In this document: positions 1 to 64,000 of the stretch, piece by piece | Position numbering within the stretch: the first letter of the stretch is position 1 | Layout of the letters: each line of letters begins with the position of its first letter | Origin: Streptomyces sp. NBC_01142 | GTDB lineage: Bacteria; Actinomycetota; Actinomycetes; Streptomycetales; Streptomycetaceae | Assembly: GCF_026341125.1 (NCBI RefSeq) | Contig: NZ_JAPEOR010000003.1 | Location: 1-64,000 of the forward strand | Length of the DNA: 64,000 nucleotides | Direction of reading: 5' to 3' | Position numbers and translations under genes: made by a program | Notes under the pieces: model-generated | What the model saw: only the letters and a program-made list of their open reading frames with translations | Database searches by the model: none | Told to the model about the DNA's origin: nothing

Positions 1-30
1 TGTCCACCTCGGTGTCGAGGCTGTCCGGCT

Positions 31-1280
31 TCATCGGGACTGCCCTTGGGAGTTCGGCCTGTCTACGCTCCCGGCAGTGGGGTGCAGGCGGTACGGGGAC
101 CGGGAGTTGATGTAGGCGGGGCCCTGGTAGGGCAAGGACACCAGGTCGACTCGCAGGGCCTCGCGCATGTGCGCGGTGTCGTGGTGGAACGGCCCGAACA
201 CCAGGGAGGTTCCGTACAACTGGTGCCCGTGGTCCATGAGATGAGTGAACGGATCTCCGAAGCGCGGCTGTTTGAGCTTCAGCCACTGCACCGACCGTTG
301 CGGGCGGAACTCATGCGTCGACAGCCGCTGGGCTACGTGTGCGGCGCCGGCCATCCGCAGCGGGTCAGCCCACAGCGGCGACAGCTCCGGCTCGCCCTGG
401 GGCCAGCCGGTATCGGTGTCGGTGAAATGGAGCACAGGCCGGAGTTCCGCCTGGGCCCTGGACAGCATGTCGGGGGCGAGGCGCTGGGCGGCGATGGCGG
501 TCAGCGAGGCGAACTCCGTCTCCCGGGCGGGACTCTTCCGGTGTTCCGTACAGCCAGCGCAGCAGCCGCTTCTGCCCCTCAAAGGCGTGTCTGTCGGCGA
601 GCGGGACCGTCGCGCCCTGGTCCAGGCGCCCACGGCACACGGTGGCATTGTCACCTTCCGGATGCGGGATGCGGGATGCGGCTGGTGAGCGAGGGGGCGG
701 AGGCTCGCCACCGCAGCCGGCACACGCGGCTGTCCCAGCCCCAGGACAGCCCGCTCTGTACTCGCTTGCACCGCGGGCAGCAGTTGCGCAGATACACCCG
801 GTGATCCAGGCAGACGAAGCTCCACGGCAGCTTCCACTCCAGCCGCCACTGTCCGTCCCGGGCGAGGCACTTGGGGCAGAAGTTGGAGTGGCGCCGAAGA
901 ACCCACGCTCCGACAACCCACGCGGTCAGGTCCCCTCGATGCTGAAAGGGTGGGGACGGGAGGTTGGGCAAGGCGGTGGCGGCGAACCGCGACAGCAGCA
1001 TGCCGCCGATCGTTTCAGCGGGTACGCCCGTCGCCGCGGAGAGTGTGTCCAGGGACGAGGGCGCAAGAGCCAGGCCCGCCGTCGTCGGGCGCATCTCCCC
1101 TCGGACCGCGAGCCCCAGACAGGCGAGGATGTCCGGCTGGTGGATCCCGTAGAGGAGACCGATCCGGTTGATCCAGCTGGGCAGTGACTCCCGTGCACCG
1201 GGCAGGGGAACAGCCGGCAGCCGACGCGGCACCCCGACCTGTGGGGCAGGCGGGCAGACGCCTGGATCCAGCATGAACAC
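31..1280 (-). pseudogene. tniQ: TniQ/TnsD-family transposon targeting protein, frameshifted
   Basis: TniQ-family proteins link a Tn7-like transposase to its target site. The amino-terminal part (1280 down to about 690) carries the usual opening (RLPAVPLPGARESLPSW) and the zinc-ribbon pattern CPKC, CLDH, CPRC. That frame stops at 651, but a second frame continues from about 700 down to the stop at 31 with TniQ-like carboxy-terminal sequence. The switch falls at three tandem copies of the 7-mer GATGCGG (661-681). Adding one copy, or removing two, would restore one frame. It lies directly downstream of the small XRE gene on the same strand. I read it as one broken gene, although a live amino-terminal fragment or a slippage-controlled gene cannot be excluded. 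Confidence 0.75.
661..681. repeat. 7-bp tandem triplication at the tniQ frameshift
   Basis: Three perfect head-to-tail copies of GATGCGG lie exactly where the tniQ reading frame is lost. Because 7 is not a multiple of 3, gain or loss of one unit by slipped-strand replication changes frame. Confidence 0.9.
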
Positions 1281-1286
1281 GGGCCG

Positions 1287-1541
1287 TTACTGGTGGTCCG
1301 CACCCATGTCCTGGAACAGCTCGGAGGGCGTCACGCCCAGGGCCTTTGCCAGGGCCGGGATGCGGTCGACGGAGATGCTGTGGACGGAGGCCTCGACCTC
1401 CGCGTAGAAGGACCGGTCCATCCCCGCAGCGGCCGCCACCGCGGTCTGGGTCATCCCCGCACGCGTACGCAGAGCCCGCAGACGCCGCCCGAAGACCAGC
1501 CGCTGAGCCGGGACGCCCGCACCGGAATCACTGTTCGCCAC
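1287..1541 (-). CDS. XRE-family transcriptional regulator of the transposon
   Basis: An 84-residue protein that is almost only a Cro/C1-type helix-turn-helix domain (about residues 15-78, containing TRAGMTQTAVAAAAGMDRSF then a second half ending in ALGVTPSELF). It reads away from the intact tniQ with 70 bp between them and is followed after a few bases by the broken tniQ on its own strand. A perfect palindrome (1569-1588) in the shared promoter is the likely operator, so I infer autoregulation and control of the tns operon. Small XRE repressors beside transposition genes are known in other Tn7-like elements; the link here is inference from position. Confidence 0.85.
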   Translation of the reverse strand: MANSDSGAGVPAQRLVFGRRLRALRTRAGMTQTAVAAAAGMDRSFYAEVEASVHSISVDRIPALAKALGVTPSELFQDMGADHQ

Positions 1542-1568
1542 AGACGGAACCGTAGTACGGTCCCACGA

Positions 1569-1588
1569 TTGTAGGAGATCTCCTACAA
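1569..1588. promoter_or_regulatory. Perfect 20-bp palindrome, probable XRE operator
   Basis: TTGTAGGAGATCTCCTACAA is fully self-complementary and sits in the 70-bp divergent promoter between xre and tniQ, just upstream of the tniQ ribosome binding site GGAGGAG (about 1600-1606). Size and symmetry fit a dimeric Cro/C1-type repressor. Confidence 0.7.
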
Positions 1589-1611
1589 GATCGAATCGGG
1601 AGGAGGAGCCG

Positions 1612-3402
1612 GTGGACCACCGAGGACTGCCGCGTCGGCTTCCGTCGGTACCGGTTCCCGTCGACGGTGAGTCGTTCCCGTCCTGGCTCAGCCGCGCGGC
1701 GGCCGACTGGCAGATCGCCCCGGGCCAGGCCGCGCAGGTGCTGGGCCTGGCATGCCACCCGAGCTACTCGGGGGTGAGGCCTTTGTGGTTCGGCACCGCG
1801 CTCACACAGCGAAGCCTTCAGGGCATCAGGGCGGCCACCGGCCTGGACGCGCCGGTGATTCAGGCGATGCAGCTGTCGCGGTATGCGGATACCGTGCTGG
1901 ACTTCACCGGGCCCGACCAGCCGGCACAGCAGGAGGAGAGCCTGGCCAGGCTCCGCAACCGCGAGTGGGCGCTGTTCACATCCAGCCGCGCGTGCCCGAA
2001 ATGCCTGGCCTCCGCTCCGGTGTGGCCGCTGTGGTGGCGTCTGGGCATGGCCGCCGTGTGCCCTGAGCATCGTGTCCTGCTGGTGGATACCTGCCGGCAG
2101 TGCGATGCGCGTCTCGGTTCCGGATACGCCGGCCACCCCCGCGGCTTGACCACCCGCCGCCAGATGCTCGACCTGGATCTTTGCAACAACCGGCGTTCTG
2201 CGAGCAGGAGGCGCAAGGCCGGGTTGTGCAGCCGGAGGCTGGCCACACACCCCACCGTGCCGGTCCCGGCCGAACTCGCCGACCTGCAGCAGCGCCTCCT
2301 TGATGTCGCCGACGGCGGCCCCGCGCAGGTGGCAGGCAGCGAGGTGACCGGGGCGGAGTTCTTCGCCGTGGTGCGGTTCACCGCGGCCGTGGTCCGGCTG
2401 GTCACCACCGCCGAGGAGATCAGCGCCTGCAGCGCGCTGCCCGGTGCGGCAGTCGAGGCGTTCACCGCCGACCTGCATCAGCGGCAGCTCGCCAGCCTGG
2501 GCGGCGGGCGCAGCCAGCTCCAGGCCAGCCCGCCCAGTGCCGCGCACGCCGCCGCTGTCCTCGCACTGAGCGCCCCGGTGCTCTTCGCCGAGGACCGCGC
2601 CGCCTGCCAGGGCGCCCTGGCGGCCTGGATGGACCGGGCCGTCGCGCTGCGCCGCAGGCCCGGCAAGAGCGATCCGCTGCGCCCGATACCGCGGCCTGCC
2701 GCTCTGGAGCCGTTGGTGCGCGCCGCTATCCGGCCCGCATCCCGCGTCGCTGGCGTGCTGGCCAGCCGCTCCCAGAGCCAGGCGCCGTTCACCGCCCACC
2801 ACGTGTGCCACCTCGCGGATCCGGGCGACTACCGCGAACTGATCGCCCGGCATCTGCCCGGCACCGCCGAGATCAGCGGCCGGCGCCTGGCCGCTATGGC
2901 GCTGGCCCGCCTCGCAGGCGCCACCAGCTGGCAGCGGGCCGCGGCCGCGCTGGCCATGGACCCCCTCAAAGCCGCCCGCGCAGCGAACACGCTGGTGCAG
3001 CGGATCGGCGACGCGGGCGCGTTCTGGCAGGACATCGAACGCCTCGGCGCCCGCCTCGTCGAGCACGGCCTGATCGACTATGCCGCCCGGCGCTGGGCCC
3101 TGTCCGGCCTGACTGAGGTTCCGCACCTGGTGCTGTTCGCGGTGTGCCACCCCCTGGGGTACGACGTCACCGAGCAGCGCCGCCGCCACGCCGCCGCCTG
3201 GATCTGGCAGCACTTCACCGGCGGAGACGTCCGCGACGCCCCCGCATACGCCCCCCACCTGTGGGCCCCGACCGGCATGACTTCCGTCCGCGAAGGCGCC
3301 AGGCGCTTCGCAGCCTGGCTCCCCGCATCCGTCGCCTGTGAACTCACCGCACACGGACAGGCGCTCCTCGACGGCGCCACCGAAGGAAAGCGAGGGGCAT
3401 GA
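1612..3402 (+). CDS. tniQ: TniQ/TnsD-family transposon targeting protein (intact copy)
   Basis: A 596-residue protein starting at GTG behind a GGAGGAG ribosome binding site. The first 165 residues match TniQ: an opening of the form RLPSVPVPVDGESFPSW, then zinc-ribbon pairs CPKC (128-131), CPEH (150-153) and CRQC (161-164). The long carboxy-terminal part is alanine and arginine rich with HTH-like segments, as in TnsD-type proteins, and probably reads target DNA. Its stop overlaps the tnsA start, so it heads a tniQ-tnsA-tnsB-tnsC operon, unlike Tn7 where tnsD follows tnsABC. It is a paralogue of the broken tniQ upstream, so the element once had two targeting proteins. Target site unknown. Confidence 0.88.
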   Translation: MDHRGLPRRLPSVPVPVDGESFPSWLSRAAADWQIAPGQAAQVLGLACHPSYSGVRPLWFGTALTQRSLQGIRAATGLDAPVIQAMQLSRYADTVLDFTGPDQPAQQEESLARLRNREWALFTSSRACPKCLASAPVWPLWWRLGMAAVCPEHRVLLVDTCRQCDARLGSGYAGHPRGLTTRRQMLDLDLCNNRRSASRRRKAGLCSRRLATHPTVPVPAELADLQQRLLDVADGGPAQVAGSEVTGAEFFAVVRFTAAVVRLVTTAEEISACSALPGAAVEAFTADLHQRQLASLGGGRSQLQASPPSAAHAAAVLALSAPVLFAEDRAACQGALAAWMDRAVALRRRPGKSDPLRPIPRPAALEPLVRAAIRPASRVAGVLASRSQSQAPFTAHHVCHLADPGDYRELIARHLPGTAEISGRRLAAMALARLAGATSWQRAAAALAMDPLKAARAANTLVQRIGDAGAFWQDIERLGARLVEHGLIDYAARRWALSGLTEVPHLVLFAVCHPLGYDVTEQRRRHAAAWIWQHFTGGDVRDAPAYAPHLWAPTGMTSVREGARRFAAWLPASVACELTAHGQALLDGATEGKRGA

Positions 3403-4166
3403 GTCCGAAACGACCCAACACACTGCGGCCCGTACGCAGCGCGGCCCACCCCCTGTACATCCACTACTACGACGCCGACTGCACCGAACGGCTCCTGCCC
3501 GCCGACCAGGCCCGCGAGGTGCGCTTCGAGACCTGCATGCCGGCCCGCGACTTTCCCACCTACGAAGGACAGGAACACACCCCCGGCTCCTACTGGGCGG
3601 CCAGCAGCGACACGGTCCTGGACTACGAGAGCTTCCTGGAAGCCCGCTGGATGAAGCTCCTCGACTTCGACGCGAAGATCGCCTGCTTCGCGGCCCAGCC
3701 CTTCATCTTCGAGGGCATCGACGCCGACGGCTCCTGGACCCACTACCCGGACCTGTTCGTCCGCCGCAGTGACGGCTCCGTGCTGCTGCTGGACGTCAAG
3801 AACCCCGAACAGCTCGACAAGTCCAAAGTCCAGCTCCAGGCCCGCCGTAGCGCCACCGCATGCCAACAACTCGGCTGGGACTACCAGATGGTCGGCGAAC
3901 CGGACGAGCAGCTGTGGGCCACCGTCGAATGGCTCGCCGGCTACCGCAGACCGCTGAACGCCGCCGCCCCCCTCGTGGACATCCTGCTCTTCCGCGCCCA
4001 GCACCCGGTCACCATCGCCGAGCTGCTCTCCATCTGGCCTGATCCGGATATCGAACGGGCCGTCACCTACCACCTCATGTGGCACGACCGCCTGCTGTTC
4101 GACCTCACCCGCCCGCTGCGCGACCACACCCAGGTGTGGGCCGCACCCGAACCGGAGCACACCTGA
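3399..4166 (+). CDS. tnsA: TnsA-like transposase endonuclease subunit
   Basis: A 255-residue PD-(D/E)XK nuclease. Visible catalytic residues are E81 (in SFLEARW), D118 (in HYPDLF) and D132-V-K134, spaced like E63, D114 and Q130-V-K132 of Tn7 TnsA. The carboxy-terminal quarter looks like the winged-helix part that contacts the transposase. In Tn7, TnsA cuts the 5' ends of the element while TnsB cuts the 3' ends, giving cut-and-paste movement; the conserved residues predict the same here. The start overlaps the tniQ stop by 4 bp and its TGA overlaps the tnsB ATG, so the genes are translationally coupled. Confidence 0.9.
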   Translation: MSPKRPNTLRPVRSAAHPLYIHYYDADCTERLLPADQAREVRFETCMPARDFPTYEGQEHTPGSYWAASSDTVLDYESFLEARWMKLLDFDAKIACFAAQPFIFEGIDADGSWTHYPDLFVRRSDGSVLLLDVKNPEQLDKSKVQLQARRSATACQQLGWDYQMVGEPDEQLWATVEWLAGYRRPLNAAAPLVDILLFRAQHPVTIAELLSIWPDPDIERAVTYHLMWHDRLLFDLTRPLRDHTQVWAAPEPEHT

Positions 4167-6301
4167 TGGACCAGCGCCACCGCATCGCCGTCGAAGACTG
4201 GATCGATTTCGAGGAAGAACAGCACCAGGTCACCGGCATCACCGGCGCCCTGGTCCGCCTGCGCTCGATCTCCGGACGCCACCAGACGATCATGCTCAGC
4301 ATCCTGCTGACCGACCCCACCTTCCGCACCCTGACCGCGCCGCCGGCCACCTCCGACAACGGCACCGCGGGCCTGGACCCCGGCGGCGTTCTGGCATCGC
4401 TGACGAACAAGCAGGCCCGCGACGACGCCCTGGAACTCGAAGCCCACCTGTACGAGGCCACCACCGGCTTCCGCTCCGGCTCCTCCTTCGACAAGGAGCC
4501 CGGCGAGCCCCGCCCCCAGTACCACCCCGACCTCCTGCTCTCCGAGCGAGTCGTGACCAAGGCGGCCGAGCTTGGACTGACCGAGCGCCGCATCTGGCAG
4601 CTGCTCGAGGAGTGGGAAGAGAAGGGCCTGTGGGCGCTGGTCGACGGCCGCAAAGCCCGGTTGAAGAACCCGCTGCGCAACATCGACGAGCGGGTGATCA
4701 CCGCGATCCGCGAGCAGGCCGCCGCCGAACAACGCGACAGTTCCTCCAGCGTCTCCACCCGCTTCCGGCGCCGCACCCAGAACCGGCTCGACGCGGACTA
4801 CGGCCCCGGGACCGTCGAACTGCCCAAGCCGGACACCTTCCGCCGGGTGGTCAAACTCCTCCTCCACCGTAGTCCCTCCGACCCCGCCTACCAGCGGATC
4901 TCGGACGCCAACCAGCCCGACCGCACCTTCGGCAACGTCATCGCCCACCGGCCCGGCCAGGTCGTCATGCTCGACACCACCCCGCTCGACGTCCTGGCCT
5001 ACGACCCCGCGATGAACGACACCTACAACGTCGAACTCACCGTCGCCATCGACGTCACCACCCGCTCCATCCTCGCCTGGCGCCTCACCCCGCTGGGCAC
5101 CAAGGCCATCGACATCGGCCTGCTGCTGGCGGACGTCATGACGCCCGAGCCGATGCGCCCCGAGTGGGCCGACGCCCTGCGCTACCAGATGCTGCGCGTC
5201 CCCTTCGAGCGTCACCTCAGCGTCGACGAACGCCTCGCCGAAGCCGCAGCGAGGCCCGTCGTCTACCCCGAGACCCTGCTCTACGACCACGGCAAGCCCT
5301 ACAAGTCCGACGTCGTCAAGCGCGCCTGCCGCAAATGGAGGATCGACCTGCAGGACGCCCGCAAGCTGAAGCCCACCGACAAACCCCACGTGGAACGCCT
5401 GTTCGGGACAATCCGGGAACAGTTCTCCATGCACATCGCCGGTTACAAGGGCTTCAACGTCGCCCACCGCGGCAAGCACGTCGAAGAACAGGCCCGCTGG
5501 ACCCTGGACGAGATCGCCGAGTTCTTCGCCGAGTACGTCATCGCGGTCTACCAGAACCAGCACCACCGAGGCCTGACCCTGCAGGGCTTTCCCGACCTGA
5601 ACGTCTCGCCCAACGAGGCGTACGCCATGGCGCTCGGAGCGGCCGGCTACGTCGACTGCCCCCGCGACCCCAAGATGTACTACGAACTGCTGCCCATCGC
5701 GGATGGCGGCCGCGCTATCAACTCCTACGGCGTCGAGCTCGACTACCTGGTCTACAACGAGGACGTCCTCTACAAGTTCCGCCGTGCCAAGTCCCCCTAC
5801 GACAACGGACGCTGGCCCATCCGCTACGACCCCCGCAACCTGCTGCACACCTACTTCCACAACCCCCGCAACGACACCTGGTACACGCTGCGCTGGACCA
5901 AGGCGCTCAGCGACCTGCAGCCCTTCACCGACATCACCCTGCGCGAGGCCAGGCGTCTGGTGGAACAGCGCGGCGGCGACCCGAAGGACAAGGACTTCCA
6001 GGAGCAGATCGCCAAGGCCCTGTGGGACCTGCAGAACCGCACCGACGCCCCCGAGATGTGGACCAAGACCGACCGCACGCGTCACACCCGCGACCGGCAC
6101 CGCGGTGAAGCCCAGGCCCAGGACGAAGCACGCTCCACCCCCGCGGTCCCCGCCACCGTCCCGCCGCCGGTGCCGGAAGTCGTCGAGCCGACCGTCCCCG
6201 CGCTCCACGCCGTCCCCGACTTGCCCGGCGAGGACGACTTCGACCCGTTCGCCGTCCAGCCCGCCGAGGTCTGGAACCCCCACACCAGTCAGGAAGGCTG
6301 A
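4166..6301 (+). CDS. tnsB: TnsB-like DDE transposase (Mu/integrase core)
   Basis: A 711-residue transposase from the ATG that overlaps the tnsA stop (TGATG). An amino-terminal HTH region (about 110-180) precedes the RNase H-like core with D270 (VVMLDTTP), D374 (LLYDHGKPY) and E410 (KPHVERLFGTI), a D-D-35-E arrangement. A Mu-type beta-barrel follows and the last 70 residues are acidic and proline rich, as expected for the tail that meets TnsC. It should bind the element ends, cut the 3' strands and join them to target DNA. Candidate binding sites are the repeats at 15276-15374. Reading frame is intact. Confidence 0.92.
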   Translation: MDQRHRIAVEDWIDFEEEQHQVTGITGALVRLRSISGRHQTIMLSILLTDPTFRTLTAPPATSDNGTAGLDPGGVLASLTNKQARDDALELEAHLYEATTGFRSGSSFDKEPGEPRPQYHPDLLLSERVVTKAAELGLTERRIWQLLEEWEEKGLWALVDGRKARLKNPLRNIDERVITAIREQAAAEQRDSSSSVSTRFRRRTQNRLDADYGPGTVELPKPDTFRRVVKLLLHRSPSDPAYQRISDANQPDRTFGNVIAHRPGQVVMLDTTPLDVLAYDPAMNDTYNVELTVAIDVTTRSILAWRLTPLGTKAIDIGLLLADVMTPEPMRPEWADALRYQMLRVPFERHLSVDERLAEAAARPVVYPETLLYDHGKPYKSDVVKRACRKWRIDLQDARKLKPTDKPHVERLFGTIREQFSMHIAGYKGFNVAHRGKHVEEQARWTLDEIAEFFAEYVIAVYQNQHHRGLTLQGFPDLNVSPNEAYAMALGAAGYVDCPRDPKMYYELLPIADGGRAINSYGVELDYLVYNEDVLYKFRRAKSPYDNGRWPIRYDPRNLLHTYFHNPRNDTWYTLRWTKALSDLQPFTDITLREARRLVEQRGGDPKDKDFQEQIAKALWDLQNRTDAPEMWTKTDRTRHTRDRHRGEAQAQDEARSTPAVPATVPPPVPEVVEPTVPALHAVPDLPGEDDFDPFAVQPAEVWNPHTSQEG

Positions 6302-6306
6302 CCGCA

Positions 6307-7497
6307 GTGCCCACCCCCTTCCCCTCCGACGACCTGCCCGAAGAGCCGTACGGGCCGGGCGACTTCAGGCACCCCGGCCTGTCCGAGCCGCGCACCAAGG
6401 AGGAATGGCGCGAATACCTCGACTACATCCTCCCCCTGCAGCCGGTCCTGCTGCCCCTCGCGGACTACGAGCAGCTTGACGCCGAGGAACGGCACCGGCA
6501 CAACATGGCCCGCTTCGCCCACCACAGTGCCCTGGTCATCGTCCGCACCAGCCAGATGAAGACCATCCACCACCAGATCCGCCGCCGGATGATGACCAAC
6601 GCCTTCCAGCCCGCCGGGGCACGGCGCAGCATCGTCCTCGACGGTCCCGCCACCCTCGGCAAATCCACCTTGGTCAAGACGTTCGCGTACGACTTCGAGC
6701 ACGAACTGCGGCGCAACCACCCCGAACGCTTCGAGAAGCGGTACATCGTCGACGGGCGGCTGATCGACTACACGCCCGTCGTCTACATCAACATCCCCTC
6801 CCAGGCCACCCCGAAGGACCTGTCGGTCGCACTGGCGCAGTACCTCGCCCAGCCCTACCGGTCCGGCGCCACCAAGAGCGACATCACCCGCCTCGTCCTG
6901 GACAACATGCGCCGCACGGGCGTCGAGCTCGTGATCATCGACGACGCGCACTTCATGGACCTCTCCCTCAAGGAGGGGAAGGTCGTCAACGACCACCTGA
7001 AGTTCATCGCAAACCACACCGCCGCCACCTTTATCTACACCGGTGTCGACCTGAAGTACTCGGGCCTCTTCCTCGAAGGCACCGGCGACGCGCGCGTCAC
7101 CCAGACCGCTGGCCGCAACACCCTGCTCCACATGACCCCCTACCGCATCGGGACCAGGGACGAGAAGGCCGACTGGGTCTCCGTCATCACCGCGATGGAA
7201 GACGCCCTCGTCCTGTACAAACACCGGCCCGGCACCCTCGTCGGCCAGTGGGAGTACCTGTACCGCCGCACCGGAGGCAACATCAGCTCTCTCGCGGAAC
7301 TCATCCGCGAAGCGGCAGCCGACGCGGTCCTGACCGGAGCCGAGCGCATCGACCGGAACCTCCTGGCCAGCATCACGATCAACGAGCACGCCCAGAGCAC
7401 CTACGAGACCGACTGGGGTCACACCGACCCCACCCCGCCACCTCCTGGCGACACCCAGAACCCCGACGAAGAAGACGGGCAAGCCGAAGCCAGCTAG
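6307..7497 (+). CDS. tnsC: TnsC/TniB-like AAA+ transposition regulator
   Basis: A 396-residue ATPase starting at GTG five bases after the tnsB stop. Walker A is GPATLGKS (113-120) and Walker B is VIIDDAH with acidic residues near 212-213; sensor-type motifs follow (FIYTGVDL). TnsC proteins form filaments on target DNA and connect TniQ with the TnsA-TnsB transposase. The TAG stop lies inside a CTAG (7494-7497) that is the target-site duplication of the downstream insertion sequences, so the insertion left the coding sequence intact but separated it from its terminator. Confidence 0.9.
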   Translation: MPTPFPSDDLPEEPYGPGDFRHPGLSEPRTKEEWREYLDYILPLQPVLLPLADYEQLDAEERHRHNMARFAHHSALVIVRTSQMKTIHHQIRRRMMTNAFQPAGARRSIVLDGPATLGKSTLVKTFAYDFEHELRRNHPERFEKRYIVDGRLIDYTPVVYINIPSQATPKDLSVALAQYLAQPYRSGATKSDITRLVLDNMRRTGVELVIIDDAHFMDLSLKEGKVVNDHLKFIANHTAATFIYTGVDLKYSGLFLEGTGDARVTQTAGRNTLLHMTPYRIGTRDEKADWVSVITAMEDALVLYKHRPGTLVGQWEYLYRRTGGNISSLAELIREAAADAVLTGAERIDRNLLASITINEHAQSTYETDWGHTDPTPPPPGDTQNPDEEDGQAEAS

Positions 7498-7569
7498 GGC
7501 CTGTATCTGGTTGTGATCAATCTGTGGGGACGCCTGCGTCCTGTGCCGCGATCTGGTAGATCGTCGTGC

Positions 7570-8064
7570 ATGACGCGGGCGCAACTCACCGACGAAGCAT
7601 GGGAGTTCATCGAGCCGTACTTGCCGATCGGCAGGTTTGGCCCGTATCCCGAGCGGCTGCGGCAGCAGTTCGAGGGCGTGATCTGGCGCTTCAAGACGGG
7701 CGGGCAGTGGCGGGAGATGCCGACCGAGTTCGGCGCCTGGTCCACCGTGCACAACCGCTTCAGGCAGTGGCGGGACGCCGGTGTCTTCGAGGCCCTGCTG
7801 GAGGGTCTGACAGCCGAGGCCGCCAAGCGCGGCGAGGTGGACTTGTCGCTGGTCAGCGTGGACTCCACCACTACCCGCGCCCACCACGACGCCGCCGGGG
7901 TGCAGCTCGACGAGGAGGTGCTCACCGCCCTGGAGAAGGCCGCCGAGGAGGAGAAGACCCAGTCAAAGGGGGCGATGAGCAAGGACAAGACGGGCGATCC
8001 GCCGACAGTGACCCCGCCCGGGAGGAGCGACGCCGCCTGCGAAGGCGACACCGACTCCGGCTGA
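7570..8064 (+). CDS. IS5-family transposase, first frame (OrfA)
   Basis: 164 residues from the ATG at 7570, with the amino-terminal IS5 domain (LTDEAWEFIEPYLP, GVIWRFKTGGQWREMP) and the first catalytic aspartate in VSVDSTTTRAHHDAAG. The rest of the catalytic core is in the minus-one frame. An in-frame slippery heptamer A-AAG-GGG (7965-7971) precedes the stop, so full-length transposase is probably made by programmed -1 frameshifting, as in several IS5-family (IS427 group) elements. Confidence 0.82.
   Translation: MTRAQLTDEAWEFIEPYLPIGRFGPYPERLRQQFEGVIWRFKTGGQWREMPTEFGAWSTVHNRFRQWRDAGVFEALLEGLTAEAAKRGEVDLSLVSVDSTTTRAHHDAAGVQLDEEVLTALEKAAEEEKTQSKGAMSKDKTGDPPTVTPPGRSDAACEGDTDSG
7965..7971 (+). 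promoter_or_regulatory. Candidate -1 ribosomal frameshift site in IS5 transposase
   Basis: A AAG GGG is an X-XXY-YYZ heptamer in the zero frame of OrfA, about 95 bases before the OrfA stop. Slipping back one base enters OrfB directly. Confidence 0.55.
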
Positions 8065-8543
8065 GGGCCGCTCTGCTCGGGCGCTCGCGCGGCGGACAGA
8101 CCAGCAAGGTCCACCTCGCTTCCGACCGCAAGTGCCGTCCGCTCGCGCTCATCCTGACCGCTGGACAGGCCGCCGACAGCCCGCAGTTCATCCCCGTCCT
8201 GAAGAAGGTAAGGGTCCGCGGACCCGTCGGTCGTCCCCGCACCCGGCGCGACGCGGTGGCCGGGGACAAGGCGTACTCGTCCCGCGGCAACCGCGCCTAC
8301 CTGCGAAGACGCCAGATCAAGGCGGTCATCCCGGAGAAGAAGGGCAGCCGGGGTGGTCGGCCCGTCGGCCACGACATCGACCTCTACAAGGAGAGGAACA
8401 CCGTCGAGCGCCTGATCAACAAGCTGAAAGCCTGGCGGGGCATCGCGACCCGCTACGACAAGAGGCCCGAAAGCTACCTCGCCGGCCTGCATCTTCGTGC
8501 CTCCATGATCTGGATCAAGGACCTCACGCGAACCACCCTCTGA
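7971..8543 (+). CDS. IS5-family transposase, second frame (OrfB, frameshift product)
   Basis: The minus-one frame continues the transposase: LLGRSRGGQTSKVHL, the second aspartate in VAGDKAYSSRGN and the glutamate in ERNTVERLINKLK. It has no convincing start of its own and is expected as a fusion with OrfA via the A-AAG-GGG slip at 7965-7971. Coordinates begin at the first codon after the slip. The frame is open from there to the TGA just inside the right inverted repeat. If the slip does not operate, this copy is inactive. Confidence 0.75.
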   Translation, partial: GDEQGQDGRSADSDPAREERRRLRRRHRLRLRAALLGRSRGGQTSKVHLASDRKCRPLALILTAGQAADSPQFIPVLKKVRVRGPVGRPRTRRDAVAGDKAYSSRGNRAYLRRRQIKAVIPEKKGSRGGRPVGHDIDLYKERNTVERLINKLKAWRGIATRYDKRPESYLAGLHLRASMIWIKDLTRTTL

Positions 8544-8566
8544 TCACAACCAGATACAGGCCCTAG

Positions 8567-9964
8567 TACTGCAACGGTGCTTGCCGTGACGGTTGGGCAG
8601 GTCGGTCGTTTATCAGGTCATGGGTGGGGAACTTGCTGATGCCCGGTCGTGGGCCGGTGAACTGAAGGCCTTGCACGAGCGGTTCGTGCACCGTTTCTCC
8701 AGGTCGGAGCCGCGGGAGTCGGCTCTCGCCTATATGCGGGGGCTGATAGCTCCGCTGGAGCGGAAGAACGGCTGGACGCTTGCCGAGGAGGCCGGGCATG
8801 GCGGCCCGGACCGGATCCACCGGCTGCTGAACCGGATCGACTGGAGCGCGGACGAAGTCCTGGACGACGTGCGGGACTACGTCGTCGAGCACCTCGGCGA
8901 TCCGGATGCGGTGCTGATCGTGGACGACACCGGGTTCCTGAAGAAGGGCATCCGCTCGGCCGGGGTCCAGCGCCAATACTCCGGAACCGCCGGCCGGACG
9001 GAGAACTCCCAGATCGGGGTCTTCCTCGCCTATGCCGGCGGACGCGGCCGCACATTGATCGACCGCCGCCTCTATCTGCCCACCTCATGGACCGATGACC
9101 GCGACCGGTGCCGGGCCGCGGGCATCGACGACACGGTCGCCTTCGAGACGAAAGTGGTGATGGCCAAGGCCATGGTCCGCCGGGCGATCACGGACCGGAT
9201 CCCGTTCCGGTGGGTGACCGCCGACGCCGCCTACGGCTTCTCCAAGGGCTGGCGTTCTGAGCTGGAGCGGGCGGATGTCTTCCACGTGATGGCCACCACC
9301 CGGCATGACACCGTCGTCACCCGCTGGGCCATGGACCACCCCGTTCACGATCTGTTTCCCGGGCTGTCCCGGCAGAAGTGGAAGCGCCGTTCCTGCGGCA
9401 ACGGCGCCCACGGCCCGAGGGTCTACGACTGGGCGAGGGTCGAGGTCCGTCCCTGGCACCGCGAGGACCGTCGTCACTGGGTGATCGCCCGCCGAAGTGT
9501 CCGCCGGCCCGAGGAGATCTCCTACTACATCGCCTACTGCCCGGCCGACACCACACTCGACGAGCTGATCCGCATCGCGGGCAGCCGGTGGGCGGTCGAG
9601 GAGTGCTTCCAGACCGCGAAGCAGGAGTGCGGCCTGGACGACTACCAGGTCCGCCGCTACGACGGCTGGCACCGCCACATCACCCTGGCCATGGCCGCAC
9701 ACGCCTGCCTCACCGTCCTGCGGGCCCGTGAACTCGACACCGGGAAAGCAGAAACGGATCCTCCCAGCTCATACCCCTGACCCTCCCCGAACTCAGACGC
9801 CTGATCACCCGCCTCACTCGACCCCGCCCAAGCACCGACCACGTCCTGCACTGGTCACACTGGCGCCGCAGACGACAACACCAAGCCCGCATCAGCCACT
9901 ACAAACGACGCGGCCACACACCACCAGAAGCCAACAAACCATCAGAGCAAAGACCGTTGCAGTA
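8567..9964 (+). mobile_element. IS701-family element
   Basis: A 1398-bp element with inverted ends TACTGCAACGGT at the left and its complement ACCGTTGCAGTA at the right (ending 9964), flanked by CTAG copies. The YTAR-type 4-bp duplication fits the IS701 family. The transposase reading frame is damaged near its end. Confidence 0.85.
8620..9780 (+). pseudogene. IS701-family DDE transposase, carboxy-terminal frameshift
   Basis: From the ATG at 8620 (a TTG at 8593 is an alternative) about 386 residues are read. Catalytic core features are present: LIVDDTGFLKKG, WVTADAAYG and the glutamate in WAVEECFQTAKQE. The frame stops at 9780, but the neighbouring frame from 9765 encodes the expected tail (QLIPLTLPELRRL, then VLHWSHWRRRR) and runs to a TAG at 9966-9968. 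One base appears lost near 9760, where GATCCTCCC would need one more base. The core could still act, but the family tail of about 65 residues is missing, so I call it a pseudogene with moderate certainty. Confidence 0.75.
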
Positions 9965-9980
9965 CTAGGGTGCGTTTCAG

Positions 9981-10010
9981 AAGTGGATCTTGATGTGTCA
10001 AGATCCACTT
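9981..10010 (+). promoter_or_regulatory. 13-bp hairpin abutting the IS5 transposase start
   Basis: AAGTGGATCTTGA (9981-9993) pairs perfectly with TCAAGATCCACTT (9998-10010) around a TGTG loop, one base before the ATG at 10012. In a read-through transcript it would hide the translation start, a known way for insertion sequences to block impinging transcription. It may also be a transposase site. Confidence 0.6.
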
Positions 10011-10011
10011 C

Positions 10012-10878
10012 ATGGGGCGGCACGATCTGACGAATGCGCAGTGGACGAAGCTGGAGCCCTTGCTCCCGGTCGGCAAGAAGCCTGGCCGGCCGCCGGTGCA
10101 CACCAAGCGGCAGTTGATAGACGGCATACGCTGGCGCACCCGCGCCGGTGCTCCCTGGCGGGACGTGCCCGAGCGGTACGGCCCGTGGGAAACGGTCTAC
10201 GGCCTGTTCCGGCGCTGGCAGCGGGATGGCACCTGGCACCGTATCTTCGAGCAACTGCAGGCTCAGGCCGACGCCGAAGGACTGATCACCTGGGACGTCT
10301 CGGTGGACTCGACCATCGCCCGCGCCCACCAGCATGCGGCTGGTGCTCGCAATCTGCAGATCGAGCCGCCGGGTGGTGTCTTCACCGAGCCCGAGGACCA
10401 CGGGCTCGGACGCTCCCGGGGCGGGCTGACCACCAAGCTCCACCTGGCGGTCGAGCAGGCCCAGAAACCGATGTCGCTGGTCATCACGGCCGGACATCGC
10501 GGCGACTCCCCGCAGTTCGAGGTGGTCCTGGGGCGTATCCGGGTGCCCAGGCTCGGGCCGGGCCGCCCGCGCACCCGGCCGGACAAGGTCCGCGCCGACA
10601 AGGCGTACGGGTCCCGCGCGAACCGCGCCTACCTGCGCAAGCGCGGTATCCGATGCACCATCCCGGAGAAGCGCGACCAGATCGCCAACCGCAAGAAACG
10701 CGGCTCCCAGGGTGGCCGGCCACCCACGTTCGACAAGGCCGACTACAAGGAGCGCCACGCGGTGGAATGCGGAATCAATCGCCTCAAACGCCACCGCGCG
10801 GTCGCCACGAGATACGACAAGCTCGCCGTCCGCTACGAAGCGACCGTGCCGATCGCAGCCATCAACGAGTGGCTGTGA
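10012..10878 (+). CDS. IS5-family transposase (intact)
   Basis: 288 residues in one frame. The IS5 amino-terminal domain ([31 protein letters not shown]) is followed by the DDE core: [44 protein letters not shown] and [16 protein letters not shown]. It ends just before the right inverted repeat. No Shine-Dalgarno sequence is visible; instead a perfect hairpin abuts the ATG, so expression is probably kept low. Of the three elements in the stack this is the only one with an uninterrupted transposase, and it could be the source of recent movement. Confidence 0.92.
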
Positions 10879-10903
10879 CCAGCACTTTCAAAACGCACCC
10901 TAG

Positions 10904-11287
10904 ATCCACACCCTGTGCCGCCGAAGAATGAGCCTCTACCTGAAGGCCGACCGGAAGCGGGCCGACGCGCCTCCCGGGCTCACCCGGGAGGCGACGGGGC
11001 TCGGCAGCTCGGGAAGCGGTACGAAATACCCCGACGGCGCGCTGATCGAATGTGATCGAGGATGCATTGAATTGTCTCTTCGCCGCCAGTGAGGATCGAA
11101 GCATGACGGAAATCGACCCCTGATGATCGCAATGCTATGTGCGCAAAAATGACTTTGCATAGAGGGGCTTGAGGGGCCAGCCCCCCTGTTCGGCGCGGTA
11201 GTTTCCTTTCAGGCCCGCTCGAGGGCCCGCCCGGGAAGTGTGCATCCACGTCCCCGGGGACGAACAGATCGACAAGGAAACAAACAA
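10904..11287. other. Gene-free stretch after the IS stack
   Basis: Apart from the terminator at 10968-10993 I see no supported gene. The sequence has lower GC patches (11030-11160) and resumes what would have been the tnsC downstream region before the insertions. Confidence 0.6.
10968..10993 (+). terminator. Hairpin terminator, probably of the tns operon
   Basis: CGCCTCCCGGG (10968-10978) and CCCGGGAGGCG (10983-10993) form an 11-bp perfect stem with a CTCA loop. After subtracting the IS stack it would lie about 65 bp past the tnsC stop. Confidence 0.6.
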
Positions 11288-11554
11288 ATGATCGAACCGA
11301 TTCGCCGAGGGCGCCTGCAGCTGCCCTCCGGGCAATTTAACGGTACCAGTTTCAATATTGTCCCCGTGGGGATTCACGCCGACCCGGGAGGCCATGTAGC
11401 GGTGCGGCTGAGTGCTGTTCTCGCCGCCTTCGTCCTCACGTGGACCGTGGTCTCCGGCACCGCAGTTGACACGGTCCAGTCCGCCTTCATCGTCACCATG
11501 CTCGGCTTCGCCTGGCATGCCGGTGTCCACTTCAGCTGGGGCCTGGGCGAGTAG
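11288..11554 (+). CDS. Small membrane protein, function unknown
   Basis: 88 residues from the ATG at 11288 (a longer start at 11240 is possible). Two hydrophobic segments are visible, roughly residues 37-55 (RLSAVLAAFVLTWTVV) and 62-82 (SAFIVTMLGFAWHAGVHF), joined by a short polar loop. I recognise no family. It stands alone between a gene-free stretch and the sigma-like gene, on the same strand, with a weak upstream purine run. It may be cargo of the transposable element or ordinary chromosome. Confidence 0.5.
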   Translation: MIEPIRRGRLQLPSGQFNGTSFNIVPVGIHADPGGHVAVRLSAVLAAFVLTWTVVSGTAVDTVQSAFIVTMLGFAWHAGVHFSWGLGE

Positions 11555-11697
11555 CCCTGGGCATTTCGGCCTCGCGTTCCCATTGAGCGCGAGGCCCATT
11601 CCCTTTGCCGCCTGTACATGCGGCATTGAGCACAGGGGCCGGCGCAGCGGTCCCGCGCCCTTGAGGAGCCCTCATTCTCTTCTCCCCTCGTTCCGCT

Positions 11698-12177
11698 GTG
11701 CCGCAGAGCGGTCTCCCCATTCGCTACCCCGTGCCGACGACGGTTGCTGCGGTGGCCGCGGACCTGGGGTTCGCGGCCTTCGTCGAACGGAACCGGCCGC
11801 GCTACATGCGCTACGCCGGAGCTCGCCTGCCTGCTGAGGTGGGTTCTTCGGCCGTTGTAAGCACCACGCTGATATCCGCCCGGGAGCGCTGGGGCTGGTT
11901 GTTGAGCCAGCCCTGCCCCGCGGCCGAGGTCTGGCAGGAACTTCGCCTTCGGGTGGGCTGGCAGGCCGACCGCACCGCGCCGCACGATCCGGCCCTGACC
12001 GCGTTGTACGGACAGCTTCCGGACGGGTGCGCCGACAGCGTGGTGCTGTGCTGCCGACTTGGCTTTGACGTCGACGAGGCGGCCGAGCTGATGGGTGCCG
12101 AATCGCCCACGATCGAAGCGGCCCTCACTGTCGCGCAGCGCGCGCTGCCGTATCTCGTCGAGGGGAGGCGCCTCTGA
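11698..12177 (+). CDS. Sigma-70-like small DNA-binding protein
   Basis: Up to 159 residues from GTG 11698; a second GTG at 11731 gives 148 and is equally likely. The start (FAAFVERNRPRYMRYAGARL) resembles sigma region 2, and the end (DSVVLCCRLGFDVDEAAELM then ESPTIEAALTVAQRALPYL) resembles the region 4 helix-turn-helix of ECF-type factors. Between them core-binding motifs look degraded, so it may be a sigma-like regulator rather than a working factor. The next gene, a methyltransferase, follows on the same strand. Confidence 0.6.
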   Translation: MPQSGLPIRYPVPTTVAAVAADLGFAAFVERNRPRYMRYAGARLPAEVGSSAVVSTTLISARERWGWLLSQPCPAAEVWQELRLRVGWQADRTAPHDPALTALYGQLPDGCADSVVLCCRLGFDVDEAAELMGAESPTIEAALTVAQRALPYLVEGRRL

Positions 12178-12356
12178 CTCACCTGTGAATTCCTCCGGCA
12201 TATTCGCTCTCTGGCCACGCTCGCTCGGATGCGCCACTTTCTGCCAGCTTGTGCCACCCTTCACCCGTACCGGCGGTGGTGCAGTTGCGTGCTGCCCTTC
12301 TAGGATGGGCAACTTCACTCCGATCGGGGCGGAATCGGTTAGGGGACGGGCCGTTG

Positions 12357-13181
12357 GTGGAGAGAAAGCATGTCGATTTGTCGGTGCCGAGTGCGGCGCG
12401 GATGTACGACTGGCTGCTGGGTGGCAGCAATAATTTCGAAGTAGACCGGGTTGCCTGCCAGTTATTGCTGGAGGTGGCGCCCACGTCGCGTGAGATCGCT
12501 CTGAACAACCGGTGGTTCCTTCAGCGTGTGGTCCGGGTGCTGGCCGAGGAGCACGGGATCAAGCAGTTCATCGACTTCGGTTCCGGCCTCCCGACCCAGC
12601 GGAACGTGCATCAGATCGCGCAGGAGGCCCACCGCGAGTCACGGGTCGTCTATATCGACACCGATCCGGTCGTCCTGGCGCTGGGCCAGTCTCTGCTGGA
12701 TGAGAACGACAACACCGCGCTACTGCCGGTCGACATGACGGACACCGACACTATCTTCGGTCACCCGGACTTCACGCGGCTCATCGACTTCACCCAGCCG
12801 GTGGCCGCCCTGTTCGTCTCCGTGCTGCACTGCCTGCCTGACAGTGCCGGTCCCAAGGCTCTGGTGGAGCGGGTGGCCGACAGGCTCGTCCCGGGCAGTT
12901 TCGTCGTTGTGTGTCAGCTGGTGAGCGACGACCCGAAGGTCCGCGACGAGGTCACCGAACTCATGCGGACCCAGACCGGGGGCAACTGGGGAAGGGTTCG
13001 CGAGAAGGCGGACGTGGAGGAGATCTTCGAGAAGCTCCTCGTAGAGGAGCCAGGTCTCGTCGATGTGACCGACTGGCGACCTGACTCCGAGATCCAGCAG
13101 CGCCAACGCAGCGTCGAGTGGACGGAGTTCGGCGGGCTGGGGAAGGTGCCGTCCGGGAGTAGGCCCGGGGGCGCCGGCTAG
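12357..13181 (+). CDS. SAM-dependent methyltransferase, SAV2177/DUF574 family
   Basis: 274 residues starting GTG at 12357 after a purine-rich run. Family hallmarks are the opening VPSAARMYDWLLGGSNNFEVDR, read in two parts (SAARMYDWLLGG, NNFEVDR), the SAM-binding loop FIDFGSGLPTQRN (about 75-87), and VVYIDTDPVVLALGQ. This family is expanded in Streptomyces and related genera; substrates are unknown. It converges on the XRE/DUF5753 gene with a 4-bp overlap of stop codons. Such methyltransferases often accompany DUF397/DUF5753 modules in these genomes, which fits the context. Confidence 0.88.
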   Translation: MERKHVDLSVPSAARMYDWLLGGSNNFEVDRVACQLLLEVAPTSREIALNNRWFLQRVVRVLAEEHGIKQFIDFGSGLPTQRNVHQIAQEAHRESRVVYIDTDPVVLALGQSLLDENDNTALLPVDMTDTDTIFGHPDFTRLIDFTQPVAALFVSVLHCLPDSAGPKALVERVADRLVPGSFVVVCQLVSDDPKVRDEVTELMRTQTGGNWGRVREKADVEEIFEKLLVEEPGLVDVTDWRPDSEIQQRQRSVEWTEFGGLGKVPSGSRPGGAG

Positions 13182-14149
13182 GAGTACCGCTTGACGGCTG
13201 CCTCCAGCATGCGCCGGCTGTCCGCCGGTGAAGCGCACGCCTCACCCTGGATGCGCAGGAGCAACTGAAGGTGCCGCTCGAACTCGTTGTCCTTGGTCGG
13301 CCACGGCTTCGTGCGTTCCTCGGCGCTCCGTGCGGGCTTGTTGTAGTAGTCGGCCTTGCCGTAGCCCTCGACGTAGACGAGGTCGGGCAGTCCGCCGCGG
13401 CCGAACTGGAGGTGGGCCATGCCGCCCGCCATCGATGCCTCGTTGCCCGCGATCATGCGGTCGAGGAGCACGAACCGGAGGGTGAGGTGAGGGAGGTCAG
13501 CTATCTCAAGCAAGTGGAGCATCTGCTCGAGCATCACCTCGTTGGGGCCGACCCGTCGGAGCAGGACGGACTCGTCCATCAGGAATACGCAGCGTGGCGG
13601 GTCGGCCTGGCCGAAAACCCGCTCTTGGCGCTCCCGGCGCAGAGCGACGCGCATTGCCATCTCCGGGCTGTCCCACTCGCTGATGTGCAAGCCGGTGCGG
13701 ATGATGCAGTTCGCGTACTCCGGTGTCTGCAACAGGCCCGACACCAGGCGCACGTCATATGTGGTGAGCACGATGGCCATGGACTCAAGGCCGAGGAGCC
13801 GGCGCAGGTACTCGGCTGTGAAGTCACCGAACCTGCTCTGAAACCACTCCGGCTCCTCGGCGCGGGAGAGCAGCATCGTCAGCTCGTCCCGCGCCGGGCT
13901 GTCGAGCTTCAGTTGATTCATCACCGCTTCGACCGTCCGCCGCTCGGGCGTGGTTTCCGCATTCTCCAGGCGGCTGATTGTTGAGTTCGAAACGAGGATC
14001 GCTTTCGCCAGGGCTGTCTGCGTGAGGCCGGCCTTATCACGCAAATCCTTGACGGCAAGTCCAAGCATGATGTGGGCCGCTGTCTTTGTTGCGTCTGGCC
14101 CGGCAGTGCGCCGGGCCAGACGGATGATCGGAATCGGATCCGGGGACAC
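13178..14149 (-). CDS. XRE regulator with DUF5753 (Scr1/WhiJ-like)
   Basis: 323 residues from a GTG preceded by GAAGGAGAAGG. A helix-turn-helix occupies about residues 32-85 (LRDKAGLTQTALAKAILVS, NSTISRLENAETTPERRTV); the DUF5753 ligand or partner domain fills the rest (EEPEWFQSRFGDF through MLEAAVKRYS). In Streptomyces such proteins pair with a small DUF397 protein, as WhiJ-like developmental regulators or the Scr1/Scr2 pair. Here the DUF397 gene lies 83 bp upstream on the same strand, so the two probably form one operon. Whether it works as antitoxin or as morphogenesis regulator cannot be told from sequence. Confidence 0.9.
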   Translation of the reverse strand: MSPDPIPIIRLARRTAGPDATKTAAHIMLGLAVKDLRDKAGLTQTALAKAILVSNSTISRLENAETTPERRTVEAVMNQLKLDSPARDELTMLLSRAEEPEWFQSRFGDFTAEYLRRLLGLESMAIVLTTYDVRLVSGLLQTPEYANCIIRTGLHISEWDSPEMAMRVALRRERQERVFGQADPPRCVFLMDESVLLRRVGPNEVMLEQMLHLLEIADLPHLTLRFVLLDRMIAGNEASMAGGMAHLQFGRGGLPDLVYVEGYGKADYYNKPARSAEERTKPWPTKDNEFERHLQLLLRIQGEACASPADSRRMLEAAVKRYS

Positions 14150-14232
14150 GCCTTCTCCTTCAACGGGCAGTCGTATTCACATGATGACACGCCCGAGCTG
14201 AAGGTGGCGGCCGAACTTATGTACGCCGATGC

Positions 14233-14472
14233 CTAGTTGAGGGTGCAGAGGGCGTCGAACTCGCCCTTCTTGGCGCCATCGATGAACGCTTCCATCTCCG
14301 CGCTGGAGACGATCAGCGCTGCCCCGGCGGGATCGGTCGAGTTACGGATCGCGATGCGGCCCTGGGGGAGCTCGGCGAGCTCGATGCACATGCCGTTCGC
14401 TTCGGACATGCGGCTCTTGACCCATTGCCCCGGGATGAGGTCAGCGGCCATACCGTTCGTGAAGTTCTGCAT
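14233..14472 (-). CDS. DUF397 domain protein (Scr2-like partner)
   Basis: 79 residues from ATG 14472. The DUF397 signature is present: WVKSRMSEANGMCIELAEL followed by IAIRNSTDPAGAALIVSSAE and a phenylalanine-containing end. It precedes the XRE/DUF5753 gene in the same direction. Members of this family act as the small partner of the XRE protein and have been described as the toxin-like half of Scr1/Scr2. The start was chosen because upstream codons in this frame lack conserved sequence. Confidence 0.9.
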   Translation of the reverse strand: MQNFTNGMAADLIPGQWVKSRMSEANGMCIELAELPQGRIAIRNSTDPAGAALIVSSAEMEAFIDGAKKGEFDALCTLN

Positions 14473-14829
14473 CGAAGAGGCACCCTCTCTGTTCGATAAT
14501 CCCATTTTTTCTACCTTCCTCCTCGCGGCCACGAGACTGCACAGGTGAAAGCCCCATGAAATCCCGTGATGCAATTTCATGGCCCGGCGTGGATGGAATG
14601 CTAGCGGCCCAAATTCGAACAAGGATGTCCCACGTACGGGTGGGTCGCTCAGCCCCGGAGGCCTCTCGTGGCCGCCAGGCAAGCGTGGTGCCACGGCGAC
14701 TTCCATGCGGAAGCAATGGCCTGCGTACCCGTCCGCGACCGCGCCCTGGAAGGCCACCTGCTCGCAAGCGCGGCAAGACCATCGGGGGCGCGGGCCTTAC
14801 CGAAGACCACATGCTCTCTGTGGCCTCCA

Positions 14830-14984
14830 CCTGCGTGAGCAGGAGATGAGTCTGCGCGACATCGCCGCCCGGCTCGTCATCACCAAGGGCGCGAAGAAGG
14901 GTCAGGACCTGCCGCCCGCGACCGGCCATGCGGATACTCCGCGAGCACAACGAGCAGATGGCCGCGATGGAACCCGCGCCCTGA
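14830..14984 (+). pseudogene. Decayed serine-recombinase-like carboxy terminus
   Basis: One frame reads EMSLRDIAARLVITKGAKKG and, after a one-base shift near 14928, another reads PAT then MRILREHNEQMAAMEPAP and a stop. This order resembles the helix-turn-helix tail of resolvase/recombinase-family proteins. No catalytic domain is recognisable upstream (14550-14830 gives only weak hints). I regard it as a remnant, with moderate to low confidence in the family. Confidence 0.4.
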
Positions 14985-15119
14985 CCTGCGGACCACTCCC
15001 TAGCGTTGCTCTTCCGGCGGGAGCTACCGGGACCCCTTGTGACGACAGCCCAGCGGCCACTCAGCGTAGGACTACGGAGAGTGGCCCCGGCGCGGGTTGC
15101 GCCCAGAGGGCGTGTAGCG

Positions 15120-15217
15120 CACTGAAATCATTCGTGCGTCGGGTGTGACTCAAGTCACCGCACAAATGATTTCAGCGCCCAGGTCAGAGACACGCCCACT
15201 GCAATCTTTTGTGCGTC
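15120..15217. repeat. Bulged palindrome plus direct copy, protein-binding or end-like repeats
   Basis: CTGAAATCATTCGTGCG (15122-15138) pairs with CGCACAAATGATTTCAG (15159-15175) at 16 of 17 positions, and inside it GTGACT (15145-15150) pairs with AGTCAC (15153-15158). A third copy, CTGCAATCTTTTGTGCG (15199-15215), lies in direct orientation. Such a cluster could be a regulator operator, a recombinase site or the ends of a lost element. Confidence 0.6.
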
Positions 15218-15275
15218 CCGACATCAAGGTAGGTGACGTACTCACGGGCTGCGTCACCCAAAGCGGACGCTAGAT

Positions 15276-15374
15276 GCAGATTCACTGAGACGTATCACCG
15301 CGACGTGCAGATTCGCTGAGACGAAGTTGATTTGGTGCAACTTAGATGAGATCCACGTCAGCTTCGTTGAGACA
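15276..15374. repeat. Four spaced direct repeats ending in ACA: candidate right end of the Tn7-like element
   Basis: Copies are TGCAGATTCACTGAGACG (15276-15293), TGCAGATTCGCTGAGACG (15306-15323), TGCAACTTAGATGAGATC (15336-15353) and GTCAGCTTCGTTGAGACA (15357-15374). The first three are exactly 30 bp apart, the last 21 bp on. The last copy ends in ACA, so the end read inward begins TGTCTCAACG, matching the TGT...ACA termini and multiple TnsB sites of Tn7-like transposons. The expected 5-bp duplication would be GGTCA (15375-15379); the other end must be left of the window. Confidence 0.55.
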
Positions 15375-15469
15375 GGTCAGTTGCTGGACCGATTGACGAT
15401 TGCCATGCGAACTATTCCGATATATCATTGACGTATCGCGACAGATCAACGATGGAAGGAGCGTAGCGA

Positions 15470-16083
15470 TGCGTTCACATGGACAAGGCCAGGATCACGA
15501 ACACGGCCGAGGGCATGGGCACTGCGGGCCCGGCCATCAGGGTCGGGGCGAGTACGAGGGGCGGCGCGGGGCCTTCGGTCCGTTCGGGCCGCCGTTCGGC
15601 GGGCCCTTCGGAGGCGGCCGCGGCCGTGGCGGCGGTCGGGGACGGGCGCGGCGCGGTGACGTGCGTGCCTCAATCCTGGCGCTGCTGAAGGACCGGTCGA
15701 TGCACGGTTACGAGATGATCCAGGAGATCGGCGAGCGCAGCGGCGGGGCCTGGCGGCCCAGCCCCGGCTCGGTCTATCCGACACTCCAGCTGCTCGAGGA
15801 CGAAGGTCTGATCACCAGCGCGAGCGACGGCGGCAAGAAGCTGTTCACGCTCACCGACGCGGGGCGCGCCGAGGCCGAATCGGGGCCGGAGGCTCCGTGG
15901 GAAGAGGCCGGCCGCGGTGTCGACTGGGAATCCGTCAATGAGGTCCGGCAGGCCGGGTTCGGTCTGATGGAGGCGTTCGGGCAGGTCTGGAAGACCGGCT
16001 CCGCCGAGCAGCGGCAGAAGGGCGTCGCCGTCATCAACGAAGCCCGTAAGAAGCTCTATCTGATCCTTGCCGACGAGCACTGA
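15470..16083 (+). CDS. PadR-family transcriptional regulator
   Basis: 204 residues from ATG 15470, behind GGAAGGAG. The first 60 residues are histidine and glycine rich (HGRGHGHCGPGHQG, then FGPFGPPFGGPFGGG), followed by the PadR winged helix (VRASILALLKDRSMHGYEMI, SPGSVYPTLQLLEDEGLI, KLFTLTDAGRA) and a carboxy-terminal coiled helix. PadR proteins repress efflux or detoxification genes in response to small ligands; the histidine-rich start suggests metal contact but this is inference. Upstream, inverted TATC-rich sequence (about 15419-15445) could be its own operator. A strong terminator follows. Confidence 0.9.
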
Positions 16084-16096
16084 CCCGTGATGCGAG

Positions 16097-16126
16097 AAGG
16101 GCCCCGCGCAGCCGCGCGGGGCCCTT
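16097..16126 (+). terminator. Terminator after padR
   Basis: AAGGGCCCCGCGC (16097-16109) and GCGCGGGGCCCTT (16114-16126) form a perfect 13-bp stem around AGCC. Confidence 0.85.
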
Positions 16127-16217
16127 GCTCGTGCTGCCGGCGTTCTGGTGCTGTCGGTGTCCTGGTGCGGCCGCTTGTCCTCGCGCTGCCGCTGTCCTCC
16201 TGTGGCTGGTGGAGGGG

Positions 16218-16646
16218 TCAGGCGATGAGTCCGCCCAGCTTGCGGAGCGACTCGTGGAGCGCGGCGGTCGCCGAGTCCTTGAGCTTGCCGGCCATCAGGG
16301 ACACGGCCGCGCCGGTGAACTCCCCGTCGATGCGTACCTTCGTGCCGGCGCCGTCCGGTGTGAGCGTGTAGCGGTTGCCGACGCTGACGCCCATCGGGCC
16401 CTTGCCTCTGATCCCCAGCACCCGGCCGGCCTCGAGCTCCTCCACGGTCCAGGCCACTTCGGCGGGGAACCCCATGAGTTTCATGTTCTCCTCGTAGGTG
16501 GCTCCCAGCTCCAGCGACGCGGGCCCGCCCTTGGGGAAGCTGGTGTGGGTGGCGTTCCACTGGCCGTACGTCGTGAAGTCCGTCAGCTGGGCCCAGACCT
16601 TCTCGGCCGACGCCTCGATACGGGCCTCCGCACTGACTTCGGCCAT
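16218..16646 (-). CDS. SRPBCC (polyketide cyclase/CoxG-like) family protein
   Basis: 142 residues. The fold signature runs from EARIEASAEKVWAQLTDFTTYGQW (read as EARIEASAEKVWAQLTDF and TTYGQW) through GKGPMGVSVGNRYTLTP and GTKVRIDGEFTGAAVSLMAG to a last amphipathic helix. Such helix-grip proteins bind hydrophobic ligands; no catalytic residue can be assigned. It converges on the terminator of padR and is transcribed away from the Clp-N gene. The start is supported by AGAAGGGG just upstream. Confidence 0.85.
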   Translation of the reverse strand: MAEVSAEARIEASAEKVWAQLTDFTTYGQWNATHTSFPKGGPASLELGATYEENMKLMGFPAEVAWTVEELEAGRVLGIRGKGPMGVSVGNRYTLTPDGAGTKVRIDGEFTGAAVSLMAGKLKDSATAALHESLRKLGGLIA

Positions 16647-16918
16647 ACGACCACCCCTTCTCGTCCGGTTACGGTGTCGCGGAACGTAGCGGGAGCCGTC
16701 CGAACATTCAATGCTGATGAACTGTCAGATCTGCTCGATCAGCTGCACCTGCCGGATCTCCGGGCGTAGGGCAAGGCGGCGCGCGCCCCTGGAAGAGAAC
16801 TGTCGCAATCTCATCCGTAAGGAGGAGGAACCGGTCGCGCGTGCCCAACCTCCGTGGGAGGGGCAAATCGGTCCCCGCGGGGACGCCCGGGCCTCGGGGA
16901 GCTGATGAGGTAGGAGAT

Positions 16919-17458
16919 GTGCACAGCCCTACCCCGCGGGTGCCCCAGCAACCCGCCGCGACCCGTACAGCGATCGAATCCAGACTCACCGCGGAGTTGG
17001 CCTCGGTGGCCGCGGGTGCGCGCCGGAGGGTGCTGCGCGACGGCGATCGTCAGATCGACACGGCTCATCTGCTGCACTCGCTGATCGAATCGGATCCGGA
17101 GGTCCGCACCGCTCTTGGCGAGGGAGCGCAGGTCGCGCGGGTGCTCGGCTACCTCGTCCAGCGAAGCATCGGATACGGCCTGCGCTGGCAGGGCTCGGTG
17201 GAGAACTCCGGCGCGGTTGCGGTCGTACGGGAGGCGCATGTGCCGGGATGGTCTCCCTCGGCGGTCACCGCCATGGAGAGGGCCGTGGAGCGGGCCGAGC
17301 TGCGCGGCGAACCGAGGGCCCGCGGCATGGATCTGCTCGGCTGCCTCGCCGCGGACCGTGCATACCGGGCGGTGGAGGTGCTCGAGCGGGCCGGGGTGGA
17401 TGCGGAACTGCTGGCCGAGCGGATAACCGAGGCATCTCGACATGTGTCACGGGGGTGA
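16919..17458 (+). CDS. Clp N-terminal-domain protein without ATPase
   Basis: 179 residues from GTG 16919, eight bases after TAGGAG; a longer frame begins at 16841. Two Clp-N-like repeats can be seen: AIESRLTAELASVAAGARRR with IDTAHLLHSLIESDPEVRTAL, and SPSAVTAMERAVERAELRG with MDLLGCLAADRAYRAVEVL. No AAA+ module is present, so it is not a ClpC or ClpA chaperone. Stand-alone Clp-N proteins may act as adaptors or competitors of ClpC; the role here is unknown. The EamA transporter gene starts 31 bp downstream on the same strand. Confidence 0.82.
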   Translation: MHSPTPRVPQQPAATRTAIESRLTAELASVAAGARRRVLRDGDRQIDTAHLLHSLIESDPEVRTALGEGAQVARVLGYLVQRSIGYGLRWQGSVENSGAVAVVREAHVPGWSPSAVTAMERAVERAELRGEPRARGMDLLGCLAADRAYRAVEVLERAGVDAELLAERITEASRHVSRG

Positions 17459-17489
17459 CGGTCCTGACTCACGCTGACATGATGTGCCG

Positions 17490-18566
17490 ATGCACGCGTC
17501 TCAGGGAAGGAGCGCCGGCCTGGGACTCGCCCTGGGCTCGGCGTTCGCATTCGGTGGATCAGGTGTCGCGGCCAAGCCGCTGATCGAAGCGGGTCTCGAC
17601 CCGCTGCATGTGGTGTGGCTGCGAGTGGCCGGCGCCGCGCTCATCATGCTGCCGGTGGCCTGGCGCCACCGTGACCTGGTGCTGCGCAAGCCCGCGTTGC
17701 TCGTCGGCTTCGGGCTGCTCGCCGTCGCGGGCGTACAGGCCTGCTACTTCGCCGCGATCTCCCGGATCCCGGTCGGTGTGGCGCTGCTCATCGAATATCT
17801 CGCCCCCGCGCTCGTCCTCGGCTGGGTCCGCTTCGTCCAGCGCAGGCCCGTCACCAGGTCCGCGGCGGTCGGAGTCGTTCTCGCCGTCGGCGGTCTCGCG
17901 TGCGTCGTCGAGGTGTGGGCGGGGCTCACCTTCGACGCGTTCGGACTGGTCCTCGCCCTGGCCGCCGCGTGCTGCCAGGTCGGCTACTTCGTCCTGTCCG
18001 ACCAGGGCAGCGACCGGGAGGACGCTGCGGACCCGCTGGGTGTCATCGCGTACGGACTGCTCATCGGCACCGTCGTACTGACGCTGGTGTCCCGGCCTTG
18101 GGGCATGGACTGGTCGCTTCTCGGCGGCAGCGCGGACATGGGCGGGACGCAGGTGCCCGCGGCGCTGCTGCTCGGCTGGGTCGTACTGATCGCGACAGTG
18201 ATCGCGTACGTCACCGGGGTCATCTCGGTCCGCAGGCTCTCCCCGCAGGTGGCCGGTGTGGTGGCGTGCCTGGAGGCGGTCATCGCGACCGTCCTGGCCT
18301 GGGTGCTGCTGCGTGAACACCTGTCGGCGCCGCAGATCTTCGGCGGTGCGGTGGTACTGGTCGGGGCGTTCATCGCGCAGTCCCAGGCGCCCAAGGCGCC
18401 GTCCGGACCGGTGGCGGCCGGTGGACCGGCGGCCGAGGTGCCGGGCACGGGCGGCAGGGATGCAGTCGGCAATGATGCGGGCGGCAGGGTTGCGGGCGGC
18501 AAAGGTGCGGGCGGCAGGGATGCCGTCGCCGAGGGAGAGTTGTCGGCCGGGCAGGCCGCCCCGTAG
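17490..18566 (+). CDS. EamA/DMT-family transporter
   Basis: 358 residues from ATG 17490, with two EamA repeats and about ten membrane segments (GLGLALGSAFAFGGSGVAAK at the start, LIEYLAPALVLGWVRF mid-protein, VVACLEAVIATVLAWVLLRE near the end). It should export small metabolites or amino acids. The last 55 residues are a low-complexity glycine, alanine and aspartate tail built on GGRDAVG/GGKGAGG-like units, not part of the fold. A mini-ORF begins right after its stop, leading to a second EamA gene. Confidence 0.9.
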   Translation: MHASQGRSAGLGLALGSAFAFGGSGVAAKPLIEAGLDPLHVVWLRVAGAALIMLPVAWRHRDLVLRKPALLVGFGLLAVAGVQACYFAAISRIPVGVALLIEYLAPALVLGWVRFVQRRPVTRSAAVGVVLAVGGLACVVEVWAGLTFDAFGLVLALAAACCQVGYFVLSDQGSDREDAADPLGVIAYGLLIGTVVLTLVSRPWGMDWSLLGGSADMGGTQVPAALLLGWVVLIATVIAYVTGVISVRRLSPQVAGVVACLEAVIATVLAWVLLREHLSAPQIFGGAVVLVGAFIAQSQAPKAPSGPVAAGGPAAEVPGTGGRDAVGNDAGGRVAGGKGAGGRDAVAEGELSAGQAAP

Positions 18567-18576
18567 GGTGCCGATC

Positions 18577-18612
18577 ATGCATTTGACCGTACTTCCGCCG
18601 CCTGCCGCTTAG
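18577..18612 (+). CDS. 11-codon putative leader peptide upstream of the second EamA gene
   Basis: ATG 18577, preceded at good distance by AGGGTG, encodes MHLTVLPPPAA and stops at TAG. Triple proline is a classical ribosome-stalling sequence. It is followed immediately by a foldable stretch and then, 116 bp later, by the EamA start. Position and size suggest a regulatory leader, which is inference. Confidence 0.4.
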   Translation: MHLTVLPPPAA

Positions 18613-18679
18613 CGCGGGCGGCCCTTCTTCGACGAAGACCGGGCTCGGGGTGTCCCCGAGCGGTTCGTCGCTGCCCGCG
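18613..18679 (+). promoter_or_regulatory. Three-way-junction-like leader structure before the second EamA gene
   Basis: An outer stem CGCGGGC (18613-18619) with GCCCGCG (18673-18679) encloses two hairpins: TCTTC/GAAGA (18626-18638, loop GAC) and GCTCGGGG/CCCCGAGC (18643-18661, loop TGT). The fold begins one base after the mini-ORF stop, so ribosome position on the mini-ORF could decide folding. Confidence 0.45.
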
Positions 18680-18727
18680 TGATGAAGCCGAGCGGCCAGC
18701 CATCCCGTCTTCACACGGAGAAGTCAC

Positions 18728-19753
18728 GTGTCGAATCTTCCTTCCACTCCTTCCGTCGGTGTGCCCACTGTGGGCGTGCCCGTCGGGCGGAGCCTCATCT
18801 ATCTGATCTTCGCCGGGGTCGCGTGGGGAACCGCGGGCGCCGCTGCCTCGCTGGTCTTCCAGGTGAGCGATCTCGGTCCCCTCGCGCTGTCGTTCTGGCG
18901 CTGCGTGGGGGGTCTGGTGCTGCTGCTGGCCGCGCTCGCCCTGCGGAAGCGGCGGTCCGGGCGGTCCGGGTGGACAGGCGCGGCAGCCGCGGTGGGCGGT
19001 GCCCGCACAGGCGCGGAGCCGCGACGCCGCCGGTTGCTGCGCATTCTCGGTACGGGCATCGGGCTCACCCTCTTCCAGAGCAGCTACTTCGCGGCCGTGC
19101 AGTCGACGGGCCTCGCGGTCGGCACCGTGGTGACCCTGGGCGCGGGCCCCGTGCTCATCGCCGTGGGCGCGCGGCTGACCATGGGGGAGCGGCTCGGCCG
19201 GGGCGGCGTCATCGCTGTCGCCGGAGCCCTGGCCGGTCTCTTCGTCCTGGTGCTCGGCGGCGAGGGCGGGACGGTGCGGCCGGTCGGCGTCGCGCTCGCG
19301 CTGCTCTCCGCGGCCGGATACGCGGCCATCACCTTGCTGACGCGTTGGCTGGGGCGTGACGGGGGCGGCGGCGATGCACTCTCCACGACAGCGTGGGCCT
19401 TCGCCATCGGGTCGGTGGGGCTGTTGCCGACAGCGATCGCGGAGGGGCTGCTGCCGCACACCGCCGAACTCGCCCGTGTGGTCTGGCTGCTGGTCTATGT
19501 GGCGGCGGTGCCGACGGCTCTCGCGTACGCGCTCTACTTCGCGGGAGCGGCCGTGGTCCGGTCCGCGACCGTCTCGGTGATCATGCTCCTCGAACCGGTG
19601 AGCGCGGCGGCCATCGCCGTGAGTGTGCTGGGGGAGCGGCTGACGACGGCGACGGTGACGGGGACGTTGCTGCTGCTGACAGCGGTGGCGGGCCTCGCGG
19701 CGGCGGAAGTCCGGATCGCGTCCGTACGCAGGAGGGCCGAGGCGCCGGCGTAG
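18728..19753 (+). CDS. EamA/DMT-family transporter
   Basis: 341 residues from GTG 18728 with GGAG upstream. Two EamA domains are evident: [20 protein letters not shown] opens the first, [17 protein letters not shown] and [20 protein letters not shown] continue it, and [20 protein letters not shown] with [19 protein letters not shown] closes the second. An inserted arginine-rich cytoplasmic loop lies near residues 75-100. It is a paralogue, not a duplicate, of the preceding EamA gene. Regulation may involve the mini-ORF and leader fold at 18577-18679. Confidence 0.9.
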
Positions 19754-19899
19754 CCGACCCCGCCTCATGGCGCCGACCCCGCCTCATGGCGCCGGCCACC
19801 CGAGGGGTGGCCGGCTGCCGGTCGGAGCGCCGGGAGGGCGTCGCAGCGTGAGCGAGGGTACGGACAGGAACGCGGGCGACAAACTCACCACGCTTCCGG

Positions 19900-20895
19900 T
19901 CACAGGGCGGTAGACCTGCGCTTCTTCGGTCTGCTCTGGGTGAGGGCCGCGCCCGCCAGGACGATCAGCGCTCCCACCGGGGTGTTCCAGCTCAGCTGCT
20001 CGTCCAGGAGCGTGACGCCCGCCGCGGTGGCGATGACCGGGATGAAGTACGTGACCATCTGCGCGGTCGTCGGGCCGACCTCCGCGACCAGTCCGTACTG
20101 GAGCAGTAGCGCGAAACCCGTCCCCAGAGCGCCGAGCGCGATCACCGCGAGCAGCGGGACGAGCGGGAAGGACGTCGGCAGTGTGGTGAACAGCGGCGTG
20201 ACCACGGCGAGCTGGACGGTGGCGAGAAGCAACTGGGCCCCGGTCAGGGAGAGGTGGGAGTGGCTGCTGCCCGCCAGGGTGCGGCGTATGTAGATCCAGC
20301 CGATCGGGTAGCTCAGCGAGGCGAGCAGCGCCATCGCCGTACCGCCGAAGTCGAGCCCGGAGAAGCCCTGCCAGGCGCCGAGCACGGTCAGTACGCCGAG
20401 GAAGCCGATGCCGAGACCGGCGACCCGGCGGCGGGTGGGCCGGTCCTCGGAGAGCGCGACCACTGACAGGACCATCCCCCACAGCGGTGAGGTGGCATTG
20501 CAGATGCCGGCGAGCGTCGAGGGGATCGTCAGCTCGGAGTAGGCGAAGAGCGAGAACGGCAGCGCGTTGAGGAGGAAGGCGGCGACGGCGAGATGCATCC
20601 AGGTGCGGATTCCGCCGGGCAGCCGGTCCCTGCGCACCACCATGGCGACGGCCAGCACCGCCGTACCGAAGAAGAGCCTGCCGAAAGTGACCTGGAAGGG
20701 CGCGTACGCCCCGGTGCCGACCTTGATGAGGAGGAAGCTGAAGCCCCAGACGGCCGAGAGCACCGCGAACCGGATGCGCCAGTCGACCTTGCGGCGGCGT
20801 ACGGCGCCGGTCGGTGTGCGGGTGGGTGCAGGAGTGGGGGCAGGAGTGGCGGCGGCAGGGACGGACGGGGTCCGCGAGGGGAGGGCGGTGCTCAT
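19900..20895 (-). CDS. EamA/DMT-family transporter, divergent from LysR regulator
   Basis: About 331 residues from ATG 20895 (20904 and 20931 are in-frame alternatives; 20931 would run into the lysR promoter). After a 35-residue proline, alanine and threonine stretch come ten predicted membrane segments: AVLSAVWGFSFLLIKVG, FGRLFFGTAVLAVAMVV, AGICNATSPLWGMVLSVVAL in the first half and AVIALGALGTGFALLLQYGL, TAQMVTYFIPVIATAAGV in the second. It is read opposite to the LysR gene, a common arrangement in which LysR controls the exporter in response to the exported compound. Confidence 0.9.
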   Translation of the reverse strand: MSTALPSRTPSVPAAATPAPTPAPTRTPTGAVRRRKVDWRIRFAVLSAVWGFSFLLIKVGTGAYAPFQVTFGRLFFGTAVLAVAMVVRRDRLPGGIRTWMHLAVAAFLLNALPFSLFAYSELTIPSTLAGICNATSPLWGMVLSVVALSEDRPTRRRVAGLGIGFLGVLTVLGAWQGFSGLDFGGTAMALLASLSYPIGWIYIRRTLAGSSHSHLSLTGAQLLLATVQLAVVTPLFTTLPTSFPLVPLLAVIALGALGTGFALLLQYGLVAEVGPTTAQMVTYFIPVIATAAGVTLLDEQLSWNTPVGALIVLAGAALTQSRPKKRRSTAL

Positions 20896-20969
20896 GACGT
20901 CCATGCTCGGCGTTTGAATCTCGTAGGACAAGCGAGAATTATTTGAATGGTTCGCTTAGCATTGCTTAC
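20896..20969. promoter_or_regulatory. Divergent promoter region of EamA exporter and LysR
   Basis: Contains AAGCG (about 20930) and CGCTT (about 20953) as an inverted repeat flanking an AT-rich core, in the place expected for LysR binding. GC content drops sharply here. Confidence 0.5.
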
Positions 20970-21887
20970 ATGTTGAATCTGGAGCGCCTGCGGACCCTCG
21001 ATGCCCTGGCCCGCCACGGCTCGGTGAGCGGAGCGGCCGACGGGCTGCATGTGACGACCTCGGCGGTCTCCCAGCAGATGGCGAAACTCGAGCGTGAGGT
21101 GGGCCAGCAGCTGGTGGCGAAGAACGGGCGCGGGGTCCGGCTCACCGATGCCGGCCGCCTCCTTGCCGACCATGCGGCGCGCATCCTCTCGCAGGTCGAG
21201 CTGGCCCAGGCCGACATCGAGGCACAGCGCGGCGAGGTGGTCGGGGAGGTGAGGGTGGGAGCGTTTCCGACGGCCGCCCGCGGGCTCTTCCCCGCGGCGA
21301 TCACCTCACTGCGCAAGGACCACCCCGAGCTGCGCGTCCACTCGAGGGAGCTGGAGCCGGAGCAGGCGGTCAGGGAAGTGGTCAGGGGCGACCTCGACCT
21401 CGCGGTCGTGCTCGACTGGAACAACAAGCGGCTGCCCGTGCCGGGTGGGCTTGCGCAGGCCCATCTGCTCGACGACGTCCCCGATGTCGCCATGTCCGCG
21501 GATCATCCTCTGGCGGGCCGGGCGGAGGTGGATCTCGAGGAGTTCGCCGACGACGAGTGGGTGTCCTGGCCGGAGGGTGAATTCTGTTACGAGTGGCTGA
21601 TGTTCACGCTGCGCTCCAAGGGCTTCGAGCCGCGCATCGCGCACATGGCGGAGGAACACCACACCCAACTGGCGCTCATCGCCGCCGGCCTCGGGGTGTG
21701 CGTCGCGCCGAGGCTGGGCCGGGGGCCCGTCCCGGAGGGCGTCGCACTCGTTCCCGTACGGCAGCGGATGCGCCGGCACGTGTACGCGGTGTGGCGGACG
21801 GACGCGGACCGCCGCCCGTCGATCAGGGCGGCGGTCGAGGCGCTGCGCGCGGCCGCCGGGTCCGGGATGTCGCGCGGGTCCGAGTGA
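20970..21887 (+). CDS. LysR-family transcriptional regulator
   Basis: 305 residues from ATG 20970. The winged helix is at residues 1-60 (LERLRTLDALARHGSVSGAA, TTSAVSQQMAKLEREVGQQL), followed by a periplasmic-binding-like effector domain (GEVRVGAFPTAARGLFPAAI through ALIAAGLGVCVAPRLG). It faces the EamA exporter gene across 74 bp and probably activates it and limits itself. The last codons run into degenerate short repeats (21862-21976) rich in GGGTCCGAG and GATCGCG, suggesting recent expansion at its end. Confidence 0.9.
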   Translation: MLNLERLRTLDALARHGSVSGAADGLHVTTSAVSQQMAKLEREVGQQLVAKNGRGVRLTDAGRLLADHAARILSQVELAQADIEAQRGEVVGEVRVGAFPTAARGLFPAAITSLRKDHPELRVHSRELEPEQAVREVVRGDLDLAVVLDWNNKRLPVPGGLAQAHLLDDVPDVAMSADHPLAGRAEVDLEEFADDEWVSWPEGEFCYEWLMFTLRSKGFEPRIAHMAEEHHTQLALIAAGLGVCVAPRLGRGPVPEGVALVPVRQRMRRHVYAVWRTDADRRPSIRAAVEALRAAAGSGMSRGSE

Positions 21888-21976
21888 TCGCGCGGGTCCG
21901 CGATGTCGCGCGGGGCCGAGTGATCGTGCCGGTCCGAGGGATCGCGTCGCGGGTCCGAGGGATCCCGTGGGTCAGA
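21862..21976. repeat. Degenerate short tandem repeats at the lysR end
   Basis: About six imperfect copies of an 18-bp-like unit GTCCGAGTGATCGCGCGG run across the lysR stop and up to the stop of the converging PPOX gene. Copy differences indicate slippage followed by drift. Confidence 0.6.
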
Positions 21977-22439
21977 GGCCTGACAGCTTCCTGAAGTCCC
22001 AGGACGCGATCGTGTCGGGGGTGAGCCGCAGCCAGGCGTGCCTGCCGTCGTGCGGCATCTCGTCCATGGCGAAGTTCTTCCGGGCGAACAGGCGCTCCGC
22101 TACGTCCAGTTCGGGGCACGGCTCACCGGTGCGCGGGGCCTCGCCCACGAAGGCGGCGGTGCCGGAGAGCTCGACGCCGCGCAGCTCGCCGTACTCGTCG
22201 CCGTCGTCGATCACGACGGCCACGCGCGGATCGTGCCGCAGCTCGGCCCAGCGGCGGCTGCGCGTGATGGAGTACAGCCACAGCGAGGTCCCGTCCCAGG
22301 CGAACCACAGTGCGCTGACATGCGGACGGCCGTCGGCGGAGACGGTGGCCACCCGGCAGGTGCGCTGCTCGGTCAGGAACGCGTCCAGCTCGCCAGGAGT
22401 CATCATGATGCGACGGCCCCGGCGCTGTGTGACGGCCAT
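21972..22439 (-). CDS. PPOX-class pyridoxamine-phosphate-oxidase-like protein
   Basis: 155 residues from ATG 22439 with GGAGG seven bases upstream. The split-barrel flavin/F420-binding fold is visible: TPGELDAFLTEQRTCRVATV, GRPHVSALWFAWDGTSLWLY, WAELRHDPRVAVVIDDGDEY and a closing ARKNFAMDEMPHDGRHAWLR. Family members bind FMN or F420 and reduce or oxidise small molecules; many actinobacterial ones use F420, but sequence alone cannot settle the cofactor. It is divergent from the isochorismatase-like gene with 94 bp between. Confidence 0.87.
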   Translation of the reverse strand: MAVTQRRGRRIMMTPGELDAFLTEQRTCRVATVSADGRPHVSALWFAWDGTSLWLYSITRSRRWAELRHDPRVAVVIDDGDEYGELRGVELSGTAAFVGEAPRTGEPCPELDVAERLFARKNFAMDEMPHDGRHAWLRLTPDTIASWDFRKLSGL

Positions 22440-22533
22440 GTGCGGCCTCCCTCCTGGTGCTGACTAGGTGTCAGAAATCATGGAGGCTCTTTCTTCGTCG
22501 CGCAATGGCGGCTACTGTCGCGCGCCCGGTCCG

Positions 22534-23214
22534 ATGCGATACGAGAAGAGAGCGTGGGAAGCCTTGCCGTCTTTCGAACAGCTCGCGGAACAGCTGGATG
22601 CGACCGGCGCGGTGCTGCTCACCGTCGAGTGTCAGGTGGGTGTCGTCGGAAAGGACAGCGCCCTGCCCGAACTCGCCGCGCAGGCCGCTTCGTCGGGCGC
22701 GCTCCACAATGTGGCACGCCTGGTCGCGGCCGCCCATGAAGCCGGTGTCCAGGTGCTCCACGCGGTTGCCGAGCGACGCCCCGACGGCCGTGGCGCCAAC
22801 CACAACGCACGGCTCTTCCGGGCCGCGGGCCGACTGCCCGTGCAGCAGCACACCGGCACGACGGCCGTCCGTATCGCACCGCCGATCGAGGTCGCGGACG
22901 AAGACCTCGTCGTACGCAGACTGCACGGGCTGTCGCCCATCGCCGGCACGGACGTCGATGCGCTGCTGCGCAACCTCGGCTGCCGCACTCTCGTCGTCAC
23001 TGGCGTCTCCGCCAATATCGCCATCCCCAACGCCGTCTTCGACGCGGTCAACCTCGGCTATACGGCGGTGGTCCCGAGCGACGCGATCGCGGGGGTGCCC
23101 GCCGAGTACACCCCCGCGATGATCCGCAACACGCTTGCGCTCGTCGCCACGATCGCCACCACCGACGAGGTGCTCTCCTGCTGGAAACGGCCGCGCCGCG
23201 TCACGCGAGCTTGA
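22534..23214 (+). CDS. Isochorismatase-like protein lacking catalytic residues
   Basis: 226 residues from ATG 22534 (frame open from 22468). The cysteine-hydrolase fold is clear: AVLLTVECQVGVVGKDS, HNVARLVAAAHEAGVQVLHA, VDALLRNLGCRTLVVTGVSA, NAVFDAVNLGYTAVVPSDAI. The usual catalytic triad is missing: the family Asp in the first strand is Glu, the Lys before the third helix is Arg (VVRRLHGLSP), and the nucleophilic Cys after GV is replaced (GVSANIAIPN). So it probably binds rather than hydrolyses a ligand, or uses another chemistry. It overlaps the Rieske gene end by 14 bp, convergently. Confidence 0.85.
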   Translation: MRYEKRAWEALPSFEQLAEQLDATGAVLLTVECQVGVVGKDSALPELAAQAASSGALHNVARLVAAAHEAGVQVLHAVAERRPDGRGANHNARLFRAAGRLPVQQHTGTTAVRIAPPIEVADEDLVVRRLHGLSPIAGTDVDALLRNLGCRTLVVTGVSANIAIPNAVFDAVNLGYTAVVPSDAIAGVPAEYTPAMIRNTLALVATIATTDEVLSCWKRPRRVTRA

Positions 23215-23650
23215 TCGAGTCCCCTACGACGGTGATCGACGCGGGGGGCAGCGGCGAGGTGGCGGGCCCCACCGTGACGCTGCCGTCCGCGGCGCTGAAC
23301 TTGCTTCCGTGACAGGGGCAGTTGATGGTGCCGTCGATGACGTCCTTGACCGCGCAGCCCTGGTGGGTGCACTTGGACGAGTACGCCTTGAACTCGCCGG
23401 CCTTCGGCTGTGTGACCACCACATCGCCGATGACCTTGCCGCCGCCCTCGGGAATGTCCGTGGTCTTGGCGAGTACCTTGCCACCGGCGTCCCCGCCCGC
23501 TTCTCCGCCGGCGGGCTTGTCGTTCACCGTCTGTCCGCCGTCGTCCGAGCCGCCGCAAGCGGTCAGCGCGACGGCGAGACCGGCTCCGCCCACCGTGGCG
23601 ATGACGGTGCGGCGTGCCACGGTCCGTGCGGCTCCCTGCGATCCGGTCAT
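23201..23650 (-). CDS. Rieske [2Fe-2S] lipoprotein
   Basis: 149 residues. A twin-arginine-like start (VARRTVIATVGGAGLAVALT) ends in the lipobox LTAC (Cys32), so the protein is likely exported folded and lipid-anchored. Cluster ligands are C94 and H96 (CTHQGC) and C111 and H114 (CPCHGS), with C99 and C113 placed for the disulfide of high-potential Rieske domains. It is probably an electron carrier at the outer face of the membrane. No oxidase partner is adjacent; the S9 peptidase gene follows on the same strand upstream side. Confidence 0.92.
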   Translation of the reverse strand: MTGSQGAARTVARRTVIATVGGAGLAVALTACGGSDDGGQTVNDKPAGGEAGGDAGGKVLAKTTDIPEGGGKVIGDVVVTQPKAGEFKAYSSKCTHQGCAVKDVIDGTINCPCHGSKFSAADGSVTVGPATSPLPPASITVVGDSIKLA

Positions 23651-23723
23651 GATGGCTCCCTCTCCACGGCCGGCCCTGCATCGGCCGGTTCGTGATGTGG
23701 TACGGGTGGCCGGTACCTGCTGT

Positions 23724-25895
23724 TCAGATCCTCAAGGACTTCTTGAGGAAGTCGGCCTCGAGCAGCATGAGGTTGCTCGCCGCGTCCTCCTCGGTGACCA
23801 GATGTGTCGCACCGGAGAGCGGCAGCACGCTGTGGGGCCGGCCGGCGGCAAGCAGCGCCGAGGAAAAGCGCAGCAGGTGGGCGAAGGCCACATTGTCGTC
23901 GGCGACGCCGTGGACCAGCAGCAGCGGGCGGGTCAGCCTGTCGGCGTGCGCGACGAGCGAGCAGCGTTCGTAGTTCTCAGGAGTCACCTCCGGATGGCCG
24001 AGGAAGCGCTCCTCCCAGTGTGTGTCATAGAGCAGACGATCGGTCGGGGCGGCGCCCGCGATCGCGGCGTGGAAGACCTCGGGGTGGTGCAGCACCGCAC
24101 CGGCCGCGAGATAGCCGCCGTACGACCAGCCGCGGATCGCCACCGAGCTGAGATCCAGATCGGGGCAGCGGGCGGCGGCCGCGTGCAGCGCGTCGATCTG
24201 GTCCTCCAGGACGGGTGTCAGCCGGTCGCCGTGGATCGACTTCTCCCACCCCCGGCCGCGGCCCGGGGTGCCCCGCCCGTCGGTGACCAGTACGGCGAAA
24301 CCCTGCTCGGCGAACCACTGCGAGACGGCGGTCCACCACCCACGGGCCCGCACGACCAGCTGGACGGCGGGCCCGGAGTACGGGCTGAGAAGGACGGGCA
24401 GCCTGCCGGAGCCGGGCTCGTACCAGGAGGGGAGGTGGAGCCGGCTGCGCAGTTCTCGTCGGCCGAGCGTGAGCAGGACCGGGCAGGAAGCGACCAGGGG
24501 CTCCTCGGCGAGCACGGCGATCTGCCCGGCCGGCGTGCCGCCGTGCAGCACTGTCACGGTCTGTCCGTCGTCCGTCCTGCTGTCCAGTACGACGGTGTCG
24601 CCGCCGACGGCCGCGGTGTGGACGCCGGGGCCGTCGCTGATGCGGACGAAGCCGGCGCCGGGGTCGTAGGACCAGACATGGATCTCGGTCGGCTCCTCGC
24701 TCGCGGTGAAGAACACCCGCTCCCCGACGGCGCCGATGACCTTGCGGACGTGGAGTCCGGCAGGGGACTTCGCAGAGCCGATGTGCAGTCCGCGTGTGTC
24801 GTCGGTGTTGGCCCGGGTGACGACCGGGGTGCCGGAGACCGTACGGCCCGGAGCGCCCGGCACCAGATCGACCCACGCCGCATCCCGCTGCGTATGCAGC
24901 AGGTCCGTCTCGCCCGAATCCGGGTCGACGGACAGGAGACACGCGGTGCGCTGGTCGCGGGTCTGCACATGGACGAGCGGGCCGCGCGCGTCCCAGTCGG
25001 CGGAGGTGACGTACTCGAAGGCCGTGTCGGTCCACTCGCCCGGCCAGTGGTGCTCCTCCGGGGCCGCGGCAGGAATCCGTACGCGCACCCTCCCCCGGCC
25101 TTCGGCCGGGGGGACCCCCAGGCCGCTCCGCCCGTCGTCCAGCCGCACGATGTGGAGCGTCACTTCCGCGTTCGCCGTGCCCGCCGCCGGATACCGCATC
25201 GACCTCGGCGGCTTCGTCGGGTTGGCCGGGTCGGAGATGTACCGACGTTGCACCGGCGAGGTGTCCACCCGCGCGACCAGCAGCGCGTTCCCGTCCGGAG
25301 ACCACCAGTAGCCGCGCAGCCGCCCCATCGACTCCGCCGACACATGGTCCGAGAGTCCATAGGTCACCTCGGGTCCCTCCGGCGCCGCCAGCAGCCGGTC
25401 GTCCGTTCCGTCCGTACGCACGACGCGGAGGGCGCCACCCGTCACGTACGCGATCGAGGTGCCGTCGGGGGAGGGGCGCGGGTCCACCACCGGGCCCGCG
25501 GCCGCGATCCTCTGCGCGTCGCCCCCGTCCGTCCGCAGGACCCAGAGCTCGCCGCCCAGCGCGAAGGCCACGACCCGCACCTCGCGGTCGGTCGCGTACG
25601 CCACCACCCCGGACGACATCTCCCTGGCGCGCTCCCTGCGGACCCGCTCCTCCTCCGGCACCTCCTCCGGCACCTCCTCCGGCACCTCCTTTGCCCCGCC
25701 CAGCGACAGCGGGTCGGCGAGCATGCGCTCCGCACCCTCCTCGTACAGCCACAGCCGGCTCACCGGGTCCGTACCGCCCGTGCTCCGGACGAAGAGCACG
25801 CGCGCGCCGTCCGGAGAGAGGGTGAAGTGCTGGGGGACACCGAGCGAGAAGCGCCGGGTGCGGGCGAACTGGCGGGGAAATCCTTGGGTATCCAT
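23724..25895 (-). CDS. S9-family prolyl oligopeptidase / dipeptidyl peptidase
   Basis: 723 residues. An amino-terminal DPP-IV-like beta propeller (about 20-480; repeated SPDG motifs) precedes the alpha/beta hydrolase. The nucleophile is the Ser of GWSYGG (about 592), with Asp in VADDNVAF (about 663) and His in GATHLV (about 696). It removes short peptides from proline-containing substrates; no signal peptide is seen, so it is likely cytoplasmic. Residues 68-80 hold a three-fold VPEE repeat encoded by 15-bp tandem copies near 25660-25690, an in-frame expansion in a propeller loop. Confidence 0.9.
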   Translation of the reverse strand: MDTQGFPRQFARTRRFSLGVPQHFTLSPDGARVLFVRSTGGTDPVSRLWLYEEGAERMLADPLSLGGAKEVPEEVPEEVPEEERVRRERAREMSSGVVAYATDREVRVVAFALGGELWVLRTDGGDAQRIAAAGPVVDPRPSPDGTSIAYVTGGALRVVRTDGTDDRLLAAPEGPEVTYGLSDHVSAESMGRLRGYWWSPDGNALLVARVDTSPVQRRYISDPANPTKPPRSMRYPAAGTANAEVTLHIVRLDDGRSGLGVPPAEGRGRVRVRIPAAAPEEHHWPGEWTDTAFEYVTSADWDARGPLVHVQTRDQRTACLLSVDPDSGETDLLHTQRDAAWVDLVPGAPGRTVSGTPVVTRANTDDTRGLHIGSAKSPAGLHVRKVIGAVGERVFFTASEEPTEIHVWSYDPGAGFVRISDGPGVHTAAVGGDTVVLDSRTDDGQTVTVLHGGTPAGQIAVLAEEPLVASCPVLLTLGRRELRSRLHLPSWYEPGSGRLPVLLSPYSGPAVQLVVRARGWWTAVSQWFAEQGFAVLVTDGRGTPGRGRGWEKSIHGDRLTPVLEDQIDALHAAAARCPDLDLSSVAIRGWSYGGYLAAGAVLHHPEVFHAAIAGAAPTDRLLYDTHWEERFLGHPEVTPENYERCSLVAHADRLTRPLLLVHGVADDNVAFAHLLRFSSALLAAGRPHSVLPLSGATHLVTEEDAASNLMLLEADFLKKSLRI

Positions 25896-26436
25896 CAGGC
25901 ATCGTTGTCATCGATGCCGGCACTCTGGCAAGCGAATTTCCGGGCGGCTGGGGAGAACCGAGTGGGACGCTGTGGGGCGGAACGGCCTGGCCTTCCGCGA
26001 CCCGCTGTCTTCCCGGGCTTCACGCTCATACGGGCAACGGCTGCCGCGTAGGACGGGGCCTGGTGGGCGAAGCGGTCCTCTCAGGCGCGCGAAGCTCGGC
26101 CGGTGCCGCCGGCCCCTCCGGCGTGCCGTGCTGATTCCAGCCCCGTGGCGATGGCACAGGGGGCCTCGCCGGGCACGTGCGGCGCGACTACGACGCCCAT
26201 CGCCCCATCCTTCGTCCGCCCGGGCCACAGATGCATCCCGCATGACGTGCATGTGCGGCACATGCGAAAGTGCCCCGAAGTCTCGCCTGGCACATGCGTG
26301 ATTCCGCTTGATCTCACAGTGCTGGTCCAGCGCGTGTGTGACGGGCGTTACCGTCCATGATCGGCCGAAGTCACATCGGCGTAACGGGCATTTCGTACCG
26401 TCGGGGGCACGATCCGATCCACAGAGAGGCCACCCG
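25896..26436. other. Long intergenic region between peptidase and nitrate reductase
   Basis: 540 bp without a gene I can support. It has two GGCACATGCG words near 26255 and 26290, several small inverted repeats and, close to the nitrate reductase start, a GlnR-like site (26370-26385). It probably holds both divergent promoters. Confidence 0.55.
26370..26396 (+). promoter_or_regulatory. GlnR-like binding site upstream of nitrate reductase
   Basis: GTCAC-n6-GTAAC (26370-26374, 26381-26385) followed by n6-TTCGT resembles the actinobacterial GlnR pattern GTNAC-n6-GAAAC. It lies about 50 bp before the GTG start. Control of nitrate assimilation genes by GlnR is known in Streptomyces; the site itself is inferred. 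Confidence 0.5.
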
Positions 26437-29400
26437 GTGACCACACACGAGTCGCGGACCGGTAGCGCCCAGGTTCGGACGGTCTGCTCGTACTGCGGTG
26501 TGGGCTGCGGCCTGGTTCTCGACATCGCCTCCGGCCCCGACGGCAACCGCAAGGTCCTCAAGGCATCGGGTGACAAGGCCCACCCCGCCAACTTCGGCCG
26601 TCTGTGCACCAAGGGCGCGACAACGGCCGACATGCTCGCTGCCCCCGGCCGGCTGACCACCGCACTGGTGCGTCCCGAGCGCGGGGCCGAGCCCACACCC
26701 GTTCGTGTGGACGAGGCGATCACCGGCACGGCACGGCGGCTGCGGACCATCATCGACGAGCATGGGCCCGACGCCTTCGCGTTCTACGTGTCCGGGCAGA
26801 TGAGCCTGGAGGCGCAGTACCTGGCGAACAAGCTGGCCAAGGGTTTCATAGGAACCAACCAGATCGAGTCCAACTCCCGGCTGTGCATGGCGAGCGCGGG
26901 CACCGGTTACAAGCTCTCCCTCGGCGCCGACGGTCCGCCCGGTTCCTACCAGGACTTCGAACACGCAGATGTCTTCTTCGTCATCGGCTCCAACATGGCG
27001 GACTGCCATCCGATCCTGTTCCTGCGGCTGATGGAGCGGGTGAAGGCGGGCGCGAAGCTGATCGTCGTCGACCCGCGGCGCAGCGCCACGGCTGACAAGG
27101 CCGGTCTCTTCCTGCAGATCAAGCCCGGCACGGATCTTGCGCTGCTCAACGGCCTGCTGCACCTCCTGTACGAGAACGGCGACACGGACGCCGGCTTCAT
27201 CGCGGAGCGCACCGAGGGCTGGGAGGCGATGCCGGAGTTTCTCGCCGACTATCCGCCCGCGACGGTCGCCGAGATCACGGGAATCCCGGAGGCGGACATC
27301 CGCCGGGCGGCGGAGTGGATCGGCGAGGCCGGAGAGTGGATGAGCTGCTGGACCATGGGGCTCAACCAGTCCACCCACGGCACGTGGAACACCAACGCAC
27401 TGATCAATCTGCATCTGGCCACCGGTGCGATCTGCCGCCCGGGCAGCGGCCCGTTCTCGCTCACCGGCCAGCCCAATGCCATGGGCGGCCGCGAGATGGG
27501 CTATATGGGGCCGGGTCTGCCCGGGCAGCGGTCGGTGCTGGTGGACGAGGACCGCGCCTTCGTGGAGGAGCTGTGGGGACTGGAGCCCGGCACCGTACGC
27601 GAGGACGGATCCGGCAAGGGCACCGTCGAGATGTTCCAGCGGATTGCCGAGGGCGAGATCAAGGCATGCTGGATCATCTGCACCAACCCCGTCGCCTCGG
27701 TCGCCAACCGCAGGACGGTCATCGAAGCGCTGGAGACGGCCGAACTCGTCATCACCCAGGACGTCTTCGCCGACACCGAGACCAACGCATACGCCGATGT
27801 CGTTCTGCCCGGTGCCCTGTGGACCGAGACCGACGGCGTACTGATCAACAGCGAACGCAACCTCACCCTCGCCCAGCCGGCCGTGGACCCGCCGGGGGAG
27901 GCGCTCGCGGACTGGCGGATCATCGCGCGCATCGCCTGCGAAATGGGATACGAGCATGCCTTCTCCTACGACAGCGCCGAGGAGATCTTCGAGGAGATCA
28001 AGCGCGCAGCGAACCCGAAGACCGGATACGACCTGCGGGGCGTGACCTACGAGCGGCTGCGCACCACGCCCGTACAGTGGCCCGCCACCTCCGTCGACGG
28101 CCCGGACCGCAATCCGATCCGCTACCTGGCCGAGGACGGCGGTCCGGTGTTCCCCACGGCGAGCGGACGGGCCGTCTTCTTCGCCCGTCCGCACATTCCG
28201 GCTGCGGAGATGCCGGACGACGACTATCCGTTCGTCCTCAACACCGGGCGTTTGCAGCATCAATGGCACACCCTCACCAAGACCGGAAAGGTCGCCAAGC
28301 TCAACAAGCTCAGTCCGACGCCGTTCGTCGAACTGCATCCGCAGGACGCCGAACGGCTGGGGATCGGGGAGGGTGACTCGGTGGAGGTCGCGTCCCGGCG
28401 CGGCCGGGCCGTGCTGCCGGCCGTGGTGACGGACCGGGTGCGGCCGGGGTGTTGCTTCGCGCCGTTCCACTGGAACGACCTGTTCGGTGAGTACCTGAGC
28501 GTCAACGCGGTGACCAGCGACGCCGTGGACCCGATTTCCTTCCAGCCCGAGTTCAAGGTGTGCGCGGTGACACTGGCGAAGGTCGCCACTCCGGTAGCCG
28601 TGGCTCCGGCGCCCGTTGCCGCCCCCGCCGAGGAGCCGGCCGCCGTCGTGCCGACCACTGTCCAACCCGGCGCGGCCTCGGTCTTCGGGCTGGAGAGCAC
28701 ACCACCGCCCGTGCTCGTCGAGCACGAACGTCAGTACCTGATCGGCTTCCTCGCCGGGCTTGAAACCGGCGCGCCCGGTGTTCCCGTGCTGCCGCCCGGC
28801 GCGCCGTTCAGCGCAGAGCACGCGCGCTGGGTGAACGGCGTGCTCGCCGGCATGTACTCGCGCACCCCGCAGACCACAGCGGAATCGACGACGACGCAGG
28901 CCACGTCTCATGGCCGTGAGGTGGTCGTGCTGTGGGCCTCGCAGACCGGCAACGCCGAGGAGTTCGCCGTGGCCGCAGCCGACCGACTCACCGCAACCGG
29001 ACACCGTGCCGCGCTCGTCGGCATGGACGACGCGGACCCGCGCGCCCTCCCTCCCGCTGCCGACCTCCTGTTGATCACCAGCACCTTCGGAGATGGCGAC
29101 GCGCCCGACAACGGGTCCGGGTTCTGGGACGCTCTGACAGCTGCCGACCTCCCGTCCATGGACGGCAGGCGGTACGCGGTCCTGGGGTTCGGGGACTCCT
29201 CGTACGACGACTTCTGCGGCCACGGCCGCCGCCTGGACCAGCGCCTGGACGAGCTGGGAGCCGTACGCCTGGCCCCGCGCACCGACTGCGAACCGGACTA
29301 CGAGCCCTCTGCCCATGCCTGGCTCGACCAGGTCCTCACCAACCTCACCGCACAGCCGACGACTGGCGATGCCCCTGCCCCGGCTGCCGCACCTGTCCGC

Positions 29401-30525
29401 AGCGCCAAGCCGGCCCCCGCCGTAGCCCGGCTGACCGGCAACCGGCTCCTCAGCCTCCGCGGCGCGGGTAAGGAGGTCCGCCGGTTCACCTTCGACACCA
29501 GCGACAGCGAGACTCCGCTTGTCTACGAGGCCGGTGACGCTCTTGGCGTGCATCCCGTCAACTGCCCCGATCTCGTGACCGAATGGCTGGCCGTCACCGG
29601 CCTTGACCCTGCCGCCGCTGTCGACGTCGCCGGTGTCGGCGAGGTTCCCCTGACCGACGCCTTGCGCCGACACCTGGACATCACCAAGCTCACCCCCGCC
29701 CTGCTCGGGTTCATCACCGAACGCTCCGGCGACCGCGACCTGAAGAAGCTGCTGCGCCCCGACAACAAGGGCGAGCTCGCCCGCTGGTCGTGGGGCCGCC
29801 AGGCCGTCGACGTCGTGGTCGAACATCCCGTGCGCGCCACCGCTCAGGAGTGGGCCGGCGTCCTCAAGCGCCTCCAGCCCCGCCTCTACTCCATTTCCTC
29901 CAGCCCGCTCACCGCCCCCCACCAGGTCTCGCTCACGGTGTCCGTGGTCCGCTACGAGAATCTCCACGGTCGCCCCCGCAAGGGTGTCTGCTCCCCCTTC
30001 CTCGCCGATGCCGCGCCTGACACTCCTGTGCCGGTCTTCGTGCAGCGCTCCCCGCACTTCCGGCCGCCGGCGGACCCCGGCACCCCGATGGTGATGGTCG
30101 GCCCCGGGACCGGAGTGGCTCCGTTCATCGGCTTCCTCGAAGAACGCCGGGCCCGCGGCCACCGCGCCCCCAGCTGGCTCTTCTTCGGCGAACAGCACCG
30201 TGCCACCGACTTCTCCTACGAGGACGAGCTGAACGCCTTCCTCGCCGACGGCGCCCTCACCCGCCTCGACACCGCCTTCTCCCGCGACCAGCGCGCCAAG
30301 ATCTACGTCCAGGACCGGATGCGCGAACACGGTCCCCAGCTCTGGTCCTGGCTCCAGGACGGCGCACACTTCTACGTCTGCGGCGATGCCGCGCGGATGG
30401 CCAAGGACGTCGACCAGGCGCTGCGCGACATCGCCGTCACCCACGGCGGTCTCGACCAGGACGGAGCGGCTCTGTACGTCAAGCAGCTCGCCGCCGACAA
30501 GCGGTATGTCCGCGACGTCTACTGA
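26437..30525 (+). CDS. nasA: Assimilatory nitrate reductase fused to CysJ-like flavoprotein reductase
   Basis: 1362 residues from GTG 26437. The first part is a NasA/NarB-type Mo-bis-MGD enzyme: [4Fe-4S] ligands C17, C20, C24 and C57, then the molybdopterin domains ([36 protein letters not shown]) to about residue 710. A linker leads to a flavodoxin domain (about 826-965, [30 protein letters not shown]) and an FAD/NADPH-binding ferredoxin reductase module ([44 protein letters not shown]) as in CysJ. NADPH electrons should thus reach the molybdenum site in one polypeptide, reducing nitrate to nitrite in the cytoplasm. Molybdate transport genes follow, converging. Confidence 0.93.
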
Positions 30526-30752
30526 TCCGCGCTGGTCGAGCAGGAGTGGGCTCCGGTTCCCGCTTTTGCACGTTGCGGCCGACAGGGACGGCTGCGACAC
30601 GAGGCGGGCGGCGGCCGCTCGTGCGAAAGTGCCGTTCCCGGGCGAGCGCGACCAGGTTTGCTCCGGCTGACGCAGCAACACGGCTCGCTCCCCCTGTCCT
30701 GTGAAGGCTTGCCGGTCAGCGTCCCGCCCGGTTCGCGCGCGGCGGGAACGGC

Positions 30753-32693
30753 TCAGAGGGCCACGACGGTTGCTTCGGTCGCTTTGACGCTGGTCCAGAC
30801 GGGAGTTCCGTCGGCGAGGCCGAGTTCGGCGGCGGCCTGCGGGGTGATCTCGGCGACGAGGTCCGGTGCCTGCTCGGACGTGATCAGGACACGTAGCCGG
30901 CTCCCGCTGGTGGTGATCTCCCGTACGGTGCCGGGCCACACGTTGCGGGGGCTGCCGCTGGGCTTGTCGCGGTGCACGGCGACGGCTTCCGGAGCGATGA
31001 TCGCGAGGGCGCCGATGCCGACGGGGAGAGGGTCCGCGACGACGAGCGTGCCGCCGCCGGTGAGCTGGATTCCTTCGGCGCCGGCGGTGCCGGTCCAGGC
31101 GTTACGACCGAGCATGCGAGCGACCCAGGGGGAGCGGGGGTGCCGGGTCACGTCGGTGGGCGGGGCGTCCTGAATGGAGCGTCCGTCGTCGAGGACGAGG
31201 ACCCGGTCGGCGAGCGCGACGGCTTCGACGGGGTCGTGAGTGACGATCAGGCATACACCGCCGAAGCCGTCGAGATGACGGCGGAGGGTGTGCCGGACGT
31301 GGGCTCGGGTGGTCTGGTCGAGGGCGGCGAGCGGTTCGTCGAGGAGGAGGAGCCGGGGGCGGGCGGCCAGTGCCCGGGCGAGCGCAACACGCTGGGCCTG
31401 ACCGCCGGAGAGCTGAGCCGGTTTGCGATGGGCGAGGTGGCCGACGCCGAGCCGGTCGAGCCATTCCCGGGCGGTGCGGCGGGCCTCGGTGCGGGGGACG
31501 CCGTGGGCGCGCAGTCCGTACGCGGTGTTGGCGAGGGCGCTCATGTGCGGGAAGAGGGCACCGTCCTGCGGGACCCAGGCCACGCCCCTGCGGTGCGGAG
31601 GGAGCGCGGTGACATCGTGGTCGCCGAGCCGGAGTTCGGCGTGGGCGCGTGGGGTGAGGCCGAGAAGTGCGCGCAGCAGGGTGGTTTTGCCGGCGCCGTT
31701 GGGGCCGACGACGGCGATGGTGGTGCCGGGTTCGGCGTCGAGGGTGAGCCGGTTGAAGCCGGTGACCTCGGCGTGCAGGGACCAGAGCTCCTGCGGAGCC
31801 GCGTGCTGTGCGTCGGCGGGCTCGGGGGCCGGGGCCACACCCGGTTCGGCTTCGTCCACCGAGGGGCTGGATTCGGGCGAGCGGACGGCGGGCGTACCGG
31901 TCCAGCGGCCGCGCAGCGCGATGAGCACCAGCATCGCGATGGCGAGCAGCAGCAGAGAGACCGACGTCGCCGCCTCCGGCTCGTCCTGGAGCAGGAGATA
32001 CACCTGGAGCGGCAGCGTCTGGGTGGTGCCCGGGAGATTGCCGGCGAAGGTGATGGTGGCGCCGAACTCGCCCAGCGCCCGCGCCCAGGTGAGGGCCGCT
32101 CCCGCGATGAGGCCCGGGGCCACCATGGGCATCGTGACCGTGAAGAACACCCGTACCGGCGAGGCCCCCAGGGACGCGGCGGTCTCCTCGTAGCGGGGAC
32201 GGAGTCCGCCCAGCGCGCCTTCGAGGCTGATGATGAGGAAAGGCATGGCGACGAAGGTCGCGGCGAGGACGGCCCCGGAGGTGTGGAACGGCAGGGTGAT
32301 GCCGAAGCTGTTCTCCAGCCAGGGGCCGAGCAGTCCGCGGCGGCCGAACGCGAGGAGCAGTGCCACACCGCCGACGGTCGGGGGCAGCACCATCGGCAGC
32401 AGCACGAGGGACCGTACGAACGACTTGCCGGGGAACGGCACCCGGGCCAGCAGCCACGCCAGCGGTACGCCCAGGACCAGCGACAGGCCGAGCGCCCAGA
32501 GCGAAACCAGGAGGGAGAGCCGCAGCGCCTCGGTGGTCCCCGGCGCCGTGAGATGGTCCGCGAGTTCACCCCACTGAGTCCGTACGAGGATCCCGATCAG
32601 CGGCAGCAACAGGAACGCGACGGCCAGCAGCGCGGGGATCGCCAGGGTGATCGGGGTGCGGGGACCCGGTGCCCGACTGCGGATGCGTTTCAT
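30753..32693 (-). CDS. modBC: Molybdate ABC transporter, fused permease and ATPase
   Basis: 646 residues joining ModB and ModC. Residues 1-260 form the permease with the EAA-type loop (TAASLGASPVRVFFTVTMPM, GEFGATITFAG). After a proline and alanine linker the ATPase has Walker A GPNGAGKTT (about 331), signature LSGGQAQRVALARAL (about 426) and Walker B LLLLDEPLAALD. A TOBE/mop domain (PGTVREITTSGSRLRVLIT) closes it and probably senses molybdate. It is the second gene after modA, separated from it by 90 bp that contain a strong hairpin. Confidence 0.93.
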   Translation of the reverse strand: MKRIRSRAPGPRTPITLAIPALLAVAFLLLPLIGILVRTQWGELADHLTAPGTTEALRLSLLVSLWALGLSLVLGVPLAWLLARVPFPGKSFVRSLVLLPMVLPPTVGGVALLLAFGRRGLLGPWLENSFGITLPFHTSGAVLAATFVAMPFLIISLEGALGGLRPRYEETAASLGASPVRVFFTVTMPMVAPGLIAGAALTWARALGEFGATITFAGNLPGTTQTLPLQVYLLLQDEPEAATSVSLLLLAIAMLVLIALRGRWTGTPAVRSPESSPSVDEAEPGVAPAPEPADAQHAAPQELWSLHAEVTGFNRLTLDAEPGTTIAVVGPNGAGKTTLLRALLGLTPRAHAELRLGDHDVTALPPHRRGVAWVPQDGALFPHMSALANTAYGLRAHGVPRTEARRTAREWLDRLGVGHLAHRKPAQLSGGQAQRVALARALAARPRLLLLDEPLAALDQTTRAHVRHTLRRHLDGFGGVCLIVTHDPVEAVALADRVLVLDDGRSIQDAPPTDVTRHPRSPWVARMLGRNAWTGTAGAEGIQLTGGGTLVVADPLPVGIGALAIIAPEAVAVHRDKPSGSPRNVWPGTVREITTSGSRLRVLITSEQAPDLVAEITPQAAAELGLADGTPVWTSVKATEATVVAL

Positions 32694-32730
32694 TGGAGAT
32701 CCCTGGGACTCGCGGTTCTGGATGAGTGAA

Positions 32731-32765
32731 GGGGGCTGTCCGTTCCCCCGGAACGGACAGCCCCC
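32731..32765 (-). terminator. Strong hairpin between modA and modBC
   Basis: A 15-bp perfect stem: GGGGGCTGTCCGTTC (32731-32745) with GAACGGACAGCCCCC (32751-32765), 5-nt loop. It lies 19 bp past the modA stop and 37 bp before the modBC start, so it probably terminates part of the transcripts or stabilises the modA message. Confidence 0.8.
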
Positions 32766-32783
32766 TCACGGCAGTTGCCGGGG

Positions 32784-33593
32784 CTACGGCTTCTGGAAGC
32801 CCGCGTCCTGGAGGATCTTCTGTGCCTCGGGCGTGGACAGCCACGCGACGAACGCTGCGGCGGCCTCGGCGTTCTTGGACTGCTTCAGCGCGGCGGCCGG
32901 GTATTCGGCGATGGCGTTCTGCGCGTCGGGGATCTCGACCGCGTCGACCTTGTCCGGGGCCGTTTCGGCGTCCGTCTTGTAGACGAGACCCGCGTCGGCC
33001 TCGTCGAGCTCGACCTTGCTCAGCACGGCCCGGACGTTCGGCTCCTGCGAGACGGGCTTCACGGTGATCTTCTGGGCGTCGAGGATCTTCTTGCTGTACT
33101 TGCCGGCCGGTACCTCGGGGGCAGCGAGGACGACCTTCAGCTTCGTGTCCGCGAGGTCCTTGAGTTCGTCGACCTTGTGGGGGTTGCCCTCGACGGTCGC
33201 GATGACGAGGCGGTTCTTGGCGATGACGGCCGGGGTGCCGGTGTCCGCCTTCACGCTGTCCATGCTCTTGGTGTCGGCGGTGACCAGGGCGTCGGCCGAG
33301 GCGCCCTGCTTGACCTGGGCGACCAGTTCCTGGGATCCGGCGAAGGAGAACGTGATCTTCGTCCCCGGGTTCTTCTTCTCGTACGCGGCGCCGGCGGTCT
33401 TGAACACGTCGGTCAGCGAAGAGGCTGCCAGCACCGTCAAGTTGGCCTTGGGAGCCCCTGTGGCGGACCCGGTGGACTTCGCGCTGCCGGTGTCCTTCTC
33501 GGAGTCGTCGTTGCCGCACGCCGTGAGCGGAACGAGGAGTGCAGCGGCCAGTACGGCAGCGGCCGCGCGGCGTCTGGTGAACGTGAGGGACAT
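32784..33593 (-). CDS. modA: Molybdate-binding lipoprotein ModA
   Basis: 269 residues. A signal peptide (AAAAVLAAALLVPLTACG) ends in a lipobox with the lipidated cysteine near 26. The mature protein has the ModA pattern: LTVLAASSLTDVFKTAGAAY, ITFSFAGSQELVAQVKQGAS, ADALVTADTKSMDSV, LVIATVEGNPHKVDELKDLA and SKVELDEADAGLVYKTDAE. It captures molybdate or tungstate outside the membrane for ModBC. It is the first gene of the modA-modBC unit; upstream in the same direction lies an HTH-TOBE regulator. Confidence 0.94.
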   Translation of the reverse strand: MSLTFTRRRAAAAVLAAALLVPLTACGNDDSEKDTGSAKSTGSATGAPKANLTVLAASSLTDVFKTAGAAYEKKNPGTKITFSFAGSQELVAQVKQGASADALVTADTKSMDSVKADTGTPAVIAKNRLVIATVEGNPHKVDELKDLADTKLKVVLAAPEVPAGKYSKKILDAQKITVKPVSQEPNVRAVLSKVELDEADAGLVYKTDAETAPDKVDAVEIPDAQNAIAEYPAAALKQSKNAEAAAAFVAWLSTPEAQKILQDAGFQKP

Positions 33594-33694
33594 GAGGGTG
33601 GAACTCCCTGGGGGACGTGGTCGGCCGGTGCCGTCCGAGCGGATGGTGATGAGCCGCGCCGGTGACGGGCGACGCCGCTTGGTTGCGCGAGGGG

Positions 33695-34099
33695 TCAGGT
33701 GCGGTCGATGTGCACGCTGGTCGACTTCACGCGGGCAGTTGCCTGCATGCCGACCTCGAGTCCCAGTTCCTCCACGGCCTCCCGGGTCAGGAGTGAGACG
33801 AGCCTGTGCGGCCCGGCCTGGATCTCGACCTGCGCGGCGACGTCGCCGAGCTTTACGGCGGTGACGATGCCGGGGAAGGCATTGCGGGCCGAGGTGTAGG
33901 AGGAGTGGTCCTCGCCGTTGCCGCCCTGGGCGACCTCGATGGAGAAGGCGGCCAGATCACGGCCGTCGATGAGACGGCGGCCGCCGTCGTCGCGATGGGT
34001 CGCGACACGGCCGGCATCCGCCCAGCGGCGCGCGGTGTCGGGACTGACGCCGAGCAGACGTGCCGCCTGTCCGATGGTGTAGGACTGCATGTGCGACAC
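33695..34099 (-). CDS. HTH-TOBE molybdate-responsive regulator (ModE-like)
   Basis: 134 residues (ATG 34099, or ATG 34090 for MQSYTIGQAA). A MerR/excisionase-type helix-turn-helix (SYTIGQAARLLGVSPDTARR, WADAGRV) is joined to a TOBE/mop molybdate-binding domain (FPGIVTAVKLGDVAAQVEIQ through VKSTSVHIDR). This fusion suggests a one-protein molybdate sensor that controls the adjacent modA-modBC genes, an Actinobacteria-specific alternative to ModE; the regulatory target is inferred from proximity. A close paralogue lies at 35907-36302. Confidence 0.88.
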   Translation of the reverse strand: MSHMQSYTIGQAARLLGVSPDTARRWADAGRVATHRDDGGRRLIDGRDLAAFSIEVAQGGNGEDHSSYTSARNAFPGIVTAVKLGDVAAQVEIQAGPHRLVSLLTREAVEELGLEVGMQATARVKSTSVHIDRT

Positions 34100-34370
34100 C
34101 GTATGGCGTTTCTCCTCTCATTTGCAATTGATCAGTCGATTCTCCATGGCAGGTGCTACGGCGATTGGAGGAATGAGCAATTGCGCCGCGGAGGGGCACC
34201 CTGTCCTGCGATCGGGCGGAAACCGGGTCTCCTCTGGTTTGCCGGGCCGGACACGGAGACGCCATGGTGCTTGCGATGCGTGACTGAACCGCTGCGACGG
34301 GTGTGGGTAGAGTGCAGAAGGCGCTGCAGGATGTAACCGACATTCCGTCCAGTAATCGAGGCGTTTCTCC

Positions 34371-34790
34371 ATGGGCCTGAGCATTCGTAACCAGATCCCC
34401 GGCACCGTCACATCGGTCACCTCCGGCGAGGCCATGGCGACCGTCAAGGTGCGCCTCGACGGGGGCCAGGACATCACAGCCGCCATCACCGCTGAGGCCG
34501 TCAAGGAGCTGGGACTCGCCGAGGGTTCCGCCGTACGCGCCCTCGTCAAGTCCACCGAAGTGGCTCTGGCCACTGGCCCCGTCGAAGGGCTGAGCATCCG
34601 CAATCAGATCCCCGGAACGGTGAGCGACGTGGCGGCGGGTGGCGCCATGGCGAGCGTCAAGGTCGACGTCGAGGGCGGCGGCCTCACCGCGGCGATCACC
34701 AAGGACGCCGTCGCCGACCTCGGTCTCGCCTCGGGGTCCTCGGTCGTCGCGCTGATCAAGTCCACCGAGATCTCGCTCGCCAACGTCTGA
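34371..34790 (+). CDS. mop: Molbindin with two mop/TOBE domains
   Basis: 139 residues made of two near-identical mop domains, each beginning GLSIRNQIPGTV (residues 2 and about 73) and ending VRALVKSTEVALA or VVALIKSTEISLA. Molbindins oligomerise and store or buffer molybdate in the cytoplasm. It is read away from the HTH-TOBE gene across 270 bp holding both promoters, in which I see no clear operator. It belongs to the molybdenum island. The internal duplication is ancient, since the DNA copies differ. Confidence 0.93.
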   Translation: MGLSIRNQIPGTVTSVTSGEAMATVKVRLDGGQDITAAITAEAVKELGLAEGSAVRALVKSTEVALATGPVEGLSIRNQIPGTVSDVAAGGAMASVKVDVEGGGLTAAITKDAVADLGLASGSSVVALIKSTEISLANV

Positions 34791-35016
34791 CCCCGCGGCG
34801 GACCCCTCCGTCGCGATCACGGGAAGGCCCGCACGCGCCCTGTGCGAGGTCGTTGGCTCAAGTCGGCGACGCGGCGGTCAAGGCCACAGCAACCGGCCTG
34901 CCCCGGACGCCTTCGTGAAGCGTGTCGTCGAAGCGCCTCGGCGCGTGCCCCCGTGGAGCCCGGGTGCCGCCCATGTGCGCACTTCTCCCTCGATCAATCC
35001 GAGTTGTTCCGGTGGC

Positions 35017-35511
35017 TCATACGGTGGCCTGCTGCCCCGAGGCGATGCGCTCGTCAGGCAGCCGGCACGCGCCGATCCAGATGGTGGTGATCGCGCTGAT
35101 GTAGCGCGCCCCACAGCGGTCCGAGGGGACGACGAGCTGACTGCCTGCCGTGTCCAGGTCGCGGTCGTCCATGCGGGTGGCCAGCAACATCGGTGTATTT
35201 CCGAAGTCGGCGTCGATCTCGGCCCAGGACAGCACCGTGTGGTGGCCGTCGCCGCCGCTTACCATCAGCAGGAACCGAGAACGATCCTTGCGGCGGCGCC
35301 GGTCGAAGGCGGGGCCGGCTGTGGTCATCACCTCGCGCAGCAGCGGACCTTCGAACGAGTGATGCTGGGGGCCGCTGGTGGCGCATTCGAAGATCACGTC
35401 GGCCCGGTGCTGCTCCCAGCCCGACCGCAGGTCGGCGACGCTCAGGGCCGTCGGCCGGTGGACCTCCCCGCAGACGGCGAAGGTGAGGGGTGCGGTGCTG
35501 AGTCGACTCAT
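35017..35511 (-). CDS. Small oxidoreductase molybdopterin-binding-domain protein
   Basis: 164 residues resembling the SUOX/MsrP-type molybdopterin domain in minimal form: PLTFAVCGEVHRPTALSVAD, DVIFECATSGPQHHSFEGPL, LLMVSGGDGHHTVLSWAEID and a closing RYISAITTIWIG. The cysteine at ECATSG stands where the Mo-coordinating cysteine occurs in larger enzymes, but the protein is much shorter than sulfite oxidase, so it may only bind the cofactor. Its neighbours are all molybdenum genes. No export signal is seen. Confidence 0.78.
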   Translation of the reverse strand: MSRLSTAPLTFAVCGEVHRPTALSVADLRSGWEQHRADVIFECATSGPQHHSFEGPLLREVMTTAGPAFDRRRRKDRSRFLLMVSGGDGHHTVLSWAEIDADFGNTPMLLATRMDDRDLDTAGSQLVVPSDRCGARYISAITTIWIGACRLPDERIASGQQATV

Positions 35512-35594
35512 CGGCTTCCCCTTCGAACGGTCGGCGCGGCGCTGCGGCCAGTACTACCCGACCATCGCTCCAGGGAATCGTGCCTGCAAGCCTT

Positions 35595-35890
35595 CTACGC
35601 CGTTTTCCCTTGCGATTGTGAGCTTGCTACGAACGCTGCCCCGGCATCTTCCAGGCCATCGTCCGATCCGGTGTTGCATGGCACGGCACGAGCCTGCCGG
35701 TCGAGGGCGAGCCAGACGCGGTCCCGGGTGAGGGGGAGTTCGGTGAAGCGGATCCCGGTCGCGTCCCGCAGGGCGTTGGCGAAGGCGGGGGCGACCGGGT
35801 TGAACGGGCTCTCGCTCATGGATTTGGCGCCGCCGGGACCTGTCCCGCCTCGACCACAAGCTCGACCTGCGTGCCGCGCTGCTCTGCCGC
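35595..35890 (-). pseudogene. Remnant of a xanthine-dehydrogenase-type molybdopterin subunit
   Basis: The readable end GGAKSMSESPFNPVAPAFAN, then ALRDATGIRFTELPLTRDRVW, is typical of the carboxy terminus of large xanthine/aldehyde oxidase molybdenum subunits (normally 700 or more residues). Here only about 80 residues remain, with the frame upstream lost within 50-70 bases. I take it as a deletion scar of a molybdenum hydroxylase gene inside the molybdenum island. A 74-codon frame from ATG 35819 could in principle be translated. Confidence 0.65.
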
Positions 35891-35906
35891 TGACACGTAT
35901 CGCTCG

Positions 35907-36302
35907 TCACGGGAGGTCGATGTGCACGTTCGTCGACTTCACCCGCGCAGTGACGGTGACACCGACCTCGATGCCGAGCTCCTCGACGGACTCTCGTGTG
36001 ACCAGCGAGACAAGCCGGTGCGGACCGGACTGGATCTCCACCTGGGCTGCCACATCGTCGACGCGTACGGCGGTCACGATCCCGGCGAACGAGTTGCGTA
36101 CGGAGGTGGCCACGGCGTCCGGTACCGGATGCATGCCCGCGGCCCGCTCCTGCGCGAACGCCGCCAGACCCACCCCGTCGATCACGCGGTTCCCCGAGCC
36201 GTCCCGGTCCATACGCAGCCGACCGCCGTCCGCCCACCGGCGAACGGTCTCCGAACTCACACCCAGCAACTCTGCTGCCTGCCCAATGCTGTACGACGGC
36301 AC
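35907..36302 (-). CDS. HTH-TOBE molybdate-responsive regulator, second paralogue
   Basis: 131 residues with the same build as the 33695-34099 protein: helix-turn-helix SYSIGQAAELLGVSSETVRR followed by a TOBE domain FAGIVTAVRVDDVAAQVEIQ to VKSTNVHIDLP. The two proteins are strikingly alike in the TOBE half (SGPHRLVSLVTRESVEELGI against AGPHRLVSLLTREAVEELGL). It stands directly upstream of the broken hydroxylase remnant, so it may once have controlled that enzyme while the other copy controls transport. The start ATG 36302 is well placed. Confidence 0.87.
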   Translation of the reverse strand: MPSYSIGQAAELLGVSSETVRRWADGGRLRMDRDGSGNRVIDGVGLAAFAQERAAGMHPVPDAVATSVRNSFAGIVTAVRVDDVAAQVEIQSGPHRLVSLVTRESVEELGIEVGVTVTARVKSTNVHIDLP

Positions 36303-36427
36303 ACCCGCACTCTAGGCCAGTGCCTGGCAGGGGCCGTGGCGACCATGTCGCCGGCGATGCTGCCGCGCCCGGTGCGGATGTCTCCGGGTGCGAGAAGACC
36401 GGACGTTGGGCCCGATAGCCTGGGAAA

Positions 36428-37255
36428 ATGCTCACAGAAGTAACCGCGACCCGCTACGTCACACCCCTGCGGGAGGGCGGATCACTGCCTGGCATTGTCG
36501 AGGCCGACGATCTCGGTACGTACGTCATGAAGTTCACCGGTGCGGGACAGGGCCGCAAGACGCTGGTCGCCGAAGTCATCTGCGGACAGCTCGCGCGGCG
36601 GCTCGGCCTGGGCGTGCCCGAGTTGGTCAGCATCCAGCTCGATCCCGTCATCGGTCTCGGTGAGCCCGACCAGGAGGTGCAGGAGCTGCTCAAGGCCAGC
36701 GGTGGTCTGAACCTCGGGATGGACTTCCTGCCCGGCTCGCTCGGCTTCGATCCGCTCGCCTACACCGTGGATGCGCGGGAGGCCGGCAAGGTCGTCTGGT
36801 TCGACGCGCTGATCAACAATGTCGACCGCTCCTGGCGCAATCCCAACATGCTGGTGTGGCACGGCGATCTCTGGCTCATCGATCATGGGGCCACCATGAT
36901 CTGGCACCACAACTGGCCGGGCGCCGCCGCCTCCGCCGCCAAGCCGTACGACGCCTCCGACCACGCCCTCGCCCCCTTCGGCCCCGATGTCGCCTCGGCC
37001 GCCGCCGAGCTCGCCCCGCTCGTCACCGAGCGGCTGCTGACCGAGGTCGCCGCCGATGTGCCCGACGAGTGGCTGGTCGACGAGCCGGGCTTCGAGACCA
37101 CAGACTCACTGCGCCGCGCCTATGTCGAGGCGCTGCTGCCGCGCGCCGCGACGGTCCATGAGCGGATCACTCTCGGCCCGCCCAGCAAGGACAAACCCTC
37201 CCGGGCGCCCGGCTGGCTGGCCGGCCCCTGGCCGCACATGGAGGGCGAGAAGTGA
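36428..37255 (+). CDS. HipA-like kinase
   Basis: 275 residues. Kinase-fold motifs are GTYVMKFTGAGQGRKTLVAE (ATP-binding lysine), LINNVDRSWRNPNMLVWHGD (catalytic Asp and Asn) and LWLIDHGATMIWHHNW (metal-binding Asp). It lacks the amino-terminal domain of E. coli HipA and has no HipB beside it; instead the next gene, overlapping by 4 bp, encodes a DUF3037 protein. This pairing recurs in actinobacteria, so the two likely act together. Whether it is a toxin kinase is not known; I infer only protein or small-molecule phosphorylation. Confidence 0.85.
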   Translation: MLTEVTATRYVTPLREGGSLPGIVEADDLGTYVMKFTGAGQGRKTLVAEVICGQLARRLGLGVPELVSIQLDPVIGLGEPDQEVQELLKASGGLNLGMDFLPGSLGFDPLAYTVDAREAGKVVWFDALINNVDRSWRNPNMLVWHGDLWLIDHGATMIWHHNWPGAAASAAKPYDASDHALAPFGPDVASAAAELAPLVTERLLTEVAADVPDEWLVDEPGFETTDSLRRAYVEALLPRAATVHERITLGPPSKDKPSRAPGWLAGPWPHMEGEK

Positions 37256-37635
37256 GCAGGCGCGAGGTCTTCGAGTACGCGCTGCTGCGCGTCGTGCCGC
37301 GCGTGGAGCGCGGCGAGCAGTTCAACGCGGGCGTGGTCGTCTACTGCCGCGCCAAGTCCTTCGTGGCTGCGCGTACCCACCTGGACGAGGCGAAGCTGCG
37401 GGCCCTGGACCCCGCCGCGGACGTGAGGGGGGTACGCGCCGCGCTGCACGCGGTCGAGGGGATCTGCCGCGGCGGGGAGCACGCGGGACAGGCCGCGCGC
37501 GACGACGCGGGACGGCGCTTTCGCTGGCTGATCGCGCCGCGTTCCACCGTCGTACAGCCGGGGCCGGTGCACACCGGCCTGACCGCCGATCCGGAGGCCG
37601 AGGTCGAGCGGCTGCTCGACCTGCTGGTGCGCTGA
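37252..37635 (+). CDS. DUF3037 protein, partner of HipA-like kinase
   Basis: 127 residues from a GTG inside the last codons of the kinase gene (GTGA overlap), so translation is coupled. The family core EVFEYALLRVVPRVERGEQF, NAGVVVYCRAKSFVAAR is present, with a conserved FRWLIAPRSTVVQPGPVHTG near the end. No biochemical role is established. Strict pairing with the kinase suggests antidote, substrate or regulatory subunit. Confidence 0.88.
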   Translation: MSRREVFEYALLRVVPRVERGEQFNAGVVVYCRAKSFVAARTHLDEAKLRALDPAADVRGVRAALHAVEGICRGGEHAGQAARDDAGRRFRWLIAPRSTVVQPGPVHTGLTADPEAEVERLLDLLVR

Positions 37636-37672
37636 TCGCCGTGTGACACATGCCCGTCACCCGGCGGGGCCG

Positions 37673-37701
37673 TTGACACCGCGTGCCAGGGCTTCTAGCG
37701 T
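37673..37701 (+). promoter_or_regulatory. Candidate vegetative promoter of the SDR pair
   Basis: TTGACA (37673-37678), 17-bp spacer and TAGCGT (37696-37701) match the HrdB-type -35/-10 layout, 83 bp before the fabG-like start. Confidence 0.55.
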
Positions 37702-37783
37702 CTCGATTGCTGAAGGTACTAAGCGGTCGCTCACCAATGGGTCGTACCGCGTGAGCCGCATTCCAAGGGCGAGGAGAACCAGC

Positions 37784-38545
37784 ATGTCCACCACCGAGCA
37801 GCGCGTTGCCGTAGTGACCGGGGCGGCGCGCGGCATTGGCGCCGCCACCGCGGTAAGGCTTGCGGCCGAGGGCCGCGCCGTAGCCGTACTCGACCTTGAC
37901 GAGGCGGCCTGCAAGGACACCGTCGAGAAGATCACCGCGGCGGGCGGCACGGCCCTCGCGGTCGGCTGCGACGTGTCCGACAGCGCCCAGGTGGAGGCCG
38001 CCGTCGCGCGCGTCGCCGCCGAGCTCGGCGCGCCCACGATCCTCGTCAACAACGCGGGCGTGCTCCGCGACAACCTGCTCTTCAAGATGAGCGAGTCCGA
38101 CTGGGACACCGTGATGAACGTCCACCTCAAGGGCGCGTTCCTGATGGCCAAGGCCTGTCAGAAGCACATGGTGGACGCGGGCTTCGGCCGCATCGTCTCC
38201 CTCTCCTCCAGCTCCGCGCTCGGCAACCGCGGCCAGGCGAACTACTCCGCCGTCAAGGCCGGTCTGCAGGGCTTCACCAAGACCCTGGCCAAGGAGCTCG
38301 GCAGGTTCGGTATCACCGCCAACGCCGTCGCCCCCGGCTTCATCGTCACCGAGATGACGGCACAGACGGCCGCCCGCGTCGGCATGGGCTTCGAGGAGTT
38401 CCAGGCCGCTGCCGCCACCCAGATCCCGGTCCAGCGCGTCGGACGGCCCGAGGACATCGCCAACGCCATCGCCTTCTTCACGGGCGAGGACGCCGGCTTT
38501 GTCTCCGGCCAGGTCATGTACGTGGCCGGCGGACCTCTCAACTGA
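37784..38545 (+). CDS. fabG: 3-oxoacyl-ACP reductase-like SDR
   Basis: 253 residues from ATG 37784 with GAGGAG upstream. A classical short-chain dehydrogenase: cofactor loop TGAARGIG (about 14-21), NNAG (about 88-91), catalytic Ser in SLSSSSALGNRG, YxxxK as YSAVK, and closing PGFIVTEMTAQTA. Asp in the DLDEA segment after strand 2 suggests NAD preference, which is a soft inference. It reduces or oxidises 3-oxo/3-hydroxyacyl or similar substrates. A second SDR follows after 16 bp. Confidence 0.87.
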   Translation: MSTTEQRVAVVTGAARGIGAATAVRLAAEGRAVAVLDLDEAACKDTVEKITAAGGTALAVGCDVSDSAQVEAAVARVAAELGAPTILVNNAGVLRDNLLFKMSESDWDTVMNVHLKGAFLMAKACQKHMVDAGFGRIVSLSSSSALGNRGQANYSAVKAGLQGFTKTLAKELGRFGITANAVAPGFIVTEMTAQTAARVGMGFEEFQAAAATQIPVQRVGRPEDIANAIAFFTGEDAGFVSGQVMYVAGGPLN

Positions 38546-38561
38546 ATCGGGGATCGACGTC

Positions 38562-39332
38562 ATGGCAGCTGAGGCAGCAGAGGTACAGGACAGCGGAAAG
38601 GTCGCGCTCATCACCGGCGCGAGCCGCGGTATCGGATACGGCGTGGCCGAGGCGCTCGTCGCCCGCGGCGACCGGGTGTGCATCACCGGCCGCGGTGAGG
38701 ACGCGCTCAAGGAGGCCGTGGAGAGGCTCGGAGCCGACCGTGTGATCGGCATCCCGGGCAAGGCCCACGACGAGGCCCACCAGGCCGCCGCCGTCGAGCG
38801 CACCATGGAGGCGTTCGGCCGCGTCGACTTCCTGATCAACAACGCCGGTACCAATCCGGTCTTCGGTCCCATGGCCGAGCTCGACCTGAATGTGGCCCGC
38901 AAGGTCTACGAAACCAACGTCATCTCGGCGCTCGGCTTCGCGCAGCAGACCTGGAAGGCCTGGCAGAAGGAGAACGGCGGTGCGATCGTGAACATCGCGT
39001 CGGTCGCCGGCGTCTCCGCCTCGCCTTTCATCGGCGCCTACGGCATGAGCAAGGCGGCGATGGTCAATCTGACGCTGCAGCTGGCGCACGAGTTCGCGCC
39101 GCTCGTACGGGTCAACGCGATCGCCCCCGCCGTGATCAAGACGCAATTCGCCCAGGCGCTCTACGAGGGCCGCGAGGCCGAGGCGGCCGCCGCCTACCCG
39201 CTGGGGCGCCTCGGAGTACCCGAGGACATCGGCGGCGCGGCCGCTTTTCTCACCTCCGGGCAATCGGACTGGATCACGGGGCAGACACTGGTGGTGGACG
39301 GGGGTATCTTCCTCAATGCCGGTGTGCACTGA
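38562..39332 (+). CDS. Short-chain dehydrogenase/reductase
   Basis: 256 residues from ATG 38562. Motifs: TGASRGIG, NNAGTNPVFGPMAE, catalytic Ser in IVNIASVAGVSASPFIG, YGMSK, and PAVIKTQFAQALYEG. The NNAGTNP feature and AVIKTQFA resemble mycobacterial and streptomycete SDRs annotated as FabG-like. It is co-transcribed with the previous SDR; the pair may act on the same pathway, perhaps fatty acid or branched substrate breakdown. A terminator follows (39370-39403). Confidence 0.85.
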   Translation: MAAEAAEVQDSGKVALITGASRGIGYGVAEALVARGDRVCITGRGEDALKEAVERLGADRVIGIPGKAHDEAHQAAAVERTMEAFGRVDFLINNAGTNPVFGPMAELDLNVARKVYETNVISALGFAQQTWKAWQKENGGAIVNIASVAGVSASPFIGAYGMSKAAMVNLTLQLAHEFAPLVRVNAIAPAVIKTQFAQALYEGREAEAAAAYPLGRLGVPEDIGGAAAFLTSGQSDWITGQTLVVDGGIFLNAGVH

Positions 39333-39369
39333 GGCGCCCTGAGACGTTTTGTTCCTGATTGCGCCAAGT

Positions 39370-39403
39370 GCCCTGCCGGGCCTCCAGGTTGACCCGGCAG
39401 GGC
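39370..39403 (+). terminator. Terminator after the SDR pair
   Basis: GCCCTGCCGGG (39370-39380) and CCCGGCAGGGC (39393-39403) form an 11-bp perfect stem with a 12-nt loop. Confidence 0.75.
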
Positions 39404-39443
39404 GCTGCGGTATGGTCGGCCGACCCATGGCTGAACGAGGAGC

Positions 39444-41030
39444 GTGCACGTGTTCTACCGGACCTGTCTGCAGGCCGCTGCAGCCCTAGCGTCCATATCT
39501 CTGCTGGCCGGATGCGGCGTGTTCTCGGACGAGGACGCGGAGCGTGAGCAGAAGATCACAGTCGGTACGACGAGTGAGCCCACCACTCTCGATCCGGCCG
39601 CTGCCTGGGACGGCTCGTGGGAGTTGATGCGAAATGTCTTCCAGACCCTGGTGAGCTTCCCGACCGGCAGCGCGGTGCCGCGCCCCGACGCGGCCGAAGG
39701 GTGCCGCTTCGCGGACACCGGCAACAAGGTCTTCGAGTGCAAGCTCCGCGCGGACCTCCGCTTCTCCAACGGCGACAAGCTCGACGCCGCAGCCGTCAAG
39801 CACTCGATCGACCGGATCCGGACGATCGATGTGAAGGGTGGCCCCAACGGTCTTCTGGGCTCGCTCGACACGATCGAGACGACCGGCGACCGCACCGTGA
39901 CCTTCCGCCTCAAGACGCCGGACGCCACGTTCCCGTTCATTCTCGCCACGCCCGCCATGTCCCTCGTGCCGCCGTCGGAGTATCCCGCCGACAAGCTCCG
40001 TGAGGACGGGAAGCTGACCGGCTCCGGCCCGTACGTCATGGATTCGTACGCGAAGGGCGACAAGGTCGAGCTGACCAAGAACGGGGACTACCACGGGTTC
40101 GCCAACCGGCAGAACGACGCCGTCACCATCCGTTACTTCGCCAGCTCCGAAGTGATGGTGAACGCGCTCAAGAAGAAGGATATCGACGCGATCTACCGTG
40201 GTCTGACCGCGGAGGAGGTCGTCGAGCTGCAGGAGAAGCGCGAAGAGAACGATCACCTTCAGCTCGTCGAGACGGTCGGTGCGGACATCCGCTACCTCGT
40301 CTTCAACTCCAACGACCCGGCGGCGGGCAAGCTCGCCGTGCGGCGCGCGATCGCGCAGCTCGTCGACCGGGACAGCCTGGTCGCCAAGGTCTACCAGGGC
40401 ACCGCGGAACCGCTGTACTCCATGGTCCCCAAGGGCATCGCCGGCCACACCACCGAGTTCTTCGACCGCTACGGCGAGCCGAACGTGGACAAGGCCCGGA
40501 GGATCCTCAAGGACGCCGGGATCACCCAGCCGGTACCGCTGACCTTCTGGTACACCACTGACCGGTACGGCTCCGCGACCGAGCCGGAGTTCGCCGAGCT
40601 CAAGCGGCAGCTCGACGCCTCGGGCCTGTTCAAGATCACCATCCAGGGCAAGCCCGAGAAGGACTTCCAGAAGGGCTACAAGTCGGGCGAGTACCCCGTC
40701 TTCGGCCGCGGCTGGTTCCCCGACTTCCCGGACCCGGACAACTTCATCGCGCCCTTCGTCGGCTCGAAGAACGTGCTCAGCACGCCGTACGAGAGCCCCG
40801 AGATCACCGGGCAGCTGCTGCCCCAGTCGCGGCGCGAGAGCGACCGCGGCGCGGTCCTCGACCAGTTCAAGCGGGCGCAGGAGATCCTCGTCGACGATGT
40901 GCGTCTGCTGCCGTTGTGGCAGGGCAAGCTGTACGTCGCCTCGAGCGAGGAGATCGGCGGCGGCGAGCGGGCACTGGACCCGCAGACGGTCATGCAGATG
41001 TGGGAGCTGTACCGCAAGGCCAGCTGGTAG
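39444..41030 (+). CDS. Family 5 extracellular solute-binding lipoprotein (peptide/nickel type)
   Basis: 528 residues from GTG 39444 with GAGGAG upstream. A short signal sequence ends in LLAGC, the lipobox, at about residue 27. The mature part is a family 5 binding protein: ITVGTTSEPTTLDPAAAWDG, LRFSNGDKLDAAAVKHSIDR, VRRAIAQLVDRDSLVAKVYQ and WFPDFPDPDNFIAPFVGSKN. It should bind peptides or similar solutes for an ABC importer, but no permease or ATPase gene is adjacent, so it is an orphan or works with a distant transporter. Confidence 0.92.
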   Translation: MHVFYRTCLQAAAALASISLLAGCGVFSDEDAEREQKITVGTTSEPTTLDPAAAWDGSWELMRNVFQTLVSFPTGSAVPRPDAAEGCRFADTGNKVFECKLRADLRFSNGDKLDAAAVKHSIDRIRTIDVKGGPNGLLGSLDTIETTGDRTVTFRLKTPDATFPFILATPAMSLVPPSEYPADKLREDGKLTGSGPYVMDSYAKGDKVELTKNGDYHGFANRQNDAVTIRYFASSEVMVNALKKKDIDAIYRGLTAEEVVELQEKREENDHLQLVETVGADIRYLVFNSNDPAAGKLAVRRAIAQLVDRDSLVAKVYQGTAEPLYSMVPKGIAGHTTEFFDRYGEPNVDKARRILKDAGITQPVPLTFWYTTDRYGSATEPEFAELKRQLDASGLFKITIQGKPEKDFQKGYKSGEYPVFGRGWFPDFPDPDNFIAPFVGSKNVLSTPYESPEITGQLLPQSRRESDRGAVLDQFKRAQEILVDDVRLLPLWQGKLYVASSEEIGGGERALDPQTVMQMWELYRKASW

Positions 41031-41098
41031 ACGCGGTTGTCAGTGGCCACCGGTAGGTTCTGTGAACGAGAACTGATCGCATACCGGAGGTTGTTGAC

Positions 41099-41782
41099 GT
41101 GACCGACACCGACATGCTGCCCGAGTCCTGGCGCGGCGTCCTCGACGAAGAACTGCAGGAGCCCTACTTCAAGGAGCTCACCGAGTTCGTCGAGGAGGAG
41201 CGGGCGAAGGGGCCGGTCTATCCGCCGCGTGAAGAGGTCTTCGCCGCGCTCGACGCCACGCCTTACGACAAGGTCAAGGTGTTGATCCTCGGCCAGGACC
41301 CGTACCACGGGGAGGGGCAGGGGCACGGCCTCTGCTTCTCCGTGCGGCCGGGCGTCAGGACTCCGCCCTCCCTGCGCAACATCTACAAGGAGATGAAGGA
41401 GGAGCTCGGCCACCCCGTTCCGGACAACGGCTATCTGATGCCGTGGGCGGAGCAGGGTGTCCTGCTGCTCAACGCGGTGCTGACCGTACGGGCCGGCGAG
41501 GCCAACTCCCACAAGGGCAAGGGGTGGGAGAAGGTGACGGACGCGGTGATCCGCGCCGTGGCCTCGCGGCCCGATCCGGCGGTCTTCGTCCTGTGGGGCA
41601 ATTACGCGCAGAAGAAGCTGCCGCTGATCGACGAGGAGCGCCATGTGGTGGTGAAGGGTGCGCACCCCTCGCCGCTCTCCGCGAAGAAGTTCTTCGGCTC
41701 TCGTCCGTTCACGCAGATCAATGAGGCGGTCGCGGCCCAGGGGCACGAGCCCATCGACTGGCGGATCCCGGACCTCGGCTGA
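41099..41782 (+). CDS. ung: Uracil-DNA glycosylase
   Basis: 227 residues from GTG 41099 with CCGGAGG upstream. Family 1 motifs are complete: VLILGQDPYHGEGQGHGLCF (catalytic Asp, uracil pocket Tyr), LLLNAVLTVRAGEANSHKG, VFVLWGNYAQKKLP and GAHPSPLSAKKFFGS (catalytic His and minor-groove loop). It removes uracil from DNA to start base excision repair. A terminator hairpin follows at once. Confidence 0.96.
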   Translation: MTDTDMLPESWRGVLDEELQEPYFKELTEFVEEERAKGPVYPPREEVFAALDATPYDKVKVLILGQDPYHGEGQGHGLCFSVRPGVRTPPSLRNIYKEMKEELGHPVPDNGYLMPWAEQGVLLLNAVLTVRAGEANSHKGKGWEKVTDAVIRAVASRPDPAVFVLWGNYAQKKLPLIDEERHVVVKGAHPSPLSAKKFFGSRPFTQINEAVAAQGHEPIDWRIPDLG

Positions 41783-41789
41783 GGTTCGC

Positions 41790-41836
41790 CAGGCTCGGGC
41801 ACCCGGCTGACAGGCCCGTGCCGGTGCCCGAGCCTG
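41790..41836 (+). terminator. Terminator after ung
   Basis: CAGGCTCGGGCACC (41790-41803) pairs perfectly with GGTGCCCGAGCCTG (41823-41836) over a 19-nt loop. Confidence 0.75.
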
Positions 41837-41913
41837 TGCCGGTTTGTCCGTGGCGGCGGCTAGCGTCGGCATCGCTGGATCGTCGCATTCGCGTACGGAC
41901 GTGGGAGGCCGCA

Positions 41914-42387
41914 GTGAGGGAGCAGCAGGAGGCGTCGGATGACGCCGTGATGACCCGGATCGGGCAGGCGATCATGCTGCTGCACGGCGGAGACCGCGAG
42001 GAGGCGCGCAACCGCTTCGGCGCGCTCTGGTCGGAGATCGGCGAGGTCGGAGATCCGCTCCACCGCTGCACACTGGCGCACTACATGGCGGACACCCAGG
42101 ACGACCCCGGCGATGAGCTCGCCTGGGACCTGCGGGCGCTGTCGGCCGTCGAAGGGCTGAGCGAGGAGCGCTTGTCCCGGCACCAGGAGGCGCTCGAGGT
42201 GCGGGCCTTTTACCCCTCGCTCCATCTCAACCTCGCCGCCGACTATGTGAAGCTGCGGCGTCCGGAGGCCGCGCGGGTGCATCTCGACCGGGCGCGTGCG
42301 GCGACGGACGTCCTGGCGGACGACGGATACGCCAATGGCGTCCGTGCCGCGATCGACCGGCTGGAGCGCAGCCTGCGCGACGAGTGA
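41914..42387 (+). CDS. Tetratricopeptide-like hypothetical protein
   Basis: 157 residues from GTG 41914 (the frame is open from 41818, but the earlier part overlaps the ung terminator). Helical TPR-like repeats are seen: AIMLLHGGDREEARNRFGAL, CTLAHYMADTQDDPGDELAW and SLHLNLAADYVKLRRPEAAR. No enzymatic motif. It probably mediates protein contact. It converges on the DinB gene with a 54-bp gap. Confidence 0.8.
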   Translation: MREQQEASDDAVMTRIGQAIMLLHGGDREEARNRFGALWSEIGEVGDPLHRCTLAHYMADTQDDPGDELAWDLRALSAVEGLSEERLSRHQEALEVRAFYPSLHLNLAADYVKLRRPEAARVHLDRARAATDVLADDGYANGVRAAIDRLERSLRDE

Positions 42388-42441
42388 GGCTCAATTCCCG
42401 TAGATCTCCCGGCAGATCCGGGCCCCGGGGCCGTAGGGCTC

Positions 42442-42963
42442 TCAGTCGCCGGTCGCGCCGTCGATCCGCTCCCGGACCAGGTCGGCATGGCCGTTGTGGC
42501 GTGCGTACTCCTCGATCATATGCGTCATGATCCACCGCAGATTGAAGCTCTCCCCGGTGCGGGGGTGCTGCGCCTTGGCCACGTCGTCGAGCCCGTGGGA
42601 GGCGGCCAGCTCACGCGCGCGTGCGATCTCGGCCTGCCAGGCGGCATACGCCTCGGCGTAGGTGTCCTGCTCCGAGACGTGGAAGTCCCCGTCCTTGTCC
42701 TCGTCGCAGTACAGGTAGGTCACGCTCTCGCCGGCGAGGATCTTACGGAACCAGCTGCGCTCGACCTCTGTCATGTGCCGTACGAGGCCGAGCAGCGAGA
42801 TCTCGGAGGGTGGCGCGGACAGCTGCCGCAGCTGCTCGTCGTCCAGGCCGGCGCACTTCATCTCCAGTGTCTCGCGGTGGTACTCCAGCCAGCCCTCCAG
42901 CATCTCGCGCTCGCCGGCCAGGGTGGAGGGTTCGGTGCGCTCAGGTGTCGTCATGGCGGTCAT
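42442..42963 (-). CDS. DinB-family protein
   Basis: 173 residues, a four-helix bundle of the DinB/DUF664 class: LEGWLEYHRETLEMKCAGLD, SLLGLVRHMTEVERSWFRKI with the first metal-binding His, and RWIMTHMIEEYARHNGHADL with two more His. In actinobacteria such proteins can be mycothiol-dependent S-transferases; the metal site is intact here. ATG 42963 and 42954 are both possible starts. It follows the TetR gene on the same strand, with 31 bp between. Confidence 0.87.
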   Translation of the reverse strand: MTAMTTPERTEPSTLAGEREMLEGWLEYHRETLEMKCAGLDDEQLRQLSAPPSEISLLGLVRHMTEVERSWFRKILAGESVTYLYCDEDKDGDFHVSEQDTYAEAYAAWQAEIARARELAASHGLDDVAKAQHPRTGESFNLRWIMTHMIEEYARHNGHADLVRERIDGATGD

Positions 42964-42994
42964 CCTCGATCATGGATCGCCGTGCCGCCAGAGC

Positions 42995-43588
42995 TTATTC
43001 GCCGAGCATCCCGCGCAGCAGCTCGCCGAATCCGGTGCGCAGCTCGTCCAGTTCGGGGACGGAGGCGTGGTACGACCCGGCCGCGCAGGAGAACATCAGC
43101 CCCTCGCACCACGCCACCAACGACAGCGCATGGCGCTCCGGTTCGGGGGAACCCGCCGCGGCCATGAGTGCGTTGAGCGGCCCGCGGAACTGGCTGCCCG
43201 TCGCGTCGTAGAACGCGCGCAGCTCCGGCCGCCGCGTCGCTTCCAGTGCCAGTTCGTAGCGGGAGATCAGCAGTTCGCGGTGGTGGGTCAGATAGCGGTG
43301 CAGTGCGAGCGCGAGCGCATCGACCAGGCCGTCCATGCCGCCGTTGGGTACGGGCATCTCGTGCGGGGTCAGGACGGACGCCTCACGCTCCGCCTGCCGC
43401 CGCACCGCGGCCTCCAGCAGCGCCTGCCGGGTGCGGGCGTAGTTCGATGTCGAGCCCTGGGGGAGTCCGGCGGCCTCGTCCACCGCGCGATGGGTGAGCC
43501 CGCGCATCCCCCGCTCGGCGAGCAGGGTCAGCGCGGCGTCGGCGATCAGTTCGGCGCGGGAGGTCCCCGGGGTGGTGCGTGCGGTCAT
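42995..43588 (-). CDS. TetR-family repressor
   Basis: 197 residues. The helix-turn-helix is RAELIADAALTLLAERGMRG, LTHRAVDEAAGLPQGSTSNY, followed by a nine-helix ligand domain with a TetR_C-like middle. It is divergent from the FAD monooxygenase gene over 81 bp carrying two matching palindromes (43609-43622 and 43637-43650), so it most likely represses both itself and the monooxygenase-oxidoreductase pair until a ligand binds. Confidence 0.92.
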   Translation of the reverse strand: MTARTTPGTSRAELIADAALTLLAERGMRGLTHRAVDEAAGLPQGSTSNYARTRQALLEAAVRRQAEREASVLTPHEMPVPNGGMDGLVDALALALHRYLTHHRELLISRYELALEATRRPELRAFYDATGSQFRGPLNALMAAAGSPEPERHALSLVAWCEGLMFSCAAGSYHASVPELDELRTGFGELLRGMLGE

Positions 43589-43608
43589 GGGTACAACCTA
43601 CCGCTTCA

Positions 43609-43650
43609 ACTACAGCTGTAGTACGGTGAAGCTGTCACTACAGATGTAGT
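43609..43650. promoter_or_regulatory. Twin palindromic TetR operators
   Basis: ACTACAGCTGTAGT (43609-43622, perfect) and ACTACAGATGTAGT (43637-43650, central GA unpaired) lie 28 bp apart centre to centre in the promoter between tetR and the monooxygenase gene. Confidence 0.85.
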
Positions 43651-43669
43651 TGGGGATTGAGGAGGAGCC

Positions 43670-44890
43670 ATGCCCGAACTCCGTGCCGTGGTCGTCGGAA
43701 GCGGAATCGGCGGACTGACCGCCGCCGTGGCCCTGCAGCAGACCGGCTGGCAGGTCACTGTCCTGGAGCGGGCCGCTTCGCTGGAGCCGGTGGGAGCCGG
43801 CATCGGTCTGGCCCCCAACTCCCAGCGCGCCCTCGACGTCATCGGCCTCGGCGACGAAATCCGCGAACTGGCCGCCTGGCAGGGCGACGGCGGCATGCGC
43901 ACCCCGGGCGGCCGCTGGCTCGCCCGTACGAACAGCGCCGCCGCGACCGAACGCTTCGGCGGACCCCTGGTGCTCGTCCACCGCGCCACCCTGATCGAGC
44001 GCCTCGCCGCCCGGCTGCCCGACGGTGTCGTCCGTACCAAGGCCGCCGCCTCCCTCGTCGACGCGGGCGAAGCGGGCGGCCGCCGGGCCGTGGTGTCCAC
44101 ACCGGACGGTGAATGGGAGGCCGACCTCGTCATCGGCGCCGACGGCATCCACTCCGCGGTGCGCCGGACCCTCTACCCCGAGCACCCCGGCCCGTCCTAC
44201 TCCGGAATCACCGCCTGGCGCGTGGTCGTCCCCGCGCCCGGTCGGCCCTTCGCACCCCACGAGACCTGGGGACCGGGCGCACTGTGGGGTACGCAGCCCC
44301 TCAAGGACGGCCGGATCTACGCCTACGCCGCGGCCGTCACCCCCGCCGGAGGCCGCGCCGCCGACGACGAGAAGGCCGAACTGCTGCGCAGGTTCGGCGC
44401 CTGGCACGACCCGATCCCCGCGATCATCGCCGCCGCCCGGCCCGACCACGTCCTGCGCAACGACATCCACCACCTCATCAAGGCGCTTCCGTCCTTCCAC
44501 CGGGGCCGGACCGTGCTCGTCGGCGACGCCGCCCACGCCATGGCCCCCACCCTCGGTCAGGGCGGCAACCAGGCCATCGAGGACGGCATCGTCCTCGCCC
44601 ATCATGCGGCGCCCGGTGCCGACCTGGGCGCCGGCCTCGCCGCGTACAGCGCGCAGCGTCTTCCGCGGACCATGGGCATCGTCCGCAAGTCCGCACAGAT
44701 CGCCCGGATGATGTCCCTGACCAGCGCCCCGGCCGTCGCGGTGCGCGACACCCTGATGTCCGCGGTCTCCCGGCTCGGACCCGGCGTCGTCCTGCGGACC
44801 TTCGACGGCATCGCCGACTGGCAGCCGCCGCAGCGCACGTATGCTGCCGGTGCACAGGACGTACCGGACGGGCAACCGTCACAGCGTTGA
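43670..44890 (+). CDS. FAD-dependent monooxygenase
   Basis: 406 residues from ATG 43670 with GAGGAG upstream. Class A flavoprotein hydroxylase motifs: AVVVGSGIGGLTAAVALQQT (FAD ADP loop), DLVIGADGIHSAVRRTL (DG motif) and VLVGDAAHAMAPTLGQGGNQ (FAD ribityl-binding GD motif). It probably hydroxylates an aromatic compound using NAD(P)H. It is controlled by the divergent TetR and followed after 11 bp by an oxidoreductase gene, suggesting a small inducible detoxification or degradation unit. Confidence 0.93.
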   Translation: MPELRAVVVGSGIGGLTAAVALQQTGWQVTVLERAASLEPVGAGIGLAPNSQRALDVIGLGDEIRELAAWQGDGGMRTPGGRWLARTNSAAATERFGGPLVLVHRATLIERLAARLPDGVVRTKAAASLVDAGEAGGRRAVVSTPDGEWEADLVIGADGIHSAVRRTLYPEHPGPSYSGITAWRVVVPAPGRPFAPHETWGPGALWGTQPLKDGRIYAYAAAVTPAGGRAADDEKAELLRRFGAWHDPIPAIIAAARPDHVLRNDIHHLIKALPSFHRGRTVLVGDAAHAMAPTLGQGGNQAIEDGIVLAHHAAPGADLGAGLAAYSAQRLPRTMGIVRKSAQIARMMSLTSAPAVAVRDTLMSAVSRLGPGVVLRTFDGIADWQPPQRTYAAGAQDVPDGQPSQR

Positions 44891-44901
44891 GGGAGGCCTC
44901 A

Positions 44902-45807
44902 GTGAAGGTCGGCTGCATCGGGCTCGGAGACATTGCGCAGAAGGCCTACCTGCCTGTGCTCACCATGCTTCCCGGGGTCGAACTGCATCTGCAGACCCGC
45001 ACGCCGGCCACCCTGGAGCGGGTCGCCGAGACCCATCACATCCCCGCCGGCCGATGCCACACCGACCTCGGCTCACTCCTCGCGCAGGGCATGGACGCCG
45101 CCTTTGTGCACGCCCCGACCTCCGCGCACGCCGAGATCGTCACGCGGCTGCTCGAGGCGGGCGTGGCGACGTACGTCGACAAGCCGCTGGCGTACGAACT
45201 GGCCGAATCCGAGCGGCTGGTGCAGCTCGCCGAGGAGCACGGAACCAGCCTGGCCGTCGGCTTCAACCGCCGTCTCGCGCCCGGTTATGCCCAATGCCTG
45301 GAGCACCCGCGCGAGCTGATCCTGATGCAGAAGAACCGCGTCGGCCTCGCCGAGGATCCGCGCACCCTCGTCCTCGACGACTTCATTCACGTTGTCGACA
45401 CCCTGCGCTTCCTGGTCCCGGGGCCGGTCGAGCACACCGACGTACGGGCGCGGATCGTCGACGGGCTGATGCACCATGTCGTGCTGCAGCTCTCCGGCGA
45501 CGGATTCACCGCCATCGGCACGATGAACCGGATGAGCGGCTCCACCGAGGAGATCCTCGAGGTGTCGGGGCAGGACACCAAGAGGGAGGTCCGCAATCTC
45601 GCGGAGATCGTGGACCACAAGGGACAGCCCAGCCTGCGGCGGCGCGGGGACTGGGTGTCCGTCGCCCGGCAGCGGGGTATCGAGCAGTCGGTGCTTGCCT
45701 TCCTCGACGCGGTGCGCGCGGGAAAGCTGCTCAGCGCGCAGGACGCGCTGAGGACTCATGAGCTGTGTGAACAGCTGCTGCTCCGGGCCCTGGAGCAGGC
45801 TTCCTGA
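44902..45807 (+). CDS. Gfo/Idh/MocA-family oxidoreductase
   Basis: 301 residues from GTG 44902 (GGGAGG upstream). The Rossmann start VKVGCIGLGDIAQKAYLPVL, the VATYVDKPLAYELAESERLV segment with the EKP-like lysine (here DKP) and FNRRLAPGYA are family traits. It transfers hydride between NAD(P) and a sugar or inositol-like substrate. It is co-transcribed with the monooxygenase. Its end overlaps the converging lnt gene by 77 bp, an unusually long overlap. Confidence 0.9.
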   Translation: MKVGCIGLGDIAQKAYLPVLTMLPGVELHLQTRTPATLERVAETHHIPAGRCHTDLGSLLAQGMDAAFVHAPTSAHAEIVTRLLEAGVATYVDKPLAYELAESERLVQLAEEHGTSLAVGFNRRLAPGYAQCLEHPRELILMQKNRVGLAEDPRTLVLDDFIHVVDTLRFLVPGPVEHTDVRARIVDGLMHHVVLQLSGDGFTAIGTMNRMSGSTEEILEVSGQDTKREVRNLAEIVDHKGQPSLRRRGDWVSVARQRGIEQSVLAFLDAVRAGKLLSAQDALRTHELCEQLLLRALEQAS

Positions 45808-47368
45808 GGGACCGGGCGCCCTCGGCCGCACAGAACGCGGCAAGCACGGCGAACGCGCCGTAGAGAGGCCAGTCGCCGAACCTCACGTACAGCGTGGTGC
45901 CGCGGGCCAGCGGGATGTCGTACACCGCCGCGGTACTGCTGTCCGTGCCCAGCGGGCTGCCGACCCGGTCGCCGCCCGGACCGTACACCGCGCTGACGCC
46001 GGTGAGCGTGGCATGCACCATCGGACGTCCGCTCTCGGCCGCGCGCAGCGCCGCCAGCGAGGCGTGCTGTTCGGGGGCCCAGCTCCCCTGGAAGGACGAG
46101 GTCGACGACTGGGCGATCAGCAGCTGCGCGCCATCCCGGACCAGGTGGCGGCTCATGTCGGGGAACGCCGACTCGAAGCAGACCAGAGTGCCGAGCCGCA
46201 GCCCGCCCTGCCCGTCGCCCGGCAGCACCATCACCACCGGTCGGCTGCCGCGCAGCCGGTCCTCTCCCGCCGCCTTGCCCACCGAAGTTGCCCAGCCCAG
46301 CAGCGCACGGGCCGGGATGTACTCGCCGAAGGGGATCAGCCGCATCTTGTCGTAGCGGTCGCCGGTCGGACCCTGTGGGCCGACGAGGACGGAGCTCTTG
46401 AAGATGCCGGCCCGGCCGGAGGCGTCCTCGCGGCGCGCGTCCACATTGACCAGCACCTCGGCGCCCACCGCGCGCGAGAGCACCGCGAGACGCGCCGCCA
46501 GATCGGGCCGCTCGCGCAGATCCTCACCGACGCTGCTCTCGCCCCACACCACCAGATCGAGGTCCTGACCGGCCAGTTCACGGGTCAGTTCCTCGCTGCG
46601 GTCGAAGCGGCGGTCGACGCTGCCCATGCCGTCGACGACGCCCGGCTGGACGATCGCGATCCGGGTCCGCCCCGACTGCTGTGGCTGCGGAGCCCATATC
46701 CAGACCGCCGTCATGGTGAGGGCGCACACGAGGATTCCGCCCACCGCTGCCGTACGGGCCGGTGGTATCGCCACCAGCACAGTGACCGCGGTGTTCACCG
46801 CCAGCACCAGCAGACTCACCAGCCAGACCCCGCCCATCGACGCGAGCCGCAGGGCGGGGGAGACCTCCCACTGGCTGGCTCCCAGGAGTCCCCAGGGCCC
46901 GCCCAGCCCTTCCCAGGACCGGACCAGTTCGATCATGAGCCAGCCCGAGGGGACGACGGCCAGGGCGGCGGCGGTACGGGCTGCGGAAGGCGCCCCGCCC
47001 AGCAGTGAGCGCACCAGCCACCCCCACGGTGCCCACATCAGCCCGAGCAGTGCTGCCAGCACCACGAGGAACACATGGAGGCTGGGCACCAGCCAGTGGT
47101 GCACGGCGATCACGAAGCCGATGCCGCCCAGCCATCCCTCGATCGCCGCCCGGCGGCCTGTGGGCGCGGAGCGGACGAGCAGCATCCACGGCACCAGCGC
47201 GACATACGCGAACCACCACAGGGAGGGTTCGGGAAAGGCCAGTGCGGGCAGTGCCCCGGCCGTGAGCGCGGCGGCGCCGCGCCACCGGGGCGATGCCATC
47301 AGCCGTCGGCCGCGCCCCCACCGTTCGCGCCGCTCACACCGCTCGTCCCGGGCGACCGGAATCCGCAT
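45731..47368 (-). CDS. lnt: Apolipoprotein N-acyltransferase
   Basis: About 545 residues from ATG 47368; ATG 47299 (MASPRW) is an alternative. Six to eight membrane segments occupy the first 240 residues, followed by the nitrilase domain with catalytic Glu (VVWGESSVGED preceded by it), Lys in YDKMRLIPFGEYIP and Cys in LVCFESAFPDMSRH. It adds the third acyl chain to lipoproteins in the membrane. It would serve lipoproteins such as ModA and the binding protein in this window. Streptomyces usually have more than one lnt gene. Confidence 0.92.
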   Translation of the reverse strand: MRIPVARDERCERRERWGRGRRLMASPRWRGAAALTAGALPALAFPEPSLWWFAYVALVPWMLLVRSAPTGRRAAIEGWLGGIGFVIAVHHWLVPSLHVFLVVLAALLGLMWAPWGWLVRSLLGGAPSAARTAAALAVVPSGWLMIELVRSWEGLGGPWGLLGASQWEVSPALRLASMGGVWLVSLLVLAVNTAVTVLVAIPPARTAAVGGILVCALTMTAVWIWAPQPQQSGRTRIAIVQPGVVDGMGSVDRRFDRSEELTRELAGQDLDLVVWGESSVGEDLRERPDLAARLAVLSRAVGAEVLVNVDARREDASGRAGIFKSSVLVGPQGPTGDRYDKMRLIPFGEYIPARALLGWATSVGKAAGEDRLRGSRPVVMVLPGDGQGGLRLGTLVCFESAFPDMSRHLVRDGAQLLIAQSSTSSFQGSWAPEQHASLAALRAAESGRPMVHATLTGVSAVYGPGGDRVGSPLGTDSSTAAVYDIPLARGTTLYVRFGDWPLYGAFAVLAAFCAAEGARSLRKPAPGPGAAAVHTAHESSARPAR

Positions 47369-47483
47369 ACCGCGCCTCCTCGTCCAGACCCGAAGGGGCC
47401 GCAGGACCCGAGTGCCCCAGGCCCGAGCAGTGTCACCTCCAGTGTGCGGGAGGACGGCGGCCGCCGACAGGGCGCCCTCGGCA

Positions 47484-47602
47484 CAGCCGTCCCGGCACCT
47501 CAGCCGTCCCGGCACCTCAGCCGTCCCGGCACCTCAGCCGTCCCGGCACCTCAGCCGTCCCGGCACCTCGGCTGCCCCGGCACCTCGGCTGCCCCGGCAC
47601 CT
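47484..47602. repeat. 17-bp tandem repeat array, seven copies
   Basis: Five identical copies of CAGCCGTCCCGGCACCT (47484-47568) and two of the variant CGGCTGCCCCGGCACCT (47569-47602) run without spacer and end at the stop codon of the SnoaL-like gene. The unit is not a multiple of 3 and lies outside genes, so it is a minisatellite that can vary in number. Confidence 0.93.
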
Positions 47603-48060
47603 CAGGCCCCGCCGAGTGCGCCGGCGGCCCGGCGCCACTTCTCATTGATCACCACGGTGCGCAGCCGCCAGCCGGCATCCAGACGCACCAGGCTGAAGGT
47701 GTACCGCCCGCCGGAGACGAAGTCGTCGCCCGACTCCAGCTGCATCGGGTTCACATAGTCGGCCTGCACCTCGGCCCGGTCACCCGGATATCCACCCAGG
47801 TCCTGAATGTCCAGCAGGCGGTTGACGATGAGGTGCTGGCGTACGGGAAAGAGCCCCATCGCCTCCGCCAGCCAGTCGGCGACCTCGGCGGCCGGCCCCT
47901 CGATCCCGCCCGAGCTGCGGTAGTCCGCGCGCCCCTCCGGCGCGAACAGGGCCCGGTAGGCGCTCCAGTCTCCGTCGTCCACGGCCACTGCATAACGGCT
48001 GACCAGTTCGTCGATGGTCAGCCGGTCCATCACGGTCGCGAGATCCACGCGCTGCGTCAT
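47602..48060 (-). CDS. SnoaL-like / NTF2-family protein
   Basis: 152 residues in the NTF2-like cone fold: MDRLTIDELVSRYAVAVDDG, WSAYRALFAPEGRADYRSSG, VRQHLIVNRLLDIQDLGGYP and RYTFSLVRLDAGWRLRTVVI. Such proteins may be isomerases, dehydratases or binding proteins; the putative acid-base pair cannot be assigned with confidence. It is downstream of the aldo/keto reductase on the same strand after 51 bp. Its stop abuts the tandem repeat array. Confidence 0.85.
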   Translation of the reverse strand: MTQRVDLATVMDRLTIDELVSRYAVAVDDGDWSAYRALFAPEGRADYRSSGGIEGPAAEVADWLAEAMGLFPVRQHLIVNRLLDIQDLGGYPGDRAEVQADYVNPMQLESGDDFVSGGRYTFSLVRLDAGWRLRTVVINEKWRRAAGALGGA

Positions 48061-48111
48061 CGGCTCAGTTTCGGGTAGTCGGGGTCTCAGGCCAAGGGCT
48101 TTGCGGGCCCG

Positions 48112-49107
48112 TCACCCGCTCTTGGTCAACAATCGGTCGATCTCTGCCAATTCGTCGCCCGAGAAGCCGGGCGCGTCGAGCGCTCCCAGGTTCTGTTCCA
48201 GCTGACGGACACTGCTGGCTCCGACGAGTACGGACGTGACGCGTGTGTCACGCAGCAGCCAGGCGAGCGCCAGCTGCGCGAGCGTCTGGCCCCGTTCCCG
48301 TGCCAGCGCATCCAGCGAGCGCAGCAGCTCCTGGCGTTCCCCGGTGAGAACGTCGCGGGTCAGATAGCGGCCGGCCGCCATCCGCGAGTCCGCCGGTACG
48401 CCGGAGAGATAGCGGTCGGTCAACTGGCCCTGCGCGAGCGGCGAGAAGGCGACGAGTCCGGCCCCCACCGCCTCGGAGGCATCCAGCACACCGTCCTCGA
48501 TGCGGCGCTCCAGCAGGGAGTACGGATGCTGGTTGACCAGCAGAGGGGTGCCGAGCTGCCCCAGTATCCCGGCGGCCTGGGCGGTCCCGGCCGGGCTGTA
48601 GTTCGACAGGCCGGCGTACAGCGCCTTTCCCTGGCGTACGGCGGTGTCCAGCGCGCCCATCGTCTCCTCGAGCGGAGTGTCGGGGTCGGGCCGGTGCGAG
48701 TAGAAGACATCGACGTACTCCACCCCGAGCCTGCTCAGCGACTGGTCGAGGCTGGCCAGCAGATGCTTGCGCGAACCCCACTCGCCGTACGGGCCGGCCC
48801 ACATCTCGTTGCCCGCCTTGGTGGCGATGAACAGCTCGTCCCGGTACGGGCGGAAGTCGGCCCGGTAGTGGACACCGAAGTTCGCCTCGGCGGAGCCGAA
48901 CGGCGTGCCGTAGTTGTTGGCCAGATCAATGTGCGTCACACCGAGGTCGAACGCCCGGCGCAGTACGGCGCGCTGGGTCTCCAGCGGGCTGGTGTCGCCG
49001 AAGTTGTGCCACAGCCCGAGGGAGATCTCGGGCAGCCGGACACCGCTGTTCCCGCACCGCCGGTACCGCATGCCGGAATACCGGTCGTCATCGGCGACGT
49101 ACGCCAT
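48112..49107 (-). CDS. Aldo/keto reductase
   Basis: 331 residues from ATG 49107. TIM-barrel AKR motifs: GVTHIDLANNYGTPFGSAEA with catalytic Tyr, FIATKAGNEMWAGPYGEWGS with catalytic Lys, SRLGVEYVDVFYSHRPDPDT with His, and VTSVLVGASSVRQLEQNLGA for NADPH. It resembles the YghZ-type L-glyceraldehyde 3-phosphate/methylglyoxal reductases. It detoxifies reactive aldehydes using NADPH. It is divergent from the flavin reductase gene. Confidence 0.92.
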   Translation of the reverse strand: MAYVADDDRYSGMRYRRCGNSGVRLPEISLGLWHNFGDTSPLETQRAVLRRAFDLGVTHIDLANNYGTPFGSAEANFGVHYRADFRPYRDELFIATKAGNEMWAGPYGEWGSRKHLLASLDQSLSRLGVEYVDVFYSHRPDPDTPLEETMGALDTAVRQGKALYAGLSNYSPAGTAQAAGILGQLGTPLLVNQHPYSLLERRIEDGVLDASEAVGAGLVAFSPLAQGQLTDRYLSGVPADSRMAAGRYLTRDVLTGERQELLRSLDALARERGQTLAQLALAWLLRDTRVTSVLVGASSVRQLEQNLGALDAPGFSGDELAEIDRLLTKSG

Positions 49108-49191
49108 GTGCTGTGTCCCCCTCCGTCGTCTCCATGGACCTGCGAGCCTACTGACCCGGTGACCTTGTGTCTCACCCGCCATACTGCCCTC

Positions 49192-49818
49192 ATGCGCATC
49201 GATTTCGACCCCGTTCAGTGCGACCGCGACACCTTCTACCGGCTGATGACCGCCACGGTCGTCCCCCGGCCCATCGCCTGGGTCTCCACCACATCGGCCG
49301 AGGGGACCGACAATCTCGCCCCGCACTCCTTCTTCACGATCTCGTGCGTCTCGCCTCCGGTCGTCCAGTTCACCTCGGTCGGCCGCAAGGACTCGCTGCG
49401 CAATATCGAGGACACCGGCGCGTTCGTGGTCAACTTCGCGCCCGAGCCGCTCTTCGAGCAGATCAACGCGACCGCCACCGATTTCCCGCGCGGCGTCAGC
49501 GAGTTCGACGCGGTCGGTATCGCGCGCGAAGCGAGCCTGCGGGTGAAGCCGCCGCGTGTCGCAGCGTCCCCGGTAGCTCTGGAGTGCGAACTGCACAGCA
49601 CCGTACGGCTGGGTGACTCGACCGTCGTTTTCGGCCGTGTCGTGCACGCGGCGATCAGCGACGACGTGATGGTGGGCGGGCACCCCGAGGTGACGAAGCT
49701 GGCGCCGCTCACGCGCCTCGGCAAGGACGAGTGGGGCATGCTCGGCGGCGTACGTGAGATCTCCCGCATCCCGTACGCGCAGTGGCGGGACGGCGAGGCA
49801 CAGCGCCCCGAAGGGTGA
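49192..49818 (+). CDS. Flavin reductase-like FMN-binding protein
   Basis: 208 residues from ATG 49192. The split-barrel flavin reductase fold is seen in YRLMTATVVPRPIAWVSTTS, LAPHSFFTISCVSPPVVQFT, DSLRNIEDTGAFVVNFAPEP and HPEVTKLAPLTRLGKDEWGM. Proteins of this group bind FMN and reduce it or use it as a cofactor. It does not neighbour the FAD monooxygenase closely, so partnership is not implied. It converges on the methyltransferase gene. Confidence 0.9.
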   Translation: MRIDFDPVQCDRDTFYRLMTATVVPRPIAWVSTTSAEGTDNLAPHSFFTISCVSPPVVQFTSVGRKDSLRNIEDTGAFVVNFAPEPLFEQINATATDFPRGVSEFDAVGIAREASLRVKPPRVAASPVALECELHSTVRLGDSTVVFGRVVHAAISDDVMVGGHPEVTKLAPLTRLGKDEWGMLGGVREISRIPYAQWRDGEAQRPEG

Positions 49819-49845
49819 GCGCCGCTCACCGCCCCGAGGGGGCGG

Positions 49846-51003
49846 TCAGCTCCTGACGGCCCGCAGGACCACGAACTTGGGGTCGCTCGCGACGACTTCG
49901 CAGTTGCCGAACAGGCGGCGCAGCTTCACGTGGTACCCGAGATGCCGGTTGCCGATCACCCACAGCTCGCCGCCGGGGCGCAGCGCGCGGCGCGAGCCGC
50001 CGAACATCCGGCGGGCCGTCGCGTCGGTCGTCGCCTGGTGCGAGTGGAACGGCGGATTGTTCAGCACCAGATCGACAGCCTCGTCCGGCACGTAGGACAG
50101 GCCGTCGCCGACCACGAACTCCGCCTTGGCGTCCGAGGCGATGTTCTCGCGGTAGGTGGCCTCGGCCGAGGCCACCGCGGAGAACGACTCGTCGACGAAG
50201 GTCACCGCGGCCTCCGGGTTGGCCAGCGCGGCGGCCGTGCCGATCACCCCGTTCCCGCAGCCCAGGTCCACCACGCGCTCGGCGCCGTGGCGCCTCGGCA
50301 GGCTGCGCAGGAAGAACCGGGTGCCGATGTCGAGGCGCTCGGCGCAGAAGATGCCCGCGTGGTTGGTGACGGTCAGGCCCGCGAGCGTGCCGACATCGGT
50401 GGGCAGCGCATACCGCAGCGGCCAGGGGCTGGGGACGCGGGCGAGCTGGGAGTCGGGCGTACAGAAGATGAGCCGCGCCTTCTTCACCGCCAGCGAGGTC
50501 CGGGTAGGACCGAGGATCCGCTCGAACAGCTTCAGCGTGGAGGTGTGGATCTCGGTGACCATGCCCGTGCCGATGACGACCGTGCCGGCGTGGACGGCGG
50601 GGGCCAGGCGGTGCAGCTGGTCCTCGAGCAGCGCGAGGCTCTTGGGCACCCGGATCAGCAGGACGTCGATCCGCTCCGGCGGGGTCTCCCTGGCCGACAG
50701 CAGCCGTACGGCGCCCGGGTCGACGCCGTTGCGCGCCAGATTCACCCGGGTGGCCTCCTGGCCGAGGTAGGAATCGGTGATCTGTACGGGGTGGTGTCCG
50801 GCGATCGAGGTGACCAGAGCGCCCCACCGGTCGCCGACGACGACCACGGAGCCACTCAGGTCCGTCGGCGCGGCCGCGTCGATTCCCTGGAGATGCCGGA
50901 GCAGGTACTCATCGGCAGCGTCCCAGGCGCGGAGTGTTTCGCGGGGGTCCTCGGGGAAGCGAGTGAGGTCGTACTCGCCCCATGACGTCGTCAAACGATT
51001 CAT
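49846..51003 (-). CDS. RlmG/RsmC-type rRNA guanine N2-methyltransferase
   Basis: 385 residues with the duplicated-Rossmann layout of RlmG/RsmC. The active half carries the SAM loop VVDLGCGNGVIGTAAALANP, VTFVDESFSAVASAEATYRE and the guanine-N2 motif LVLNNPPFHSH (NPPF), then GGELWVIGNRHLGYHVKLRR. It should methylate a guanine in 16S or 23S rRNA; sequence alone does not choose between G1207 and G1835 types. It stands alone on the minus strand. Confidence 0.88.
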   Translation of the reverse strand: MNRLTTSWGEYDLTRFPEDPRETLRAWDAADEYLLRHLQGIDAAAPTDLSGSVVVVGDRWGALVTSIAGHHPVQITDSYLGQEATRVNLARNGVDPGAVRLLSARETPPERIDVLLIRVPKSLALLEDQLHRLAPAVHAGTVVIGTGMVTEIHTSTLKLFERILGPTRTSLAVKKARLIFCTPDSQLARVPSPWPLRYALPTDVGTLAGLTVTNHAGIFCAERLDIGTRFFLRSLPRRHGAERVVDLGCGNGVIGTAAALANPEAAVTFVDESFSAVASAEATYRENIASDAKAEFVVGDGLSYVPDEAVDLVLNNPPFHSHQATTDATARRMFGGSRRALRPGGELWVIGNRHLGYHVKLRRLFGNCEVVASDPKFVVLRAVRS

Positions 51004-51031
51004 TGTGCACTCAGGCTAGCCGAGTGCTCGG

Positions 51032-51247
51032 TCATGCCGCGTATCCGTGGTGGGCCCGGCCGCCACGCCACTCGACGAGGTGAGGGTCGTCGAGGATCAT
51101 GTCGGCGTCCTCCAGACCGGCCCGCCGGAGAAACTCCACGAGATCCCGGTCACTGTGGGCCAGACCGACGATCTCGCCGCGCACGGTGACACGGCGCCCG
51201 CCTCCGGGGGAGGGCGGAAGCACGACGATCGGCGGCTGCCAGGCCAT
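51032..51247 (-). CDS. Small conserved hypothetical protein
   Basis: 71 residues from ATG 51247: proline-rich start (MAWQPPIVVLPPSPGGGRRV), then a compact segment VRGEIVGLAHSDRDLVEFLR and a WRGGRAHHGY end. I recognise no domain. It lies between the rRNA methyltransferase and a 57-residue gene, all on the minus strand. Confidence 0.6.
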   Translation of the reverse strand: MAWQPPIVVLPPSPGGGRRVTVRGEIVGLAHSDRDLVEFLRRAGLEDADMILDDPHLVEWRGGRAHHGYAA

Positions 51248-51340
51248 GTCCCCAGGGTGCGCCGACGGCGCGGAGATCGCAGGTCGGGCGGCCCGTGGGC
51301 CGGGGAGGCGGCGGGTCCGCAGGCTGTCGCCGGAGTCCGC

Positions 51341-51514
51341 TCAGGCCGCCCGCTCGACGTCCTGATGGGCTGCCGCGGCCCACTCCACGACCAGTGCCTC
51401 GTACTCCGGCCGCCTCTCGTCGGGCAGCTCCCCGTCCGCCCACAGCTCGCGGATCCGGGTGTTCAGCTCGGCGGCGGACAACGTGGTGTCCGATGCCTTG
51501 GGAAAGGGGGACAT
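51341..51514 (-). CDS. 57-residue hypothetical protein
   Basis: A short frame from ATG 51514 encodes MSPFPKASDTTLSAAELNTR, then IRELWADGELPDERRPEYEA and LVVEWAAAAHQDVERAA. It is predicted helical, acidic and ends in a classic amphipathic helix. Codon third positions are strongly G or C, consistent with a real gene. Function unknown. Confidence 0.6.
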   Translation of the reverse strand: MSPFPKASDTTLSAAELNTRIRELWADGELPDERRPEYEALVVEWAAAAHQDVERAA

Positions 51515-51567
51515 GGCGACAGGTTAGGACCTCGGTCCGGCAGCCGTCTGCACCGCGTGCGGCTGCC

Positions 51568-52443
51568 TCAGTCGCCGGACTCGCCCGCGTGAGGGCTCAG
51601 CACATCCGTGCCGACCAGGATGAACAGCACGATTCCGAGCAGCACCCGGTAGATCACGAACGGCATGAAACTCTTCGTCGTGATGAACTTCATGAACCAG
51701 GCGATCACCGCGTAGCCCACCGCGAAGGCAATGATCGTCGCGAAGATCGTCTGCGGCCAGGACACATGCCCGCCCTCGCTCGCGTCCTTCAGTTCGAAGA
51801 CGCCGGAAGCCAGGACGGCAGGGATCGCCAGCAGGAACGAGTAGCGGGCCGCCGCCTCGCGGGTGTAACCCATGAGCAGACCACCGCTGATCGTGGCACC
51901 CGAGCGGGAGACGCCGGGGATCAGCGCCATCGCCTGGCAGAGGCCGTAGATCAGGCCGTCCTTGACGCTCAGCTCCTGGAGGGTCTTGCGCTGCTTGATC
52001 GCGCGGTGCTTGCCGCCGGCCTCGTCGCGCGCGGCCAGCCGGTCGGCGATGCCGAGGACGATGCCCATGACGATCAGAGTGGTGGCGATCAGCCGCAGAT
52101 CACGGAAGGGGCCCTCGATCTGGTCCTTGAACGTGACACCGAGCACGCCGATCGGGATCGATCCGACGATGACGAGCCAGCCCATCTGGGCGTCGTGGTC
52201 GCTGCGCAGCGCCTTGTTCGTGAGCGAGCGGGACCAGGCGGAGACGATCCGCACGATGTCCTTGCGGAAGTAGATGAGAACGGCCGTCTCCGTACCGATC
52301 TGCGTGATCGCGGTGAACGCCGCACCCGGGTCCTCCCAGCCGGCGAAGGCGGCGGTGAGCCGCAGATGCGCACTGGAAGAGATCGGCAGGAACTCGGTCA
52401 GCCCCTGGACGAGCCCGAGGATGAATGATTCGAACCAAGACAT
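51568..52443 (-). CDS. uppP: Undecaprenyl-diphosphatase UppP
   Basis: 291 residues from ATG 52443. BacA/UppP motifs: FILGLVQGLTEFLPISSSAH (glutamate-rich motif with E and S) and ALIPGVSRSGATISGGLLMG (PGVSRSG). Eight membrane segments are predicted. It recycles undecaprenyl pyrophosphate for peptidoglycan and confers bacitracin tolerance when abundant. It stands alone; the nearest gene on the same strand ends 350 bp upstream side. Confidence 0.96.
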   Translation of the reverse strand: MSWFESFILGLVQGLTEFLPISSSAHLRLTAAFAGWEDPGAAFTAITQIGTETAVLIYFRKDIVRIVSAWSRSLTNKALRSDHDAQMGWLVIVGSIPIGVLGVTFKDQIEGPFRDLRLIATTLIVMGIVLGIADRLAARDEAGGKHRAIKQRKTLQELSVKDGLIYGLCQAMALIPGVSRSGATISGGLLMGYTREAAARYSFLLAIPAVLASGVFELKDASEGGHVSWPQTIFATIIAFAVGYAVIAWFMKFITTKSFMPFVIYRVLLGIVLFILVGTDVLSPHAGESGD

Positions 52444-52796
52444 GAAAACTACGCCACCCAAGAGATGATCACGGTCTGACCGGCAAACGCGCGGGTCAGC
52501 AATGAGGTACCGGCTGCCGGTCGGTGCACCGGTGTGCTCATGCGATGGCGCGTGTGGTCGTCGTCATGCTGACCCTTTGCTGACTTGGCTGACGGTCTGT
52601 CAGATGCTCGCGGACTCATGGCGCGTCGCTGTCCCGATCAAGCGCCAGTCGGATGGCAGCGTAGCGTCCCCGGATGACGGGGTATGCCGCGGGCCCTGTG
52701 GGATCTGCCGTGCGGCCCACCGTGATGCGGGGCACCGAGCCCGCCGGGTGCCGTGGACCTTCCCCTCCGTGCCCGCCGGCTGCCGTGGACCTCCCC
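52444..52796. other. Intergenic region between ABC exporter and uppP
   Basis: About 350 bp. It contains two copies of GCCG(C/G)CTGCCGTGGAC-like sequence around 52750-52790 and no gene I can support. It should hold the uppP promoter. Confidence 0.5.
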
Positions 52797-54806
52797 TCAG
52801 CACCCGCCCGATGCCGAGTCCTGCGCCGATGCGGGCCCGCGCTGCGAGGGGAGCGTCGGCGCTTCCACGGCGTACTGCGCCGCCTGGATCCGGTACAGGT
52901 CGCGGAAGACCTTCGGTCCGGTCACCTCGTCGGACAGCAGGTCGGCGAACGAGCCGGATTCCACGACTCGGCCGTGCTCAAGGACGTGGATCAGGTCCGC
53001 GGCCCTGACCGATCCGAGCCGGTGGGTGATGAGGATGACGGTCTGCCCCGCGTCGGCGAGGGTGCGGATCTGCTCGAAGAGCTGCTGCTCCGCCTTCGCG
53101 TCGAGTGCCGAGGTGGGCTCGTCGACGATGAGGATCTGCCCGGAGCGGTAGTGCGCGCGGCCGAGGCCCAGGCGTTGCCACTCACCTCCGGAGAGCTGAT
53201 GGCCGCCCTTGTAGCCGCGGGCGAGGAGGGTCTGCCGGCCGCGCGGCAGCTCCTCGAGCAGCTCGTCGGCGCCCGCGTACGCGACGGCCCGGTCCAGACG
53301 GTCCTGACTCACCGGTGCCTCGGGGCGTCCGATGCTGATGTTCACTGCCGCGGTGAAGGGCCAGTGGTAGAAGTCCTGGCCCACCATCGCGACGCGGGAG
53401 ACCAGCTCCTGCCGGTCGGCTTCCGCGGCGTCGACGTCGTCCCACAGGATGCAGCCCGAGTCGGGTCGGTAGAGCCCGCACAAGAGCTTGACCAGGGTGC
53501 TTTTGCCGCTGCCGTTCTCCCCGACGAGCGCGACGATCTTCCCGGTGGGGATGGTCAGACTGGCTCCGTCCAGTGCCCTCTTGTTGTCCTTGCCCTGGTA
53601 GGTGAAGACGACATCCTCGAAGCGGATCACGCGTGGTCGGGCGGGCAGCGGCAGTCCGCCCACCGGGATGGCCCGCTGGGCGGCCTCTTCGCAGAGCCGG
53701 TGCAGATCACCGACGAACAGGCTCTCCTCGTGCAGGTAGTTGATCTGGAGCACCAGGTTCTCGAGGCTGGAGGAGCCGCTGCGGATGGCGAGCACCGCTG
53801 TGCCGCCGACGGAGAGAGCCATCGCCCCGGTCCACAGCAGGCCGCCGAGCGTGGCATAGGCGGCAGCCGCCGCGACCCCGGTCCAGCCGGCCGCGATCAG
53901 GCCCGTACGGGCGGCGAGCCGGGCCAGCCTCTGCTGTTCCGCCTCCTGCGACTCGGACATGGCCCGGAAGTGGTGGAGGAGAAACGGCCCGACGTTGTGT
54001 ACGCGGATTTCGGGAGCCGCCTCGGGGGAGATCAGTAAGCGGCCGATGAGCTGCCCGGCCCGCGAGTGCTGCACCCAGATGTGGAAGGACAGGTACCGGC
54101 GACGTGCGACGGACAGGGCCGCCCATGCGCTGGGCAGTGTCATGGCGACGAGCAGCGGCAGCAGCAGGGGATGCAGTACGGCGAGAACACCGGCCGCGGC
54201 GACCAGTGACAGCACGGCATTGATGACGTTCGTGCAGTACGTCACCATCCGGCGGGCGGAGCCTGAGCCGTACGAGGCGCTGTCGAGGAGCTTGTGGAAC
54301 TCGTCGTCCTCCACCGCCTCCAGCTCCACCTTCGCGGTGTGCGTCAAGTAGCGCTCGGTGGCCACCCGCTCGACCTTCGGTTCGAGTTGTCCGGTGCCGG
54401 CCGTGGACAGGGCCCCCAGCACCGCGCCGATGAGCGCGGCGACACCGGCGACGGCCAGCGCCGGTCCGGCCGCGGTGAGGCGCTCGGCGGTGCTGCCCTT
54501 GTCGAGGAGATGGGCGAGGATCCGGTTCACGGCGATGAGGCCGGCCGCCTGACTGATCCCGCGGCCGATCTCCGCGCACGCCACAAGGCGCAGGGCCGAC
54601 TTGTCCGCCTCCCACGCCAACTGGACGGTGATACCGATCAGACGCGGGAGCCGCGACACCATCGACCGCAGGTTCAGCTGCAGAAACGCGTCCTCGTGTT
54701 TGTTCCAGCCCATGTCGTAGCGCAGGGGGCCGCCGAAGAGCAGCTGCTCGGACTCGGAGGGCTCGGCGTGCGGTGTCTCGTCGGTACGGGGGGTGCGCTT
54801 GGGCAT
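52797..54806 (-). CDS. ABC exporter with fused membrane and ATPase domains
   Basis: 669 residues from ATG 54806 (GACAGGAG upstream). Residues 30-360 form a type I exporter membrane domain with six segments, and residues 400-640 the ATPase: Walker A GENGSGKST, signature LSGGEWQRLGLGR, Walker B ILIVDEPTSALDAKAEQQ and switch ITHRLG. It exports an unknown compound as a homodimer, or with a partner elsewhere. Some streptomycete relatives sit in peptide antibiotic clusters, but no biosynthetic gene is next to it here. Confidence 0.92.
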   Translation of the reverse strand: MPKRTPRTDETPHAEPSESEQLLFGGPLRYDMGWNKHEDAFLQLNLRSMVSRLPRLIGITVQLAWEADKSALRLVACAEIGRGISQAAGLIAVNRILAHLLDKGSTAERLTAAGPALAVAGVAALIGAVLGALSTAGTGQLEPKVERVATERYLTHTAKVELEAVEDDEFHKLLDSASYGSGSARRMVTYCTNVINAVLSLVAAAGVLAVLHPLLLPLLVAMTLPSAWAALSVARRRYLSFHIWVQHSRAGQLIGRLLISPEAAPEIRVHNVGPFLLHHFRAMSESQEAEQQRLARLAARTGLIAAGWTGVAAAAAYATLGGLLWTGAMALSVGGTAVLAIRSGSSSLENLVLQINYLHEESLFVGDLHRLCEEAAQRAIPVGGLPLPARPRVIRFEDVVFTYQGKDNKRALDGASLTIPTGKIVALVGENGSGKSTLVKLLCGLYRPDSGCILWDDVDAAEADRQELVSRVAMVGQDFYHWPFTAAVNISIGRPEAPVSQDRLDRAVAYAGADELLEELPRGRQTLLARGYKGGHQLSGGEWQRLGLGRAHYRSGQILIVDEPTSALDAKAEQQLFEQIRTLADAGQTVILITHRLGSVRAADLIHVLEHGRVVESGSFADLLSDEVTGPKVFRDLYRIQAAQYAVEAPTLPSQRGPASAQDSASGGC

Positions 54807-55034
54807 GGGCGCTCCTGTCGCAGACCGGGGGTGCGGGGCCAACGGTCGTAGAACGCCCTTGATCGCCGCCTCGTCACGGGGAGCGAGGGGCTATTTCCCG
54901 TACGACAGTTCGATCTCGAGGGGGCGGCTCAATAGGCGTACGCGCGCGGCGCAGGGCGGATCAGGCCCAGGCAGGCGGGATCAGGCGGTGCAGAGGTACC
55001 ACGCGGCGCGGAGGGATCACGCGACGCGGCGGGA

Positions 55035-55742
55035 TCAGCGGTCGCGCATGTGGTGACGCTTGCGCCAGGCGACCACGGCCGCGGCGAGACCGGTCACCAC
55101 GATGAAGCCCATCGCGATCAGAAACGCGGGCGACGTCGGGGAACCCGCCCGGCTGCCCGCCACCACATACGCCGCCGTGTTCGGGATCGACCCCAGACCC
55201 GTCGCCAGCAGAAAGGGCACATAGCCCATACGGGAGACGGCCGCGCAGTAGTTGGCCGCGGCGAACGGCACTCCCGGGAAGAGCCTGATCGCCAGCATCG
55301 AGCGGAAGCCGTGCCGGCTCAGCTGACCGTCGGCCGCCTTCAGCCAGCGGCCCCGCAGCAGCGGCCGCAGTGCGTCCTGGCCCAGCACCCGGCCGAGAGT
55401 GAACGCGATGCCCGCACCCAGCACCGTCCCGGCGATCGCCGAGACCAGACCGGCCTGCGAGCCGAAGAGCGCCCCCGCCGCCAGATTCAGCAGCGGACGC
55501 GGAACGAACGCCGCGGTGCACACCCCGTACCCGACACCGAACAGGACCACGGCCGCCGCACCGCCGCTCAGCTGTGGCGGCCAGCCGGCAGACAGCAGCC
55601 GCTGCGGTTCGTACAGCACCACCATGACCGCCGCCGACGCCAGCACCATCACAAGCAGCGACAACCGGGACCAGGGCGAGAACAGTGCCCTGGAACAGCG
55701 GATGGCGAGGCCGGAGGCGGGCCTGGGGACGGGGTCGAGCAT
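55035..55742 (-). CDS. TVP38/TMEM64-family membrane protein
   Basis: 235 residues with about six membrane segments. The VTT/SNARE-associated core reads RPLLNLAAGALFGSQAGLVS, AIAGTVLGAGIAFTLGRVLG and RLFPGVPFAAANYCAAVSRM, followed by FLLATGLGSIPNTAAYVVAG. Family members are related to DedA and act in lipid scrambling or flipping. The window has a DedA protein as well (60608). Short GGCGGGATCA-type repeats lie just past its end (54958-55030). Confidence 0.9.
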   Translation of the reverse strand: MLDPVPRPASGLAIRCSRALFSPWSRLSLLVMVLASAAVMVVLYEPQRLLSAGWPPQLSGGAAAVVLFGVGYGVCTAAFVPRPLLNLAAGALFGSQAGLVSAIAGTVLGAGIAFTLGRVLGQDALRPLLRGRWLKAADGQLSRHGFRSMLAIRLFPGVPFAAANYCAAVSRMGYVPFLLATGLGSIPNTAAYVVAGSRAGSPTSPAFLIAMGFIVVTGLAAAVVAWRKRHHMRDR

Positions 55743-55791
55743 CCGGGGAGACTAACCGACAGACAGGTGTGATCGCCGTAATGTGAGCCGC

Positions 55792-56489
55792 ATGCCCCCT
55801 GCCGTCCCGCGCAGCGATCTCGCCGACACCGTCATGGAACGGCTCACCGCCGTGTACCCCACCGGAGCCGACCCGACGCGCGCCACCCGGGCCAGGGCAT
55901 ACATGAAGGACGTCGCCCCCTTCCTCGGTATCCCCACCCCCGCCCGCCGCGCCTTGCCCGCACCGTCCTCACGGGCACCCCGCGCCCCGACGAGGTGGAC
56001 TGCGCGGCCGTCGCCCTGCGTTGCTGGGCTCTGCCCGAGCGCGAGTACCAGTACTTCGCCGTCGACTATCTGCGCCGCCATGCGGGGCGCTGCTCGTCGG
56101 GCTTCCTCCCCGTGGCCCACCGGCTCGTTGTCACCGTCCCCTGGTGGGACACGGTCGACCTGCTCGCCGCGCATGTCGTCGGCCCCCTGGTGGCCGCCGA
56201 CCCGGAACTGAAGTCCGACATGGACGCCTGGATCGAGGACGAGAACCTGTGGGTCGCGCGCACCGCGCTGCTCCACCATCTCCGCTACAAGGACGCGACC
56301 GACACCGGGCGGCTCTTCGGCTACTGCCTGCGCCAGGCCGCCCACCCCGACTTCTTCATCCGCAAGGCGATCGGCTGGAGCCTGCGCGAGTACGCCAGGA
56401 CCGATCCGGACGCGGTACGCGACTTCGTCGACGGTGCCCGCGACCGGCTCGCGCCGCTGTCCGTACGAGAAGCGCTCAAGCATCTGTGA
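55792..56489 (+). pseudogene. AlkD-like DNA alkylation repair protein, frameshifted
   Basis: The first frame reads from ATG 55792 (DLADTVMERLTAVYPTGADP, AYMKDVAPFLGIPTPARR) and then leaves the family. The neighbouring frame continues it from about 55953 (LARTVLTGTPRPDEVDCAAV, ALPEREYQYFAVDYLRRHAG) to the stop at 56489 with the AlkD-type end [20 protein letters not shown]. One base is missing near 55945-55955 in a run of CGCC repeats. As written the gene is broken; a sequencing error in this GC-rich run is possible because the rest is well preserved. AlkD removes alkylated bases from DNA. Confidence 0.85.
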
Positions 56490-56555
56490 CCCGCTGAACT
56501 CCCGCACACGGAAAACCATTCGACGCGGCCATGCCGGTCGGCGATCATCGACGAC

Positions 56556-56678
56556 ATGTTCCGGTACGCCTTCCTCGCAGCGCCGTCCGCAGTCGCGGAC
56601 GCGCCGAAGGCTGCCGCATTCCCCGCAGCGGCCGCAGCCGCCGCTGTCGCAGCGCCCGTCGACGGCGCCCGAAGCTGA
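56556..56678 (+). CDS. Short alanine-rich frame upstream of tuf, possible leader
   Basis: 40 codons from ATG 56556 ([20 protein letters not shown], then an Ala run and VDGARS). No strong ribosome binding site. It ends 91 bp before the EF-Tu start, ahead of alternative hairpins. It could be a leader peptide sensing translation state, or chance. Confidence 0.3.
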
Positions 56679-56698
56679 CCCTTCCCGGATCGTCCGGC

Positions 56699-56737
56699 GG
56701 ACCCCACAGGGGGAGGGTCGGCAAGGACCAGGGGTCC
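56699..56737 (+). promoter_or_regulatory. Mutually exclusive stems upstream of the EF-Tu gene
   Basis: GGGGTCC (56731-56737) can pair with GGACCCC (56699-56705) or, in part, with GGACC (56725-56729) as a tight hairpin with AGG loop. The two pairings exclude each other, an attenuator-like layout 32 bp before the ATG. Confidence 0.35.
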
Positions 56738-56769
56738 CCATCACGCTTCGAGATCCGAGGAAGAAAGCC

Positions 56770-57954
56770 ATGCCCAAGACGGCATACGTGCGCACCAAGC
56801 CGCACCTCAACATCGGCACCATGGGCCACGTCGACCACGGCAAGACCACACTGACCGCCGCCATCACCAAGGTCCTCAGCGAGCGCACCGGCAGCGGTAC
56901 CTCCTACGTTTCGTTCGACCGGATCGACCGGGCGCCGGAGGAGGCGCAGCGGGGCATCACCATCAACATCGCGCACGTCGAGTACGAGACCGACACCCGC
57001 CACTACGCGCATGTCGACATGCCGGGCCACGCCGACTACGTCAAGAACATGGTCACCGGAGCCGCGCAGCTGGACGGGGCGATCCTCGTCGTCTCCGCGC
57101 TCGACGGGGTCATGCCGCAGACCGCCGAGCACGTCCTGCTCGCCCGCCAGGTGGGCGTCGACCACATTGTCGTCGCCCTCAACAAGGCGGACGCGGGAGA
57201 CGACGAGCTCACCGACCTGGTGGAGCTCGAAGTCCGGGAGCTGCTGACCGCCCATGGCTACGGCGGGGACGCCGCCCCGGTCATCAGGGTCTCCGGCCTG
57301 AAAGCGCTGGAGGGCGACCCACGCTGGACCGCTGCCGTCGAGGCACTGCTCGACGCCGTCGACACCTATGTGCCCATGCCCGTCAGGTACACGGACGCTC
57401 CGTTCCTGCTGCCGGTGGAGAACGTGCTCACCATCACCGGCCGCGGCACGGTCGTCACCGGTGCGATCGAGCGCGGCAGTGTCCGTGTCGGCGACCGCGT
57501 GCAGGTCCTGGGCGCGGACGGCGATCCGCAGACCAGCACCGTCACCGGCCTGGAGACCTTCGGCAAGCCGATGGAGTGCGCGGAGGCCGGCGACAACGTC
57601 GCACTGCTGCTGCGCGGTATGGCGCGTGACGCCGTGCGCCGCGGCCATGTGGTGGCGGCACCCGGCAGCGTCGTACCCAGCCGGCGCTTCACCGCGCAGG
57701 TGTACGTCCTCTCGGGCCGGGAGGGCGGGCGTACGACCCCGGTCTCCACCGGGTACCGGCCGCAGTTCTACATCCGCACCGCGGATGTCGTCGGAGACAT
57801 CGACCTCGGCGATGCGGCCGTCGCACGCCCCGGCGAGACGGTCACCATGACCGTCGAACTCGGCCGTGACGTACCGCTCGAGACCGGCCTCGGCTTCGCG
57901 ATCCGCGAGGGCGGCCGCACCGTCGGCGCGGGCACGGTCACCGCGCTGGTCTGA
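56770..57954 (+). CDS. tuf3: Divergent elongation factor Tu (EF-Tu3-like)
   Basis: 394 residues from ATG 56770 with GAGGAAG upstream. All three EF-Tu domains and GTPase motifs are present: GHVDHGKT (18-25 region), DMPGHADY (the usual DCPGH has Met for Cys), NKAD and SGLKA (usual SALKA). Domain II ([16 protein letters not shown]) and III ([15 protein letters not shown]) are complete. Many positions conserved in housekeeping EF-Tu1 differ, as in the third tuf genes of some streptomycetes; EF-Tu3 of S. ramocissimus has been reported resistant to EF-Tu antibiotics. It stands alone, not in a str operon. A strong terminator follows. Confidence 0.9.
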
Positions 57955-57976
57955 CCACCGGCGCGGCGCCCCGGTT

Positions 57977-58013
57977 CCGGCCGGCCTCCCGTACCCCACG
58001 GGAGGCCGGCCGG
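57977..58013 (+). terminator. Terminator after the EF-Tu gene
   Basis: CCGGCCGGCCTCCCGT (57977-57992) pairs perfectly over 16 bp with ACGGGAGGCCGGCCGG (57998-58013), loop ACCCC. Confidence 0.88.
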
Positions 58014-58043
58014 GGCTCGTCGGAGTCCGGGCACAATGGGACG

Positions 58044-58889
58044 GTGAACGAGCAGATACCCGTCATCCGCGACGTCGACGGCGGCACCGCCAAGCTCATG
58101 CCGGACGTGGACCGGGAACGGGCATGGCTGCTGACCGTCGACGGCGCGCCCCAGTCGTACGTCGACCTCGACGCGCCCACGCATCTGGAGTTCGAGTACG
58201 TACGCAGGCTCGCCCATGTCGTCGACTGTGCAGCGGACGAAGGCGCGCCGCTGGATGTGCTGCACCTCGGGGGCGGCGCGCTGACCCTGCCCCGCTATGT
58301 GGCCGCGACCCGCCCCGGATCGCGCCAGGAGGTGGCAGAGGCGGACCGGGGCCTGCTGGCACTGGTCACCGAGCAACTGCCGCTGCCCGACGGCTCCGGC
58401 GTCCAGGTGCACGGCACGGACGCCCGCGCCTGGGTCGAGTCGGCTCCGGCGGATTCGGCGGATGTGCTCATCGCCGACGTCTTCGGCGGCTCGCGGGTGC
58501 CCGCCCATCTGACCTCGGTGGCCTACGCGCGGGCGGCGGAGCGGGTGCTGCGGCCCGAAGGGATCTACGCGGCCAACCTCGCCGACGGCGCGCCCTTCAC
58601 CTTCCTCCGCTCCCAACTGGCCACCTTCGCCGAGGTGTTCGAGTATCTGGCGATCATCGCCGAACCGGCCGTACTGCGCGGTCGGCGCTTCGGCAACGCG
58701 GTGCTGCTCGCCTCGCACGCTCCGCTCGACACTGCCGCCCTGGCCCGCCGTACCGCCTCCGACACCTTCCCCGCACGGGTTGAGCACGGCCCGCCGCTGG
58801 CGCGGCTCATCGGGGATGCGAAGGCGGTACGCGACGAGGACGCGGTGGCCTCACCCGAGCCACCCGACGGCGCCTTCAGCGTCGGCTGA
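58044..58889 (+). CDS. Spermidine synthase-like methyltransferase-fold protein
   Basis: 281 residues from GTG 58044. Features of the polyamine synthase group: APQSYVDLDAPTHLEFEYVR, DVLHLGGGALTLPRYVAATR (SAM-like loop), and VLIADVFGGSRVPAHLTSVA in place of the aspartate-rich catalytic loop. The match to true spermidine synthases is partial, and many actinobacterial relatives are of unknown substrate. It is read in the same direction as the EF-Tu gene but beyond its terminator. Confidence 0.83.
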   Translation: MNEQIPVIRDVDGGTAKLMPDVDRERAWLLTVDGAPQSYVDLDAPTHLEFEYVRRLAHVVDCAADEGAPLDVLHLGGGALTLPRYVAATRPGSRQEVAEADRGLLALVTEQLPLPDGSGVQVHGTDARAWVESAPADSADVLIADVFGGSRVPAHLTSVAYARAAERVLRPEGIYAANLADGAPFTFLRSQLATFAEVFEYLAIIAEPAVLRGRRFGNAVLLASHAPLDTAALARRTASDTFPARVEHGPPLARLIGDAKAVRDEDAVASPEPPDGAFSVG

Positions 58890-58956
58890 GGGCGCGGACC
58901 TTTCGAGCGGCTCCGGTCGGCCTCCGGTCGGTCTCCGGGCTCGGGGGCCGGGCGCC

Positions 58957-59964
58957 TCAAGAACCGCCGGAACCCTCGGCGAGCCGCACTGTGCCCAGGA
59001 TCTTCTGGATGGTTGCGTCCGGGAGCTCGTCCTTGATGCCGGTGTTGGCGTAGAGGACCCACGACTTGAAGTCGCCCTCGGGGTTCTTGAAGGAGAAGGC
59101 GATCGACTTACCGTCGGTGGAGCACTTGTCCTCCTTCTTGACGCCGAGCGCGGTGGCCGTCGCGACACTGCCCTGAAGACCGGACTTGGTGGTGTACGGC
59201 TGCGCCTTGGTGATCTTGACCGTGCCCTTGGGTTCCTTCTGGGCGTATCCGGCCCAGACCCAGTTCCCGGCCTCGTTGTAGGCGGCCGTGTCGGCGTCCT
59301 TCGCGCCCTTGCCGCCCTTGGTGCCGACCGTGCTCAGGCCCGAGTCCTCTGCCTTGCCGTCCTTGTCACCGTCGACCGAGCACCACTTGCTCTTGTAGTG
59401 CGCCGGGGCCGACATGCCGACGACGAGCGTGCCGTCGCCCGCCTTCTCGTCCTCGAAGCCGACGCCCACACCGGTACCGGCGACCTCCCACTCCGGAGGG
59501 ACGTCGAACTGCGTGCCGTGCTGGGGATTGGTGACGACCTTCCAGCCCGCGATGGTCGGCTCGGTGGTGCCGCCGCCGCGCGGGTTCTCGGCCGGAGCCG
59601 AGGTGGAAGCGCTGGGCTTCTTTGTCGGCTTCTGCGAGGAGTTGACCTTGCTGCCCTCGTCAGAGGTGCCCTTGTCGTCGTCCTTGAGTACCAGGACGCC
59701 AGTGATCACCGCAGCCGCGACGACGGCCGTGGCCGCGACGATCGCGACGATGGTCGTCTTCTTCTTGTCGTCCTGCGGCGGCTGGGGCCCACCGGGCGGC
59801 TGCCCGGGCACGGCGTACTGCGGCGCGGTCGGCTGCTGGTAGGGGTTGGGCTGCTGGCACCCCGGCTGCTGATACGGATTCGGCTGTTGGTAACCCGGCT
59901 GCTGGTACGGGTTCTGATCCTGCGGGTTCTGCTCGCCCCCGGGCGGCTGCTGTCCTGGCCACAT
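58957..59964 (-). CDS. Proline/glutamine-rich membrane-anchored hypothetical protein
   Basis: 335 residues from ATG 59964. The first 65 residues are PQ-rich with NPYQQPG/CQQPNPYQQ repeats, then one membrane helix (TTIVAIVAATAVVAAAVITG, about 70-90) and an outer domain of about 240 residues after a serine and threonine linker. The architecture (cytoplasmic low-complexity tail, single helix, extracellular domain) is common among Streptomyces surface proteins without known function. The outer domain has a WKVVTNPQHGTQFDVPPEW segment and two cysteines (C near KWCSVDGD and DKCSTDGK) that may pair. Confidence 0.82.
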   Translation of the reverse strand: MWPGQQPPGGEQNPQDQNPYQQPGYQQPNPYQQPGCQQPNPYQQPTAPQYAVPGQPPGGPQPPQDDKKKTTIVAIVAATAVVAAAVITGVLVLKDDDKGTSDEGSKVNSSQKPTKKPSASTSAPAENPRGGGTTEPTIAGWKVVTNPQHGTQFDVPPEWEVAGTGVGVGFEDEKAGDGTLVVGMSAPAHYKSKWCSVDGDKDGKAEDSGLSTVGTKGGKGAKDADTAAYNEAGNWVWAGYAQKEPKGTVKITKAQPYTTKSGLQGSVATATALGVKKEDKCSTDGKSIAFSFKNPEGDFKSWVLYANTGIKDELPDATIQKILGTVRLAEGSGGS

Positions 59965-60058
59965 GGCGAGTAACGATAGAGGTGTGGCGTTCCGCATGCC
60001 ACGCCCGCCCCCCGTCGGGGATGGCCAAGCGGGCTACTCGTGGGTAACATCGCATCCC

Positions 60059-60511
60059 ATGAGCGCTGATCAGATGTCCGTCGGCGAGATGCTCGCCGCC
60101 ACGGTTCCCATGGCCAGGACCCTCAACCTGGAGTTCCTGGAGACCACCGCAGACCGTGCTGTCGTCCGTATGCCGGACCAGTCCGACTTCCACAACCACG
60201 TCGGCGGCCCGCACGCCGGCGCGATGTTCACGCTCGCCGAGACCGCGAGCGGCGCCATCGTCATAGCCGCCTTCGGCGACCAGATGACCCGGGCCGTGCC
60301 GCTCGCTGTCAAGGCGGAAATCGGCTACAAGAAGCTGGCGATGGGCGTCGTCACGGCGACCGCCACCCTCGGCCGGCCGATCGCGGACGTCGTCGCGGAG
60401 CTGGACGCGGGCGAGCGCCCGGAGTTCCCCGTCGTCATCGCCATCCAGCGCGAGGACGGCGCGGTGACCGGAGAGATGACCATCGTCTGGACGCTGCGCC
60501 CCAACGCCTGA
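60059..60511 (+). CDS. Hotdog-fold thioesterase (DUF4442/PaaI-like)
   Basis: 150 residues from ATG 60059. Hotdog motifs: VVRMPDQSDFHNHVGGPHAG, AMFTLAETASGAIVIAAFGD and VKAEIGYKKLAMGVVTATAT. The HNHVGGPHAG segment corresponds to the acyl-CoA thioesterase active-site loop. It probably hydrolyses acyl-CoA or is a non-catalytic relative. Downstream DedA gene follows on the same strand after 96 bp. Confidence 0.87.
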   Translation: MSADQMSVGEMLAATVPMARTLNLEFLETTADRAVVRMPDQSDFHNHVGGPHAGAMFTLAETASGAIVIAAFGDQMTRAVPLAVKAEIGYKKLAMGVVTATATLGRPIADVVAELDAGERPEFPVVIAIQREDGAVTGEMTIVWTLRPNA

Positions 60512-60607
60512 GCACCGCCGGGCCCGACGACGACCAGGTAGGCTGCCCGGCGTGCGCCGAAGGGGGCGCGCGCCGGGCAGTGGCTACAGCGAAATTCGGG
60601 AGCGGCG

Positions 60608-61264
60608 TTGCACGTCCAGGAGTGGCTCGAGACCGTCCCTGCGGTCAGTATCTATCTCCTGGTGGGGGTGGTCATCGGGCTCGAGAGTCTGGGCATCCCG
60701 CTGCCGGGGGAGATCGTCCTCGTCAGCTCGGCGCTGCTGGCCTCCCAGCACGGGGACATCAATCCGTACATCCTCGGCGCCAGCGCGACGGCCGGCGCGA
60801 TCATCGGCGACTCGATCGGCTACGCCATCGGGCGCAAGGGCGGCAGACCGCTGCTTGCCTGGCTGGGCAAGAAGTTCCCCAAACACTTCGGTGACGCGCA
60901 GATCGCCATGGCGGAGCGGTCGTTCGAGAAGTGGGGCATGTGGGCGGTCTTCTTCGGCCGCTTCGTCGCGCTGCTCCGGATCTTCGCCGGGCCGCTCGCG
61001 GGCGTACTGCACATGCCGTACTGGAAGTTCCTGATCGCCAACGTCTTCGGCGGAATCCTCTGGGCCGGCGGCACGACCGCCGTCATCTACTCCGTCGGCG
61101 TGGTCGCCGAGGCCTGGCTCAAGCGGTTCTCCTGGCTGGGACTGGTCCTCGCCGTGCTGATCGGAGTCACCTCGATGCTGGTGCTGAAGAGCCGCGCCAA
61201 GAAGGCGGCCGCGGAGGTAAAGGACCGTTCCGAGGCGGCCGAGCCCGTGCCCGTCGCCGACTGA
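60608..61264 (+). CDS. DedA-family membrane protein
   Basis: 218 residues from TTG 60608, preceded by GGGAGCGG. Core motifs: GIPLPGEIVLVSSALLASQH, GASATAGAIIGDSIGYAIGR, FFGRFVALLRIFAGPLAGVL (the arginine-containing FGRF motif) and GGILWAGGTTAVIYSVG. DedA proteins support membrane lipid flipping, cell division and envelope stress tolerance. About five membrane segments are seen and a charged tail. Confidence 0.92.
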   Translation: MHVQEWLETVPAVSIYLLVGVVIGLESLGIPLPGEIVLVSSALLASQHGDINPYILGASATAGAIIGDSIGYAIGRKGGRPLLAWLGKKFPKHFGDAQIAMAERSFEKWGMWAVFFGRFVALLRIFAGPLAGVLHMPYWKFLIANVFGGILWAGGTTAVIYSVGVVAEAWLKRFSWLGLVLAVLIGVTSMLVLKSRAKKAAAEVKDRSEAAEPVPVAD

Positions 61265-61336
61265 CCGACTCGGCGCACCGGCGTGGTGCGGCGCCGCGCG
61301 GAGCAGGGGTCGAAAGGCTGAAGAGGAGAGACGGCG

Positions 61337-61870
61337 ATGGCGGGACAGGCATTGATCGCGGGAGTGGGCGGAAAGGAACCGAGCATCGCGCCCGGGGCCT
61401 TCACTGCCCCTACGTCCGTGGTGCTCGGTGAGGTCACCATGGCCGCGGGCTCCAGCGTCTGGTACCACACGGTCCTGCGTGCCGACTGCGGCCCCATCGT
61501 CCTGGGCGCCGACACCAACATCCAGGACAACTGCACGGTGCATGGCGATCCGGGCTTCCCGGTCACGGTCGGCGAGCGTGTCTCGGTCGGCCACAACGCC
61601 GTACTGCACGGCTGCACCGTCGAGGACGACGTACTGATCGGCATGGGCGCCACCGTCCTGAACGGCGCGCACATCGGCGCGGGTTCGCTGATCGCGGCGC
61701 AGGCACTGGTGCCGCAAGGGATGCAGATCCCGCCGGGTTCCCTGGTCGCGGGCGTGCCCGCCAAGGTCAAGCGCGAGCTGACCCAGGAGGAGCGCGAGGG
61801 CATCAGTCTCAACGCCGTGATGTATCTGGAACTGGTCAAGGGGCACCGCGCAGTGCCCGAGATCGCCTGA
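61337..61870 (+). CDS. Gamma-class carbonic anhydrase-like protein
   Basis: 177 residues from ATG 61337 (GAGGAGAG upstream). Left-handed beta-helix with hexapeptide repeats: SVWYHTVLRADCGPIVLGAD, TNIQDNCTVHGDPGFPVTVG and SVGHNAVLHGCTVEDDVLIG. The histidines in VHGD and GHNAVLHG match the zinc ligands of gamma-carbonic anhydrases (YrdA/PaaY type). It probably hydrates carbon dioxide or binds a related ligand as a trimer. Confidence 0.9.
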   Translation: MAGQALIAGVGGKEPSIAPGAFTAPTSVVLGEVTMAAGSSVWYHTVLRADCGPIVLGADTNIQDNCTVHGDPGFPVTVGERVSVGHNAVLHGCTVEDDVLIGMGATVLNGAHIGAGSLIAAQALVPQGMQIPPGSLVAGVPAKVKRELTQEEREGISLNAVMYLELVKGHRAVPEIA

Positions 61871-61985
61871 CCACGGCTGCGGCTGCGGCTGCGGCGGCCG
61901 CGACGAGGAGCGGACCGCCCGGGTGGGGCGAACATCACAGCACGTCGCAGTGATCACCACAGGCAGTGCCGACTACCGTGTGCGG

Positions 61986-62729
61986 GTGCCGAAGAACAGA
62001 AACACGTTCTCGTCGCCGGCCTCCTGGCGGCGACGCTTCCTCGCGCGCGCCGTCCACCGCGGCTGGCGCTGGGTGCAGGAAGCGGGCTCCGTCACCGCCG
62101 AGCACCCGGGACTGCTGCGCTTCCGGCTGCTCGGCTCCGGCACCCGGCTCGCCTTCCCGCAGGGCACGGTCTTCGGCGAGGCGTGGATCGAACTCGGCGA
62201 CCACTGCATCATCGGCGAGCAGGTCACCCTCACCGCCGGGATGATGCCGGGCCTCGATCTCGGCCCCGACCCCATCCTGACCCTGGGCAACGGCGTGGTG
62301 CTGGGCCGCGGCAGCCATGTCATCGCCGACACCAGGGTGACGATCGGCTCGGACACGTACTGCGGTCCGTACGTCTACATCACCTCGACCAACCACAGCT
62401 ACGACGACCCGCACGAGCCGGTCGGCAAGCAGTGGCCGCGCGCCGAACCGGTGGAGATCGGGCCGGGCTGCTGGCTGGGGACCGGCGCGGTGATCCTGCC
62501 CGGTGCCCGGCTCGGCCGCAATGTCGTGGTCGCGGCGGGCGCGGTCGTACGGGGCGACGTCCCCGACCACTCGGTGGTGGCAGGCGCCCCGGCCCGGGTC
62601 GTACGGAGCTGGGATCCGGTACGGGGCTGGCAGCCCCCGCTGCGTACGCCCGCGCCCGTGCCGATCCCGGAAGGCGTCACACCCGAACAGCTGCTGGCGC
62701 TGGCCGACCTGGAACCGGACACTCCCTAG
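61986..62729 (+). CDS. Left-handed beta-helix acyltransferase
   Basis: 247 residues from GTG 61986. Hexapeptide repeats typical of NodL/LacA/WbbJ acetyltransferases: IELGDHCIIGEQVTLTAGMM, VVLGRGSHVIADTRVTIGSD, YVYITSTNHSYDDPHEPVGK (catalytic His in TNHSY) and PGCWLGTGAVILPGARLG. It should transfer an acyl group to a sugar or similar acceptor. It may be coupled with the preceding gamma-carbonic anhydrase-like gene, 115 bp upstream. It ends 4 bp into the converging EamA gene. Confidence 0.9.
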   Translation: MPKNRNTFSSPASWRRRFLARAVHRGWRWVQEAGSVTAEHPGLLRFRLLGSGTRLAFPQGTVFGEAWIELGDHCIIGEQVTLTAGMMPGLDLGPDPILTLGNGVVLGRGSHVIADTRVTIGSDTYCGPYVYITSTNHSYDDPHEPVGKQWPRAEPVEIGPGCWLGTGAVILPGARLGRNVVVAAGAVVRGDVPDHSVVAGAPARVVRSWDPVRGWQPPLRTPAPVPIPEGVTPEQLLALADLEPDTP

Positions 62730-63592
62730 CCACTCGCGAGCAGGACCGTGCCCACCAGCGCGAGACCGGCACCGGTCGCCTGGAGACCGCGCATCCGCTG
62801 CTTGAGGATCACGAGAGCGGCGAGCACCGTCACCACCGGATAGAGGTTGGCGAGGACGGCGGCAATGGTGACGGGCCCGATCTGCGCGGCGACGGCGTAC
62901 GTGCCGTTGGCCGCGACATCGGCGAGACCGACGAAGGCGAGGGCGGGGAGTGCCCTCCACACGACACGTATCCCACCGTCTTCAGGGAGCGCCCGCCCGC
63001 CCCGCTTCACCGATACGTACAGTGCGGCGCCGCCGACCACGACATTGGCGACGCGCTGTACGAAGAGCGCGAGGAAGAGCCCGGTGAGGGTGGTCGAGGC
63101 CTCGGCGATCAGGGAGAGCACCGCGCCGAACCCGAACGCGGCGATCACGGTCAGCAGGATCGCCTGCCGCTGCACCGGCGCACCCCGCAGCTGAGGTCCG
63201 CCCGCCAGTACGATGCCGGCCACGGCGACCGCGATACCGGCGATCTGGAGCAGTCCGGGCCGCTCGCCGATGGCCAGCCCGACGCCGACGGGCACCAGGA
63301 CGCTGAGCGATCCCAGCGGCGAGACCACACCCATCGGGCCCAGGGCGAGCGCCTTGTAGAAGCACAGCAGTGCCACCGGGCCGACGGCGCCCGCCGCGAC
63401 GGCGTACCAGAGCTGCGGGCCGGCCTCGGCGAAGCCGCCGGTGGCGACGACGATGGCGCCCAGCACCACGACCGCGATGGACTGCGAGGCGACCACGACC
63501 GTGAGCGCCGGTGTACGTCGCGTCAGCAGTCCGCCGCCGAAGTCGGCCAGCCCCCACAGCAGGCTGGTGGCCAGGGCGAAGAGTGCGGTCAT
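62726..63592 (-). CDS. EamA/DMT-family transporter
   Basis: 288 residues from ATG 63592 with two EamA repeats and ten membrane segments (LFALATSLLWGLADFGGGLL at the start, VTIAAVLANLYPVVTVLAAL near the end). It is divergent from an XRE regulator across 93 bp with a palindrome (63639-63662), suggesting repression of the exporter by that regulator. Amino acid or metabolite export is likely. Confidence 0.92.
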   Translation of the reverse strand: MTALFALATSLLWGLADFGGGLLTRRTPALTVVVASQSIAVVVLGAIVVATGGFAEAGPQLWYAVAAGAVGPVALLCFYKALALGPMGVVSPLGSLSVLVPVGVGLAIGERPGLLQIAGIAVAVAGIVLAGGPQLRGAPVQRQAILLTVIAAFGFGAVLSLIAEASTTLTGLFLALFVQRVANVVVGGAALYVSVKRGGRALPEDGGIRVVWRALPALAFVGLADVAANGTYAVAAQIGPVTIAAVLANLYPVVTVLAALVILKQRMRGLQATGAGLALVGTVLLASG

Positions 63593-63638
63593 GTCGTGCC
63601 TCGCAGTACAGTGCAGTGAACGTTCTGGTGCACCACAC

Positions 63639-63662
63639 CATAGTTCAGTCCATTGAACTATG
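63639..63662. promoter_or_regulatory. Palindromic operator between EamA and XRE genes
   Basis: CATAGTTCA (63639-63647) and TGAACTATG (63654-63662) are perfect inverted repeats around GTCCAT, inside the only AT-rich stretch of the divergent promoter. Confidence 0.75.
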
Positions 63663-63685
63663 CCATCTAAAATATTGGACGGAAT

Positions 63686-64000
63686 GTGTCGGATTTCGAC
63701 CAGCTCACGCAGTCGCTCGCCCGCAACCTCAAGCGCCGGCGCGGCGAACTGGGCCTCACGCTCGACGCCCTCGCCGCCCGCGCAGGGGTCAGCCGCGGCA
63801 TGATCATCCAGATCGAGCAGGCGCGTACGAACCCGAGCGTCGGGACCACGGTGAAGCTCGCCGACGCCCTCGGTGTCAGCATCACCACGCTCCTCGACGA
63901 GGAACAGGGGCCCCAGGTCCGCCTCGTGCCTCCGGAGCAGGCGGTGCGCATGTGGTCCACCTCGACCGGCAGCCACACCACCCTGCTGGTCGGCACCGAC
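63686..64000 (+). CDS. XRE-family regulator, probably XRE-cupin (cut by window end)
   Basis: 105 residues from GTG 63686 are visible. The helix-turn-helix reads LARNLKRRRGELGLTLDALA, ARAGVSRGMIIQIEQARTNP, SVGTTVKLADALGVSITTLL, followed by QGPQVRLVPPEQAVRMW, the usual transition into a cupin domain that senses a small molecule. Such fusions control amino acid or metabolite exporters, fitting the divergent EamA gene. The carboxy-terminal part lies outside the window. Confidence 0.88.
   Translation, partial: MSDFDQLTQSLARNLKRRRGELGLTLDALAARAGVSRGMIIQIEQARTNPSVGTTVKLADALGVSITTLLDEEQGPQVRLVPPEQAVRMWSTSTGSHTTLLVGTD

Follow-up and report, generated by a model that had tools for sequence, protein, structure and literature searches.

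A Tn7-like transposon of Streptomyces with several TniQ genes, found in cpaF and at an unrelated site of the same genome

Canonical Tn7 carries tnsA first and tnsD after tnsC, and its TnsABC+TnsD pathway uses a site downstream of glmS. An Actinobacteria-dominated group of Tn7-like elements, clade 2, was described by Benler et al. 2021, whose text reports no experimentally characterised member of it and describes complete pathways as rare among the cargo; its main text nowhere uses the word cpaF (PMC8649781). Loci with several TniQ proteins are treated by Faure et al. 2023, where 50 loci with more than two TniQ/TnsD are counted, several-TniQ loci are put down to co-occurring Tn7s or split genes, and short TniQs are described as acting together with partner selectors (PMC10293859). 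According to the same source, Tn6022 and Tsy insert into comM by means of the selector TnsF, with TniQ in Tn6022 (PMC10293859).

We analysed a 64,000-nucleotide stretch of Streptomyces sp. NBC_01142 DNA (the window), which starts at the start of contig C3; coordinates follow window numbering, and negative positions lie to its left (Table 1). Core genes were identified from an ORF listing, Pfam and NCBIfam profile searches and a residue check, and gene calls without a Pfam match came from a simple codon-position script. The signatures that an earlier note had read from this DNA were all recovered: E81, D118, D132 and K134 of TnsA, D270, D374 and E410 of TnsB when numbering runs from the ATG at 4166, and, in TnsC, a Walker A motif GPATLGKS at 113 and a Walker B-like LVIIDDA at 208. 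The actinobacterial TnsA profile of NCBI scored far above its cut-off. Pfam rve scored under its cut-off on TnsB (21.4 vs 32.6 bits), and the TnsB sequence matched PDB chains of Tn6677 TnsB and other TnsB proteins; a PDB sequence search with TnsA gave no match at E 1. The order tniQ-tnsA-tnsB-tnsC with a divergent XRE gene is present as the note had it. This gene order is common to the 18 relatives examined, with exceptions in five: the L012 contig begins before tnsA and has no tniQ there, tniQ is in pieces in G197, G350 and G371, and in L015 tniQ is spread over two frames and tnsB is cut short. The genes do move together, as judged from the ends and duplications described below, and TnsA adjoins TnsB in 18/18 relatives; on these observations the reading was not refuted in the terms that the earlier note had set.

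Table 1. Features of the element and its flank in the window
Feature	Position	Strand	Basis or remark
TniQ-C longest ORF, 5' part in window	1..286	-	full ORF -1219..286; PF06527 55.1 bits
TniQ-B, frameshifted, N-terminal frame 651-1280, other frame 31-921	31..1280	-	TniQ domain 81.1 bits
XRE/HTH_3 regulator, 84 aa, divergent from tniQ-A	1287..1541	-	HTH_31/HTH_3 profiles
Perfect 20-bp palindrome TTGTAGGAGATCTCCTACAA, probable XRE operator	1569..1588	.	between XRE and tniQ-A
TniQ-A, 596 aa, probable cpaF target selector	1612..3402	+	PF06527 69.8 bits (cut-off 27)
TnsA-like endonuclease subunit	3399..4166	+	NF033179 TnsA_like_Actin, 190.3 bits (cut-off 110)
TnsB DDE transposase	4166..6301	+	DDE residues, PDB sequence matches
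TnsC/TniB AAA+ ATPase	6307..7497	+	PF05621 TniB 52.2 bits; PDB TnsC matches
IS5-family transposase, over two frames	7513..8543	+	ORFs, Pfam, NCBIfam
IS701-family transposase	8593..9780	+	NCBIfam
IS5-family transposase	10012..10878	+	NCBIfam
Cargo: S-adenosyl methyltransferase (Methyltransf_19)	12249..13181	+	profile search
Cargo: HTH-DUF5753 regulator	13178..14149	-	profile search
Cargo: DUF397 protein	14233..14757	-	profile search
Right-end repeat 1, probable TnsB site	15121..15136	+	end-repeat search
Right-end repeat 2	15161..15176	-	end-repeat search
Right-end repeat 3	15198..15213	+	end-repeat search
Right terminus CCGACA	15218..15223	+	left terminus TGTCGG at -26915
Target-site duplication TCAAG	15224..15228	.	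other copy -26920..-26916
Right end of other Tn7-like element (insertion host)	15229..15382	.	outer limit approximate

The module, thought in the earlier note to extend from 31 to 7497, sits in a far larger, delimited Tn7-like transposon of 42,139 bp, assembled from joined contigs: the first 15,379 window bases are the end of the reversed contig C10, whose other end overlaps C11. The element's right end is at 15223, and its left end lies 26.9 kb beyond the left edge of the window; the ends read TGT...ACA, carry repeats and are flanked by the 5-bp duplication TCAAG. Searching the joined sequence with the pattern ACTGAAATCTTTCGTG, allowing up to 4 mismatches, we found three repeats at the right end, four at the left, two of them overlapping, and one stray match far left at -48030. 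The same end search in the 18 relatives revealed exact duplications and alike ends in three, delimiting elements of 27,287 bp (G066, duplication GGTGC), 25,249 bp (G381, GCGGC) and 9,981 bp (L015, CGCGC); the remaining relatives yielded just weak, chance-like pairs, probably as a result of truncated stretches or differing ends. In a BLAST comparison of the element with four relatives and part of a fifth, 77-103 bp of the left end and the core from TniQ-C to TnsC were common, about 100 bp of the right end was common to two, and most cargo was unlike.

Our genome sample held 392 Streptomyces genomes, own included. A left-end pattern (at most 3 mismatches) matched in 13 of them and its reversed control in none; these matches, looked at more closely in genomes other than G119, G295, G067, G011 and G283, take in some that resemble right ends, a pair of solo left ends and a mini-element of 2.3 kb. 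The left terminus of L008 reads TATCGG. TnsB relatives at least 84% identical occur in 4/391 other genomes sampled, and a plasmid search returned TnsB relatives in 141 records, all less than 60% identical.

Judged by its sequence, the module is Tn7-like: it combines TnsA, TnsB, TnsC and a TniQ-domain selector with TGT...ACA ends bearing repeat arrays, a 5-bp duplication and, as described below, site- and orientation-specific insertion. It differs from Tn7 in that tniQ precedes tnsABC and the operon reads towards its nearest end, in having several TniQs and no Pfam TnsD match, in the absence of TnsE among the element proteins scanned, and in a site inside a coding gene, not downstream of one as at glmS. 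A repeat search detected no CRISPR-like array in the element and no cas gene was seen among the proteins scanned (a subset of the element's ORFs), in line with the earlier statement that cas genes are absent; identity as a CAST was rejected on these two grounds. The likeness to clade 2 of Benler et al. is one of description, both being actinobacterial Tn7-like elements (PMC8649781).

A search for cpaF in the own genome showed the gene to be divided, one piece lying close to where contig C2 ends and the other close to where C1 starts. C2 ends in the initial 10,478 bp of the element and C1 opens with the final 7,702 bp, at 100% identity to the window copy over the 18,180 bp compared, the inner 24 kb lying outside the comparison and both insertions spanning contig breaks. 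This second copy splits cpaF/tadA and is flanked by the duplication TGCGG. The window copy is inserted about 150 bp inside the right end of another, distant Tn7-like element, with tnsABC at C11 26091-29859, a TnsB 32-33% identical to ours and termini TGACCTGTCTC...GAGACAGGTCA, around which a duplication search gave no clear candidate. Since the window copy has other flanks than the cpaF copy, one element has used two unrelated sites. That the pair arose in assembly, from a single element in overlapping contigs, seems highly improbable to us: the overlaps do show 100% identity and stop, for the most part, where contigs stop, but the left flanks of the two copies differ and so do the right flanks, and cpaF continuity together with the distinct duplications TGCGG and TCAAG tells which left flank goes with which right. 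The terminal repeat of a linear replicon, considered as another source of the double copy, was ruled out by the four different flanks. We likewise give very little credence to an immobile relic whose transposase module has been turned to another purpose; IS genes do lie within the element and TniQ-B is broken, but tnsA, tnsB and tnsC are open with their catalytic residues and the two insertions are identical where compared. Rather than a relic, the element would still be able to move; for transposition activity the two identical insertions are indirect evidence.

The comparison of insertion sites among relatives, which the earlier note had suggested, placed seven of nine mapped family insertions in the same codons of cpaF (GHEGG^CGTVHANA) and in one orientation, the left end coming after the 5' part of cpaF in all seven. 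The nine are these seven, the window copy and L015; the sites of L009 and L012 lie outside the set. In G066 and G381 the cpaF frame becomes continuous once the element is removed, with the break at LNTGHEGG^CGTVHANA to within a few bases, and same-codon junctions were found in G169, G276, L008/G392 and L010/G394. The four other genomes with TnsB at least 84% identical all have their element in cpaF. Accounting for 15 family-member genomes (a test set that left out L012's genome, G013, G323, G325 and G371), seven have a split cpaF (own, G066, G381, G169, G276, G392, G394), and eight have the gene whole (G244, G350, G197, G393, G395-G398). Exact 5-bp duplications flank 7/9 mapped insertions: five in cpaF (own, G066, G381, G276, L008) and both outside it, the window copy and L015, the latter in a dehydrogenase-like gene; in G169 4 of 5 bases agree, and L010/G394 has none. 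A group with 65-67% identical TnsB uses a different, intergenic site. There, G244 and G197 have the end of a thiamine-pyrophosphate-type enzyme gene next to the left end of the element, and on the right G244, G350, G197, L011 and L013 have a short gene, MQRGSDRLSVHRDD, both as judged by eye; neither was found in the L014 stretch. (The names dehydrogenase, TPP enzyme and EF-Tu were assigned by eye.) No clean 5-bp duplication was seen in this group, the automatic search giving weak, chance-like pairs. Among the titles and abstracts listed in a literature search, none reported cpaF as a Tn7-like insertion site. Like Tn6022 and Tsy, the element thus sited lies inside a conserved gene, comM there and cpaF here (PMC10293859).

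Which protein chooses these sites? The earlier note had counted two TniQ genes and proposed two target pathways, one now lost. Four are present: A, C and D are open and B is frameshifted, C and D lying left of the window. The gene beside XRE that had been taken as the second TniQ does carry a TniQ domain on the minus strand, as described, but is broken over two frames. The TniQ-C domain starts at about residue 127 and does not reach the window, so that its true start is probably just left of it. With B broken and C and D open, the proposal of two pathways holds only in part: two unrelated sites have been used, and the assignment of each to a TniQ can only be suggested. A tree of 42 TniQ-domain stretches, with long branches and unsure deep joins, separates the classes A (operonic, about 590 aa), B, C and D. 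Class A is the only one seen in all seven cpaF elements; five are known to carry class C (own, G066, G381, G169, G276) and four class D (own, G066, G169, G394), counts in which the elements of G276, L008 and L010 were seen in part. TniQ-D was not found in G381, nor TniQ-C in the read parts of L010/G394. BLAST of the element matched TniQ-D at 65% in G066, and in the element of L010 TniQ-D sits immediately within the left end. G169 holds four open TniQs between one pair of ends, and our element three open and one broken, resembling the loci of Faure et al. in having more than one TniQ and differing from them in that all lie between one end pair (PMC10293859).

A protein search with TniQ-A, limited to 8,000 candidates, returned at least 71 proteins, own included, from Streptomyces, Kitasatospora, Nocardia and Saccharothrix among others. 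An alignment of 53 of them has 35 invariant columns, nine beyond residue 400; Pfam finds TniQ in 53/53 and a TnsD match in none of them, and the profile of the 53, run against the PDB, matched TniQ just weakly and over the zinc-finger region (E 0.049). As the sole class in all seven cpaF elements, TniQ-A probably selects cpaF, and most likely does so by recognising a conserved coding segment of cpaF/tadA and directing insertion in one orientation after the GHEGG codons. Class A stands at the head of elements outside cpaF as well, and TniQ-A is not sufficient by itself: class-A TniQs (47-50% identical) occur with a whole cpaF in L009, L011, L013, L014 and G244, L015 has one in two frames and lies in the dehydrogenase-like gene, and TniQ-A of L010, in cpaF, groups (92/96) with non-cpaF TniQs, apart from those of other cpaF elements. 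These same carriers sited elsewhere, the presence of C in five and D in four cpaF elements and the joint action of short TniQs with partner selectors (PMC10293859) would fit a general adaptor role for TniQ-A, with C or D, alone or paired, recognising cpaF; we regard this as unlikely, no short class being known in all seven cpaF elements and A being present in all.

Direct recognition of cpaF by TniQ-A leaves the window site to be explained. Its likeness to cpaF scored 10, reached in 58.6% of 500 shuffles and so at chance level, against 95 for a positive control, the cpaF site of G066; for cpaF against the L015 site the score was 16, a value that 4% of shuffles attained, and this faint resemblance is one of GC-rich stretches. 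The short TniQs C and D probably give further targets. A competing view is that insertion into the other Tn7-like element was untargeted or relaxed, that there is no second pathway and that the extra TniQs are decaying passengers. The chance-level likeness, the broken TniQ-B and the single insertion of this kind all agree with it, and we hold it for a real possibility that we nevertheless doubt on balance: in a set of 13 TniQs, all keeping CxxC...CxxH...CxxC, the C and D proteins retain open frames as well as this motif, and G169 has its four open TniQ frames in one element.

In 9/9 loci, comprising L009, L010 and seven from the close group, the XRE gene adjoins tniQ-A. No XRE match was found in L011-L014, G244, G350, G197, G013 or G325, and in G371 a 32% match lies beside another TniQ. 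None of 10000 base shuffles contained a palindrome as long as TTGTAGGAGATCTCCTACAA. Palindromes recur in the XRE/tniQ-A gaps of relatives: that of G276 measures 22 bp and that of G169 24 bp, the extra tniQ-A of L008 is preceded by one of 42 bp, and L009 has one of 32 bp with changed letters; near-palindromes stand in the gaps of G066, G381, the main L008 locus and L010, and L015 has half only. The exact 18-mer of the palindrome was present in 6/108 loci, at four distinct places. The conserved palindrome before tniQ-A is probably the XRE operator, through which XRE would probably repress tniQ-A-tnsABC in the divergent promoter.

Left of the module the cargo comprises EamA transporters, an FAD oxidoreductase, a thioesterase, an asparagine-synthase-type enzyme, an adenylation-carrier protein, an FAA hydrolase, an HMGL-type enzyme, an SDR, an acyl carrier protein, a phosphopantetheinyl transferase and a 505-aa protein with no family assigned, which taken together resemble an NRPS-like cluster. 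Relatives of the 505-aa protein occur at E 1e-60 in 12/391 other genomes; the one in G272 is 87% identical, and G272 also has parts of the cluster, with no such element ends seen in the 60 kb read. A plasmid search with the adenylation protein gave one distant match. The element also holds Lamassu LmuA and LmuB, the latter in two pieces around an IS4-type gene; BLAST matched the Lamassu region at 67-73% in G276.

All together, we think it likely that the module drives a cut-and-paste transposon of 42,139 bp, and that this transposon has moved in recent time. From what is known of Tn7, TnsB would bind the repeats at both ends, TnsA and TnsB would cut the element out, and TnsC would bridge to a target-bound TniQ, insertion leaving the 5-bp duplication. 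TniQ-A, TnsD-sized and heading the operon, would read the cpaF/tadA segment, and XRE would hold the operon in check through the palindrome. The element is one of the Tn7-like elements of Actinobacteria, a group reported in 2021 without a characterised member in the text of that report (PMC8649781). An actinobacterial Tn7-like group gains a complete anatomy and an attachment site resolved to codons, an apparent natural-product gene cluster appears as cargo of a Tn7-like element, and the ends and the candidate selector are at hand for a protein-guided integration tool in Streptomyces.

Insertion in cpaF may parallel that of the comM-targeting elements. CpaF/TadA1 of Micrococcus luteus is reported as essential for transformation (PMC8467076), and we speculate that loss of cpaF may help the element persist. 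Taken further, and offered only tentatively since we find the whole of it rather doubtful, the paralogous TniQs would form a targeting toolkit under one XRE switch: A for the cpaF home, disabling a Tad pilus ATPase of the kind needed for DNA uptake in M. luteus, and the short TniQs for alternative sites including other mobile elements, so that a biosynthetic cluster and a phage-defence locus are spread between streptomycetes. This natural case of one element at two unrelated targets in one genome makes it directly testable whether several TniQs mean several target choices.

The window's element resides within a distant Tn7-like element, of which 5,862 bp are duplicated without difference in the same genome (one stretch being contig C2 1-5862); one of these two copies is the host. 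The tnsABC genes of the distant element were found at contig C11 26091-29859, its TnsB being 32-33% identical. Two further TnsB homologues are encoded in this genome, at C3 1582195 (35%) and C7 15645 (31%).

The place after tnsC differs between the window's element and two relatives: another TniQ gene follows in G169 and G276, whereas three IS genes are stacked there in the window's element. Lamassu LmuB on contig C10 is in two pieces, with an IS4-type gene in between.

Features of the window and of contig C10 (window coordinates)
Feature	Position	Content
Stacked IS genes after tnsC	7513-10878	IS5 (over two frames), IS701, IS5
Lamassu LmuA/LmuB (C10)	-7914..-3106	
Large protein	26308-30525	molybdopterin oxidoreductase, flavodoxin, FAD and NAD domains

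Relatives have actual or possible tandem arrangements. In the close-group locus L008 (4735-9237), the XRE-tniQ-A-tnsA start is present as tandem copies, the first truncated inside tnsA. In L011 and L013, from the group whose TnsB is 65-67% identical to that of the window, right-end and left-end sequences appear to be fused at ~15090-16070, followed by a gene judged by eye to be EF-Tu-like; these may be elements in tandem at a single site.

End-like sequences also occur elsewhere. An inverted pair ~3.7 kb apart (G000:C3:1537336 and 1541011, L140), in the window's own genome, lacks a matching duplication. Solo left ends stand at G223:C6:21643 and G290:C1:4690486, with no match to tns or TniQ in the 40 kb examined for each. 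Finally, ends of the same kind as those of the window's element bound a 2.3-kb mini-element (G267:C1:8656097-8658387, L141), in which no tns genes were found and whose target duplication, read by eye, is GGCCA; this mini-element may be mobilised in trans.
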